Source: Cornus controversa (Eukaryota > Streptophyta > Magnoliopsida > Cornales > Cornaceae). From it: a stretch of DNA of 64,000 nucleotides. Of this stretch, positions 1 to 64,000 are shown one piece after another. How positions within the stretch are numbered: the stretch's first letter is position 1; every line of letters begins with the position of its first letter. Location: assembly GCA_026545225.1 (NCBI GenBank), contig CM048848.1, positions 19,880,806 to 19,944,805 on the forward strand, written 5' to 3'. Under the pieces are notes generated by a model. That model had not been told where the DNA came from. It saw nothing but the letters and a program-made list of their open reading frames with translations, and did not search any database. Made by a program: the position numbers and the translations under genes.

Positions 1-79
1 CTATCCTAGAACAAGGATGTGAGAAGAATTTTCCCTCATATTTTTTCTATAAAAAATTCTCTTATATTTTTCTATAAAG

Positions 80-600
80 ATTCTACTCATATCTGGGATA
101 CCCCGTCCGCCCCATACTCGTTGGTATATCAAAGCTAGTGTTGGATTGGGATTTGATTCAATAACTAATGACTTCAAGGTTGTACAAATCGTGCGTTGTA
201 AATCGTATGGTGCCTACAGGAAGGGTTGCCAAGTTGAGATATACAGCTTAAATACCAATTCTTGGAGAAAATTAGATATCAGTGTACCAGCTAAAATAAG
301 GTACCAATCCTGGAGCTCAGTATGTACCAACAATAGGATCATCTGTTGGTGGGCTGTGCTCAAAGATGTGGGTGGCGTCATCCTTTCATTTGATGTGCCT
401 GATGAAGTCTTCTTAATCACACTAGTGCCATCATATTATGGAGCTTTTGTGGGAAAGGATAGGTTTACAAGGGCTATTGTGCCTTTCGATGACTCCACTG
501 CACTGATTGTTTATACTCCACAACTCTGGAAAGTTGTTCCTCTACAAGCATGGTATCCAAGAAATCAAGTATCTTAGAATTCAAACAAAATTCAATATCT
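80..600 (+). pseudogene. Truncated F-box-associated domain gene copy
   Basis: The open frame 146-577 encodes the F-box-associated (substrate-binding) part of a plant F-box protein, with motifs such as GFDSITNDFKVVQIV, EIYSLNTNSWRKLD and GGVILSFDVPDEVF. It is a close copy of the gene at 20,220-21,511; similarity begins near position 86 and lacks the whole F-box end. Compared with that copy, about 145 bases are missing near 525, so the reading joins VYTPQ directly to a late segment (LWKVVPL) and stops early. F-box proteins are substrate adaptors of SCF ubiquitin ligases; without the F-box this copy cannot join Skp1. I read it as a dead duplicate. Confidence 0.85.
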
Positions 601-1560
601 CTTATGTCCTCGGTTACAAGGAAAGCTTAATTTCAGTCAATGGAGGAAGAAATGTGTTACAAGAACAAACCATGGAGTGATGTAGTTATGAACAGCTGTT
701 TTATTTGTTTGCCAACTCCATTTGAAGCTAGCTATATCAAAGGGATTCCAACTCCAGTTACAGAGTATTTCCTATACTCCACATTTTTCAAAAATACTCA
801 TTTTTTACTTTGAAATAATTCTAATAATTCTGGTCTAATCGACTCTTAAAGATAGACTCTTTTGCACTTTGTCTGTTGCTAATACTCCTCCAAACAGAGA
901 AGCCCTTGGATATTCGAATATGCCACTCGATATATCTCTAGATCTTTTCGATATCTTGGCATCTGTGTTGGTGTCTCTTTTGCATTCTCAGCTGTTCATG
1001 AAGGGGTCATCCATAGTGAGTGCTCCTTTGTTGGCTATTCTTGCTATTTTGATTTTCATGTTGATCTGCTATTGTGGGGTATGCCCCAGGTAGGATGTCT
1101 AGATACTTTTTTTTTTCATTGCAAATACAACCTTTTTAAATTAGTAAAAGATAAAAGAATTTTCAGAATTATATTTAGACATTACTCACTCTAGGAGGAA
1201 AAGACACTATATGTTGGTTGCTTAATTGACTGTCTTAATTCTATGTTAGTGATAATAATCCCATAAAAAATTGGTTCATATAGTATATTAGCTACATCAG
1301 AGTATTGAAAAACCGTTGTATCTTTATGTTGAGATCATGTTTAACAGTCTCTAGGTCGTGCCTATTCAAATAAGAAAGAAGGATATACGATGGTCCATGA
1401 GCCCATGAGCTTGTTTGCCCAAGTTTTAATGTCAAAAGAAACATCTGGGGACGTTTTAGTCCATCCTCTATTACAAGGGCATTTTGAGTATTTCTACAGC
1501 CATTTAATCATTCCTAAGTATGAATTACATTGTTGTATCACATTCTTATCATGACAGCCC
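601..1560. repeat. Duplicated 3' flank of the F-box gene
   Basis: This stretch matches 21,512-22,562 closely and is part of the same segmental duplication as the F-box fragment. Around 1,140-1,176 it lacks about 160 bases present at 22,010-22,177. No convincing gene is seen; the short frame at 869-1,093 is present in both copies only because the DNA is duplicated. Confidence 0.75.
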
Positions 1561-1563
1561 CCT

Positions 1564-3975
1564 CATATTGAGAATTAGCACTAAAACCTTGAGGGTCATT
1601 TTTGGAATTTCACTAAGTAAGGCCTTGTTTGGCTGAATGATATTATTTATATGTTCATTACATGAGTATTAATTTAGCTACAATGCATTTTTAAATTTAG
1701 TTCAATACGTATTCGTAATGTACACACTAACAGCCTATTTAAGGCCTTGTTTGGCATTAAGTGTGTGAGCAATTGGATAGGGAGCTCCAGCTGAGTGACA
1801 AGTGTCCTTGTGAGGCTGCAAGTGCTCCAAATGTCTAGAATGATCTACTGATGTAGAAGATACCATAGTGCCCTCAGCTGTCCTTACATTAATATACAAG
1901 AATATGGAATATTCAATGGGGAGCCTTGCCATTTCAAGGAAGAGCCAATGATTGGCCATTTTTGAAATCAGCAAAAGGACAAGTTGGCAGCTGTCAACCT
2001 TATCCTCTCACGGCCGTTTGAATGGCTCCTATGAAGCTATATGTATAGCTCTGTCCATGCAGCTGTGTGTGCTTCAAGTGAGAGAAAAAGTGAGAAATTA
2101 ATAGAAAAGGAGCAACACCATTTGAGAAGATAGTGAAAGCTTAAATGTACGAATTCTAGACAGCTTCAAGCCTAACATTTGAGCCCAGAAATTGCTTCAA
2201 CTGAGGTCAGTTGAGGAGCACAAACTGTAGCTGACTCTGCTGGTTTCATGGATGTCTTTGAAGATCTTTGAGCTTATGTCCTGATTCATTAAATCACTGT
2301 GAGTATTTTCTTTGGCTTTATGAATTTAAATTAGGCAAGATTAAATCTGTTATGATACATTAAGATCATCCTAAGTTGAGATATGCAGCCACAGCCTTAT
2401 TATGCTTTCTATATACTGAACTTCAATCTAAATGTACTGTTCATATCTGCTTAATTCAAGGTTAAACTGCTATTTTTATATGAGCTAAAGGTTTGCATCC
2501 ATCATTGATTTCAACAAGTGTGTTTTGTTGATTTATATTAACAAACTTAGTTTTAAGATGAATATGAGCCTGCACACATGTCTTGGCATTCAAACCTCTA
2601 TTTTGAGCTGTTAGTTACTGTTAAAATGTTTATTAGAGGTCTGGTTCATCATTGCCCAATCTGAGATGTATTCTTGATGATTACAACATGCTACATCTGA
2701 TATATTGAGTATTTTCCATCTCATATTCACTAAAATCCATGACCACACCACTGACAAGCTTACCTAACGATTGCTGCTGCATTGTTCACTAATAGAAATG
2801 ACCACAACCACTGTCAGGTTACTCTAATTAGCTTCTGGACTAACATGGGTGATTTAGGCAAGTTTCAAACATCATGTATGATCTGTTGAACATTTGCTTG
2901 AAGGTAGTTTAAGGCTGTGACTGAAATTGATATTCTTTCTGCTAAGTTACTGTTCATTGCTGATATAATTTCTTGTTACTGTCAACCATATAAAAAAGGA
3001 AGCAAATATGTTTCATTTGATTTCTACACTAATATGAGCTATCTTAGCAAGTGTAAAATGTATTTTATGACCAGTTAATGCTAGCTAAAAGTATGATTTA
3101 AAGGCTGCATTATTTTCTGTTCATCAGCATCACAACCCTTGCACTATATTTGCTGTCCAAAGATTCTGATTTTGTCAAAAATGATTATGCTAATAGTTGA
3201 TTTGTCTCTATCAAGTCTAACAAGTGTAACTCTTCATATTTAGTCTGTTTGTGCTTGTTGGAGGATGGTTTTGTAGCATCATTGAATTTTGACCTCTTGA
3301 TACCTGATTTCGTATATTATAATTGCTTTCATCCATTTCAAGAAAAGGCATATCTTATTATCTTGGTTCTGACTGCTATTAGAACACAAGCAAGGATATA
3401 TGATCTTTATAAGGTGTTTGTGAAGCGTTTAAGGCAGCTCCTATCTCTGCATCTATATCTACACCTCAGAAAACTGAATTCCAAATTTTGAATTCCACAT
3501 TGCTGAATACTTAATTCCAAATTTTGAATTCCATATTGCTAAAAGCTGAATTCTGAATTTTGAATTCCATATTGCTGAAAACTGAATTCCAAATTTTGAA
3601 TTCCACATTGCTGAATACTGAATTCTACATTGCTGAATACTGAATTCTGATTTTTGGATTCCATATTGCTGAATGCTGAGTTGTGATTTTTTGAACTCTA
3701 TATTTGCTGAAAATCCATGCGGACTTTGGTTTCTTTGAGTGAATATTGATTTACTTCCATGCTTTATATTTGTTCTACTCTAGCTATATTCTTGTCAATA
3801 TTAAGAACAGGTACAATGCCTAAAATATCATAAAAAGCTTTTAAAGAGAATATACTATGCTAAACGGAAGTCTAAATGGCTGAAAAAGGGGTTTCATTGA
3901 AAGAGCAGGCTTCTACAGCTTACCTGTAGCTACACTCAAGGGTGTACATATTGAAGCCTATCACTGCTGGAGTTC
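1564..3975. repeat. Dispersed block A, copy A1
   Basis: First copy of a roughly 2.4-kb repeat found again at 10,246-13,435 plus 17,290-17,562 and at 22,563-24,593. It starts near CATATTGAGAATTAGCAC, carries two direct copies of AAGGCCTTGTTTGGC (near 1,619 and 1,740) and ends after a GAATTC-rich minisatellite. A1 alone keeps about 180 bases at roughly 2,180-2,350 that are absent from the other two copies. There are no transposase or polymerase motifs, so the class is unknown; a non-autonomous mobile element is possible. Confidence 0.8.
3468..3700. repeat. GAATTC-rich minisatellite, array 1
   Basis: Six to seven imperfect units of about 36-38 bases, each with the pattern GAATTCCAAATTTTGAATTC followed by CA(C/T)ATTGCTGAATACT. 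Units differ by point changes and small gaps. Arrays at 13,166-13,435 and 24,301-24,517 sit at the same place in the other A copies. Confidence 0.85.
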
Positions 3976-4526
3976 AAGGGTCATTATCTATCAAGAATTC
4001 AAGTGGTCGTGTCATCATCAAGCAGGACTTTAAAGACTGACAGTCAAAGCTTGAAGAGTTGCTGTTTATTATATCGAACTGACTCCACATTCACTATGTA
4101 TAGTCCAAGTAGAGGGATACTTTGGACAGGGGGAGTGTGAGTGATTGTGGTGAGAATGGTGAGAGATAGCTTGGGCTTTGGGAAGCCTGGGCTTGGTTGA
4201 GAGCGAAAAAGCTGTTGTGAGGATTAGTGAGAGTGGTTCACGCCTACGGAGGCTATGAACTGGGTTGAGAGCTGGAGTGACTATGTGGTGAGTTGGCTGA
4301 GTGAGAGAGTGATTGGAAGATTACTGTACTACCCTTTTAGACATAGTGGAGATCAATTCAGGCCTGAGGGCCAAGAGGTTTTTTACCCCACATTAGGGTT
4401 TTCCACTATAAATCAATGTGTCAAGTTTTATGGATTGTGTGTGCCATACTTAAAGCATTAAAGACTAAAATTGGACAGTGCATATTCACCCCCTCCCCCT
4501 CTAAGTTCTTCAATATACTTAAAACA
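3976..4526 (+). other. Possible Copia-type polypurine tract and LTR remnant
   Basis: After block A the sequence contains the purine-rich run GGACAGGGGGAGTGTGAG at 4,125-4,142. This resembles the tract in front of a Copia 3' LTR, and a TATA-like CACTATAAATCA follows near 4,402. The pyrimidine-rich TTCACCCCCTCCCCCTCTAAG near 4,484 is the complement of the purine motif that starts block B. There is no second LTR and no protein motif, so this is a weak call. Confidence 0.3.
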
Positions 4527-4645
4527 GGCGGGGTCTGGAATAGTCAGATGTACGCAACCTTACCTCCGCATGGAGATGTTGTTTCCGCTTTCAAACCCGT
4601 GATCTCCAGGTTACACGGTTGCTCCATGGTCCACCTCAAGGATAT
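4527..4645 (-). mobile_element. Au/TS-like tRNA-derived SINE remnant
   Basis: Read on the minus strand, this contains a box-B-like CACGGGTTTGAAAGC, then GGTAAGGTTGCGTACATC and CCAGACCCCGCC. This order matches the conserved end of the widespread plant Au SINE family. Such elements are transcribed by RNA polymerase III and moved by LINE machinery. Box A is weak and no target duplication was seen. Confidence 0.6.
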
Positions 4646-5184
4646 AATTAACGTTGCACTATTATCAGAACTATCCACTCTAGCATATTGTCAGGGAGTG
4701 TCAAGCAAGATCAGTTTCACTTAATATCCATCAAAAAAAGGATAAAGTATTGAGCATAAAAGATTTAGTTTGTAGTTTGCTTGGTGATCTTGAGTCCCAT
4801 TAGTTTATAGATTGTTCGGACATTTTAAAATGAGTGTTCCCTTTCATTTTAATCACTTACTAGTTAGAATTTGCTTATTGGCAAAACGTCCATATTGGAA
4901 AATCACTAGACTGGGTTTTAAAACTACCTTATTGACTACAATTCTCTCTCTTTACTGATTATTATTTCTTTTTTCAGATAATATCCATCAAATAAGACAT
5001 TTACACCTTTTTTTTCTTCTTTTTAATTTTTAATTTTATTTTTATTTCTATTTTTGAAAATTATTTCTATTGTGAACAGGAACAACCCATGAGTTCACAA
5101 GGATTGAAAAAGAACAACCCATCATGGGAGGAACGAAGAACATTTGATAGATTGTTTCCTAAAATCTATAATTAAATGTTAGTC
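4646..5184. other. Intergenic, nothing recognised
   Basis: AT-rich sequence with homopolymer T runs near 5,010. No gene, RNA or repeat boundary that I can support. Confidence 0.5.
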
Positions 5185-7436
5185 ATTGGTTTAGGAGCTT
5201 TCTAGCTTACTGCTGCCAATATCCATTACATAAACTCAGAACTTTTGCAGCGATAGTGGAAGCCATTGGTAATAATTCTTGGACTACAACAAATGCATTT
5301 ACAGTATTAATAAATGAAGAAAGAGTATCCAACTTAGTTAGTGCTAAAAGTTCATGAGTATTAGAAATTTTTTTTCTATAAACGCATGTTTTGGGTCAAT
5401 CACCTTCATGAGCCTTCCATACTTAATCGTTTGCCTCACCCATCCTACAATATGGTTGTACCCATTCTCTTGGGCTACATTGAGGAGGAACCATATGTAC
5501 TCTTCCGTGTCGGTAATTCCAGCAAAACAATCCCATAGTTGTAGACATCCGCCTTTTCATTAATCTCTAGATTCATCAACCATTCTGGGGCTAGATACCC
5601 TCTAGTTGTGAGTTGCGCGGTGAAGAAGCGGATGCAAAAGTTATATTTAAAACCTAGAGGGGGTGATTAAGTTTACTCGCTTTTTGCTTAATCTTTCAAA
5701 TTATCCAAATTTAAATCCAATTAAAATCTAAGCAATCTCACAAAGCAAATAAATAAATAAAGTGCAGTAAAGTAAACGAATGCACCTGATATACGTGGAA
5801 AACCTAGATCGGGAAAAAATCACGAGTGAGGCTGTGTAACCCTGGAGAACCAAATCCACTATCGTCAAAGCAAAGTACAACAGTCTCTGTCCCAAACTCA
5901 CACCCACTTCACTCTGACAAAAACTTAATGCAGAACACCTGAGGTTTACTCTTGCGACTCCCTTGTCCAATTGCAGCAGACTTCCGGCTAACGTCACAAT
6001 CCTTGTAGAAGGATAACTGGAAGAACACGAACACTCAACAAGTATTTTGTCTCCTTCGTAGTGCGATCTTCTTCTCCTTCCTCACCAACGAACATTTGTA
6101 GAAGAAACGAATCCAGTAACTTGATCAAGAATAAATCTTTGAAGCAATATTCGAACAGTTGATCAAGCAAATAGGGACATCCTAAATCACTCAGTGAATA
6201 TGTGCTATAATCGTCGAATGTTGCACATTTAAGCCTCTTTAATTGCATATGTTAATTACTTAATTGTGTTTACTTTGGTATTTTTATGTTATTTTCTTGC
6301 TTTTGCTGATTTCAGGAATTTCCCCGCAAATTCAATCAATTCAGATTATTTAGCGCTTCAATAAGAGAAAAGGTACATCAAAGATCCATTGGGTAATTTT
6401 ATATTGAAGATCCAACATAAATGGACTGAATAAGTGGACCAAAAATGAGTTTAAATGAAGAAAATGAGCATGGGTCTATTCACATTGAAGATTGGGCCAA
6501 TTCAAGCCCAGAAAGTTCTCAACCCATTTTGGTATTCTGGCCATAACTTCATATTTGGCTGACAAAATGGCCCAAACTTCAAAAGGGTTGAAGAAAATTC
6601 AATTCTGGAACTTTTTATATTTCTCAAACATTTCCTGAAATGGACGTTTAATATACCTTTCTGCCACAAAGGCGCAGGTGCGCCCTTCAGGGGTGCAGAT
6701 ATGCCTCTATGTGTGCAAATGTATACTCTATGGGCACAAATGCACCCTCTAAGGGCATACGTGCATCCTCCATGGGCGCAGATGCCCTTTTGGATCGTGA
6801 TTAAAAAGGAGAGAAAGGGTGGATTTTTAGGGGTATTCTGGAGCAGAGAGAGATATATAGAGGTGATTTTGTGACAATTATGGGAGGAGCCAAGGCGTGA
6901 AGATGGCGATATCATCATCATTCAAGTCTACAATTCCGATCATGAGCTGCTATACATCATTCCAGGGAAGTGATGTAACCCTAACCTTACTTTCAATGTT
7001 GTAATCGTATTTTAATTTGCGGACGCTCTAGCTTATGCATTGATTGTATAACTAGGACAGAAATAAAATTTGTACCATTAATTTTGATTTTGATGGATAA
7101 ATTCTTTGGATAATTACTCTTGTTCTTGTTGAATGAATGTAAGATTGTATTGATTAGGGTTTCTTTTCAACTTCTGTGATTTTGTTGAGCATAGAGCTTT
7201 CGTGTTTTGGAACGTTGAGTACATAGATGAGTGATTGATGAGAGAGAGAGAGGGAGATGAGTGATGTGAGAAGTTTTTGTGGTTCGCTGGTGGTCGCCGG
7301 AGGAGAGCGTTGCTTCAAAGACGAACTGGATAGAGAAAGAGAGAGAATGAGTTATCGAACTAGAGATAGAGAATAGGTTGACTGTAAAATTGAAAGTTGA
7401 TTTATTGGGGTAATTTGACATTTTGAGGGTAATAAG
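5185..7436. repeat. Dispersed block B, copy B1
   Basis: First of four copies (others at 8,112-10,245, 17,563-19,438 and 24,594-25,190). Near 5,653 it carries the motif AAACCTAGAGGGGGTGATTAA, common in plant non-coding repeats. A section resembling an LTR or untranslated leader follows from about 6,240 (TTTAATTGCATATGTTAATT), then a minisatellite at 6,663-6,795 and a GA-rich stretch near 7,240. Minus-strand frames of 84-139 codons recur in the copies but are rich in Ser and Thr and carry no domain; I take them as chance. Probably LTR-retrotransposon-derived, class not established. Confidence 0.7.
6663..6795. repeat. GCGCAG-type minisatellite, array 1
   Basis: About four imperfect units of roughly 30 bases built on GGGCGCAGATGCCCCTCTA-like sequence (GGCGCAGGTGCGCCC, GGTGCAGATATGCCTC, GGGCACAAATGCACCCTC, GGGCGCAGATGCCC). 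It is GC-rich against an AT-rich background. Arrays occur at the same place in B2, B3 and B4. Confidence 0.75.
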
Positions 7437-7930
7437 ATAATATTATAAAGAGGTGGTGAGGGTTAACTTAGACAATCTATATAGATGAAAAGTGAAAGTT
7501 GACGTATTTGTAAATACTTTGGTTAAGTTGATATTTGATGCAAAATTTTTTGGTATTTGGTGTATTGTAGTTTTGACTCCCTAACTAGACAAAAATTAAA
7601 ATTTTTCTTTATTTGGTATTTGAAATTTTCCTTTATTTATAATAGATGACAACTAATGTCTCAAGGGACGTCTCTTAACAAACAAGAGTCCTAGTTGGAT
7701 CCCAATTCAAGTGTTAGTGTTGACTCACTTTAGGAATCCTAAGTTGAATTGCACTTGAATTTAAAGTTGATAAAAATTTGGTACAACTATGTATATTGCT
7801 ACTATACTAATCACAAATTACATAGGACATGGGACTCCCCCGAAGGATCAACCTCCTTCAAACCGCCTATATTTTTACCATATTTAATAATTCATTCTTC
7901 TTTCTTCTCTTTAATTTTCACGTCTCCTGA
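7437..7930. repeat. Copy of the F-box gene upstream region
   Basis: Matches 19,439-19,952, the sequence directly upstream of the F-box gene at 20,220. The match stops abruptly at TTCACGTCTCCTG (7,917-7,929). Here the F-box coding region is missing and a piece of block A follows instead. Confidence 0.75.
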
Positions 7931-8111
7931 TTTTGTATATTATAAATGCCTTCATCCATTTCAAGAAAAGGCATATCTTATTATCTTGGTTTCTGACTGC
8001 TATTAGAACACAAGCAAGGATTTATGATCTTTATAAGGTGTTTGTGAAGTGTTTAAGGCAGCTCCTATCTCTGCATCTATATCTGCACCTCTGAAAACTG
8101 AATTCCATATT
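7931..8111. repeat. Short piece of block A
   Basis: ATTTTGTATATTATAAATGCC onwards matches block A around 3,306-3,490 and 24,142-24,320, including the first GAATTCCATATTG of the minisatellite. It bridges the F-box upstream copy and block B2, so it marks a rearrangement junction on both sides. Confidence 0.75.
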
Positions 8112-10245
8112 GGTTGAGGAGCTTTCTAGCTTACTGCTACCAATATCATTTACATCAACTCAGAACTTTTGCCTCTATAGTGGAAGCCAATGGTAATAAT
8201 TCTTGGACTACAACAAATGCATTTTTAGTATTAATAAATGAAGAAAGAGTTTTGAACTTAGTTGGTGCTAAAAGTTCATAAGTACTAGAAAAATATTTTC
8301 AATAAACGTATGGCTGTACCCATTCTCTTGGGTGCATTGAGGAGGAACCATATGTACTCTTCCGTGTCGGTAATTCCAGCAGAACAATCCCATAGTTGCT
8401 GACATCTGCCTTTTCATTAATCTCTAGATTCATCAACCATTCTAGGGCGAGACACCCTCTAGTTGTGAGTTGCGCGGTACAGAAGCGAATGCGAAAGTTA
8501 TATTTAAAACCTAGAGGGGGTGATTAAGTTTACTCGCTTTTTGCTTAATCTTTTAAATTATCCAAATTTAAAACCAATTAAAATCTAAGCAATCTCACAA
8601 AGCAAGTAAATAAATAAAGTGCAGTAAAGTAAATGAATGCACCAGATATACGTGAAAAACCCAGATCGGAAAAAAATCACGGGTGAGGCTGTGTAACCCC
8701 GGAGAACCAAATCCACTATCGTCAAAGCAAAGTACAACACACTCTGTCCCAAACTCACACCCACTGCACTTTGACAAGAACTTAATGCGGAACACCTCAG
8801 GCTTACTCTTGCGACTCCCTTGTTCAATTGCTATAGACTCCCGGCTAACGTCTCAATCCTTGCAGAAGGGTAACTGGAAGAACACGAACTCAACAAGTAT
8901 TTTGTCCCCTTCGTAGTGCGATCTTCTTCTCCTTCCTCACCAATGAACATTTGTAGAAGAAACGAATCCTGTAACTTGATCAAGAATAAATCTTTGAAGC
9001 AGTCTTTGAACAGTTGATCAAGCAAATAGAGACATCCTAAATCACTCAGTGAATATGTGTGACAAGCGCCGAATGTTGCACATTTAAGCCTCTTTAATTG
9101 CATATGTTAATTCTTTAATTGTGTTTACTTTGGTATTTTTATGTTATTCTCTTGCTCTTGTTGATTTCAAGATTTTTTCCGCAAATTCAATCAATTCAGA
9201 TTATTTAGCGCTTCAATAAGAGAGAAGATACATCAAAGATCCATTGGGCAATTTTATATTGAAGATCCAAGTTAAATGGACTGAAGAAGTGGGTCAGAAA
9301 TGAGTTTAAATGAAGAAAATGAGCGTGGGCCTATTCACATTGAAGACTAGGCTAATTCAGGCCCAGAAAGTTCTGAACCCATTTTGGTATTCTTGTCATA
9401 ACTTCATATTCGATTGTTAAAATGGCCCAAACTTCAAGAGGGTTAAAGAAAATTCAATTCTAGAACTTTTCATATTTCGCAAACATTTCCTAAAACGGAC
9501 GTTTAATATACCTTTCTGCCACAAAGGTGCAGGTGTGCCCTCTAGGGGCGCAGATGTGCCTCTATTTGCTCAGATATACACTTTATGGGCGCAGATACGG
9601 CCTCTAAGGGCACAGGTGCAGCCTCCATGGGCGCAGATGCCCCTTTGGGGTGACAGATGCCCCTCTCAACCTGGATTGTGATTAAAAAGGAGAGGAAGGG
9701 TGGATTTTTAGGGTTGGAGCAAGGAAAGATATACAAAGGCGATTTTGTGACAATTACGGGAGGAGCCAGGGTGTGAAGATGACGATATCTTCATCATTCA
9801 AGTCTGCAATTTCGATCATTTTAATTTGGGGACGCTCTAATTTATGCATTGATTGTATAACTAGGATAGAAATAAAAGTTGTACCATTAATTTTGATTTT
9901 GATGGATAAATTCTTTGGATAATTACTCTTGTTCTTGTATAATGAATGTAAGATTGCATTGATTAGGTTTCTTTTCAACTTCTGTGATTTTGTTGAGTGT
10001 AGAGCTTTCGTGTTTTGGATCGTTGAGTACAGAGATGAGTGAGTGATGAGAGAGAGAGAGAGAGATGAGTGATGTGAGAAGTTTTTGTGATTCGCCAGTG
10101 GTCGCCGGAGAAGAGCGTTTCTTCAAAGACGAACTGAATAGAGAAAGAGAGAGAGTTGACGAACTAGAGATAAAGAATAGGTTGACTGTAAAATTGAAAG
10201 TTGATTTATTGGGGTAATTTGACATTTTGAGGGTAATAAGGTAAT
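8112..10245. repeat. Dispersed block B, copy B2
   Basis: Matches B1 from GAGGAGCTTTCTAGCTTACTG onward, with the same AAACCTAGAGGGGGTGATTAA motif near 8,508, minisatellite and GA-rich tract. Its 3' end passes directly into block A copy A2 at about 10,246 (GGTAATATCATATTGAG), which places the A/B junction precisely. Confidence 0.75.
9523..9662. repeat. GCGCAG-type minisatellite, array 2
   Basis: Same roughly 30-base unit as at 6,663, here about five units, ending in GGGGTGACAGATGCCCCTC. Confidence 0.75.
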
Positions 10246-11935
10246 ATCATATTGAGAATTAGCACTAAAACCTCGAGGGTCATTTTTGGAATTTCACTAA
10301 GTAAGGCCTTGTTTGGCTGAATGATATTATTTATATGTTCATTACATGAGTATTAATTTAGCTACAATGCATTTTTAAATTTAGTTCAATACGTATTCGT
10401 AATGTACACACTAACAGCCTATTTAAGGCCTTGTTTGGCAGTAAGTGTGTGAGCAATTGGATAGGGAGCTCCAGCTGAGTGACAAGTGTCCTTGTGAGGC
10501 TGCAAGTGCTCCAAATGTCTAGAATGATCTACTGATGTAGAAGATACCATAGTGCCCTCAGCTGTCCTTACATTAATATACAAGAATATGGAATATTCTA
10601 TGGGGAGCCTTGCCATTTCAAGGAAGAGCCAATGATTGGCCATTTTTGAAATCAGCAAAAGGACAAGTTGGCAGCTGTCAACCTTATCCTCTCACAGCCG
10701 TTTGAATGGCTCCTACGCAGCTATATGTACAGCTCTGTCCATTGCAGCCGTGTGAGCTTCAAGTGAGAGAAAAAGTGAGAAACTAACAGAAAAGGAGCAG
10801 CACCATTTGAGAAGACAGAGAGAGCTTAAATGTACGAATTCTTGACAGCTTCAAGCCTAACATTTCAGTTATGATACATTAAGTTCATCCTAAGTTGAGA
10901 TATGCAGCCACAGCCTTATTGAGCTTTCTATATACTGAACTTCAGTCTAAATGTACTGTTCATATCTGCTTAATTCAAGGTTAAACTGCTATTTTTATAT
11001 GAGCTAAAGGTTTGCATCCATCTTTGATTGCAACAAATGTGTTTGGTTGATTTATATTAACAAACTCAGTTTTAAGATGAATATGAGCCTGCACACATTT
11101 CTTGGCTTTCAAACCTCTAGTTTGAGCTTTTAGTTACTGTTAAAATGTTTCTTAGAGATCTGGTTCATCATTGCCCAATCTGAAATGTATTATTGATGAT
11201 TAAAACATGCTACATCTGATATATTGAGTATTTTCTATCTCATATTCACTAAAATCCATGACCACACCACTGACAAGCTTACCTAACGATTGCTGCTGCA
11301 TTGCTCACTAATAGAAATGACCACAACCACTGTCAGGTTACTCTAATTAGCTTCTGGACTAACATGGGTGATTTAGGCAAGTTTCAAACATCATGTATGA
11401 TCTGTTGGACATTTTCTTGAAGGTAGTTTAAGGCTGTGACGACTGAAATTGATATTCTTTCTGCTAAGTTACTGTTCATTGCTGATATAATTTCTTGTTA
11501 CTGTCAACCATATAAAAAAGGAAGCAAATCTGTTTCATTTGATTTCTACACTAATATGAGCTATCTTAGCAAGTGTAAAATATATTTTATGACCAGGAAA
11601 TGCTAGCTAAAAGTATGATTTAAAGGCTGCAATATTTTCCATTCATCAGCATCACAAACTATATTTGCTGTTCAAAGATTCTGATTTTGTGAAAAATGAT
11701 TATGCTAATAGTTGATTTGTCTCTATCAAGTCTAACAAGTGTAATTCTTCATATTTAGTCTGTTTGTGCTTGTCGGAGGATGGTTTTGTAGAATCCTCGA
11801 ATTTTGACTTCTTCAAACCTGATTTTGTATATTATGATTGCTTTCATCCATTTCAAGAAAAGGCATATCTTATTATCTTGGTTTCTGACTGCTATTAGAA
11901 TACAAGCAAGGATATATGATCTTTATAAGGTGTTT
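10246..11935. repeat. Dispersed block A, copy A2 (5' part)
   Basis: Closely matches A3 (22,563 onward) and shares with it the absence of about 180 bases found in A1 near 2,180-2,350. It breaks off at AAGGTGTTTTG (11,928-11,938), where a second, overlapping piece of block A restarts. Confidence 0.75.
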
Positions 11936-12451
11936 TGTTGATTTACATTAACAAAGTCAGTTTAAAGATGAATATGAGCCTCCACGCATTTCTTGGCATT
12001 CAAACCTCTATTTTGAGCTGTTAGTTACTGTTAAAATGTTTCTTAGAGGTCTGGTTCATCATTGCCTAATCTGAAATGTATTCTTGATGATTACAACATG
12101 CTACATCTGATATATTGAGTATTTTCCATCTCATATTCACTGAAATCCATGACTACACCACTGACATGCTTACCTAATGATTGCTGAGGTTACTCTAATT
12201 AGCTTCTGGGCTAACATGGGTGATTTAGGCAAGTTTCAAACATCATGTATGATCTGTTGAACATTTGCTTGAAGGTAGTTTAAGGCTGTGATTGAAATTG
12301 ATATTCTTTCTGCGAAGTTACTGTTCATTGCTGATATAATTTCTTGTTATTGTCAACCATATAAAAAAAGAAGCAAATCTGTTTCATTTGATTTCTACAC
12401 TAATATGAGCTATCTTAGCAAGTGTAAAATGTATTTTATGACCAGTTAATT

Positions 12452-12788
12452 GAAAATCGAGTTCATAAAATGAGTTTTTCTCTTTTCCCAACAACTGTCC
12501 CACCAGGAACAGGAACAGCAGTAACTTATCCCCTTGTTGGTTGTTGCAGTCCAGGCCAAGTTTCCTTATCCCGAAGGCATCTTCAAATGTGGATTGAATT
12601 GTCTCCAAAAGTAGTTCCCATGATGCTCAAACAGGCCCTCAAAGCTAGCCACGTGGCTAAACCATCAGCGTCAACTAAGAATCCTAGTAAAAACAAGCCC
12701 TCTCCCCTTTTGGATGAATGCGGTGGATGTTTCGAATCAAAGAGTTTGATTACATGTATTATGTTATGTGATGGGGTCTTGCAATGAA
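12452..12788 (+). other. Unrecognised insert with a 105-codon open frame
   Basis: Compared with the other A copies, these bases replace an 8-base GCTAGCTA stretch. An ATG-started frame at 12,470-12,787 gives 105 residues beginning MSFSLFPTTVPPGTGTAVTY, with Cys near both ends. Base composition is more gene-like than the flanks. I do not recognise the protein and see no domain; it may be a captured gene piece. Confidence 0.35.
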
Positions 12789-13165
12789 TAAAGTATGATT
12801 TAAAGGCTGCATTATTTTCTGTTCATCAGCATCACAACCCTTGCACTATATTTGCTGTCCAAAGATTCTGATTTTGTCAAAAATGATTATGCTAATAGTT
12901 GATTTGTCTCTATCAAGTCTAACAAGTGTAATTCTTCATATTTAGTCTGTTTGTGCTTGTTGGAGGATGGTTTTGTAGCATCATCGAATTTTGACCTCTT
13001 GAAACCTGATTTCGTATATTATAATTGCTTTCATCCATTTTAAGAAAAGGCATATCTTATTATCTTGGTTTCTGACTGCTATTAGAACACAAGCAAGGAT
13101 ATATGATCTTTATAAGGTGTTTGTGAAGTGTTTAAGGCAGCTCCTATCTCTGCATCTATATACCT

Positions 13166-13435
13166 CTGAAAACTGAATTCCAAATTTTGAATTCCACAAT
13201 GCTGAATACTGAATTCCAAATTTTGAATTCCACATTGCTGAATACGGAATTGCAAATTTTGAATTCCACATTTCTGAATACTGAATTGCAAATTTGAATT
13301 CCACATTGCAGAATACTGAATTCCAAATTTTGAATTCCATATTGCTAAAAACTGAATTCTGAATTCCACATTGCTCAATACTGAATTCTGATTTTTGGAT
13401 TCCATATTGCTGAGTTCTGATTTTATGAACTCTAT
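13166..13435. repeat. GAATTC-rich minisatellite, array 2
   Basis: About seven units of the same 36-38-base repeat as at 3,468. The transposon inserted just beyond its last unit, in GAACTCTAT. Confidence 0.85.
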
Positions 13436-13475
13436 GGGCCTGTTTAGTTGGCCAGTTTTGATATTGTTTTTGTGT
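13436..13475 (+). repeat. Left terminal inverted repeat
   Basis: Begins GGGCCTGTTTAGTTGGCCAG and continues through TTTTGATATTGTTTTTGTG. It pairs with the complement of 17,247-17,286 apart from several mismatches and one single-base gap. A subterminal AACATGTTTGGCA lies at 13,500-13,512. Confidence 0.8.
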
Positions 13476-13784
13476 TATGATTTCAATTTTTTAGCCCAAA
13501 ACATGTTTGGCAAGTCTTGATTTGGTTTGAAAAGTTTAAAAACGGTATCAATTTGGGCCCAAAATCAGTAACAGAAAATTGGTGATATTGTTATGTTTTG
13601 TAATTTTTCTGGCCCAATTCTATAACAGGCACTATAGCAGCCGAAACAATATCCTCATAGTCGCATCACATATAAAAACCAAAACTGAAAACACTTTGGT
13701 CATTTTTGACCTAAATTTCTCTCTCCTCGCTCTGGCGATTTAAGGGCGATTTGTGTCGGAAGCCCTAGTTCTATTACATTTTCA

Positions 13785-13981
13785 GTAGGAAGACCAAGGT
13801 CTTGGGTATGGAGAGAACCACTTGCCATATGGTTTCATACGCAAGGTCTACGACATACTCTCCGCCCAGATCCTCCTCACCACCATCGTCTCCTCCGACA
13901 CTGTTCTCTACTCTCCCGTCAACGAACTCCTCAGAGGAAAACCTGGCCTTTTGCTCTTCTTCGCATTCTTACCCATTACAT
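13785..13981 (+). pseudogene. Captured LIFEGUARD (BAX inhibitor-1 family) exon
   Basis: The exon follows a TTTTCAG acceptor and ends at a GTGAGT donor. Its frame reads GYGENHLPYGFIRKVYDILS and continues with AQILLTTIVSSDTVLYS and NELLRGKPGLLLFFAFL, the N-terminal region and first membrane segment of plant LIFEGUARD proteins. These are multi-pass membrane proteins of the TMBIM family that restrain stress-induced cell death. Only this one exon is present, so no functional protein is expected. A TATA-like CATATAAAAACC lies upstream at 13,669-13,680. An overlapping frame starting at 13,802 is a shadow. Confidence 0.8.
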
Positions 13982-14772
13982 GTGAGTCCTAGATCTCAAC
14001 AATTATACATTTTGATATTCAAATTTCTTTACATATACGTGTGTATGTGTGACTTTCTTTCCGTCTTTTTCTATTTTCTATTGATGATCTACTTAATTGA
14101 TCATTTTCTTGAGGATTGTGAAGATTTTCTTGAATTTCAATTAGGGTTTGGCTCTGATTTGTGTTTAAGATGTGATCTTTTGGGTTTTGATTATTCTTTT
14201 TATTTATTTATTATTATACGTGTGTATACTGATTATTGGGTATGGGGTTGGTTGAACAAGGTATTACCTTACCCTGGCCAGTTGTGGTTTTAAAAGACAT
14301 GTAAGAGAGCCTGTTATATACTATGTGGGGATAGAGATAGATTGCCAGTGCAAACGTGTTAGAGAAGGAAAATTCTAGTAGGGGAATAAAAACTAAAATT
14401 CATGTGTTGCAATGCATATGCTATGTTCCATTTAGTTGAATTGTTCAGACATTTTTATTACCAGCTCTCTATCTTCTGTCAACAACTATAATCTTTAATT
14501 TGGACTAATTTGGTTGTGTGAATTTTCATTGTTGATCAACTAAGAGGCTGTTATATAATTTATGTTAACGAGACTATATTTTCCAATCTAAAGTAAATTT
14601 CTTTGGTGCTGCATTCTACCACTTTCCTCACTTCTTTGATGGGAATTGTTATTCTCAGTTACCAGTGACTTTTAATTGATGAAGGGGGCTAGGATGATAT
14701 GGCTAGCTGCATTGCAGAAGAAACGTGAAAATCATATTTGATAGAAAATTTGATCCTTATTCTTGAAGTAGG
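13982..14772 (+). other. Intron-like DNA inside the transposon
   Basis: T-rich sequence following the LIFEGUARD donor, consistent with carried intron sequence. No domain seen. Confidence 0.4.
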
Positions 14773-15327
14773 ATGGCAACTGAGTATGAGAATGGTGGAA
14801 GGCAGTGAAGCCAGAAAATGGTCCTTTTCCAAGGATATTACAACATTTGTATCACCATTGAATAACGCAGCAGAATATGAGTTGGGATTGCTTCTGAAAA
14901 GGCACAGATTTCACGTAGATCAACGAAACATGGTTCCAAATCGAAGCGGTAGTGCACCTTCAAGTATGGAGGGATCCTTTGCAGCTTTTGGGAACCTTAT
15001 GGTTCAACAGAACTATAGTTTGAGTTCAAGCTTATCAAGTTTAAATAGTGCTATTGAAAATTGTGAGTCTCAGAAACAACTGCGCTCTGATCTAGCCTAT
15101 TTTGCCTACTACTATGCAAATGTTAACTTGAACCCGAGGCTTCCTCCACCCACTATCTCAAGGGAGAATCAACACCTTGTATGCCAACTCATAATGAGGA
15201 GCCAGAGGGTGATAAGTCACCTCAGCAAGCTTCAAATGATTTGGAAGAAATTAGTAGTGCACTCATGTTCGGACAAAGTGCATCTTCTTTGGCAGGTTGT
15301 CATAAAAGTTTGGTTGATCTAATACAG
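14773..15327 (+). pseudogene. Captured Pumilio (PUF protein) N-terminal exon
   Basis: The frame includes YELGLLLKRHRFHVDQRNMV, PNRSGSAPSSMEGSFAAFGN, and RSDLAYFAYYYANVNLNPRL followed by PPP. This is the conserved N-terminal region of plant Pumilio RNA-binding proteins, which bind 3' UTRs through C-terminal PUF repeats not present here. An ATG at 14,773 lies in a different frame from the following codons, implying a small deletion near 14,785. After ISRENQHLV (about 15,180) the frame shifts again, and the later residues (EEISSALMFGQSASSLAG) are readable in another frame up to a GTACAA donor at 15,327. Broken and truncated. Confidence 0.85.
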
Positions 15328-16048
15328 GTACAAAACTTAAACTGAGTTGTCTATTCATTTTATCTTGAGATAGTGGCATCTTATTGTACCAAATTTGTGA
15401 ATGCTATTGATTGTACCATATTGTTCATCAAGGAAAGGTAAAAAGAGACCACTGCACTCTATTCTTGTAATGAATGAGATAATAACAAATTTAATCTAAG
15501 ATCAATGTGTAATTTCATGGATAAAAATATTACTTTTTGTTGAATCTGTTTGGAAACGTCCTACCTCCATAGAAAGGTAAGTTGGATTATTTTCCCACCG
15601 ATCAATGTTAATCTTTGGGGAATCGTTATGAATTTAAGTCTACTATATGGTGCATATAAAAGATGATCCTGATGTATGATACAAATTTAGTAAGGTTCGG
15701 TGTTTAGTTTTTCTTTTTGTGAATAATATATTACATGTACAGAGTCTCATGAACCTAATATTAGGTCTTGCTTCAAGTTCTATGGCATTGAGATGTTAGC
15801 TTTATAGTGTATGATTCCATGATGCAACCCTTTCCTGATTTAAGTTCTCTGGAAATAATGGAGCCTAATGAAAATTGATTTGATGGGAAAAAAAGTTAGT
15901 TTATCAGGGATGTTAAGATGATCCACTATTATTGGTGTGAATGTGCTTGGGAGAATGCACAAGGGGCATAGCATTACATTGCTCATGAAAACTACTTTTT
16001 TATAGCATATTAATTTCTTTCACCTAATGTCTAACTTTCATTGCTCAG
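15328..16048 (+). other. Intron-like DNA inside the transposon
   Basis: Begins with a GT after the Pumilio exon and ends with TTGCTCAG before the next exon. It may join two introns of different origin. No coding motif. Confidence 0.4.
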
Positions 16049-16175
16049 AAATGCTGCATTTTCCACAAAGAAAAGCCCTTTGACGAGGACGACATCGACT
16101 ATGATGACTGAAAAGACAAAGATCCGTCCAAGAAGGATCATAATCATGGTGATTGGTCGTTGTTCGAGGATTGAT
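16049..16175 (+). pseudogene. Captured type-1 phosphatase inhibitor (Ypi1/PPP1R11-like) last exon
   Basis: After an AG acceptor the frame reads KCCIFHKEKPFDEDDIDYDD then stop TGA (16,109-16,111), and a further acidic and lysine-rich stretch runs to a second TGA at 16,172. The CCIFHK-KPFDEDD motif is the hallmark of Ypi1/inhibitor-3 proteins, small nuclear regulators of protein phosphatase 1. The upstream part with the phosphatase-docking region is absent. About 150 bases after the stop may be its 3' UTR. Confidence 0.85.
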
Positions 16176-17246
16176 GAAGTTGCAAGCACGAGTCATTCTT
16201 GATTTATTGGCTTCATTCTTGTAAAATACTTGGAAATTACTAGAATTGGATTTCTCGGAGCTTGATTTTTCTGGTGTTGTATATTGTTGGAATTGTTATT
16301 GCGTTTTAGATATAAGAAATGAATTGGAAATTTATTATTCAATTGAGAGGATATGTTTTGTGTTCAATTGTTTATTGGCTATGATTTGAATCTGATTATG
16401 GGGTTCTAATTTCATATCTTTACAGAGTTTGTCAATTTGGCTTTTGCTATTAGTTTGGGTATATAGTCCATTTCGTTTGATTATGATAATTTCTAAACAC
16501 ATGGTTTTGTTAACAGTTGTAGGATGTTGATGATCTTCACTTATTATTATTATTTTTTTGGATTTGTTGTTTTGGAAGGTAACGATTTGATTCATAAATT
16601 CTCTGTTATTTTGATTGAATTGTCTTGCTTTGCAACTTTGGCGAGAAGGGCGTCTGTTAAAGTTTTATCCCCTGTTTAAATATTTTCTTTCATTTGATTT
16701 CGTGGAGGTACTTTTCTGTGATGAAGATTATCTCCCTAGAATCTTTTAGAACAAAACAAGCTTCTTTTAGTGAGTTTGATTGGGCTGGCCTTGCTTGTGA
16801 TTAACGAAGTTGGTAAAATACTCTATATAAAGAAACATTATTTATATCATTCTCGTGGGTTCTTATTGAGTGACAAATTCACTAGACACTGTTTTTCGGT
16901 GAGTTTGATTTTACTAATTTCAAGCATATGATTCTCATGAAAAAGTTTAGCACAACTATTTCTTTTTTGTATGAGAATGATCTTTAAGTTTCGCTTGGGA
17001 TGTTTGTTATGTTACTTATTCTTTTCAAGCTTCAATTTGTGGTTCAAATTTTTTTGGAAACAATTGGAGCTACCAAACGTGTTTTCAGTGTTTTGGTTTC
17101 AAATTTTTTATAACGCATTGACGTTACCAAACATGTTAGGCATTTTCTGTTTTTGTAAATCATTAAACACAACAATGTTACCAAACACGTTGTCAATTAA
17201 TATTCAAAACATTAAAATAACACAACACATGTTATGTTATTTGCTA
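16176..17246. other. Transposon right part with subterminal repeats
   Basis: No gene recognised. From 17,071 there are three spaced copies of TACCAAAC(A/G)(C/T)GTT (17,071, 17,125, 17,179), inverted relative to AACATGTTTGGCA near the left end. Subterminal inverted motifs of this kind are typical transposase-binding sites. Confidence 0.55.
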
Positions 17247-17286
17247 AAACAAAAACCAATATCAAAACACCTATCCAAACGGGCCC
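17247..17286 (-). repeat. Right terminal inverted repeat
   Basis: Ends CCTATCCAAACGGGCCC, followed by the TAT target duplication at 17,287-17,289. It includes CAATATCAAAAC, the complement of GTTTTGATATTG at the left end. Confidence 0.8.
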
Positions 17287-17289
17287 TAT

Positions 17290-17562
17290 ATTTGCTAAAA
17301 ATGCATGCTGACTTTGGTTTCTTTGAGTGCAAATTGTTTTACTTGCATCCTTTATATTTGTGCTACTAAAAGTCTACTCTAGCTATATTCTTGTCAAGAT
17401 TAAGAACAGGTACAAGGCCTAAAATATCATAAGAAGCTTTTAAAGAGAATATACAAAGCTAAACGGAAGTCTAAATGGCTAAAAAGGAGGTTTATTGAAA
17501 GAGAGGGCTTCTATAAGTTATTTGTAGCTACACTCAAGGGTGTACATATTGAAGCCTATCAA
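17290..17562. repeat. Block A remainder right of the transposon
   Basis: Continues block A exactly where it was cut, matching 3,702-3,975 (ATTTGCTAAAAATGCATGC onward). Together with 11,936-13,435 it restores a normal A copy. Confidence 0.85.
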
Positions 17563-19438
17563 TCTCTAGAACAATCCCATAGTTGTAGACATCCGTCGTT
17601 TCATTAATCTCTAGATTCGACAACCATTCTGGGGCTAGACACCCTCTAGTTGTGAGTTGCACATTGCAGAAGCGGATGCGAAAGTTAGATTTAAAACCTA
17701 GAGGGGTGATTAAATTTACTCGTTTTTTGCTTAATCTTTCAAATTATCTAAATTTAAATCCATTTAAAATATAAGCAATCTCACAAAGCAAGTAAATAAA
17801 TAAAGTGCAGTAAAGTAAATGAATGCACCAGATATACGTGAAAAACCCAGATCGGGAAAAAATCACGGGTGAGGCTGTGTAACCTAGGAGAACCAAATCC
17901 ACTATCGTCAAAGCAAGGTACAACAGACTTGGTCCCATACTCACACCCACTGCACTCTGACAAGAACTTAATGCAGAACACCTCAGGCTTACTCTTGCGA
18001 CTCCCTTGTCCAATTGCTGTAGACTCTTGGCTAACGTCTCAATCCTTGCAGAAGGGTAACCGGAAGAACACGAACACTCAACAAGTATTTTGCCCCCTTC
18101 GTAGTGCGATCTTATTCTCCTTCCTCACCAACGAACATTTGTAGAAGAAAATAATCCTGTAACTTGATCAAGAATAAATCTTTGAAGTAGTCTTTGAACA
18201 GTTGATCAAGCAAATAGAGACATCCTAAATCACTCAGTGAATATGTGTGATAAGCGCCAAATGTTGCACATTTAAGCCTCTTTACTTGCATATGTTAATT
18301 CTTTAATTGTGTTTACTTTGGTATTTTTATGTTATTTTCTTGCTCTTGTTGATTTCAATAATTTTTTTGCAAATTCAATCAATTCAGATTATTTAGCACT
18401 TCAATAAGAGAGAAGATACATCAAAGATCCATTGGGCAATTTTATATTGAAGATCCAAGTTAAATGGACTAAAGAAGTGGGCCGAAAATGAGTTTAAATG
18501 AAGAAAATGAGCATGGGCCTATTCACATTGAAGACTAGGCTAATTCAGGCCCAGAAAGTTCTGATCCCATTTTGGTATTCTTGTCATAACTTCATATTCG
18601 ATTGTTAAAATGGCCCAAACTTCAAAAGGGTTGAAGAAAATTCAATTCTGGAACTTTTCATATTTCACAAACATTTCTAAAATGGATATTTAATATACCT
18701 TTCTACCACAAAGGTGCAGGTGTGCCCTCTAGGGGAGCAGATGTGCCTCTATTTGCGCAGATATACACTTTATGGGCGCAGATGCGGCCTCTAAGGGCAC
18801 AGGTGCGGCCTACATGGGCGCAGGTGCCCCTTTGGGGTGACAGATGCCCCTCTCAACCTAGATCGTGATTAAAAAGGAGAGAAAGGGCAGATTTTTAAGG
18901 GTAGTCTGGAGCAAAGAAAGATATACAAAGGCAATTTTGTGACAATTACGGGAGGAGCTAAGGCGTGAAGATGGCGATATCTTCATCATTCAAGTCTGCA
19001 CTTCTGATCATTTTAATTTGGGGATGCTCTAATTTATGCATTGATTGTATAACTAGGACAAAAATAAAAGTTGTACCATTAATTTTGATTTTGATGGATA
19101 AATTCTTTGGATAATTACTCTTGTTCTTGTAGAATGAATATAAGATTGCATTGATTAGGGTTTCTTTTCAACTTCTGTGATTTTGTTGAGCGTAGAGCTT
19201 TAGTGTTTTGGAACGTTGAGTACAGAGATGTGTGAGTGATGAGAGAGAGAGAGAGAGATGAGTGATGTGAGAAGTTTTTGTGGTTCACCAGTGGTCGCCG
19301 GAGAAGAGCATTTCTTCAAAGACGAACTGGATAGAGAAAGAGAGAGAATGAGTTGACGAACTAGAGATAAAGAATAGGTTGACTGTAAAATTGAAAGTTG
19401 ATTTATTGGGGTAATTTGACATTTTGAGGGTAATAAGG
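17563..19438. repeat. Dispersed block B, copy B3
   Basis: Starts near the position equivalent to 5,521 in B1 and includes AAACCTAGAGGGGTGATTAA near 17,694, the minisatellite and the GA-rich tract near 19,240. It passes without a break into the F-box upstream region. Confidence 0.75.
18709..18852. repeat. GCGCAG-type minisatellite, array 3
   Basis: About five units of the roughly 30-base repeat, most similar to array 2. Confidence 0.75.
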
Positions 19439-20219
19439 TAATATTATAACGAGGTGGTGAAGGGTAACTTAGACAATCTAGATAAATGAAAAGTGAAAGT
19501 TGACGTATTTGTAAATACTTTTGTTATTTAGGTATTTGATGCAATAGTTTTTGGTGTTTGCTGTATTTGTAGTTTTTACTCCCTAACTAGACAAAAATTA
19601 AAATTTTTCTTTATTTGGTATTTGATGTATTTGTAGTTTTGACTCTCTAACTAGACAAAAATTAAAATTTTCCTTTATTTATAATAGATGACGTCTCTTA
19701 ACTAACAAGAGTCCTAGTTGGATCCCAATTCAAGTGTTAGTGTTGACTCACTTTAGGAATCCTAAGTTGAATTGCACTTGAATTTAAAGTTGATAAAAAT
19801 TTGGTACAGCTATGTATATTGCTACTATACTAATCACAAACTGTATAGGACTTGGGACTCCCGCGAAGGATCATCCTCCTTTAAACCGTCTTTATTTTTA
19901 CCTTATTTAATAATTCATTCTTCTTTCTTCTCTCTAATTTTCACGTCTCCTGTAAAATTCTCCTTTGATATAGCAAAATTCAGGCTTGAATCAGAGGACA
20001 CCTCTGTGTTTCACATAAACAACAATTTATACACGCACGAAGTTTGGTTTTATCATTAAAGCAAATAGGATGGTGGGGAAGATGTGGGATGTGTCCTTGG
20101 GAAGTCTACAAGTGTGTAATTTTTTGCTATTTCTTTCTTCTTCAAGTGTTATTGCCTGCTTGTTGCTCTTCTTCTTCTGTTCATCACGTTGGTCTCCTTC
20201 TCGTGTTTAGCCTCACAAT
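19439..20219 (+). promoter_or_regulatory. Upstream region of the F-box gene
   Basis: Intergenic sequence before the F-box frame. Its first 510 bases are duplicated at 7,437-7,930. Near 19,560-19,680 it holds a short tandem duplication of TTTGTAGTTTTGACTC(C/T)CTAAC with the following 30 bases. No clear TATA box is assigned. Confidence 0.4.
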
Positions 20220-20592
20220 GTGAAAGAAGAAGAAACATCATTATTACAAACAAATCCAAATTTGAAAGGAAAGAAGGGGAAATCTAAAAATATCTATAGA
20301 TCAAATATAAGAAGAAGAAGAAAAATTATATCTTTGCTTCATGATGATTTGTTGATTGAAATTCTATCAAGACTTCCTGTGAAATCTCTCAAGAGATTCA
20401 AGTGTGTCTGCAAATCATGGCACACTCTAATCACAAACCCTAGTTTCATCTAAAAGCACTTGTTCAATTATAATTCTTTTGACCAACTCGTTGTGGGCCC
20501 CATGTACAGCAAAGATCTCATCTTATCCTTGATCTCAATTGATAATAATAATAACAATAATAATAACAATAATAATAATAATAATAATAATA

Positions 20593-20625
<33 letters not shown>

Positions 20626-21511
20626 AGCTCGATGCCTCTGCTGTGATTTCTGTTGATAAATTTGATTTCTCATCATTGTTAAACTGCGTGCTCTACGGTT
20701 GCATTCACATGCTCTTTGGTTCATGTCGTGGCATAGTTTGCTTGTATGGTTCTCCACCAGATAACATTGCTATATGGAACCTGCAATTAGAGAGTTGAAG
20801 ATTCTACTGGTATCTGGCGTACCCCGTCCGCCCTATACTCGTTGGTATATCAAAGCTAGTGTTGGATTGGGTTTTGATTCAAGAACTAACGACTTCAAGG
20901 TTGTACAAATCGTGCGTTGTAAATCATATGGTTCCTACAGGAAGGATTGCCAAGTTGAGATATACAGCTTAAATACCAATTCTTGGAGAAAATTAGATAT
21001 CAGTGTACTACCTAAACTAAGGTACCAATCCTGGAGCTCAGTATATACCAACAATAGGATCATCTGCTGGTGGACCGTGGTCAAAGACATGGGTGGCGTC
21101 ATCCTTTCATTTGATGTGTCTGATGAAGTCTTCTTAATCACACCAGTGCCATCATATTATGGAGCTTTTGTGGGAAAGGATAGGTTTACAAGGGCTATTG
21201 TGCCTTTTGATGACTCCATTGCACTAATTGTTTATACTCCACAAGTCGGACGACAATCCTTTGAGATGTGGGTGATGAATGAATTTGGTGTTGAACAATC
21301 CAGGACTAGACTACTATCTTTTGGCCCTTTTCCAAAAATATATCAACCGTTGGGATTTTGGAAGAATGGTCAGTTTCCTTTAACCAATCACTTTGGGAAG
21401 CTGTTCCTCTACGAGCTTGGAACCCAAGAAATCAAGTATATTTTAACTAAGAAAAGCTTAGTTTTAGTCAATGGAGGAAGAAATGTGTTTGGAGAACAAA
21501 CCATGGGGTGA
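20220..21511 (+). pseudogene. F-box protein gene, broken in at least two places
   Basis: A lysine-rich N terminus leads to an F-box ([20 protein letters not shown], then [18 protein letters not shown]) that binds Skp1 in SCF ubiquitin ligases. A TAA at 20,451-20,453 interrupts this frame, which then continues to 20,798 through an Asn/Tyr run from a microsatellite and the typical GSCRGIVCLYG segment. A single missing base near 20,782 moves the F-box-associated domain into another frame (20,774-21,511; GLGFDSRTNDFKVVQIV, SLNTNSWRKLD). No in-frame ATG precedes the F-box: the ATG at 20,218 is followed at once by TGA. Intact family members are about 400 residues. Sequencing error could explain one lesion but hardly all. 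Confidence 0.85.
20540..20622 (+). repeat. AAT/ATT compound microsatellite in the F-box gene
   Basis: About 17 AAT triplets with a few AAC interruptions, followed at once by about 10 ATT triplets. The two halves are mutually complementary, so RNA or single-stranded DNA can fold into a hairpin. In frame it encodes a run of Asn then Tyr. Confidence 0.95.
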
Positions 21512-22562
21512 TGTAGTTATGAACAGCTGTTTTATTTATTTGCTAACTCCATTGGAAGCTAGCTGCATCATAGGGATTCCAACTCCAGTTGAAGAGCATT
21601 TCCTCTACTCCACATTTTTCAAAAATAGTCATTTTTTACTTTGAAATAATTCTTATAATTCTGGTCTAATCGACTTTTAAAAATAGACTCTTGTGCACTT
21701 TGTCTGTTGCTAATACTCCTTCAAACGAGAAGCCCTTGGATATTTGAATATGCCACTCGATATATCTCTAGATCTTTTCGATATCTTGGCAGCTGTGTTG
21801 GTGTCTCTTTTGCATTCTCAGCTATTCATGGTGGGTTCAGCGGTTATCCATAGTGAGTGCTTCTTTGTTGGCTGTTCTTGCTATTTTGATTTTCATGTTG
21901 CTTTGCTATTGTGGGGGTATGCCCCAGGTAGGATGTCTAGATCCTTGTTTTTTCACTGCAAATACAATCTTTTTAAATTAGTAAAAGATAAAAGAATTTC
22001 AGAATTATATTTCATTAAAATTTTCGAAGTGAATTACTACCAACGATTGACACAAAGAAAAGCCTAAGCTCACTTTAATTACCGAAAAAAGAAAAGAAAA
22101 AGAAAAATAGAGGAAGCCAGTTTTGTGCTCAGATGGGCATTGGATAGACTGTGCAACTCAAGAGCAGATCGAGAAGTAGACATTACTCACTCTAGGGGGA
22201 AAAGACACTCGATGTTGGTTGCTTAATTGATTGTCTGAATTCTATGTTAGTGATAATAATCCCATAAAAAATTGGTTCATATAGTATATTAGCTACATCC
22301 CAGTATTGAAAAACCGTTGTATCTTTATGTTGAGATCATGTTTAACAGTCTCTAGGTCGTGCCTATTCAAATAACAAAGAAGGATATACGATGGTCATGA
22401 GGCCCATGAGCTTGTTTGCCCAAGTTTTAATTTCAAAAGAAACCTCTGGGGACGTTTTAGTCCATCCTCTATTACAAGGGCATTTTGAGTATTTCTACAG
22501 CCATTTAATCATTCCTAAGTATGAATTACATTGTTGTATCACATTCTTATCATGACAGCCCC
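21512..22562. repeat. 3' flank of the F-box gene, duplicated
   Basis: Counterpart of 601-1,560, with an extra segment of about 160 bases at 22,010-22,177. No gene recognised. Confidence 0.7.
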
Positions 22563-24593
22563 CTCATATTGAGAATTAGCACTAAAACCCCTTCGAGGGT
22601 CATTTTTGGAATTTCACTAAGTAAGGCCTTGTTTGGCTGAATGATATTATTTATATGTTCATTACATGAGTATTAATTTAGCTACAATGCATTTTTAAAT
22701 TTAGTTCAATACGTATTCGTAATGTACACACTAACAGCCTATTTAAGGCCTTGTTTGGCAGTAAGTGTGTGAGCAATTGGATAGGGAGCTCCAGCTGAGT
22801 GACAAGTGTCCTTGTGAGGCTGCAAGTGCTCCAAATGTCTAGAATGATCTACTGATGTAGAAGATACCATAGTGCCCTCAGCTGTCCTTACATTAATATA
22901 CAAGAATATGGAATATTCTATGGGAGCCTTGCCATTTCAAGGAAGAGCCAATGATTGGCCATTTTTGAAATCAGCAAAAGGACAAGTTGGCAGCTGTCAA
23001 CCTTATCCTCTCACAGCCGTTTGAATGGCTCCTACGCAGCTATATGTACAGCTCTGTCCATTGCAGCCGTGTGAGCTTCAAGTGAGAGAAAAAGTGAGAA
23101 ACTAACAGAAAAGGAGCAGCACCATTTGAGAAGACAGAGAGAGCTTAAATGTACGAATTCTTGACAGCTTCAAGCCTAACATTTCAGTTATGATACATTA
23201 AGTTCATCCTAAGTTGAGATATGCAGCCACAGCCTTATTGAGCTTTCTATATACTGAACTTCAGTCTAAATGTACTGTTCATATCTGCTTAATTCAAGGT
23301 TAAACTGCTATTTTTATATGAGCTAAAGGTTTGCATCCATCTTTGATTGCAACAAATGTGTTTGGTTGATTTATATTAACAAACTCAGTTTTAAGATGAA
23401 TATGAGCCTGCACACATTTCTTGGCTTTCAAACCTCTAGTTTGAGCCGTTAGTTACTGTTAAAATGTTTCTTAGAGGTCTGGTTCATCATTGCCCAATCT
23501 GAAATGTATTATTGATGATTACAACATGCTACATCTGATATATTGAGTATTTTCCATCTCATATTCACTAAAATCCATGACCACACCACTGACAAGCTTA
23601 CCTAACGGTTGCTGCTGCATTGTTCACTAATAGAAATGACCACAACCACTGTCAGGTTACTCTAATTAGCTTCTGGACTAACATGGGTGATTTAGGCAAG
23701 TTTCAAACATTATGTATGATCTGTTGGACATTTGCTTGAAGGTAGTTTAAGGCTGTGACGACTGAAATTGATATTCTTTCTGCTAAGTTACTGTTCATTG
23801 CTGATATAATTTCTTGTTACTGTCAACCATATAAAAAAGGAAGCAAATCTGTTTCATTTGATTTCTACACTAATATGAGCTATCTTAGCAAGTGTAAAAT
23901 ATATTTTATGACCAGTAAATGCTAGCTAAAAGTAGGATTTAAAGGCTGCAATATTTTCCGTTCATCAGCATCACAAACTATATTTGCTGTTCAAAGATTC
24001 TGATTTTGTGAAAAATGATTATGCTAATAGTTGATTTGTCTCTATCAAGTCTAACAAGTGTAATTCTTCATATTTAGTCTGTTTGTGCTTGTCGGAGGAT
24101 GGTTTTGTAGCATCCTCGAATTTTGACTTCTTCAAACCTGATTTTGTATATTATGATTGCTTTCATCCATTTCAAGAAAAGGCATATCTTATTATCTTGG
24201 TTTCTGACTGCTATTAGAATACAAGCAAGGATACATGATCTTTATAAGGTGTTTGTGAAGTGTTTAAGGCAGCTCCTATCTCTGCATCTATACCTGCACC
24301 TCTGAAAACAGAATTCCAAATTTTGAATTCCACATTGCTGAATACTAATTCCAAATTTTGAATTCCATATTGCTAAAAGCTGAATTCTGAATTTTGAATT
24401 CCATATTGCTGAAAACTGAATTCCAAATTTTGAATTACACATTGCTGAATACTGTATTCTGATTTTTGGATTCCATATTGCTGAATGCTGAGTTCTGATT
24501 TTCTGAACTCTATATTTGCTGAAAATGCATGCTGACTTTGGTTTCTTTGAGTGCAAATTGCTTTACTTGCATGCTTTATTTTTATGCTACTAA
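22563..24593. repeat. Dispersed block A, copy A3
   Basis: Near-identical to A2 in its first part and uninterrupted at the transposon target (GAACTCTATATTTGC at 24,506-24,520). It ends at TTATGCTACTAAA (24,583-24,595), where block B4 begins. Confidence 0.8.
24301..24517. repeat. GAATTC-rich minisatellite, array 3
   Basis: About six units; same organisation as arrays 1 and 2. Confidence 0.85.
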
Positions 24594-25190
24594 AATGAGT
24601 TTAAATGAAGAAAATGAGCATGGGCCTATTCACATTGAAGACTGGGCCAATTCAAGCCCTGAAAGTTCTACACCCATTTTGGTATTCTGGCCATAACTTT
24701 ATATTCGACTGTTAAAATGGCCCAAACTTCAAGAGGGTTGAAGAAAATTCAATTCTGGAACTTTTCATATTTCTCAAACATTTCTTAAAACAGACGTTTA
24801 ATATACCTTTCTGCCACAAAGGTGTAGGTGCACCTCCAGGGGTGCAGATGTGCCTCTATGTGCGCAGATGTACACTCGATGTGCGCAGATGCTCCCCCAA
24901 AGGTGCAAATGCACCCTCTAAGGGCACAGGTGTGGCCTTTATGGGCACAGATGCCCCTTTGGGGTGACAGATGCCCCTCTCAACCAGGATCGTGATTAAA
25001 AAAGAGAGAAAGGGTAGATTTTTAGGGGTATTCTGGAGTAGAGAGAGATATACAAAGGCAATTTTGTGACTATTACGGGAGGAGCCAAGGTGTAAAGATG
25101 GCGATATCATCATCATTCAAGTCTACACTTCCGATCATGAGCGGCAAAACATCATTCCACGGAAGTGATGTGACCCTAACCCTACTTTCA
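24594..25190. repeat. Dispersed block B, partial copy B4
   Basis: Contains only the middle of block B, from AAATGAGTTTAAATGAAG to ACCCTACTTTCAATG, with a minisatellite at about 24,827-24,980. It then changes abruptly into the intron of the cyclin fragment. Confidence 0.75.
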
Positions 25191-25262
25191 ATGTGTGAAT
25201 TGTGCGTTTTCTACATGTTGCTTTTTAATTTTCATGAGCGGTAAGCAACACAAGTTCTGCAG

Positions 25263-27010
25263 GTTTTGCAAATGGAATCTTCTGTTCTAAATTATTTGAA
25301 GTTTGAAATGACAGCTCCGACGGTTAAATGTTTTTTGAGGTAATGACCATATACTTGATTCTTAGTGAATATAATTTGTGATTTTGTGTAAGTTGCTCTT
25401 CGCATTGACTTGCAATTCATTGACACATAACATATAGGCGATTTGTTCGTGCTACTCAAGGGGTCAATGAGGTATGATTATGGACTGGATTACTTGGTTT
25501 TTGGATTTTTAATTTACCTCCATTCTATACATAGTTCATAGTTGGAACATTGTAATTGTCAGAATAGTGGTAAAGTTTGTAACAAAAATAATTAAGGCCA
25601 ATATGGTACCAATTATTTAGAATACTGTTCTGGACAATAAAAATTAGATAATTAGAGTCATTTGATCACAAGATGGACAACTTTTTTTAATTGCATAGAT
25701 GTTCTTTAATCTTTGTAGGCTCCATCATTCCAGCTAGAGTTTTTGGCAAACTACCTTGCAGAGTATCTCTTCCAGAGTACAGTATGCTTTCTTATCCTCC
25801 ATCACTTGTTGCTGCTTCAGCAATTTTCTTGGCCAACTATATGTTTATCCCTTCGAAGAGACCTTGGGTACGTGTTGCCTAATATTCATAATAGATACAG
25901 TTCTAGGGATTTTTATCCCCACTCTATATTGGAAACACTTCTAATATGTTTCAAACATTTATTTGATTTAATACAGAATTCCACTTTGCGGCATGACACA
26001 CATTACGAGCCCTCTGATTTATGTGGTTGTGTTAAGGTGCTGCATAGTCTTTGTTGTAACAGCCACGGTTCTAGTTTACCTGCAATTAGAGAAAAATATG
26101 GTCAGCATAAGGTAAGTAAAATTTCTCATGCCAGATTCTCTCTTCCTCTCTAAACAACACACATGATCAGATTTAACAATTATTTTGGTTCTTTATTCTT
26201 AAAGAATGTTCAACTATAAACTTGCAATAGTCATTAGAACTATTTTTGTGCCCAAGTAATATAAAGATGTGGGAGACAAAAGTACTTTACAATGACAAAT
26301 CTTGTTGAGAGGACAAAATGTTACAAGAATCTGTCTACAAGTATGTTTTTGGGGATTAAAAATGTTTTCTATCATTTGGTGCAGAATAGTTTAAAATCCT
26401 GTGGCTTACTGCACTTGATGTTTCCTTGTAATTAATGAAATGTCTTAGATCAAGGCTTGACACCTGAATAAAGCTGGTCTTATTGATCAGAAGCATGAGA
26501 AAAACACTTAAATACTTTTTAAAAATACATTGAAAAGGTATACGGTCTGGTACTCTGGAGGTCTGATGCTTGTTGATCACCTGATTTTCTTTGCTTAAAG
26601 TTTGCCAAATTACTTATGGAACTTCAGTCAGTGTGTTTATATAACAAAAAATTATCAAAACATGTTCTGGTCAATTATTGTGGAAGGAGCTGATTAAGAA
26701 AAACTTTTTAGAGATAAATCATCTCTTAAGTTTTTTTATATCTTCACTTGAAAAAAATTGTCAATGAAACAAGTGGACATAACATAATCTATTATTTTTT
26801 TAAACTATTTGTCTCTTGGTGCAAGGTTTTTTGAAATAGTCCACCAAAAACAAGATTTTACTGTTATGGTTGCTGACATCTACATTTTCTAACCCAAAGT
26901 GCTGTGTCTCTATGAATCAGTATAAATTTATTGCAAAGAAGTACTGCCCTCCTTCAATTCCTCCAGAGTTTCTCCAGAACCTGAGCAGTAGAGGCAAGGC
27001 AGTCGTGTAA
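25263..27010 (+). pseudogene. Cyclin A1-type gene fragment, last five exons
   Basis: Exons with GT-AG borders are readable at 25,263-25,339 (VLQMESSVLNYLKFEMTAPT), 25,438-25,471 (RFVRATQGVNE), 25,719-25,867 (PSFQLEFLANYLAE, then EYSMLSYPPSLVAASAIFLA), 25,977-26,111 (YEPSDLCGCVKVLHSLCC) and 26,921-27,010 (YKFIAKKYCPPSIPPEFLQN, stop TAA). These cover the end of the N-terminal cyclin fold and all of the C-terminal fold of A-type cyclins, which activate CDKs in S and M phase. The third exon is 149 bases; one base is missing at about 25,764, and 150 would keep phase. The first half of the gene, with the destruction box, is absent. The fragment starts right after block B4. Sequence style fits CYCA1 better than A2 or A3. 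Confidence 0.88.
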
Positions 27011-28098
27011 CTGTTCCGGCGCTCTGTTGGATGGACTTCAGGTGCAAATCATCTCCTAAGGTATTGGATTCAATTCTTCCCCCTTGACCGGCCTCACCTA
27101 AGGTCAGGGGTTCTAGGTTTCGTAGACAGAGGGATAAAATATATATATATATATGTTTCCTGCCAGGCAACATGATGAGAGTTCCTCATTTTTCTAATTT
27201 ACCTGCCAAGATGGTAGAATTTTCAATTACAAAAAGTTATGTAAAAGGTAAATGGGGCATTGATTATCCAAAATACTAGGAAGGTGAAGAACAGACTTCG
27301 CAGTAGAATGTGATCTCCTTACCAGTGATATGAGCAGTGAAATTTGCTTCTATTTCCATTATTTAATATATATATATATATATTTGAAAGGTTTCAGCAA
27401 GATGACTTTAAGAAATCCAGTGCCAGTGTATTGCTTTCTTAATACTTTTAAGTATACATTTCATCTGTTGTGGAAATTGGGAGTACCAGAATGGAACAAC
27501 ATTACATTAGGTCAAGCTTTGAAGGAGAATCAAATCATTATTTTTTTAAATGGAATATAATTTCATGAGATTCATGGAAAATAAACCGTAGTTCGAAAGG
27601 CCAAATTAAAGTGACCATCACATACATTGAAATAATATCTCTTGTGAGTAAAGCTAGATACAAATGTTTCTTTTACATTATCTTATACAAAGTGATTAGC
27701 TATTTTAAGACTCAACCCTGAGTTCTCACACTTCTCTATCCAAATACCATTACATCAACCAATGACCACATAAACCTCAAGAGGATAGTCTAATGACAAA
27801 GATTCTCATCTCATTACTTTAAGAAACAATCCCTTGTTTCATAGCTATAAAAAAGAAATTTCTTTATGAAATTGGAAGTATGATATAATAAACATTCTTT
27901 ATCAGGTCAGCTATAATACAAGGTTTGGCTTTCTAAGACAAACTTTAGGAGATTAATCTTTTGGTTGTGCTGCTTCAGGAACTTTTCAAGGAAAGCAGTG
28001 AAGTGGAATCAATGGAATTCACATGTTCTGCCATCATTTAATTTTTTTGACATTGAAATCCTCTAGTATATTGTTCATTTTAAAAATGGTTATGGCTA
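27011..28098. other. Intergenic, nothing recognised
   Basis: AT-rich; contains short TA microsatellites near 27,139-27,154 and 27,367-27,383. No gene seen. Confidence 0.5.
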
Positions 28099-28883
28099 TG
28101 GTCAAAAGTATGATAAAGATTCAGATAGCAATTATCGCTGTTGCTGTTAATCATAGTTAGTGTTTTCAACTCCGGATTTCTGCTAAAGCATTATTTCTTT
28201 ACGACTTATTCAGGTCTCATACTTCATTAGACATCCTGCTATACATGATATTGTTATTTTCTGAGCTCTGGCACAGGTTTGTTAGTTCAGCAGAAAATTT
28301 GACTGATTCCTGTGCTTTAGTGTTTGCTGTTCATTAAAATTTCATTCTCTCTTTACTGCATCTTGTCCTGAATGCGCCTCTTATCTTCATGATTGCCTAC
28401 AGCAACCTGGTTTTATGCATTTGGGTTTTTAATGAAGCCTCAGATAGCACAAGATATGCTTGGTTGGACCAGATCCCTCTTTATTCTTGGGCCAAAGTTT
28501 AGTTTGTTGTTAAATAACAATTTTACATTTGTTTGGATCTGCAGTATGTACCTAGAGGACCTGTTTATGTGTTGGGTGACAACCGGAATAACAGCTGTGA
28601 TTCCCATGTTTGGTCAAAAGTATGATAAAGATTCAGATAGCGATTATTGCTGTTGCTGTTAATCATAGTCAGTGTTTTCAACTCCTGATTTCTGCTAAAG
28701 CATTATTGCTATACATGATATTGTTATTTTTCGAGCTCTAGCACAGGTTTGTTAGTTCAGCAGAAAATTTGACTGATTCCTGTGCTTTAGTGTTTGCTGT
28801 TCATTAAAATTTCATTTTCTCTTTACTGCATCTTGTCCTGAATGCGCCTCTTATCTTCATGATTGCCTACAGCAACCTGGTTT
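28099..28883 (+). repeat. Direct duplication flanking the signal peptidase exon
   Basis: The segment 28,099-28,413 is repeated at 28,611-28,883. Both start TGGTCAAAAGTATGATAAAG and end at the acceptor and exon start GCCTACAGCAACCTGGTTT. The first copy has about 42 extra bases. Between them lies the VPRGPVYVLGDNRNNS exon, so the duplication explains why the exon order is disturbed. Confidence 0.85.
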
Positions 28884-29444
28884 CTTGGAGGAAGAAATTC
28901 TCATAAAAAGAATTGTGGCAAGAGGAGGAGACTTGGTTGAGGTATATCCAGTTTTTTAACCCTATGCCTTTCCCTCGTCAATATACACCGGTTGTAAACT
29001 TCAACATTTTGAATTTAATCCCTGTTCCCATGTAAGAAAAATGAAGTCTAATTTTTTTTTTCTGTACAATCTGATCAAGTTGATGGTTGACCATACTTGG
29101 TAGCTACCTGTGTAGTCTTTTGAGAAACAAGAAAGTGTGCTGTCCACAAATTTATTTCAAGGTCTTTGCCTCATTGGAGGTTTATATGTTTCATGATGTT
29201 ATCAATATTGATGAGTAACTGGTGACTTGTTAATGGCACACATTTTGGATTGGGTTTAATTGAAAATGATGTACATATATTATTATTTTTGTATTCGTTA
29301 ACCGCACTGCACCAATGTTGGGTGCTACTCATAAATTGTTTCTCTAATATCTTGCAGGTTCATCATGGCTGGCTCTATGTCAATGGGGTCACCCAGAATG
29401 AAGATTTTATAGCAGAGCGACCAATATACATAACGAACTTAACT
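28545..29444 (+). pseudogene. Plastid/thylakoid signal peptidase I fragment with shuffled exons
   Basis: Three exons of a type I signal peptidase are recognisable. 28,873-28,941 reads QPGFLEEEILIKRIVARGGD and includes the catalytic Lys of IKR. 29,358-29,444 reads VHHGWLYVNGVTQNEDFIAE. 28,545-28,612 reads YVPRGPVYVLGDNRNNSCDS, the GDNRNNS box. In a working gene the last of these follows the other two; here it comes first. The exons with the catalytic Ser and the membrane anchor are not seen. The family (Plsp1-type) trims transit or thylakoid-targeting peptides in chloroplasts. I call it a rearranged pseudogene; more exons may lie outside what I can recognise. Confidence 0.82.
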
Positions 29445-29470
29445 GTGTGCTAAATTACACACAGTTAAGT
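29437..29470. repeat. Perfect hairpin at the last exon's donor site
   Basis: ACTTAACTGTGTG (29,437-29,449) and CACACAGTTAAGT (29,458-29,470) are perfectly complementary 13-base arms around an 8-base loop. The GT donor of the preceding exon lies inside the left arm. Confidence 0.9.
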
Positions 29471-30384
29471 CATAAGGTGAAACTGTTGGGGTTCATAATG
29501 AAACCAATTAGTTCTCCATGCAGCACCTTACCTTGTCAACTCATAAGGTGAAAGGATGTGAGTTTGGAGAAGCCCACGGACACCTTTTTGTCAACACCTT
29601 GGTTCATGATCAGCTCAATACGATTTGAGTCTCAAGGTGAAAATAGAAGAGAGGACAAACTTACCTTGAAAATATAGCGAGAAGTGGGAAAAACTACAGA
29701 AGAAAAGGAGAAGGTTTGACTGGTCTACCTCTGTCTTGGTGGCTTTGGGTCTCAACTCCCAAGCCACATTTCTTCAGCTCATTACTCTTTTCTTGAACTT
29801 TTCTGGTTGATTTACAGGGGACCCCTTCCTCTGAAAAAGATTGTTGGAAGATATGTCATGTGCTGTCATAGACCTTCAGGAATCTGACCTGACTAGGATT
29901 GGAGACAGACTTTGGGTATTGATACTGTGTCTTCATTATCTATTTTGCTCTCCCTGGTCCATGACTTCATTCTAACAAATTTTTTATGATTGAATGTCAC
30001 TTTCTTTTAGTGTTTTAAGTTCTCCTATATGGTTTAAGTTGCTTAATGAAGAATAGGTTAAAAATTGATTTCTCTGTATTTCACAACAAACAATACCAGT
30101 TGTGCTTGTTTCTTTTATTAGCACAGGGTGTTTGGGTTTTGAAATTTCTTTTTCTTGCTTTGCTTGGTAACTCGGGCTAAAAGAAGCTTCAAACTTCTTC
30201 ATCCTAAGCGGACCTTGTCAGAGATAGTAGGAGATCCTCCGGCTTCCTCTTCCATGTTTTAACTAATCGGGGCCATGAGAGGTTCGAAACTTATTTAGGA
30301 ATGGTTTTTGATAAATCTACAATTAAATGCTCTCATACTAATTGTTGAGTATGTTATTGTTATCCAACGCTTTGATTAGGTCAG
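29471..30384. other. Intergenic, nothing recognised
   Basis: Contains CATAAGGTGAAA twice (near 29,471 and 29,542), but no gene or element boundary that I can define. Confidence 0.45.
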
Positions 30385-31240
30385 AGTGTGTGCGGTGAAT
30401 TAGACCTAGAGGGGGGGGGGTGAATATGTTTTACGGATATTAATTTCAAATTTTAGTTATTTGCTAAATTCTTGCTGATTATGATTTGAATTTTTAGTTT
30501 GTTACTGTTTTTCCTTTGTATTCAATTAAAAAATTCATATAAACATGAAATGAAATAGAGAGCTGGGACATTTTTATGTGGAAAACCTCAATAGGAAGAA
30601 ACCATGGGGCCTAGTCCACCAATGAACAAATAACTATGAGAAAAAGGTTACAACTAGATTGACAATTAGCATACCCTAGAACCCGTAGTTATCTCTTGAC
30701 ACAAACCGTAGCCGAACTCACACTAAAGAGTCTTTAGGCCCTTCATCCGCTTCGTCACGAGACTTGCTCCACGCGATCTGCTTCTCCATGGTTGTTCAAA
30801 TATTCTGTTCAATTCTCTCATTGGATGAATTGATTTGCCTCGGTAGGCTGACGTACTTCTCCTTGTTGAACACTCAATCACATATGATAAAGTCTAAGGA
30901 AAACCCTAGATGAAGTCTAAGGAAAACCCTAGATTGTGTAAACACAGAATCTCTCTATCACGACCTGCCCTACACCGTGTAGATATTGTTTAATTTTCAC
31001 TCTCTCCTCTTGGTGTTCACGGTTTTCCTTAAAATGCGTCGACACAGTTAGGGGTCAGACACATATATAAGTGCCAACAACCTCCTCCCCACCCCGACGA
31101 TGTGGGACATCATAATCACCCCCTCTTGGGATCCAACGTTCTCGCTGGCCTGACTAGCATGGGCTTGTGTATGCTACCCCCATTTCCGGCTGGGGATTGG
31201 CTTTGATACACAATTCCCTGCCAACTGCTCTGCTAAGTGT
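30385..31240. repeat. Non-coding repeat with AGACCTAGAGGGGGG motif
   Basis: Starts GTGCGGTGAATTAGACCTAG followed by a run of about ten G and GTGAATATG. It then has the TTATGTGGAAAACCTC(A)ATAGG-type pattern that block B shows as ACGTGGAAAACCTAGATCGG. Near 31,096 it holds ACGATGTGGGACATCATAAT and then a CCCCCTCTTGGGATCC stretch, all common in plant non-autonomous retroelements. No protein motifs. Confidence 0.45.
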
Positions 31241-32600
31241 TTAAGTGATTCTACAATTGACTTCAACATCAACCAGAACAGTATAATTATAGCGAATAAA
31301 AAAATTACCAGATGTTAGCTAACTGTGCCACCCCTAAAGGAGTGGTGCAGGCTCAAGTCTCATTTGGAAGGATAGGTGTATTTCTTAACAAAAAAAACAA
31401 CAAATTTGAAAAAGATCAAATGAGAGTGATAATAAATCACTCGCTACAACAGGTTAGTCACCATTTACTTTGTACATGCAACACCAATTAGAAAGCACAT
31501 TTCTCCTTTCACAAAATTTATCAATTGTCAAATTTCTCTAGGAAACCAATTAGCAAGCACATTTCTACCTGTAGTAAGAACTCACCTCAAGTTACTGTTC
31601 CCAGCAGGGGTCCAACAGAACACGTTCTGCTAAATGAAGTAAGCCAGGAACTGAAAAAGATGCTCAAACCACTATGCCGACTGATATTATTTCTGCTAGT
31701 TTTTTTTCCTTCCTCCTTTTCTTTCTTTTTAGGAACAAAGGAAAAATATTTCTTCATTATTAGTTATAGTGGCTCAACCATATTCATTTTCATTTTCAAT
31801 CTTCAATTATATCTTCTAGCAACTTATATGTATCCTAAAGAAGATTCATAATGTTTGTGCATACAAATAATCCTCCCACACAAGTTCAGCTTCAATTATA
31901 TGAAAATTTTTGAACCTAAATAAATGGTGTCAAATTATATCATTTTTAAATACAATACTAAATCAATTGGAGCTTAAGATTTCTTTTAAAATAATTGGAA
32001 ATGCATTTATATGTCCCTGTAAATTGAACCTTTGGGTTGTGTTTATCATTTCAAGTGAGACCCTCAGCTTTTTATTTAGCATTTTAAAAAGTTTAATGTA
32101 CTTTCTTTGAACACTCAATTTAAGCACTTCCATTTTAGGATTCTGGTGATCATGGAGATTCATCATGTCAGTGCCATAGACCAATCCCCCCCCAATACAA
32201 ACTATATAGATTGCTCAACAGTTTGAGCCTATGATTGGATTATCCATCTTCACGGTATAGGTAAGTTTATCCATTGAATACTACTCGTCTAAATCAATTA
32301 ATGGATTTTTTTCTTCACCTTGGACAGAAAGGCTTACATGGTGTTCTGATGTCGCATGAAAATGGAGCCTTAGCACATTGTCTTTTGCAAAGCATGTCTG
32401 TGTTGATTTTATTGTTGTAATTATGTTGATATTTAATATAGATGACTCTATTTCACTCTAGCTTTTTGCTTGTTCAGACACTACATGAAATATTTTCCTA
32501 TCTAAATTTCACATCCTTTATGGGGGCTTATTAATATTGTATGTACTTGCAATGAGGAAGTTGATCTAACTGAAATAGAAAACTGGTTAGATTGATTTTC
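31241..32600. other. Intergenic, nothing recognised
   Basis: AT-rich. Frames up to 108 codons (31,525-31,851) have no domain and low-complexity Phe/Ser content. Confidence 0.5.
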
Positions 32601-33070
32601 AGATTCTTTTTCGATTCAATAAATCAATTAGACGTAAGCATTAAGAATAAAGTAAGAGCAAAGTGAGAGATGACACTAAGATTTTTACATGAAAAATCAT
32701 GGAGATCTAATAAGCAAAGTTACACTACTCTACCCGGCCTTGATCCTAATTACTCTGTTTTGCAGGTAGTTCGAGTCAAACCAGATCACGCAATTTTCTA
32801 CATCATCAATTCGCTGTCTGTGGGAAACGATTAGTTCTTACATTCCAATACGAGTTGGTTTGGACATAGCCAAAAATCAATCACTATAACTCTACAGTCT
32901 GGGGGCATCTACGTCTCTGAGGATCCCCAATCGTTAGACAATTCAAGGGCTTCCATGTCAAGGTTTCCATCCGGCATATTCTGCAGAGGAAAGAACCTTC
33001 CAAAGTTCGATCCGATCAACTATGATCAGCAAAGAGATGCTCTCACGCCCTGAATTTCTGACACCCGATT
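32600..33070. repeat. Probable diverged relative of the repeat at 30,385
   Basis: The segment ACATGAAAAATCATGGAGATC near 32,687 resembles the leader pattern of block B and of 30,550-30,620. It is too diverged to define ends. Confidence 0.3.
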
Positions 33071-33283
33071 AGGAGCGAGGAAAATGGAGTGAACAATGAA
33101 TCAAGCATTAACCTGACTAATGCCCATAACTCTCATAAACGAGGAAGCATATCCATATATATGTATGCATATACATATACAACAACTCATACTAGTGGAC
33201 CCCCTAATGGGGTACGTGCATACAACAACTGGACCATCAGTTACTCAGGTCTATGGTGCAATACGATACATCGGATTATGAAG

Positions 33284-33428
33284 TATGATAGATCGTAATG
33301 AAACAATACGATCTATTGTATATTACGATCTGTCGTGGATCTTTCATATGATCTATTGTAAGCTTTTAGATTGCTCAACCAACTCATCAATTAATTTTAA
33401 TACTGAGCATAAACTACGATCTATCGTC
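33284..33428. repeat. Cluster of palindromic TACGATCTATCGTA-like motifs
   Basis: Five 14-base motifs close to the palindrome TACGATAGATCGTA or its complement lie at 33,284, 33,307, 33,324, 33,347 and 33,415. Spacing is irregular. No function assigned. Confidence 0.75.
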
Positions 33429-33542
33429 TTAGGACATATGATCGAAACCCAATTGTTCAATTCAAGGTCTAGACTTCAATCTTTAACATGTACATATTCT
33501 TCTTAATCCTATACATATCTAATATGACTCATAACATGTGTA

Positions 33543-34098
33543 TAGGCCTATAAATGGATCAGATATGATCTGATAAGAGTTATTGGCGATCCGATAATTC
33601 GACGAATTATTTATATTTAAATTCATATCCAATTTGTTTTTAATTGGATATCCTATCCGAAAATAATATAATTTTTTTTATAAAAAAAAATTCAGAATAG
33701 ATTAACAAATAATGATTAGCAAAAAAGATAGAGAAGAAAAATAAAATATAAAGAAAAAAGTAGTAGAAGAGTAAGTATTTGACTTTTTATAAAAGAAAAA
33801 ACCTATAAAGAAAGACGAAATAAAGAGAGGGAAGAATAAGAAGGAAATAATGATAAAAAAATATTTTAATAGTATGTAAATATTATATCTTATAACATTA
33901 GATAATATATTTATAATAATTAGATATTATATTATTTCAGATCGGATCGACCATAATTTATATCCGATTTGTTTAGCTAACGGATTATCAAATTCGGATC
34001 GCTAACGGATTATCAGATTGAATGTCCAATTCATATTCTAATTTTTGGCTCGGATACGGATCGAATTCGGATCAAAATCTGATCCATTGACAGGTCTA
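33543..34098. mobile_element. hAT-type MITE with 8-bp target duplication
   Basis: The ends are inverted: TAGGCCTATAAATGGATCAG at the left, and TAGACCTGTCAATGGATCAG when the right end is complemented. The element is flanked by CATGTGTA at 33,535-33,542 and 34,099-34,106. An 8-bp duplication and TAG-starting ends are the hAT signature. At 556 bp with no coding capacity it is non-autonomous. Inside, near both ends, are many GGATATCC- and GATCCGA-like motifs, probably subterminal transposase sites. Confidence 0.88.
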
Positions 34099-34106
34099 CA
34101 TGTGTA

Positions 34107-35938
34107 TACAACATCACATTTATAATTACATCTTTGCAAATGGAAACATGTTTGTAATATATACATTGAATCCAAACGTCCAATTTGTCCAACATCAATA
34201 CATGAATGTACATAAAGTTCAAAAGAAGGGAGATTAATGCTGAAAAATTCCTAATATAGGAATTATACATATTCGTATTCCTAACGCCCCTTGTTCCAGA
34301 TCATTAATCTAAATCCTTTATAGTTGCCCAAGCATGGCGTACAAAGGTAAAAAGTGCAAATCCCAAAAGCTTCCATGTGCTTCACCTTGGCACTCCTGTA
34401 TGTCCTCCAAGGCTGGTGCTTTATCTGTAAAATGTTTGTGGGGAAGAGGTGAGCGACAACATGCTCAATAGAGACACCCAAACCAATCTATGCATCGAAT
34501 CAATGCAACATAGATGAAATGCAATCGTGGCATATTATCAATGCTCATACTTCAATAAACTATCATGCAAAACGTGCATAACCAAAAGTTCAACAATGCT
34601 TAATCAATGGATAAATCACCTTAAAACATTAACGATAAATGTCACAGTTTAACCAAGACTTAAGCACAAAGTCAAGTAAGTTCGAAATCAAGAAAACATG
34701 GGAGTATTCATAGATTCACCGGATAAGTACTCATAGGTCAAGTATCCAAATCTTATCTTTACGGGTGACTAATCCGAGGGTCTAGACGCAAACACCTTGG
34801 CCAAGTTTAGGGCCTTGGACCCAAGGACACCGAGCCCTTCTCGCTATTTTTGACCTCTTCCCAAAATCATCAATCAAACACAAATGTTTCGAGTATGACG
34901 ACGCATACAATCTCAAGAACATATCAAGTTTTATTCAAGTGCATTATAAAGCACTTAATTTCATGCTAAAACATGTTGTCTCATGCATATATCAAAACTA
35001 ACAGAATTTTGGACCGGGGGGGGGGGTCTTTGTCTAACGGAGCAAACCTCTGGGGAGGTCATTGTAACAAAATCCATTAATTTGTTGCCAGGTGTAATTA
35101 GGCCAAACCTCAGGGGAGGTCAGTGCAATTTACCCAATATTTTAATTATTTCACATAGCTTTTAATCCACTTTACACTTTACAATAATCCACTTTACAGA
35201 AATCGTGACACTTTTGTCAAAATCAACACAAATTAGTAATAAGTTACCAAAGGTAGGAAGAATCAAGAAATTAAAGAACCGGTAATGCAGATCATGAAAA
35301 AGTAAAGGAATTTCAGGAAAAATGGCATTGATCATGCGGATTTGACTCCAAAATCCAATTTATTGTAGAGAAATACTATTCTAATAGCTATTCAATAAAT
35401 TCAAAGAACCCATTTCACACGAATGGTTAAAACAGTCACCGTTTGAGCACCTACAACCACATTTATTCGAAAACCAAAGCGTAGTCTCGACTAGAGGTCC
35501 CAACTTCGCCATTCTCTTTCTTCTGCATAGAATCATCCACACACAATAAAAAAATAATGAAAGTGAAGCAACAGGATAATGAAAGCAGAGAGGGAAAAAT
35601 TAAGCATCTATTCATGGTGGTAGATGATTTTTGAAAGCAATTGACATTATATATCAACTTAAAAATGAGTGGTCAAAAAGAAGATAAAAATAGCTTTAAG
35701 TTATAGATAAGGACAAATTCCCAGTTAGGGAAGGACAGAGGATGAGATGAATTGGGAGTTAGCATATGAACTTTGATAGAAAGTTTATTAATGAGTAGGT
35801 GGTAAGTACAATATTTTGAAAAAGAGATGAATTTGAAATTCATAGTCAATACATCCTTCTAGATATGCTCCCAGAGATGTTTGTAGTAAGAAAAATTCCA
35901 ACTATACACATTACAAAGATATTAAGACCAATCGAGTT
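34107..35938. other. Intergenic with a poly-G tract
   Basis: No gene recognised. An 11-G run lies at about 35,016-35,026. After it AAACCTC(T/A)GGGGAGGTCA occurs twice (35,045 and 35,106), suggesting a decayed small repeat. Confidence 0.45.
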
Positions 35939-36028
35939 ATTATTTTTTTTTAACATGGCAAAGAGATTAAACGTTAGTGTTAGCAATTAGTGAGTGATGA
36001 ATCAAACACGAGTTCTCCCACTTAACAT
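35939..36028 (-). mobile_element. Truncated SINE copy
   Basis: Matches the 3' half of the SINE at 36,505-36,626 (TTTTTTTTAACATGGCAAAGAG to TCTCCCACTTAA). It lacks the promoter half and runs straight into a NAC gene fragment. Confidence 0.7.
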
Positions 36029-36126
36029 GTTCTCATTTATCTTTATCTTTGGTGATCTTGAATGAATGCCATGGGTCGTTCTTCATGAATACATCCCATG
36101 GAGATTTGCCATAATTAGATTGTGGA
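36029..36126 (-). pseudogene. Short NAC-domain fragment
   Basis: Nearly matches 41,829-41,925 in the NAC gene, covering the subdomain B to C region (minus-strand residues like WDIFMKNDPWHSFKI and KDKWEH). A 6-base TCTTTA duplication is present. Only about 95 bases survive. It adjoins the truncated SINE, so the two may have been carried together or joined by a deletion. Confidence 0.8.
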
Positions 36127-36492
36127 GGAGGCAAGGATGATGGATTTCAACTGCCGTCCAATGCTGTGGTGGAGAAGAATGTTTATGAATTAACTTGAAC
36201 CATGCTTGCTTACGGATACCTACTCATACATGTTTAATATCTTTTCTTGATATATTGTATGTGATCAGAAAGTGTTTATCATGTTCTTTAATTTATTGAA
36301 TTAATTTTATTTTCTTGATACATGATATATACGTCTTATTCGATTTTTTTTTTGTTAAATGACAATTCTACTCAGAATTAATACCGATAATTTGCACGGT
36401 GTCCCAGATATTAGTCGGGACAAAGCTCCGAACACCCCAGTTACCAAAATAAATAAAAAAGAATACTATATGGTGTGTCGAGTATAAGACAG
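36127..36492. other. Intergenic, nothing recognised
   Basis: AT-rich spacer between the NAC fragment and the SINE. Confidence 0.5.
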
Positions 36493-36504
36493 ACCAATCA
36501 AGTT

Positions 36505-36626
36505 TTTTTTTAACATGGCAAAGAGGATAAATGTTAGTGTTAGTAATTAGCAGGTGAGGAGTCAAACACGAATTCTCCCACTTAAGAGAGAAGTGCCCTA
36601 TCCACCTGGGCGACCCGCTATCCTCA
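36505..36626 (-). mobile_element. tRNA-derived SINE with 12-bp target duplication
   Basis: On the minus strand it begins GAGGATAGCGGGTCGCCCAG, with a box-A-like stretch, followed by a box-B-like GTGTTTGACTCC and ending in an A run. It is flanked by ACCAATCAAGTT at 36,493-36,504 and 36,627-36,638. The promoter boxes, A tail and target duplication together support a SINE moved by LINE-type target-primed insertion. Confidence 0.85.
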
Positions 36627-36638
36627 ACCAATCAAGTT

Positions 36639-37209
36639 GCGAATGTTTAAGTGTACGAAGGCAAGGCTGGCGGCATTTAAGTGTGAAGCAGTCGCAGCCA
36701 CACTGCGGTCCATTCTTGACTGAGTTGAAGAGCAACCATCTTATCTGAATTAGCTAAAAGCTATCACTTCAGACCGAAACACTAAAAGAAAAGGATTGGA
36801 AAATGCGGCGGCATAGGAACAAATCTTGTCGGTGTGTTGTAGTTGTCTAAACTAACACTAAGCAAAATACTCAAAAAAAAAAAAAAATCGGAAGGTAAAA
36901 CAATTGTATAATAGTAAACTAATTACGGCGTCCATATGTAAAGTGGTTTAGGAGGGTCAAGCCCAAACCACTCAAAAGCAAAAGCTTAACAAAATATTGG
37001 GTCAGGCTTTAAAAGGCGCAGCCCAAACCAAAACTCTAAGCATTGTAGAAATGAGCATCAAGCAGTCAAAAGATTAAACCATGGCACTAAGGCCCAATCG
37101 AACCCTGATTTGAAATCAAACCAATTTAAGGTCGCATAACATAACAACTAGTAACAATCAAACCAATTTGAGCTCAAACGTTGAATTTCCAACAGAGAAG
37201 TCAAATTGG
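36639..37209. other. Intergenic, nothing recognised
   Basis: AT-rich, with an A run near 36,873. No gene. Confidence 0.5.
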
Positions 37210-39480
37210 ATTAATGAATGTCTGGTGACCAAGGGGGTGGCCGGATTACTAAAGGGGGTAAGCTCCATAATCTACAGGCATCTCTGGCCACGGATAAATC
37301 CTTCCATCTCATGACTAACAGCCTGCCTTTGATAGAAGTCATAATATTATCAAGCATTCTAGTTTAGGAGGATCGCGTGCCAGAGAAAATCCTGGAGTTG
37401 CACTCCATCTGTACATGGTAAACGGCAGAACTGAAAGTAATCTTGTTGATTGAATTTGGAATTTTGTTTACCTTCCAATAGTGAGAGACCCAATCAAGCA
37501 AGTTATTCCAGTTTGTGTGGTTGATGTGGAATCCACAAAGTGTTTGAATAAATTTCCAAATGGGCTAAACAAAGGAGCAATCAAATAAAAGGTGGGTGAT
37601 TGTTTCCTGGCAAGAGAGGCATAGCTTATAAAGGTTGGGAGATTGGAGATAAGCTATGGTGCTCCTATCCAATGTTGAAAGCCTGTTTAGAGCAGCTAGC
37701 CAAATGATAAATTGGTGCTTTGGTGTTGATTTTGGGTTCCAAACAACATGAGCCCAAGGCACAGTAGGGGAAGGTTGTGAGAGGTGGAGCATGGTATGCT
37801 TTTATGAATAGGTGCCTGAGGGGGATGGAGACCAAATGCACAAGTCATTGGACAGGTGGTTAGGTGGTGGGATGGATAAAATGTCAGAAAAAAATGGATG
37901 ATGCATGTTGGGAACCTCTATGAAGCTGAATAAGAAAAGTCACTGAGCATGGATGTGGATAGAATATGAGTTGACTCAATGTCTTGAGGGGATAACTTGC
38001 GAACAAGTGGACCAAAGGGAGGCCAATTGTCGAACCAAAAGAATGTAGATTGTCCATTGCCAATTCTGCATTTCACCATAGGCCAGGCCAATGTTCTTAA
38101 TTGAAGAACTATTCTCCAATTTGAGGAGCATCTTTAGGGTATGTTGATCATCCAAAGGCTTTTATTTCTGATTAACTGCAGTTTGGCCTATGAGTCCATA
38201 TGTCGTGAGGGTTATTAGAAGCTAAATTATAGATCTTCCTCATTGTTGTTGCCTTGTTGAGTGTTTCCAAGTGTTGAAAACCAAGACCCCCCAAAGACTT
38301 GGGCTTGCAAATGTGATTCCATGCTACCTGGCATCTGTTATTCTAAATGCTAACACTAGACCAAAGGAAATTTCTCATGATTTTGTTGATGTCAGCAAGA
38401 ATCCTCTTAGGCACAATGAAGACATTTTTTCAATATTGATTGATTTTGATTAGGATAGACTTTATAAGATGTAGTCTGCCAGCATATGACAATACCTTGT
38501 TGCATCAGTGCCCAATTCTGTTGGTGATTCTTATCAACCAAAGCCTTACAATCTTCAACCTTCAACCTTGTGGATATGAGAGGGACCCCTAAGTTCTTAT
38601 AGGGAGGCAGCCCCTAAGAAATCCAAGTAGATTGAAGATGTCAGCTTCAGTAGAAGGGTCAGTCCCTGAGAAAAACGCAGTGCACTTTGAGATATTAATA
38701 GATAGGCCTGAGATAGAAGATAAGTGGTCAAGGCAATTTTGAGAACTTGCATAGAGCTGAGGTTTCCTTGGGAAAGCAGGATAAGGTCATCTGCAAATAT
38801 GATATGGGTGATGAGGGTTGATTGCTTGATGGTGGTTGAGAGTACTTCCATGACAAGTACAAAGAAAAAGGGAGGGGGGTTGACATTGCCTAAGGCCTTT
38901 GACCTCCTTGAAAAAGCCTTGAAACTCACCATTTAGAGAGATGGTAAATGAGGTGGATGTGAGGCAGGCTTGGTTCCTTGAAACAAAAATAGGTGGGAAT
39001 TTGAATAGTGTAAGGGTGTCAATCATAAACTACCAACCACTGAGTCAAGGCTCTTCTTAAGTCAATTTTAAGAGCACATTTGGTTAGTGATGAGGGTTTG
39101 TGATATCCTTGGAATAGTTCCTGTGCTAGAAGTATGGCATCACTGATTTGTCTTCCTAGGATAAAGGCACATTGGCTAGGATCAATGATGTGAGGCAAGA
39201 CAGGTTTGATTTTTTCTGTCAAAAGTTTTGCAATGCATTTGTAAATGCAATTACAACAAGAAAATTTTCGAAAATCATTCATGCTTAATGGGTTTTCTCT
39301 ACCAAAAGTTTTGCAATGCTTTTGTAAATGCAATTACAATAGAAAATTGGTCGAAAATCATTCATGCTTGATGGGTTAGATGGCTTAGGCACAAGGGAGA
39401 AAAGTTGATTTCCTTTTGGAGCTTACCATTGAGAAAAATTCTCTAATGGCCTTTGTGACATATTTCCCAATGCATTGCTT
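37210..39480 (-). mobile_element. Decayed L1-type LINE (reverse transcriptase to zf-RVT)
   Basis: Read on the minus strand in order: SCCNCIYKCIAKLLTEKIKP, DPSQCAFILGRQISDAILLA and CALKIDLRRA (39,270-39,040), the fingers and palm of a plant LINE reverse transcriptase; then GLRQ and THIIFADDLILLS (about 38,910-38,780) with the FADD catalytic pair; then a WNHICKPKSLGGLGFQ-like stretch near 38,300; then the zinc-binding zf-RVT region HQFIIWLAALNRLSTLDRST (37,792-37,565). Many frameshifts and stops; no endonuclease end found. Non-functional. Confidence 0.85.
39223..39375 (-). repeat. Tandem duplication inside the LINE
   Basis: Two adjacent copies of about 75-80 bases, both containing AAAAGTTTTGCAATGC and CGAAAATCATTCATGCTT. 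The duplication repeats the LINE's MNDFR-like coding stretch, so it arose after or during decay. Confidence 0.85.
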
Positions 39481-39497
39481 TTTGGAATAAATCTACT

Positions 39498-40192
39498 TGT
39501 TAGAATACCGGGTTTCACGAATTAATTATTGAGTTTTACCCCAAAAAGTCTCATACTATTTAGAGATAGCACCGCACATATAAGCACTTCACCTTTTCCT
39601 TTCTCAGGCAATGTGGGATTGCGCAACCAGTAAATCGCCAGTGTGGTAGCCTGCCAGTGTCTCGCCCCCGCCCACAAGGTCACCAAGAAGTACTCAACAA
39701 TTGTGCACAAGAACCTCTACAAATCTGTCACTTTTCAAGCAATAACTACCGTGGATTCGAGATCAACCTCAAGTTGAATCAAGTTATGAGAAGCAACCTG
39801 AACTGTTGTCAGTATGAAACAGATACAATAGAATATGCAAGACCTTCAAAATATGCTCTAAGCTTTATAATTCTTTGTAGCCTAATTGTTGAGGTTAATG
39901 TGTTGTAAGTAGTAATTACTAATATAATACTCTAGTTAGTTTGACTTATCCAGTGTAAAAAATATCATACCTTAGGTATCTTTTGTATGGCTGATATATG
40001 TACACGATACTTGGGTCTCCTTCAAATGTTTTTGGTATACAATATGGCTTTTTTGTATTCTGATTAGATGAATGAAATGAAAACGAAAAAATTGTTGCTG
40101 CTCCATTTTACACTTCTTCCTCTGTTTTCAAATTCTGAATATGTTTATTCCAAATTGTCAATTTTCCCAACAAAATCTGGTATTAGAGCTCA
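39498..40192 (+). mobile_element. Probable Copia-type LTR remnant with primer-binding site
   Basis: Starts TGTTAGAATACCGGG, ends TTTTCCCAACA at 40,172, and is followed six bases later by TGGTATTAGAGC, one change from the initiator-Met tRNA primer site TGGTATCAGAGC. Parts recur at 48,985-49,160 and 53,318-53,390. No partner LTR or coding region follows. Confidence 0.5.
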
Positions 40193-40412
40193 GTTTGAAA
40201 ATAGCAAGTCACACCAGATGACACCTCCATAGAGTAGAATCTCAGATTCCTCTCCCTCCATAGCACATAACAGTAGCAGCAAATTAAGATAAGCTTGGAT
40301 AATACATTTTTTAATGTTATGCCTTTCAGGTTCACACTACCGTATGGGATCAATATAAGTTGAACTATATAACTACATGGCCATTCAGCTCCATCTAAAT
40401 CAAGCATGCATA
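40193..40412 (-). mobile_element. LINE 3'-end fragment
   Basis: The minus-strand frame 40,407-40,183 reads LDGAEWPCSYIVQLILIPYG and CCYCYVLWRERNLRFYS, the C-terminal WRERN-type end of the zf-RVT region of plant LINEs. It is nearly identical to 52,918-53,092, so it is one half of a local duplication. Confidence 0.75.
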
Positions 40413-40920
40413 TAAGTAGAGTAATTGTAACAAATTAAATATAGTAAAAATAAGAATAATACTAGTAACAAACAAACTTTTACTGTAAATATATAAATTT
40501 TTTTATCCTGAGAGATACTTGATTCAATCATATACGACGAGTTTCAGGTATAATTAACAGTAGAAGCTAGCAATTAGCAGGAGTAGAGTTGGGAATCTAA
40601 AAGAACCAATGGAAGGTACCTAATTGAAAATAGCAGCGATTATATCGTAAATAGTGGTATTGGTAGACCAAAAGCAACAGCTGAAGATATTGAGTAGCTG
40701 CATAAGCAGAGGAACAACAATAGGAAATAACGTCAACAGTGCAACATAATCCAGAGGGGCTGAACTTTCATAAACACATTTTATTACTTACAAAATAATT
40801 CGGATTTACAATTGGAAGGTCCAAACTAATGTCTCATTTGCTCTTTACTATTTACAATTTAGAATTGACAAATTGATAGACAAATGAGTATGAACTAGTA
40901 ACTAAACAAGCTCGATCATC
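40413..40920. repeat. 3' flank of the NAC gene, duplicated
   Basis: The part from about 40,620 resembles 47,560-47,925 (AATAGTGGTAT(T/A)GGTAGA, ATAATCCAGAGGGG), which lies in the same position behind the NAC pseudogene. It therefore belongs to a NAC locus duplication. Confidence 0.65.
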
Positions 40921-42042
40921 TTAAAATAGCAAAAGGTTTTCTTGGATTTGATCCATGTTGCTGACTGAAAGTAATGGCTCATCATCAGCCATAAGTAATT
41001 TAGAGATAACATTGAGGCGTGCCTCAAATTCTGGATCAATGTTCTTTGCAAATAAATCAGATTGATCATATACACAGTGATATTCTTGCATTGACAACGG
41101 CTCATTCGACGTTGTAGTTGCATCAACGGATATATTGTTGGCTGATGAACACGGGCTTTCTTGTGTTGGAACCAACAGATGACCCATTGTCACAGATTGT
41201 TCATATAAACAGTGATATTCTTGCATTGACAACAGCTGATTCGACGTTGTAGGTGCGTTAAAGGATATATTGTTTGATGATGAACACATCCTTTGTTGTG
41301 TTAGAAGAAACTGATGACACATTGTCACAGATTGATCTTGCACACAAACATCAAAGTTTTGTGGAGTAGTACTAGAGGCCTCATATCGCTTCTTCTTACG
41401 AGTTGGGTTTTCTGTTTTGGATACTTGATGTCTTGTTTCATCAACAGTAGTAGTGTACCCAAGATGATCATCATCAACCGCTCCACGATGATTCTTATGC
41501 TTTGGTGCTCTCCTGAGACATTTAGAATCATCTCTTTTAATTTTGCAAAGAACATATTTATCATCATGATCTTGTAGTTGTAGCCCATCCAAACTGAGAC
41601 CACCTAGCGAATACTCATGCATAATCCAGTGACGTCGCGCTGGCATGATCAAACCGTACTCAGAATTATCTACTTGGAAAGCCAACATCCTCTTGAATCC
41701 AATATTCTGTTTCTGTTGATTATGAATTATATCAATGCCAGTTTGGCCATCCCATGTGCCACAACCAGCTCTCCTAGAAATTCTCTTCTTAGAACCGCCA
41801 ATTTTCTTTAACTTGGTAAACACGTAAATAACATGTTCCCATTTATCTTTGATGATCTTGAATGAATGCCATGGGTCGTTCTTCATGAATATATCCCATG
41901 AAGATTTTCCATAAATGTCATGCTCTAATATTACTCCCTCGAAAGGCAGGGGTTCTCCCTTTTTCTTTCTTCTTAAATAGTGAGTTATCAGTTCTTCCTC
42001 GCTAGGAACAAATTGAAACCCCACTAGTATTAGTGACGACAT
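40921..42042 (-). CDS. NAC-domain transcription factor, single exon
   Basis: 373 residues, ATG start, uninterrupted. NAC subdomains are in order: A about 8-32 (GFQFVPSEEELITHYL), B 35-53 (HDIYGKSSWDIF), C 65-104 (YVFTKLKK...RRAGCGTWDG), D 112-146 (IGFKRMLAF...HWIMHEYSL), E 162-170 (YVLCKIKRD). A basic patch TRKKKR near 214 could be a nuclear signal. The tail contains two adjacent 45-residue repeats (236-280 and 281-325, each QSVTM...SMQEYHC-Y), then an acidic C terminus. NAC proteins are plant-specific DNA-binding regulators. Odd points: no introns in a domain usually split by two, and a changed subdomain D. It has decayed relatives at 36.0 and 47.9 kb. Intact by sequence; expression unknown. 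Confidence 0.88.
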   Translation of the reverse strand: MSSLILVGFQFVPSEEELITHYLRRKKKGEPLPFEGVILEHDIYGKSSWDIFMKNDPWHSFKIIKDKWEHVIYVFTKLKKIGGSKKRISRRAGCGTWDGQTGIDIIHNQQKQNIGFKRMLAFQVDNSEYGLIMPARRHWIMHEYSLGGLSLDGLQLQDHDDKYVLCKIKRDDSKCLRRAPKHKNHRGAVDDDHLGYTTTVDETRHQVSKTENPTRKKKRYEASSTTPQNFDVCVQDQSVTMCHQFLLTQQRMCSSSNNISFNAPTTSNQLLSMQEYHCLYEQSVTMGHLLVPTQESPCSSANNISVDATTTSNEPLSMQEYHCVYDQSDLFAKNIDPEFEARLNVISKLLMADDEPLLSVSNMDQIQENLLLF

Positions 42043-42250
42043 ATCTACGTAACGAAAGTGAGCAGTTCTTTGTCAGTAGGTGCAAATTAATATTCAGACA
42101 CCGCACGAGAGATATAATGAAAAGACAGGAAAAAAACTATAATCGTAAATTCTGATAGAAAATTGTTGTCAAGAGTATACTCTCTTTAAAACCCTAAAGT
42201 TTAGGAAGTATATTACCATTAAAACTCTTTTATAAGGAAATAGATATTTG
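42043..42250 (-). promoter_or_regulatory. Putative NAC upstream region
   Basis: Sequence immediately 5' of the NAC start on the minus strand. AT-rich, no certain TATA box. Only about 200 bases separate the start codon from a repeat. Confidence 0.3.
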
Positions 42251-42254
42251 AATG

Positions 42255-42480
42255 CAAGGCCGACCCTGGAAGCCAGGCGAGGCCTAGGGCCCCCAAATTT
42301 GAAGGGCTCCCAATTTTTACCCAACCTATACTACTAGGCATCATTTAAAAAAATACTACTGGGTTTCATTTAAAAGAAATACTAATGGGCCTCGTCTAAA
42401 AAAAAATACTACTCGCCCTCATCTAAAACAAATACAACGTGGCCTCATTTTTTTTATTATTTAAAAATACTAAGTATTGC
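42255..42480. repeat. hAT-like remnant with 26-bp tandem repeat
   Basis: AAGGCCGACCCTGGAAGCC and CTAGGGCCCCCAAATTTG resemble the ends of common plant hAT-derived repeats. Five units of about 26 bases (ATACTACTGGGCCTCATTTAA-like) follow at 42,327-42,455. The opposite end was not found. Confidence 0.5.
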
Positions 42481-43381
42481 TTCAATTACTCTATGAGGGT
42501 ACTGGGTCTCATTTTTATTTTTCTTTCTTCTTATTTCCTTATAGTTAACAACTCATTTTCTTATTCTTTCTTCACGCCAGCAGCAAGCTTTTTCTCTCAT
42601 TTTTCTTCTTTCTTTACCCAGCAGCAAGCAACTTGTTTTCTCTTGTTTTTCCTCTTCTTTCTTCACGACCAGCAAAGTCCAATTCATTTCTTAGGCAAGT
42701 GTGAGCTTTGATCATAATTTGATTTTTTTTTCCAGAAATTAAGGATTTAAAATTTTCAATCCTTCATGTATGTATGTGTGAAATCCATATACGAGATTTT
42801 TTCTAATGAAAATTTGTCTCAAGCTTGGCCATATGCAAAGCTTCTCCCTCATCGAATATAATAAAAAAAGGGAGAAGGTTCAGAATTCATTCATATAAAG
42901 TGAACTAGCATTGGTGAAAGACCAGAACAAGCATTGGTGACCAAAGAAAATTTGGACTGCTTAGCTAAAATGCTAAAGTAAAAACTACTTTCCTGGTAAA
43001 CTTTTTCAACTATACCAAGAACGGATGTGAAAACAAGCATCTATGGCAAAAAAAGCCATTGTTGGTAAATATCATATGACGAGGAAAACTGAAGCACACC
43101 TCAACCCACTACTTGGATCAAAAAATGAATATAAGTTTTGAACTCTAACATAGAAACAGACCTAAGTCATGAAAGTTATCTGAACCACTTGCCTAAGCAT
43201 ATATACAAAATTCTATGAAAATTCAAATTCCAATTTAAGAAAGAGGATCTAAATGCAGGTAGACAAAAAAGAAAACGATCACCTTACACAAACCATATCA
43301 ATCTAAGCCTTTTTTTTTTTTAAAAAAAAGTTCAATCAAACCCATACCCACAATATTGCCCCTAACAAGACTCAAACTCTC
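42481..43381. other. Intergenic, nothing recognised
   Basis: T-rich then A-rich sequence, with CAGCAAGC repeated near 42,581 and 42,620. No gene. Confidence 0.45.
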
Positions 43382-44497
43382 AATTTCACTATTATAGAGG
43401 TAAAATTATCATTGAAAGCGGTGAAAATTGACACAAGGGGAAAAAGTTATTGAAAATGATTTTGATTTAAATTTATAAGATAATATTACATAGGACTCAC
43501 TATTATTATGTCTATATACTATTATTTTATTCACATTGTTTAATTGGTCTCTTTTAAAATATAAAAAAATTGTGCATAATTGGTCTATTTTATGAACTTG
43601 AGCAGAATTTATTTATTTATTTTTATGACCTTGAGCCGAATTTATTATTATTATTATTTTCAAAGATAAGCAAGTTTACTCTTATAGAAGTAATAATGGT
43701 TCTATGCATATGAGAATTGTTGATTAGAGACTTGTATTAATTTGTTTATGATTTTTTTTTTTTTTTTGGTGTAGAATTTTCAGTCATATATTTTCTACAT
43801 GTTTTGCCTTTCAAAGAATGTCATTATTGGCCGTAGCGCTTGTATTACTCATGAGACCTGGGGTATGTGAAATCTAAATTTCTGTTTCGGAGAAGTTTAA
43901 ATTGATACGACCAATGGGCATTTGCCCAGATGGGTCGTTCCTTTGGGAGGGGATATCCTACCATTTGGGCAAATGCCCATTGGTCGTATCAATTTAAACT
44001 TCTCCGAAACAAAAATTTAGATTTCACATACCCCAGGTCTCATGAGTAATACAAGCGCTACATGTTTTGAAAGGCAAAACATGTAGAAAATATATGACTG
44101 AAAATTCTACACCAAAAAAAAAAATCATAAACAAATTAATACAAGTCTCTAATCAACAATTCTCATTTGCATAGAACCATTATTATTTCTATAAGAGTAA
44201 ACTTGCTTATCTTTGAAAATAATAATAATAATAATAAATTCGGCTCAAGTTCATAAAAATAAATAAATAAATTCTGCTCAAGTTCATAAAATAGACCAAT
44301 TATGCACAAACTTTTTTTATTTATTTTAAAAGAGACCAATTAAACAATGTGAATAAAAGAATAGTATATAGACATAAAAATAGTGAGTCCTACGTAATAT
44401 TATCTTATAAATTTAAATCAAAATCATTTTCAATAACTTTTTCTTCTTGTGTGAATTTTCACCGCTTTCAATGATATACCTCTATAATAGTGAAATT
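43382..44497. repeat. Long near-perfect inverted repeat (about 540-bp arms)
   Basis: The left arm 43,382-43,928 is the reverse complement of the right arm 43,966-44,497, with a 37-base spacer. Matching landmarks include TTTCACTATTATAGAGGTA/complement at the outer ends, a TTATTATTATTATT run, GTGTAGAATTTTCAGTC, and ACCAATGGGCATTTGCCCA next to the spacer. Differences are few: a poly-T length change, an insertion of about 12 bases near 43,825 in the left arm, and scattered substitutions. A transcript would form a long double-stranded hairpin. No target duplication seen. Could be a foldback/MITE element or a hairpin small-RNA locus. Confidence 0.92.
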
Positions 44498-44900
44498 TCA
44501 CCTATTTTTATTTGTCCATAAAAATGATAAAATTCACCATTTAAAGTTGCAAAAATAGTGAAATTTACGGTTTTGAAATTCCTAGAAATGATGAAATTCA
44601 CTGTTTAAATTGTTAAAATTCAAAATGGTGGAGTTTACGATGGTGAAATGAAAGTGGTGAAACTTCAAAGTAAATGTGGTGAAGCTGCACTAAAGGAAGT
44701 GCGGAGAAAAATTACTCATCAATTTATTAACCGCTTTGCTTTAACATTGATAAACTGTTTAGTTTTATTGTTTTATTCTTTTCCTTTTTTTTTTCTTTCA
44801 TCCAACAAAGCAAAGAACTCAAGAAAGAGGACAGTGTACATCCAAGGCCTTTAATAACAGAACAGGCGAAACATCACAATCACAATCACTCCTTTTTGTT
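44498..44900. repeat. Degenerate GTGAAATTCAC-type repeats
   Basis: After the inverted repeat, motifs such as AGTGAAATTTCACC, AAAATTCACCATTTAAAG, AGTGAAATTTACGG and ATGAAATTCACTGTTTAAA recur to about 44,665. This is a loose continuation of the arm's outer sequence, with no clear unit length. Confidence 0.45.
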
Positions 44901-44919
44901 TCAATAGAAATTTGACTAA

Positions 44920-45760
44920 CACAAATGGGCTGCACTGCACCATTGCATTCCCTCACACCCAATGAAGCCCAACATTTTGACACTTAGCAAGCAGAATATA
45001 GATATCAGCAATAGGAGTGTGAGATCCAGCAACTGAAGACTTCAAACCCATCATTTGTTGGCAATCACCCTCCACCACAACACCACTGCCAAACAACATT
45101 TCATTGAAAGACCATTGAAAGCAGCTTCAAAATTCAATTCTAACATTCCAGCTTCAGGTAAATCCAATGCATATATCCACCAGCTTAATCCATTGATGCT
45201 TCCATGATAAACCATTTGGAGTACTAAAATCAAATCTGAAAGGAATAAGCTTCATTACCAATTATCCACCCAACAGTCAACCCTTGCTCCATTACCAATT
45301 ATCCACTGCATTCCCTTCCTTGTGACAAATTTTTTTTTTTCGCAGAACACAAACTCTTCAATATCCAAGATGCTCTAGCTGCACAATGTGACTCAAGAAA
45401 GCTGCAGTTTGCAAAGTATTTATTCTTGAAAACTTTAAATAACAAAGAGTCATCCCCCACCTCAAATCTCCACCCAATAACAAAGAGCCTTCTCCTTTTC
45501 CACTCCACCAGAAATTAATAGTTTTACTTCTTAAGAGTTTTACTCTCTTTGGAAGTCTGAAACATGGCATGGAATAATTGGTAGGAGTTGAGAGGACTGA
45601 ATTCACCAAAACTTCTCTCCCAGCCTTTGACATCAGCTCACCTTTCAGCACCAGCATTTTTTGTGAATGCTTCTCTTCCAAAAATTGGAAAGAAGGCAGT
45701 TTTGATCTTCCCAACAAAGAAGGGAGACGTAGGTAGTTATTAGTCCAACCCTCAGTGGTG
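44920..45760 (-). mobile_element. LINE remnant: RT C-terminus, zf-RVT side and RNase H
   Basis: The minus-strand frame 45,717-45,358 reads LGRSKLPSFQFLEEKHSQKM, then SKAGREVLVNSVLSTPTNYS and MPCFRLPK with FWWSGKGEG, the standard thumb/connection of plant L1 LINEs. 45,508-45,299 continues with KVFKNKYFANCSFLES. Near 45,160-44,960 are an LELNFEAAFNG-like RNase H start and a VEGDCQQ-like later motif. Frames are broken. Confidence 0.82.
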
Positions 45761-47394
45761 ATTCTTAGGATTCTTCTCTACTGATTCTCACATGTATTGG
45801 ACACATTTGGTCTGAAAACATACAAGATTTGTCAAAATTAATCATTTTCCCACTGGCAATTCATAAATAATGACTGGAAAATGAGAAGACAAAAACAATG
45901 GTACCATGCATTTATTCAATTCCGAGTGAAGTGTACTATAGAGTATAGCCATAAGGTTACCTCAATGCTTTCAAAACAAAAACTATCAAAATGAAATAAG
46001 AAAATTATCAAAATAAGAAAGCATTTTCACATGATCATGTCAAACAATCAGATTGCAATGCCGTAAGAAATTCTAAAAAAATGACAAGAATGTTGCTAGA
46101 GCTCCAATTAAGGAGATAGAGATAAATGTCTCTACCTTGTCAAAGCTTAGAAAAGTGCATTGCAAAAGTTTTCGAAAACCTGAATGAAAATAGAAATTAA
46201 ATCTCATAAATTGAGCAGAATAACAATAAGAAAGAGAAAATCCCAAATTTCAACTGAAACCAAAACAAAGAGAGAAAACCCCAACTTTCAACTGAAACCA
46301 AAACAATTAGTTGAATAACTATCTAAAGGTCCATCAAGAAGTTTCATGTCAATTTTTTCTTATCAAAAGAATTTTATAATGAGGCAATCATTAGGAGGTC
46401 TGTTGATGCATTGCTTCTTAGGCCGTGATTAGCATTAAAGGGAGGTCTCTTTTTTTCTTCTCTTTTTTCCTGAATATTAAAGGGAGGTCTTTCAAATCCA
46501 AGTTCTGTGAAAACTTATTAGCTATTGTTGTTTATTATCTTGGATGGAGGGGGAACACAAGACTTTTTTAAGAATTCATATAAGGAGAAAGTGGAGACTG
46601 TTAGGCTAAAAATGCAATGGTCTCTCATCATAACTTAGTTGATGGTTAAAAAGGGAGTGGAAGTAAATTTAGTTGCAGCTGATGGATTTGTGCAGGACCT
46701 ATAGTATTATATTATTTGCCTGCCCGCATATTGTACTTAGCTATATGGTGGTTATATTACTGCAGGTTGGTTATCCCCTTGAAGTTGAGTGTATCTAATT
46801 GATTTCATGTGGCTTATCATCATGTTCTTCTTATATGGATGCCCTATTTTCTTAGTCATCTGCCATTTGTGTGGTGTTGTGTCATTGGGATGAATACTCT
46901 TGTAGTTGTTTTACATGGTCTCCACTGGGTTGTTCAAACAGTCCCAGCTCCCCCTTCTCAAAAATAGTACCTCAGACACTGAAATAAAATCTTCATTTAA
47001 ATGCTATCAAACAACTATCCAAGTCAGGATCAAGCATGCAGAAGAAGTGCTTTTCTCACAACAGAATGAAGCTAACAATTATTGATTAGCAATAAAAAGG
47101 AAAAGATACAGCAACAACAACTGTAAAAGTAGAAACACAGACCTTAGATACATTTTTAGGTCCTTGCTAATGTATTGATGTGCATATATTCTATTAAAGG
47201 TTCTTAATTCCTCAGACAGGTAAAAAACAACATCAATAAACTAATCCCATTAAACAAAATGTTAGAGCATTAGAATTGAAGATACTAAAACATGGACCTG
47301 ATTGAATGGATTTTACAAAATCTGCATCTTCCACTTGATTGCACTCTAAATTAGGGAATGATTTGATTGAATATGCTTACATAAACCCAAAAGT

Positions 47395-47431
<37 letters not shown>

Positions 47432-47559
47432 CAACCTTCAAACCACAACACAGAAAGTAGAGTATCTGTTTTCTTACATCAGCTAAAGTATTTAACTTAA
47501 TAGCAGCAACGGAAGGCACATAATTGACAGTAGCAACAACTAATAGCAGAAATACTAAT
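45761..47559. other. Intergenic; TA microsatellite
   Basis: No gene recognised. A TA repeat of about 16 units lies at 47,399-47,430. The segment 46,965-47,090 resembles 52,176-52,300, another duplicated piece of this neighbourhood. Confidence 0.5.
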
Positions 47560-47924
47560 CGAATAAACAATTATAGCAGAAATAGTGGTATAGGTAGAGC
47601 AAAAGCTAGCAACAGCTGAATATATTGATCAGTAGATGCATATACAGAGCGACAACAATGCAACAACACAAATAACTACTTTGATTTAGAAAAATATAAT
47701 CCAGAGGGGATCAACTTTTATAACTACATTTGATTAGGTGCAAAACAACTGAATCTCCAGTCATTTACAATTTAGAAGCAACAAACTAATGTAAAATAAA
47801 GCTGTTTCATTTGCTCTTTACCATTTACAATTTAGATGTGACAAACTGACAGACAAATGACTATGACCAGTAAAATTATTAAATCAAAATGATGAACTAG
47901 GAACCATACAAGCTCATCTTAAAA
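47560..47924. repeat. Duplicated NAC 3' flank
   Basis: Diverged copy of 40,620-40,920. Confidence 0.6.
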
Positions 47925-48690
47925 TAGCAAAACGTTTTCTTGGATTTGATCCATTTTGCCAACTGAAAGTGATGTCTTAAGTACTTTAGAGACAGCATTG
48001 AGGCCTGCCTCCAATTCTGGATCAATGTTGTTTGCAAATAATTAAGTTTCAAAATCAAGGTTCTGCAAAAATGACTCTATCTGCTGGTCTTCTATTGAAC
48101 ATGAAGAGTTCGTTGTAATGCCATCAAACGGTTTAGTCCCATGTGCTGGCAGCGGTTGATTGTGATAAACCCATGGGAAGAACTCATCCTTAAAAACCAG
48201 CTTATAAGGAGAGGGTGCCCATGTGTATATACACTGCACATTCCAAATGTACCCAGGCAATGTGGGACTATACTAACAGATTGGACGTTGCAGTTGCTTC
48301 AAATGATGCATTAAGTAGCTGATGAGCCATTGTTACAGATTGATCATATAAACAGTGATATCCTTGCATATTAGTATCAAAGTTTTCAGGAGTAGAGGCC
48401 TGAGAATACCCCATCTTCTTGTGAGTTGGGTTTTCTTCTTTGGATACCACATGCTTCTTTTGTTCCAAGTACCCAGCACATGACCAATCAGTGTACCCAA
48501 GATCATAATCAATAGCTCCAGGATGAGCCTCATGCTTGGGTGCTCTCTTGAGACATTTAGAATCATCTCTTTTAATTTTGCAAAGAAAATAATCATCATG
48601 ATCTTGTAGTTGTAGCCCATCCAAACTGAGACCACCCAGTGACTACTCATGCATAATCCAATGACCCCGAGGCTAACCCTAAGTTTAGCT
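47925..48690 (-). pseudogene. NAC pseudogene lacking the DNA-binding core
   Basis: The minus-strand frame 48,624-48,268 reads MDGLQLQDHDDYFLCKIKRD onward, equal to NAC subdomain E and the tail of the intact gene. A diverged HWIMHEYSL-like start is just upstream in another frame. Only one 45-residue tail repeat unit is partly kept (MQGYHCLYDQSVTMAHQLL). About 220 bases at 48,042-48,262 are inserted, coding in frame for an unrelated stretch ending ESFLQNLDFET. The end matches the intact gene's DQIQEN-LLF. Subdomains A to C are missing, so it cannot bind DNA. Confidence 0.85.
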
Positions 48691-49849
48691 AGTAGTAGAG
48701 TGCTGTTATATTGCCTCTTCAAGTGTAAGGAAAGTACTAGGAAATAAGTAATAGACTTTCCGAGTGCAAAATGATTGGCTAATTAAAACATTTCTTCACA
48801 CAAAGTATTTTTTATTTTTATTCTCTTTCCATTCTTGGAAAGTAATGATGGCCGGTATGTAAAAATAGAGTATATATATAACATGGATGCATGCACATCT
48901 ATTACCTGGAGTTTGTTTGGTTTGGGAGCAGAATGTACAACTGTTTAATTAGTTTCCTAATTTGTTTCTTATATATCTCATTAATTACTCAACAGTTGTG
49001 CACAAGAAACTCTACAGTGGATTTGAGATCAACCTCAAGTTGATTCAAGTTATGAGCAACAATGTTCATGAACCGTTGTTCAGTCTCATGAAAAAGATAC
49101 AATAGAAGATGCAAGAGCTTCAAAATCTGCTCTAAGCCCTATAATTCTTTGTAACCTAATCAATAAACCAATTTCAATATCTTTCTCGTAGGATAGTGAA
49201 TTCGAGCTCCTCAAGTAGATGGTTTTTGCAAACATGAAATTGGATCTATCCAAGAGTGAAACATTAACAATGCAATTCTTAGTGGCCATTTCACATTTGT
49301 TTGATGGTAATTAAATGTTTTTTTTGGTATTAATGCATAGTTTGTCATTTTAGAGTATTTCAGGTGTTCAATTTTTTCTTTAATCATTGGTAGAAAAGTC
49401 AAACCAACATTGCCTTGCAAACACTGCACCATTATACTGGAACAGAATTTTGGCTAGAATACTTACATTATTAATGTTAACATTCAATTGGTTATACATT
49501 GTTTCTATGTTTAACTATGTGTGTGTGTGAGGTAATAGTGTGGAGCACATTGGAGAGTTCAATTTTCATGTTTTCTTTGATAAATTTTGTGAGCTTGGCT
49601 CGATAAAATTTGATAAATATATATTCAAGCATCACTTGAACTTGACTCATACCAAGAAACCGTTATTTGAGTTAAGCTCGTTTAGCCAACCCCGAGCTCA
49701 AACTAAAGTTCAAGAAGGTGATAATGCCATCTTCTTTCCCTCTAGTTAAAGATTTTATTCATAACATTAGTTTTCCATGTTTTAGTAGAATGATTGATCA
49801 AATCTGCCACCCAAATTGCTGTATCTCTTTGGTGCACAGAGGAACAATA
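48691..49849. other. Intergenic with LTR-related pieces
   Basis: 48,985-49,160 resembles 39,685-39,890 of the Copia-like LTR. 49,435-49,560 resembles 53,515-53,660 (ATTATTAATGTTAACATTCA and a TG repeat). No gene. Confidence 0.5.
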
Positions 49850-49970
49850 GGACTCTTCCATACCCAAGATGCTCTTGCTGCACAATGGGCCTCAAGAAAG
49901 TTTCAGTTTGCAAAGTATATATGCTTGAAAACTTTAAATAACAATGACTCATCCCCCAAGATTGTATGTG
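49850..49970 (-). mobile_element. Small LINE fragment
   Basis: Matches 45,356-45,461 closely (AAGATGCTCT(T/A)GCTGCACAATG, TGAAAACTTTAAATAACAA). It is a second copy of part of the LINE remnant at 44,920-45,760. Confidence 0.7.
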
Positions 49971-50340
49971 GTAAGGTGGCTCAAACTAGTTTTGGCACAC
50001 ATGTAAGAGTCTTCAAAATTGTAAGTTTACGAAAATACTTGCTTCAGCGGTCACTTTCTTCAACCAAGATCAGTAAAATGATATAAATACAAGGAAGACA
50101 TGGCTAGTCAAGATGATTAGGAGTTTTAATTTACCTTATAACCTGAGCTGAGAGTTCAACAATGGTCTCAATAACTCATGAGTTTTCTTTTATTTTTTTA
50201 AAAATGTTTTACATTTCAAATATAGCACTGATTTCCAGTGGTTTGGTTCATGGAACAACCATTTTTCCATTTCTATTAATCAATAAGCTCTTTCAAATTT
50301 GTATTCATGAATCTGGTATATGTGAATTTGTTATCATTGA
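49971..50340. other. Intergenic, nothing recognised
   Basis: No gene or repeat recognised. Confidence 0.5.
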
Positions 50341-50359
50341 TTGGTAAAGGTTTATGTTT

Positions 50360-51075
50360 CTTAGAAATGGTCTTGAGTACTTAGCCTTTGATGAATAACT
50401 AGCCATAAAATAGAAGTGCATCTGGGAATAGTATTTGGAAACCAAACTGTGATCCCAACTGACTCTGCTACAAAAAATGCTGAAGGAACTGATAAGCTGA
50501 AGTAGTAGTGAATCCACCATTGGGATTTAGAGTCCAAGAAATGTAATCCGAGCCATGCCTTGATGATGGCAGAAGAAGTAGACATGTTTCTGATCAGATG
50601 AAGGAGCTAAGCAGTACTGGACAAAGCAACAGGCCAATTCTGTTGATCATTATAGATGATGGAGCAAACTTTGGCAGACTTGAGCACTCCACATTCTGAA
50701 ATTGTTCTAGAAGAATAAATGGGAATGCAAAGGACCATATGATGCCAATTGTCAAAACACATTGATGTGAGGTTTCCATCTCCAATATTGTGTTTAACAC
50801 AACCTCTAAGTCTCTCTTAGTTGAATCAACTTCATCCAAAACCAAGAACAGTCTTGAGGGGCATGAATTTCCCATAAACTCTTGCCTTTAAGCAGAAAAC
50901 TGTGAACCGATTTGGTCCAAACTGAGTTTGTAGAAGGATTACACAGCTTCCATAAGTAAAGCTTGTATATAGATATATATATTATGTCCCCGAGAAAAAG
51001 AGAAGATAGAGCTGATAAGTATAATTTGTAAAGGAGAGGCACACCTCTCTGTATAGCCTTGTATTGCACTTCTAT
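50360..51075 (-). mobile_element. LINE remnant, RT-to-zf-RVT region
   Basis: On the minus strand, LWKLCNPSTNSVWTKSVHSF and LLKGKSLWEIHAPQDCSWFW lie at 50,990-50,830. An IGDGNLTSMCFDNWHHM-like stretch follows in a shifted frame near 50,780, and ILWLVIHQRLSTQDHF, the zf-RVT start, near 50,400. This is the usual order in plant L1 LINEs. Frames are broken. Confidence 0.78.
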
Positions 51076-51199
51076 AGCTGATGCAGTTTACCTTGCAAAC
51101 TAAAAAGATAAAATAGTACCTCGGACATTACCAACATTATCCATTTCAAGAGTTATGGGGAGGACTCAAGACAAACCTAACCTTTTGTATTTCAGAAAG

Positions 51200-51790
51200 T
51201 GTTTGTTTTGAGCTGCCTGATATTGAGTTGAGAAACAAGATAGTCATCCTCAAACAAATATGGAACATTCTTATTGCTAACTCCCAATCTATATTTGATC
51301 AAGAGGCAAAGTTTCTGGAATTTGAAGCCATCACCTTACAACTCTTGGGAATGGAAGAAAGTTTGACACCAGGTTATGGTTTGATTCATGGCATCCCCTT
51401 GGGCCTTTGATCTGCAGAACCTCTCAAGAAAAGATTTCAGCTGCTGGTCTAAATCTGTGTAATAAGGTCAAGTCTATAACCAGAAACAATCATATCAGGT
51501 TTAATGACCCCACGACCCTTCCTGCTCTCAACCCTCTTGTCAAAGATAAGATTATTTGGGTTCCTTCCCCCAACCTTAATTTCTCTTTTGCCCACACCTA
51601 CCACTCCCTTGGTTTAAAGCTGTTTGGTTCAAACATGCTATACCTAGACACTCTTTCATCCTCTGGTTAGCTGCAAACTACAGACTACAAGCCTTGGACA
51701 GACCATCTGTGGCTTTTATTCATTTTCCCAACTATTGTTTCCTATTGAATCTACCTGTCAATTATTCCTTGGATGATCCTTCTCTAATAT
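51200..51790 (+). mobile_element. LINE remnant in the opposite orientation
   Basis: The plus strand reads LRNKIVILKQIWNILIANSQ (51,230), then a GNGRKFDTRLWFDSWHPLGP-like stretch near 51,350, then FKHAIPRHSFILWLAANYRL and QALDRPSVAF near 51,650. It covers the same LINE region as 50,360-51,075 but faces the other way, with only about 125 bases between them. Confidence 0.78.
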
Positions 51791-52639
51791 CATATGAAAA
51801 TTAGGTTAGGTTCAATGTAGAGCCTACATTAATCCCCCATCATGTTAATGGAGCTCACTGCTTGATTGGGTGGCATACAATTGGGGTGCAGTAGGAAATA
51901 TCACTCACACTGTCAACAGACTTCTGTTTCATTGCAGTATATACTGCATTTAGGAACTCATACTGCTCGCCCCATTAGTTAATTGGCCAAATTAAAGAAT
52001 TGGTTAGATGCAGAATGTGCCCTATTAAATTCAAAGATACCAGAGAATCCAAGTGGCAGAGTTCATGCATTCATTCTAACAAATAGCAGAGTCCTAAGTG
52101 GCTCTGTCTGCTCATAGTGTGCTTAATGCTTTTGACCCTTGACTGCTGTTTTTCTAAGCTTGCTCGAATTCAAAAGTAGCACTTTAGACACCAATAAAAT
52201 CTTCATTACCATGATAACATACAACTATCAATGTCAATTAAGCACGCAGAAGAAATGATCCTTACACCACTGAATGAAGCTGCAATCATTGATTAACAAT
52301 TTTTCCGGTTTAGTCCCAACCTCATTTTACAATATCTCATCCATCAGTTACTCCGTACTTTGTCCTAACTGACAACCAATTACATGGAAGCCTCTCACCA
52401 AATTTGAGATTTTTTAAGATAAAGGTAGATTGTATAAATGAGGAAACTATACCAAAATGGCCAAGAGGCAACAAACCACAAGGGTGGCCAAAGTTACACA
52501 AGCACCAAAGATAGCCAAGAAGGTGAAAAAGACTAAAAACAGCCAAAAAAATCAGCAGCAAGCTGAGAAATCCCCAAATCCATCAGCTCATAAGGAAATA
52601 CAAGATAAAACCTAAGAACATAAGGAGAAAAAATGATCA
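51791..52639. other. Intergenic, nothing recognised
   Basis: Contains the segment related to 46,965-47,090. No gene. Confidence 0.5.
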
Positions 52640-53100
52640 GTTTCTCAAAGCAAATTCTATAAATCATTTAAAGCTATTATGAGGCATTTGGATCTAAGCA
52701 AAGACTGTCTATATATAGACTTCAGAAGCAGGGCAGCCATCTTCCATATGTAATCAACAATAGAGATAACAGTGAGGCAAAGAAATCGAGCATAAGAATT
52801 CCAAATATAACGATGACAAATTAACTGAATCTCAGATTGAGGAAGGCTCCATTCTTGCTTTAACACAGGTTCTCTTGAGTAATTTAACAAACTCAGTGTT
52901 TCCCTTATAGCTGTTAGAGTAGAATCTCAGATTCCTCTCCCTCCATAGCACATAACAGTAGCAGCAAATTGAGATAAGCTTGGATAGTAAGTTTTTTAAT
53001 GTTCTGCCTTTCAGGTTCACACTACCGTATGGGATCAATATAAGTTGAACTATATAACTACATGGCCATTCAGCTCCATCTAAATCAAGCATGCATATAA
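52640..53100 (-). mobile_element. LINE 3'-end fragment
   Basis: The minus-strand frame 53,092-52,832 reads LDGAEWPCSYIVQLILIPYG, CCYCYVLWRERNLRFYSNSY and FVKLLKRTCVKARMEPSSI, and a second frame continues to 52,657. Its upstream half is duplicated at 40,193-40,412; this copy extends further into the LINE 3' end. Confidence 0.78.
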
Positions 53101-53606
53101 GTAGAGTAATTGCAACAAATTAAAGATAGTAAAAATAAGAATAATACTAGTAATAAACAAACTTTCACTAATGTAGAACAAAACACTACGGAGGTGTTTT
53201 GGTCATTCTTTTCATTAATAATGAAAAAAAAGAAGAAAAAGAAGAAAAAAAATTTAAAACAAGTTTAGTGTGTGTGCTCTTTAGAGTGATCTTTTCAAAA
53301 AAGAAAAAAATTAAATTTACTCTGCTACTCCATTTTACTCTTCTTCTTCTATTTCAAATTTTGAGTCTGTTCATTCCAAATTCATGTTATTGATCTGAGT
53401 TGTGTTTATTGCTCTTTGTATTTGCAGTCAATTTTACCAACACTAATCAATAAATCAATGCCATTATCTTTCTTGAAGGATAATAATACTTCCACCATTG
53501 TCGAAGTGAATTCCATTATATTGGAACAGTTAATTTTGGCTACAATATCCTACATTATTAATGTTAACATTCAATTGTTTATACATTGTTCCTGTTTTTA
53601 AGCACC

Positions 53607-53643
<37 letters not shown>

Positions 53644-53660
53644 AACACAATGGAGAGATC
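53101..53660. repeat. LTR-tail relative and TG microsatellite
   Basis: 53,318-53,390 resembles the end of the Copia-like LTR at 40,098-40,160. A TG repeat of about 15 units lies at 53,612-53,641. Confidence 0.55.
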
Positions 53661-53699
53661 AATTTTCATGTATCACACACACAACGAAAAAACTCATTT

Positions 53700-54288
53700 T
53701 AGAAGCTGCAAAGTATTATTAATACATGGAATGTTTATATTTCCACAAAAAGTTGCTGGAATACAGAGGCAACTTACAAGCCTGCAAAGTTGGAAATGTA
53801 ACTACAAGAAGTAAATTGGAGATGCTCTCTCACAATCAAGCTAGTTCAACTAGGAAGTTGCCTGTGGTAAATCAACTGGTGCCCAAGGCCTTCCAAGTGA
53901 ATAAGCATTTCTTGATCAGAATGGTAACTTACAACACAAAGAACACTAAATCTAAATTATGAGAAAATTCCAATTCCAAACAGCCATTGCGCGGGGTAGT
54001 CCCCCAACAGAAATGGAGGCCCCATATCAATCAACAGTCTCAAAGCAACCAATACAACCCCCACCGCCATTAAACTGCTGCCTGATCAGAAAGCATGCTC
54101 TTCCGCCATTTCCAGTAACTTGCTCTCATTGGATCCATACGTTCCAAGACGGAACAAACTGATTTTGCCAATTCTGATTCTGGTGGATCAGATTCTGTAT
54201 TCAGAGCATCTACAGCATCTTTGAAGTCTTGGCTTGGTTGGAAACCAAGGGATAGAAGATCCAACAGCGTGATGCCATGATAAATCTG
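53700..54288 (-). CDS. Last exon and 3' UTR of an unrecognised gene
   Basis: On the minus strand an AATATCAG acceptor (about 54,286-54,293) is followed by an open frame reading IYHGITLLDLLSLGFQPSQD, FKDAVDALNTESDPPESELA, KSVCSVLERMDPMRASYWKW and RKSMLSDQAAV to a stop at 54,070. Composition and the absence of low complexity look like a real conserved exon, but I do not recognise the family. The following 350 bases look like a 3' UTR. Earlier exons are not in the intervening 650 bases, so they would have to lie beyond the retrotransposon at 54,943. It may be a gene interrupted in an intron, or a fragment. Confidence 0.5.
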
Positions 54289-54942
54289 ATATTAATTCAT
54301 TAGTCATTCAAAATACTGGGAAAATGTTTGGACCGGTGATAATGCCAGCTTTAGCAAGAAGTACTACAAGATAAATCAGGAAGAGGGAGAAGGGTGGGAG
54401 AGAGGCTTACCAAAAAAATAAAAAAGAAATGAATCAAAGAAAACCACCATGCACCTTGCAATTAAAACGAACAATCGTAAACTTTGCAAGTTGTTCATAG
54501 TTGTTTGTAATTTTAGAAAAAGAAAACATAGTTACAATCAAATTATATATGGCATAGCATGTTATGAATGCTGAATATAAGATTTGTGTTTGTAACTGAA
54601 AGCATTTTGCAAAAACTAGAAAGTTTTTCCAAATGGAGCAGCTACCCATCAAATTCCACAAGGATCCAACCCAACAAGGGATCTCTATAAAAAAAACTTG
54701 AGAATTATGGTATCTTTTTGGCTTTAGTTTTTTGAAGTAGGTATTTAAAATATTTGCGATAAACACAGATACAATCATTTTGGAAAGTTTTTTCAAATGG
54801 AGTTACGTAGCTAACCAACCATCAAACTTCACAAGGATATCCAAAAGCCCACAAGGGATTTTTATCAGACCAGTGTAAACTTTATATACATGCCTCCATG
54901 GTTTCTTGTTTATTCAAGTTTTTGTCTTGAAAAGAATAAAGT
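54289..54942 (-). other. Possible intron up to the retrotransposon
   Basis: AT-rich, with a diverged internal repeat of TCACAAGGAT(C)CAA and ATCAAA(T/C)TTC (54,648 and 54,823). Ends in AAAGT, the likely left target duplication of the retrotransposon. Confidence 0.4.
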
Positions 54943-55323
54943 TGTAAGGACCGTGACCATTTTTGGCCAGTTTTCTTGAATTTTCATTTAATCGTCATAT
55001 TAAGACATTAAATGATGGTATATGTGTTTTAAATGTAAAATGCATGTTTAGATAACTTATTTAAGGTTTGGAGAAGTTTTTGGAGCGTTTGACAAAAGTT
55101 GACTTTTTCGGGTCCGGTCAACCTAGGGGTGCGGGCCCCGTGGGCCCAGAAAATCCAAAAGTCTCGGAATGACCTCAAATTTTGAGGATAGCTTAAATAA
55201 AATATTTGACGCGCAACGGAATTGATTTCGTGTCAATCGGAGTTACGGAACTCCGAAAATGAGCCCGGGAAGGTTTAGTGAAAAGGTGATGGCATACTTG
55301 TAATTATGAGTAGGTCATTTAGG

Positions 55324-55332
55324 CTATAAATA
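55324..55332 (+). promoter_or_regulatory. LTR TATA box
   Basis: CTATAAATA within AGGCTATAAATAGCC, about 380 bases into the LTR. It is the best candidate RNA polymerase II start region, with transcription probably starting some 30 bases downstream. The same box is at 62,363-62,371. Confidence 0.7.
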
Positions 55333-56088
55333 GCCATGAGATCTCAGCCATTATCACTATCTTCTCCCAGCCGTGTAAGCATCTATACATATATATGCAT
55401 AGCTTCTTCATCTTCTTCCTTTCTTCATGAATTTTGAGGGGCTTCGGGTGAGAGTTTGATTTTGCCGAAGAAGGAAGAAATGATCTACGCATTGAGAGCT
55501 TGAGATTGATCGGTCCAAAATCATTTTTGGAGAAGGTTGATCTTTTGGGTGAGATTTGGGGGAATTCAATTGGAAGCTCTTCCAATTTGAGGTAGGGATG
55601 TTTAACTCATAAAATTCGGGATTCTTGTGAGTATATTGGTTGTCTATGACAACCAATTGGTTATGTGGAGTAAATAGATGTTCCTCAATGTTCAAGCATG
55701 TTATTTTATATCATTAAATGTGCTATAATGTTGGTTGATATGATGGTATGCTTATAAATGCCTTAGAGAAATTTATGAGCATGTTGGGGTTGATTTATGA
55801 ATTTATATTGGTGGATTCATGTATAATTGCGAGGGTGATTTCATGTGTTTGATAAATTGCTTTAAAAACATTGTGAAGGATGTGTGCTATGTGAAATGTA
55901 GAGGTGTGAAGCATGTTCATTGTAAATGCATATAATGCCTAAATGGGAGATTGTTTAAGTGTGATTGTTGGATGCCTTATTGGTTGCAAATTGTGAATGT
56001 ACATTTGATAAAATTGTGGGGTTCATTTTCATTGGCATGGTGAGGGAGGCAAGCAATGTGAACGGTGGAATCCATTCGGTAAAACGGC

Positions 56089-56212
56089 GAGGTATTCCGG
56101 TAAAGGTAACCCTCGTGAGGTATTCCGGTCAAGGTACCCTCATGGATTGATGTGTAGTGAGGTATTCCGGTAAAGGTAACCCTCAAGAGGTATTCCGGTA
56201 AAGGTAACCCTC
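56089..56212 (+). repeat. 26-bp tandem motif in the LTR
   Basis: Four copies of GAGGTATTCCGGTAAAGGTA followed by ACCCTC, at 56,089, 56,117, 56,159 and 56,187, with variable spacing. Mirrored in the 3' LTR at 63,128-63,251. Confidence 0.9.
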
Positions 56213-56994
56213 TATAGGTGGGATTGGTTGTCCATGGGGATTGGAGACCAATATGTGGGAAGGATGAGGGAGTCGTGCATATCATGTTGCATTCTACCTT
56301 GTTTGTGATATGGTTGTGTGTGTGCATGAATTTCCAATATGTTAAATGCAAAATGTATGGTTACGTGGTGCTCACGGAGTTGGTGGAATTATGTTTTAAA
56401 TGTTTCTACTGAGCTTGTGGTTGCTCATCCCATGTGGATTAATATTTTTCAGGAAATGGAAAGGAGGTGATGGAGACTCCCCAATAGTACATTGGCGTGG
56501 AGTGGTTTTGGTCATTTTAAAGACTTTATGTTGTTTTGTTGGAATGCATGTCCGGATTGTGGACCATATGCATGATATGAATATGTAAAGACCATTTGTT
56601 TTCCGAAAACATGTATTATTGGTGCTTTACGGTTTCATGCACTTAAATCTAAATTTTTGGTGTATGTGGTTTGTGACTTGTAATTTTGCACAATGTGTGT
56701 ATATGGAAAGAGAACTGTGTTAGCTTCGTTTTGATGGGTCATGGGCCATGTTTCGATTTATATTGAGAAAGATAGGCATGTTTGGTTGCAAGGGTGGAAA
56801 ACCTGACCTACACCCACTAAATTGAGTATAACTTGAGTTGTGGTTGGTATTTTTGAATGATTCAAATTGGGTTAGAAACTAGACATCTTGAGGATGATCC
56901 ATGTCAAATTTCAGGTCAAACGGGATTACGGATTGTGAGATATTAGCATTTGAAGTCAGGTTGAGGAGTGCTGTCAAAATTTCGGAACTGGTGC

Positions 56995-57195
56995 AGTTTG
57001 AGGTGGCTCAAAGTCCACTTTGAGGCGCCTGGAAAAGTTTGAGGCGGCTCAAAGTTGACTTTGAGGCGCCTGGAAATCTTTGAGACGCCTCAAAGTGGAG
57101 TTTGAGGCACCTCAAAGTGCATTTTTGATAACTTTGACCCTACTGGAAGTTCCAGGCGACTCAAACTCAGGTTTGAGGCGCCTCAAAGTCTTCAA
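56995..57195 (+). repeat. Palindromic TTTGAGGCGCCTCAAA cluster in the LTR
   Basis: About ten full or half copies of the palindrome core GAGGCGCCTC, embedded in TTTGAGGCGCCT(G/C)(G/A)AAA units. Half copies such as TTTGAGGCGGCTCAAAG and TTTGAGACGCCTCAAAG also occur. Neighbouring units can pair with each other. Confidence 0.88.
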
Positions 57196-57454
57196 AACCT
57201 TAGAAATGTGAATTGTTATGATTTTTCATGATCTAGGAGTGGAAATGGAATGCCATGGATGCATGGACCGATGTAGGGCCTATTGGGATGGATAGTGATG
57301 GGTATATGCATGGTTAATTACATGTGTATGATTAGCTTCCGCGATAATTAAGAGATATGAGGGGGTTCATTGGGGTTTAATGAACGGGTTCACACCCGGG
57401 ATTTGGGTTGGTCCGGGGGAGTCCCGGTGGTCCGGATTTTGGGGCGTGACAGAA

Positions 57455-57466
57455 TGGTATCAGAGC
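57455..57466 (+). other. Primer-binding site
   Basis: TGGTATCAGAGC, complementary to the 3' end of initiator methionine tRNA, three bases after the 5' LTR. It primes minus-strand DNA synthesis. Confidence 0.93.
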
Positions 57467-57827
57467 ACTAGGACGAATACCTAGGGGCGACGGGTAATAG
57501 ATGGGTCACTTGTAGTTTCATGATAGGTCTGAACTTCGAGTTTGTTAACCTAGAAACGTGTGTGGACTTGACATAGTTAATTAGAGAACTTATGTTTATG
57601 TGGAATGTGCTTACATGATAATATGTTAAGTGCTATGTGATAACATGTATTGTATGTTATTTGTTGAATTGAGAACATGTTTATGTAATTAAATGTGTTT
57701 TGTAAAGCATGTTTATATGTTACGTATACAATTGATAACATGTGATTATGTTGTGAAATGGTTGATCATGTTGAACACAAAACATGTGATAACTTGTTGT
57801 GTTGAATCATTTCTTGAATTGATAGAA
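57467..57827 (+). other. Retrotransposon leader
   Basis: Untranslated leader between primer site and the gag start. It is rich in ATGTT(A/T) and ACATGTGATAA(C/T) motifs. No gene. Confidence 0.6.
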
Positions 57828-58460
57828 ACATGCCACCTAGACGTCGTGGAGGAGGAGTTGGGGGTGAATGTTTGAAATTGAGTTAATTCCTTTAGATTTA
57901 ATGGACAAGTGATGGTTTGTATGTTTGAGAGGGATATAGTTAGGTTCTGATTGAACCTTAAGGTGTGAGGACAAGAGCGACATGTTGTCGGAGTTGGGCT
58001 AGTAAGGAAAAATGGCCCGGCCGGACATTTTTCTTTGATTAGCACTTCTCTTACAATGTGTTGGATCCAAGTAGTTATAGAGTTAACTCGTTGGGTATTG
58101 ACGAGTAAGGGACTGAGGTTAAAGTGTTTTGAATACAAAGGAGATTTTTTTTTTTTTGCCATGGGGTTAGAGGTGTCAACCTTGGATAGAGCTTTATGTA
58201 TTGATAGTCCATTTAGGGTGGAGTGACCCTAGAAGCGGAATGTTCGGGTTATATGAAATGAGTTGAAAGTTGTGTAATAAGTTTTGGATATAATTTTTAA
58301 CTAGTTCCTTGGAGTGGAAGGATGCAGCGAGACATGATTCTTTTCTCGGATAATTGGTGATGGAAATTAATTGGTTAATGAGATTGTGAAATCAGTGGGA
58401 TGTAAGATCCTAGACTTGGTGTTGGATTCCATCGGGTTATAGTCTACGGAACTGGGCATT
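57828..58460 (+). pseudogene. gag start remnant and first protease-like fragment
   Basis: ATGCCACCTAGACGTCGTGG at 57,831 encodes MPPRRRGGG, a typical gag start for this clade, but the frame ends within about 20 codons and the whole capsid and zinc-knuckle region is missing. At 58,155-58,225 the frame reads MGLEVSTLDRALCIDSPF, a protease-region segment that reappears in better form near 58,650-58,730. The sequence between is degenerate. Confidence 0.7.
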
Positions 58461-58462
58461 GT

Positions 58463-58590
58463 TATGTGGCTTGTTTTGGCAAGTGCACAGGATTTATGTG
58501 GCTTGCTTTGGCAAGTGCACTGTTTATGTGGCTTGTTTAGACAAGTGCACGGGATTTATGTGGTTTGTTTCGACAATTGCACTGAATTGT
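58463..58590 (+). repeat. Four-copy 30-32-bp tandem repeat in the gag-deletion zone
   Basis: Units ATGTGGCTTGTTTTGGCAAG plus TGCAC(A/G)GGATTT, with variants CTTTGGCAAG, TTAGACAAG and TTCGACAATTG. They separate the two protease fragments. Confidence 0.85.
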
Positions 58591-58639
58591 AGACTATGCC
58601 CAGGATGGTACGCCATTATTATAAATCATTTTTTTTTCA

Positions 58640-58989
58640 ATGGTGGATTGTGTGAACTTGGTAGTTGGTTTGGAAAGGATTTGGAAACCTTGGGTAGGGC
58701 AGTTTGTGTTGATACGCCTGTGGGCGGTACAGTGATCCTTGATAGGGTATGTCGGGGATGCGCTATTGAGATAGCCTGGAGGACACTTGAATTTGATTTC
58801 ATTCTCCTTGATATGAGTAGTTTTGATATCATCCTTGGGATGGATTGGTTGTCGGAGTTTCATGCGACCATTGATTGTTTTAGAGGGAGAGTGACGATTT
58901 GTACGCCCGAGGGCGATTACTTTTGTTTTATGGGAGATCGGAGTGACTTCTATGCTTCATCATGTTATGGCATTAGCAGTCGTGAGTGA
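58640..58989 (+). pseudogene. pol, protease end
   Basis: Reads LETLGRAVCVDTPVGGTVIL and FDFILLDMSSFDIILGMDWL, the conserved C-terminal flap and ILGMDWL motif of Ty3/gypsy aspartic proteases. The catalytic D(S/T)G end is not found, so the protease is incomplete. A TGA at 58,987-58,989 interrupts the frame, which otherwise continues directly into the reverse transcriptase frame. Confidence 0.82.
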
Positions 58990-60614
58990 CACAGTTTTAT
59001 CTTGGCTAGTCTTTTGGCCGAGGGGGAGGAGGTTCTGAAAGAGGTATATCCAGCAGTGGTGTGTGAATTTGTGGATGTCTTTCCAGAGGATTTGACAGAA
59101 TTACCTCCCAAGAGAGAGGTAGAGTTTGGTATTGATCTTATGCCCGGTATGGCGCCCATCTCTATGGCACCATATCGGATGGCACCGGCAGAGTTGGTAG
59201 AACTAAAATGCCAATTGGACGATTTGAAGGCTAAAGGCTTCATTAGACCGAGTGCATCACCGTGGGGAGCACCGGTGTTATTTGCTAAGAAGAAAGATGG
59301 TGCTTTGAGATTGTGCATTGATTACCAGAAGTTGAATCATGTGACAATCAAGAATAAGTATCCATTGCCGAGGATAGACGACCTATTCGATCAATTGAAG
59401 GGAGCTCACTACTTCTCAAAAATTGACTTAAGGTCGGGTTATTATCAATTGAGGATAAAGGAAGAGGATATTCATAAAATGGCTTTTCGTACGCGTTATG
59501 GACATTATGAATTCCTCGTAATGCCATTCGGTTTGACTAATGCACCGGCGGCATTTATGGACTTGATGAACCGCGCATTTCATGAGTACCTTGACACTTT
59601 TGTGGTAGTGTTTGTGGATGATATACTTGTGTACTCATCTTCGGAGGAAGAGCATGAGTTGCACTTGAGGATAGTTTTGCAGATCTTTAGAGAGCACCGA
59701 TTGTACGCTAAGTACGAAAAGTGCGAGTTTTGGCTCCAAGAGGTGAAATTCCTTGGGCATGTTGTTTCCGCAGGTGGAGTCTCAGTAGACCCATCTAAGA
59801 TTGAGGCCGTGATGAGTTGGGAGAGTCCGAAGAGTATCTTCGAGATTCGGAGTTTTCTTGGGTTGGCAGGCTACTATAGGAGGTTTGTGAAAGACTTCTC
59901 TAGTATTGCAGCACCTATGACACGACTTACTCGTAAAGGTGTGAAATTTGTGTGGAATGAAGCATGTGAGTTGGCTTTCCGTGAATTGAAGAAGCGGTTA
60001 ACTACAGCTCCTATTTTAGTGATACCCGAGCGTGGCTTGGGATATGTGATTTATTGTGATGCTTCGGGGAACGGACTGGGTTGTGTGCTGATGCAATGTG
60101 ATAGAGTAGTTGCTTACGGGTCTAGACAATTAAAGACTCATGAGCACAACTATCCTACACATGATCTGGAGTTAGCAGCGGTGATCTTCGCCTTGAAAGG
60201 GTGGAGACACTACTTGTATGGTGAGAAATTCGAGGTTTACTCGGATCACAAGAGTCTCAAGTACCTTTTCTCCCAAAAGGACTTGAACATGAGGCAGAGG
60301 AGATGGGTTGAGTACATGGAGGACTACAATTTTGATTTGCAATACCATCCGGGTAAAGCAAATGTGGTGGCAGATGCGTTGAGCAGAAAGTCTCATGGGA
60401 CTCTAGCTAGCATAGCCATTCGGGAGTGGAAAATGATAGAAGATTTCTCAGAGTTGGGATTATATTTCAGTGATGATAGTGAACCAGCTACGTTGTTTAG
60501 CTTGGTAGCACAACCAATGCTTGTGAGTAAGGTGATTGAGGCACAGAAGAAAGATAGTGAGTTAGAGTCTATTCACTCACAGATCGTTGGTGGTAGTACT
60601 GTAGCGGTTGGACC
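58990..60614 (+). pseudogene. pol, reverse transcriptase and RNase H
   Basis: A long open frame with the RT signature segments: [54 protein letters not shown] and the catalytic FVDDIL at 59,611-59,628. Connection [14 protein letters not shown] follows. RNase H shows its acidic residues in [30 protein letters not shown] and VADALSRK. These domains look chemically complete. The frame shifts by one position near 60,605-60,615, just before the integrase. Confidence 0.93.
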
Positions 60615-61004
60615 TTGCATTTCGATGGGGGTCTACGATTCAGAGGGTTGATGGCAGTTCTTTTGGATTGTCGTGATGATGTATTACGGGAATTACATCA
60701 TTCTCGTTTTGCAGTTCATCCTGGTGGTACCAAAATGTATCACAATGTGAGGTGCCAATATTGGTGGCGAGGTATGAAGAAAGATGTGGCACAGTTTGTA
60801 GCGAGATGTCTTACTTGTCAGCAAGTGAAGGCGGAACATCAAAGGCCGGCTGGATTGTTGCAACCATTGCCAGTGTCAGAATGGAAATGGGAACATATTA
60901 CCATGGATTTTGTTACGAGTCTTCCAAGATTGAACAAGGGCAATGATACAATTTGGGTTGTTGTGGATAGGTTGACCAAAACAGCTGCCTATGAGATTGA
61001 ATGA
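60615..61004 (+). pseudogene. pol, integrase N-terminal part
   Basis: Zinc-binding HHCC motif (HHSRFAVHPGGTKMYHNVRC with a later CLTC) and the first catalytic Asp in VVVDRLTKTA. Reading ends at TGA after AAYEIE, where a small deletion of a few codons with a frame change occurs near 60,990-61,000. Confidence 0.88.
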
Positions 61005-61947
61005 TGATGTGAGGAGGCTCAGTAAGCAGTATGTGGAGCAGATTGTGAGATTACATGGGGTTCCAGTATCCATTGTGTCGGATAGGGATCCACGGTTCAC
61101 TTCGAGATTTTGGCAGGGATTCCAGGCGGTGTTGGACACCGAGCTGCATTTTAGCACAGCATTCCATCCTCAGATTGACGGACAGTCGAAGCGTACTATA
61201 CAGATATTGGAGGATATGCTTCGTGCTTGTATACTTGATTTTGGTGGTGGTTGGGAGGACCATTTGCCACTTGTGGAGTTTGCTTATAATAACAGTTATC
61301 AGGCTAGTATTGAGATGACACCATTTGAGGCATTATATGGCAGACCTTGTAGATCTCCAGTTTGTTGGACTGAGGTGGGCGAGACCGCAGCCTTAGGACC
61401 AGACATTGTGCAAGAGACTACTGAGAAGATTAAATTGATTAGACAGCGATTGTTGACAGCTCAGAGTCGACAAAAGAGCTATGCCGATCGGAGGAGGAGA
61501 CCATTATCCTTTGAGGTGGGAGACCATGTGTTCCTAAAAGTTTCACCACGGAAAGGATTGATGCGCTTTGGGCGGAGTGGCAAGTTGTCACCAAGGTATA
61601 TTGGACCCTTTGAGATCCTTGAGTGTGTCAGTGTGGTGGCCTACAGGTTGGCCTTGCCGCCACAGTTGGAGAAGGTTCACAATGTGTTCCATGTTTCGAT
61701 GTTGAGGAAATACGAACCTGATCCATCACATGTTCTAAGTTGGGTAGACGTTGAGGTCGACGAGGATGTCACCTACAAGGAGAGACCGATACAGATTCTT
61801 GATGCTAGGGAGCAAGTTCTGAGGGGAAAGACCATTCCCTTAGTCAAGGTATTGTGGCATCATCACAATGTTGAGGAGGCTACGTGGGAACGGGAGCAGG
61901 AAGTGCGTTCTAAGTATCCTGACTTGTTTTCTCCAGGTGTGTTCTGA
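60991..61947 (+). pseudogene. pol, integrase C-terminal part and chromodomain
   Basis: Contains the second catalytic Asp (VSIVSDRDPRFTSRFW) and the Glu (SKRTIQILEDMLRA), then EFAYNNSYQASIEMTPFEAL, the GPFEILE and HNVFHVSMLRKY C-terminal module. A chromodomain follows at about 61,770-61,947 (IQILDAREQVLRGKTIPLVK, VLWHHHNVEEATWERE). Chromodomains of this clade help steer integration to marked chromatin. The frame is open to the natural stop. Confidence 0.9.
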
Positions 61948-61950
61948 TTT

Positions 61951-61981
61951 CGGGGACGAAATCCTTTTAAGTTGGGTAGGT
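61951..61981 (+). other. Polypurine tract region
   Basis: CGGGGACGAAATCCTTTTAAG followed by a G/A-rich GTTGGGTAGG immediately before the 3' LTR. This primes plus-strand synthesis. The tract is interrupted by T residues and so looks weak. Confidence 0.7.
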
Positions 61982-64000
61982 TGTAAGGACCGTGACCATT
62001 TTTGGCCGGTTTTCTTGAATTTTCATTTAATCGTCATATTAAGACATTAAATGATGGTATATGTGTTTTAAATGTAAAATGCATGTTTAGATAACTTATT
62101 TAAGGTTTGGAGAAGTTTTTGGAGCGTTTGACAAAAGTTGACTTTTTCGGGTCCGGTCAACCTAGGGGTGCGGGCCCCGTGGGCCCAGAAAATCCAAAAG
62201 TCTCGGAATGACCTCAAATTTTGAGGATAGCTTAAATAAAATATTTGACGCGCAACGGAATTGATTTCGTGTCAATCGGAGTTACGGAACTCCGAAAATG
62301 AGCCCGGGAAGGTTTAGTGAAAAGGTGATGGCATACTTGTAATTATGAGTAGGTCATTTAGGCTATAAATAGCCATGAGATCTCAGCCATTATCACTATC
62401 TTCTCCCAGCCGTGTAAGCATCTATACATATATATGCATAGCTTCTTCATCTTCTTCCTTTCTTCATGAATTTTGAGGGGCTTCGGGTGAGAGTTTGATT
62501 TTGCCGAAGAAGGAAGAAATGATCTACGCATTGAGAGCTTGAGATTGATCGGTCCAAAATCATTTTTGGAGAAGGTTGATCTTTTGGGTGAGATTTGGGG
62601 GAATTCAATTGGAAGCTCTTCCAATTTGAGGTAGGGATGTTTAACTCATAAAATTCGGGATTCTTGTGAGTATATTGGTTGTCTATGACAACCAATTGGT
62701 TATGTGGAGTAAATAGATGTTCCTCAATGTTCAAGCATGTTATTTTATATCATTAAATGTGCTATAATGTTGGTTGATATGATGGTATGCTTATAAATGC
62801 CTTAGAGAAATTTATGAGCATGTTGGGGTTGATTTATGAATTTATATTGGTGGATTCATGTATAATTGCGAGGGTGATTTCATGTGTTTGATAAATTGCT
62901 TTAAAAACATTGTGAAGGATGTGTGCTATGTGAAATGTAGAGGTGTGAAGCATGTTCATTGTAAATGCATATAATGCCTAAATGGGAGATTGTTTAAGTG
63001 TGATTGTTGGATGCCTTATTGGTTGCAAATTGTGAATGTACATTTGATAAAATTGTGGGGTTCATTTTCATTGGCATGGTGAGGGAGGCAAGCAATGTGA
63101 ACGGTGGAATCCATTCGGTAAAACGGCGAGGTATTCCGGTAAAGGTAACCCTCGTGAGGTATTCCGGTCAAGGTACCCTCATGGATTGATGTGTAGTGAG
63201 GTATTCCGGTAAAGGTAACCCTCAAGAGGTATTCCGGTAAAGGTAACCCTCTATAGGTGGGATTGGTTGTCCATGGGGATTGGAGACCAATATGTGGGAA
63301 GGATGAGGGAGTCGTGCATATCATGTTGCATTCTACCTTGTTTGTGATATGGTTGTGTGTGTGCATGAATTTCCAATATGTTAAATGCAAAATGTATGGT
63401 TACGTGGTGCTCACGGAGTTGGTGGAATTATGTTTTAAATGTTTCTACTGAGCTTGTGGTTGCTCATCCCATGTGGATTAATATTTTTCAGGAAATGGAA
63501 AGGAGGTGATGGAGACTCCCCAATAGTACATTGGCGTGGAGTGGTTTTGGTCATTTTAAAGACTTTATGTTGTTTTGTTGGAATGCATGTCCGGATTGTG
63601 GACCATATGCATGATATGAATATGTAAAGACCATTTGTTTTCCGAAAACATGTATTATTGGTGCTTTACGGTTTCATGCACTTAAATCTAAATTTTTGGT
63701 GTATGTGGTTTGTGACTTGTAATTTTGCACAATGTGTGTATATGGAAAGAGAACTGTGTTAGCTTCGTTTTGATGGGTCATGGGCCATGTTTCGATTTAT
63801 ATTGAGAAAGATAGGCATGTTTGGTTGCAAGGGTGGAAAACCTGACCTACACCCACTAAATTGAGTATAACTTGAGTTGTGGTTGGTATTTTTGAATGAT
63901 TCAAATTGGGTTAGAAACTAGACATCTTGAGGATGATCCATGTCAAATTTCAGGTCAAACGGGATTACGGATTGTGAGATATTAGCATTTGAAGTCAGGT
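61982..64000 (+). repeat. 3' LTR, cut by window end
   Basis: The first 2,019 bases of the 3' LTR, matching 54,943-56,961. The only difference I noticed is G at 62,008 for A at 54,969. The expected end near 64,490 and the right target duplication lie outside. Confidence 0.92.

Follow-up and report, generated by a model that had tools for sequence, protein, structure and literature searches.

A probable Pack-PIF transposon of Cornus controversa carrying four gene-derived pieces, apparently fused from two loaded elements

How do pieces of unrelated host genes come to lie in a row between the inverted ends of a single transposon? For Pack elements the route of gene capture is disputed, with fusion of neighboring elements and template switching during repair as the competing proposals. 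The stretch of Cornus controversa DNA analyzed here (64,000 nucleotides; the window) carries an element that bears on this question. It is of a known kind; the traceability of its assembly is unusual. A single assembly contains the element itself, arrangements resembling each of its proposed parents, genes resembling its sources, and a pair of elements inserted side by side, which makes it possible to date the steps and to test their order. The element is very probably a non-autonomous gene-capturing transposon with terminal inverted repeats (TIRs), most likely a Pack-PIF, apparently fused from two loaded elements and carrying cargo that looks decayed.

Ends, target sites, and relatives

The inverted-repeat element spans 13436-17286 (3,851 bp; Table 1). 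Its left end starts GGGCCTGTTTAG... at 13436, and the inverted partner, GGGCCCGTTTGG..., closes at 17286; the ends of its family read GGGYCTGTTTGGTTGG.... The two ends agree at 10 of the 12 outermost bases and at 27 of 42 bases compared without gaps; 9 of 3,000,000 random end pairs set 0.5-10 kb apart within the window reach that score. The two paralogous empty sites, both inside the window, read GAACTC-TAT-ATTTGCT.

Table 1. Features of the element and its insertion site (window coordinates)
Feature	Position	Strand	Remarks
Target site duplication TAT, left copy	13433..13435		single TAT in two empty-site paralogs
Target site duplication TAT, right copy	17287..17289		paired with left copy
Empty site, paralogous segment A	3699..3701		single TAT, element absent
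Empty site, paralogous segment C	24511..24513		single TAT, element absent
Left end: terminal inverted repeat and subterminal region	13436..13792	+	common to relatives
Lifeguard/BI-1 piece	13793..14217	+	89% to L021 gene, C5:28.567 Mb, intron included
13-bp stretch, Lifeguard-to-Pumilio joint	14218..14230		no source assigned
Pumilio-like piece	14231..15716	+	three blocks, 83-95% to L047, C1:93.818 Mb
Fourth piece, homeodomain-gene intron part	15710..16042	+	92% to L048, C7:57.674 Mb
Type-1 phosphatase inhibitor (PPI_Ypi1 family) piece	16043..16307	+	81-82% to L051, C10:37.70 Mb
Internal sequence, source not assigned	16308..17035	+	partly common to L049, L050, L020x
Right end: subterminal repeats and terminal inverted repeat	17036..17286	-	two TGTTTGGTAAC motifs, at 17120 and 17174

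Six-frame comparison with Pfam (E up to 5) found no transposase in the element, in a search of limited reach that also missed the Lifeguard piece. The element is classed as Pack-TYPE by four features: TIRs with a duplication, similarity to host genes, no visible transposase, and related copies. It would move as one unit, presumably cut and pasted, with a PIF transposase and a Myb/SANT partner probably supplied by another element.

Of 40 matching places in the genome, 31 were examined as long stretches (L-numbered loci are places in this genome other than the window's element); that set leaves aside the element's own place and 8 others, including a fourth copy on contig C4. Left ends similar to this one recur at many other places, many from element base 1, so the sister copies of the ends that had been foreseen do exist. 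Exact 3-bp duplications flank 12 of 15 two-ended insertions (the window's element and 14 relatives; chance about 0.019 each), a count that omits L014x as well as L009 and L010, which represent the same insertion as the window's element. All 12 are made of A and T only: TTA/TAA in 4, TAT/ATA in 5, and TTT/AAA in 3. As cut, L025, L026, and L045 lack an exact duplication, L045 perhaps being one base off.

The original observation was confirmed, and its interpretation partly borne out. The TIRs, the TAT duplication, two empty sites, and source-like genes elsewhere agree with a gene-capturing TIR transposon, and neither outcome named as refuting it was seen: the ends recur elsewhere, and empty sites with separate source genes speak against an ordinary gene order. 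A third splice signal and a three-gene product did not hold up.

Two observations concern the surroundings. A related MITE, considered at 12457-12788, was set aside as separate from the element, no inverted ends being seen there. Beyond the insertion, the right flank aligns poorly with that of L009 (965 of 1,239 bases), which marks the duplicated block as a mosaic.

Captured pieces and their source-like genes

All four pieces have source-like genes in the same genome (L021, L047, L048, and L051), spread over contigs C1, C5, C7, and C10; they are named by similarity (81-95%), and the true donors may have been paralogs of them. The expectation of three unrelated sources in one orientation is supported, with a fourth piece in addition, and the coordinates first given for the Lifeguard piece, Pumilio exon, and inhibitor piece were correct to within a few bases. 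The cargo was copied from chromosomal DNA, introns included: the source genes of three pieces have introns, and that of the inhibitor has none.

The Lifeguard piece consists of exon 1 minus its first codons (13793-13981), followed by a GTGAGT donor at 13982; intron 1 contributes 236 bp. The last exon of the L021 gene matches Bax1-I in Pfam at 1.5e-18; the captured piece reaches only 0.0033, under the cut-off. Neither this piece nor the inhibitor piece has a PDB match up to E=10, and plant peptide strings looked for in literature text occurred in no paper. The exon differs from its source at 17 bases (1, 6, and 10 at codon positions 1, 2, and 3), a skew that a constrained source lineage can explain and that leaves absence of constraint unproven.

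In the Pumilio-like piece, a 5' intron is followed by an exon (~14769/14772-15327), a GTACAA donor at 15328, and part of the next intron. The exon carries a frameshift and an internal deletion; L047 has an uninterrupted 218-codon frame. The Pumilio name is one we assume from likeness to plant Pumilio N-termini and from the original prediction; no Pfam profile matched the captured piece, its counterpart in L013, or two source frames.

The homeodomain-intron piece, overlooked in the first reading of the window, overlaps the Pumilio piece at their joint by a short T-rich stretch. The exon neighboring the L048 intron matches Homeodomain at E=4.9e-4 (20.3 bits against a cut-off of 22.9), and we take the gene to be HAT3.1-like.

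The inhibitor piece holds the coding 3' part of its gene, with a premature stop, and then 3' flank. The L051 protein matches PPI_Ypi1 at 4.6e-17, and the captured piece at 3.2e-4, under the cut-off. L051 is one uninterrupted frame without an intron at the matching position, so the acceptor-like 16046-16048 is an accident of the capture joint. Splice signals had been described as kept throughout; this is true of the Lifeguard and Pumilio donors and of an acceptor-like AG before the Pumilio exon, and fails for the acceptor at 16046-16048. Such apparent "kept splice sites" may be joint accidents, which calls for caution in annotating elements of this kind as genes.

Fusion of loaded elements or serial capture

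The four-part composite stands at four unrelated places, on contigs C4, C1, C5, and C7; extra C4 copies arose by segmental duplication. On C1, L011 is the same composite at 94% identity, with its own duplication (TTA/TTA); on C5, L014x has lost its right end; the C7 copy has a worn left end, and its right half was seen from match positions only. Two further relatives carry complementary halves. L013 (82% identity) has Lifeguard and Pumilio pieces followed by the right end, with an extra insert of ~420 bp. L049 has the homeodomain intron and inhibitor without Lifeguard or Pumilio; its left TIR is lost and a left-end remnant is present. In L050, two TIR elements are inserted side by side, and in L052, the family left end runs directly into inhibitor DNA (957 bp).

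The joints are informative. In the window's element, L009, L011, and L014, the match to the Pumilio source ends at base 2220 and that to the homeodomain source begins at 1695. In L013, the Pumilio match runs on to source base 2457, 237 bp past that joint; in L049, the homeodomain match begins at source base 1666, 29 bp more. Because both keep source DNA beyond the joint, simple deletion from the composite would not produce either; with more Pumilio DNA in one and slightly more intron DNA in the other, the window's element has the look of two loaded elements fused into one. One parent would have been L013-like (left end, Lifeguard, Pumilio, right end) and the other L049-like (left end, homeodomain intron, inhibitor, right end), two members of one family joined at T-rich microhomology around 15710-15716. 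Loss and regain by ectopic repair may substitute for fusion, the parents being represented by decayed relatives (the 29-bp excess in L049, the 82% of L013).

A possible but doubtful alternative is serial capture in one lineage, with fragments added stepwise by template switching in gap repair and L013 and L049 as side branches. The joints show short T-rich microhomology or the 13-bp filler, as described for animal Pack-TIRs (PMC8277862), and several relatives keep left end and Lifeguard with different inner sequence, which indicates that inner parts do get replaced. Against it stand the source sequences that L013 and L049 keep past the composite's joint, together with the left-end remnant of L049 and its homeodomain/inhibitor joint, which it shares with the window's element, L009, L010, and L011.

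The maize Pack-PIF paper describes a two-gene cluster and a model of neighboring-element fusion (PMC8903248). Animal Pack-TIRs share the microhomology at capture joints but differ in host, and the main text of that account leaves Harbinger unmentioned (PMC8277862). Extending the fusion reading to the family is a proposition for which we see even chances: loaded elements of this PIF-like family would grow mainly by fusion or swapping of modules between fixed ends, not by one-by-one capture, with relatives of both parents of one such fusion persisting in the genome, and would prefer A/T-only 3-bp targets over strict TTA/TAA.

Superfamily affiliation and coding potential

PIF/Harbinger duplications are 3 bp, typically TTA or TAA; those of Pack-MULEs are 9 bp. 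CACTA ends start with CACTA or CACTG, and CACTA-like duplications are 3 bp. The element is likely a Pack-PIF of the PIF/Harbinger superfamily, its transposase affiliation being judged from the letters of its ends. The TIRs fit the PIF/Harbinger GGGYCYGTTTGG type and are close in their letters to Medicago MtPH-E. Twelve contiguous letters of the right end equal the TIR motif of melon AndroPIF, a motif chosen after the sequence was seen; only two stretches of the window differ from the motif's inner 14 letters at no more than two positions, and both lie in the element's right end. As in AndroPIF, the TIR motif GGGCCCGTTTGG of the right end is followed by a GTTTGGTAAC-type motif (PMC11161486). 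AndroPIF is described as encoding its own two proteins, and its likeness to the window's element was compared by motif alone (PMC11161486).

As first predicted, a 3-bp duplication (TAT here, exact in most two-ended insertions) points away from Pack-MULEs, which were rejected for non-MULE ends and for 3 bp in place of ~9 bp. CACTA was rejected for a duplication mismatch and ends without a CACTA/CACTG start; in the maize paper, CACTA ends are given as CACTACAA and duplications as 5 nt (PMC8903248). It is rather improbable that another superfamily with 3-bp duplications, CACTA-like or undescribed, resembles PIF by chance. The A/T-only duplications, with TTA/TAA in just 4 of 12, and the lack of a visible transposase would suit such a family; the AndroPIF letters, the occurrence of TTA and TAA among the duplications, and the ends without a CACTA start argue for PIF.

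The family had been called less described, which holds only relatively: a 2008 study already reported PIF elements of grapevine that had captured gene sequence (PMC2528002), and Pack-PIFs of maize followed in 2022, including a cluster that combines fragments from two genes (PMC8903248). The maize and rice Pack-PIFs (Gisby and Catoni 2022, PMC8903248) are likewise non-autonomous, with PIF-type ends, 3-bp duplications, and host fragments. The Cornus element differs in its plant genome, in four sources within 3.85 kb, and in its A/T-only duplications with TTA/TAA in 4 of 12, a share given as 52.4% for rice and 81.2% for maize (PMC8903248). Grapevine Pifvine-3 (Benjak et al. 2008, PMC2528002) also has captured exons and introns, some common to several copies, but is described as comprising longer versions of elements that have ORF1 and transposase; no transposase was seen here. 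Pack-MULEs and Pack-CACTAs resemble the element in gene-fragment cargo captured as DNA and differ in their ends and longer duplications.

The captured pieces are probably decaying passengers rather than a working chimeric gene. A read-through product of three genes had been envisaged, and no ATG frame joins Lifeguard, Pumilio, and inhibitor in any of three splice forms that were modelled. Among these, the longest ATG frame (178 aa) lies wholly within the Pumilio exon. Joins are limited to three frames: one of 69 aa connects Pumilio and inhibitor, one of 78 aa runs from out-of-frame Lifeguard DNA to inhibitor in the form that skips Pumilio, and one of 61 aa stops just past the joint. It is very unlikely that the element is an emerging chimeric gene whose transcript is spliced into a functional mixed mRNA. 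The pieces are co-oriented with the splice signals noted above, captured fragments can be transcribed (PMC13317346), and between the window's element and L011 identity is slightly higher in the Pumilio exon (526/559) than in the next stretch (626/672), a difference that other pieces do not show. Weighing against such a gene are the absent three-piece frame, a frameshift, a 54-bp deletion, a premature stop, and exons no closer to their source genes than introns. Although exon-like pieces stand in a row, an ordinary three-exon host gene with inverted ends by chance has a negligible probability, ruled out by the empty sites, the other insertions, and separate sources on four contigs (C1, C5, C7, and C10).

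Boundaries and classification of the element

TAT flanks the gene-capturing TIR transposon W at both ends, and a self-comparison of the window uncovered two paralogous segments that span its insertion point without the element. Both empty sites read GAACTCTATATTTGCT and have a single TAT; at the occupied site the sequence is GAACTCTAT-element-TATATTTGCT. The boundaries and the predicted 3-bp duplication are thus settled with no need of outside data. The empty sites are supplied by an array at 1-25194 of several diverged segment copies (pairwise ~77-99% in self-comparison) carrying F-box-like frames, a label read from their ORFs. About seven 36-bp units are repeated in tandem directly next to the insertion site (13166-13420), and some 330 bp at 12457-12788, missing from two paralogous segments and without inverted ends, look like filler DNA.

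The termini (left, GGGCCTGTTTAGTTGG...; right, inverted, GGGCCCGTTTGGATAG...) match at 10 of 12 outer bases and 27 of 42 ungapped bases, a score attained by 9 of 3,000,000 random pairs from the same window. Among 15 two-ended insertions (W and 14 relatives, omitting L014x, which has lost its right end, and L009 and L010, which share W's own insertion), 12 have an exact 3-bp duplication: TAT and TAA three times each, ATA and TTT twice, TTA and AAA once. The chance of such a match is ~0.019 per insertion. The duplication is mismatched in relatives L025 and L026, and in L045 it matches only after a one-base shift of the right end.

The 3-bp duplication and GGGCCYGTTTGG ends point to PIF/Harbinger as the probable superfamily. 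Against a strict filing there stands that only 4 of the 12 exact duplications are TTA/TAA. The melon AndroPIF SANT1 protein is reported to bind AGGGCCCGTTTGGTAACGTT, the AndroPIF TIR being part of this motif (PMC11161486); a Medicago family has GGGCCTGTTTGR (PMC2213677). Twelve letters of the melon motif are identical to the right end of W, and in a scan chosen after inspection of the sequence, its inner 14 letters were found with two or fewer mismatches in the 64 kb only at 17120 and 17174, both in that right end. Also against a strict filing, no transposase was detected in six frames of W against Pfam at E up to 5, a scan that also missed the Lifeguard piece.

Captured pieces and their source-like genes

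The three host fragments of the original prediction all have source-like genes elsewhere in the genome, and a fourth cargo, overlooked there, is a piece of a homeodomain-gene intron.

The element, its cargo, and copies and relatives at other places (window positions unless a contig is named)
Feature	Location	Identity	Remarks
W	13436-17286		3,851 bp
Lifeguard/BI-1 piece	13793-14217	89% to C5:28.567 Mb (L021)	inside exon 1 into intron 1
Pumilio-like piece	14231-15716	83-95%, three blocks, to C1:93.818 Mb (L047)	exon and introns on both sides
Homeodomain-gene intron piece	15710-16042	92% to C7:57.674 Mb (L048)	fourth cargo
Phosphatase inhibitor piece	16043-16307	81-82% to C10:37.70 Mb (L051)	
L011	C1	94% to W	TTA/TTA duplication; all cargo present
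L012	C7		copy split by later insertions; right half from match positions only
L014x	C5		copy; right end lost
L013	C4, 59.37 Mb	82% to W	TAT/TAT duplication

Taken alone, the window's Lifeguard piece reaches 0.0033 against Bax1-I and its inhibitor piece 3.2e-4 against PPI_Ypi1, neither of which passes the curated cut-off; the Pumilio piece matches no profile, and its name is confirmed by none. The source-like genes give stronger matches. L021 has the remaining Lifeguard exons, the last of them matching Bax1-I at 1.5e-18, as well as a start codon missing from W's piece; the L051 gene encodes, in a single uninterrupted frame, a protein with a PPI_Ypi1 match of 4.6e-17. The L048 gene, presumably HAT3.1-like, scores 20.3 bits against the Homeodomain cut-off of 22.9.

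Splice signals were originally described as kept, which holds for part of the cargo. The Pumilio copy, from a source exon that is a 218-codon frame, retains its acceptor region and splice donor, with a frameshift near the start and without 54 bp found in L011 (60 bp in L013). The CAG at 16046-16048 does not represent a retained acceptor, because the inhibitor match starts in mid-frame of the uninterrupted L051 gene; homeodomain-gene intron would account for the pyrimidine-rich DNA before the CAG, and inhibitor coding DNA for the AG.

Relatives in the genome and assembly of W

Sister copies of the ends, as anticipated, are numerous in the assembly (771.7 Mb, 61 contigs, the window lying on C4). 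At least 40 places match a left 601-bp query (40 of 175 candidates scored), and a query with the whole element gives at least 58 matches (40 of 554 scored), all such counts being lower bounds; long stretches were examined for 31 of the 40. Three more C4 copies, at 19.865, 18.22 and 18.18 Mb, represent the same insertion as W, since the 601-bp query matches all of them end to end, its 36 bp of left flank included; in the two examined (L009 and L010), the TAT and the adjoining 15 bp on either side are also identical to those of W. The duplicated C4 block is a mosaic: the left flanks of W and L009 are near-identical (599/600 over 600 bp), but on the right the alignment of 1,500 bp is poor (965/1,239).

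Further relatives share the left 200-300 bp and right 230-250 bp of W and differ in their interiors. Three (L025, L026 and L038) are ~3.4 kb each and 93-95% alike, and the L026 interior holds a RING-H2 frame (zf-RING_2 at 1.5e-14). Recent movement of the family is indicated by L043 and L044, which share 99.35% identity across 4.3 kb and sit at separate sites, one flanked by TAT and the other by TTT. At L050:11-1360 a pair of adjacent TIR elements occupies one site, with ATA on the outer side of each and between them; the second holds part of the DNA that follows W's inhibitor piece. Other gene-like frames occur inside or downstream of sister elements L016, L017, L018 and L023, including a weak aldo/keto-reductase-like stretch in L016 (E=0.051, below cut-off). 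On C4, Lifeguard exon 1 is present in a second copy (L022:1651-1905), which runs into unrelated sequence from the exon end onward.

Mapping of cargo to sources, within the stretches examined, gives the following distribution. Lifeguard is the sole one of the four cargos in L015, L016, L019, L024 and L028; it is joined by Pumilio in L012, within the stretch examined, and in L013, between two ends, and by Pumilio and the homeodomain intron in the part of L014 examined. L049 carries the homeodomain intron and inhibitor, L020x Pumilio and inhibitor, and in L052 (957 bp examined) the family left end leads directly into inhibitor DNA. All four occur in W, L009, L010 and L011 and, as judged from match positions, in the copies on C5 and C7.

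In W, L009, L011 and L014 the Pumilio-source match ends at 2220 and the homeodomain-source match begins at 1695, the joint being a T-rich stretch common to both sources. The Pumilio match of L013 extends to 2457 before its right end (237 bp absent from the four-part element), and the homeodomain match of L049 begins at 1666 (29 bp likewise absent). Given this extra source DNA, neither is derivable from the four-part element by deletion alone. The simplest reading of these junctions is that W is the product of one fusion, in which an L013-like element would have joined an L049-like element. Such a fusion agrees with the model of Catoni and colleagues, under which neighbouring insertions are expected to fuse (PMC8903248); the paired elements of L050 are such a neighbourhood. 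Assembly by template switching during repair, with microhomology (PMC8277862), is possible.

The kind of element is already known from PIF elements with captured genes in grapevine, reported in 2008 (PMC2528002), and Pack-PIFs in rice and maize, reported in 2022 together with Pack-TYPE elements whose captured DNA comes from more than one locus (PMC8903248). What is unusual is that the assembly of one element can be read stepwise from relatives within the same genome.

Coding potential, decay and other features of the window

A read-through product joining all three coding pieces, as originally envisaged, finds no ATG frame spanning them in three modelled splice forms of W. The longest frame there (178 aa) lies within the Pumilio exon. 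Joining frames comprise 69 aa across Pumilio and inhibitor, 61 aa stopping just beyond the joint, and 78 aa of out-of-frame Lifeguard DNA plus inhibitor with Pumilio skipped.

Relative to the sources, exons of W are no better preserved than introns (Lifeguard, 171/186 and 215/234 identical; Pumilio, 520/558 and 293/307). A comparison of W with L011 shows the Lifeguard exon (175/189) less preserved than the intron (228/235), and the Pumilio exon (526/559) slightly better preserved than the following stretch (626/672). Differences between the Lifeguard exon and its source number 1, 6 and 10 at codon positions 1, 2 and 3, the pattern expected from constraint on the source lineage. From source to copy, C-to-T/G-to-A changes exceed the reverse in 12 of 14 comparisons, all but those of the Lifeguard intron in W and in L011; the comparisons are not independent and include changes in the sources. 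This excess fits decay of methylated DNA. The cargo of W is read as probable passengers.

Elsewhere in the window, a retrotransposon at 54941-64000 has direct repeats (54941-56961 and 61980-64000, the second extending to the window end) that are 99.95% identical over 2,021 bp, which makes its insertion recent; reading frames at 58990-61947 suggest the Ty3/gypsy type. A further ~1.1 kb, at 43382-44497, match their own reverse complement at 91% and form a long palindrome.
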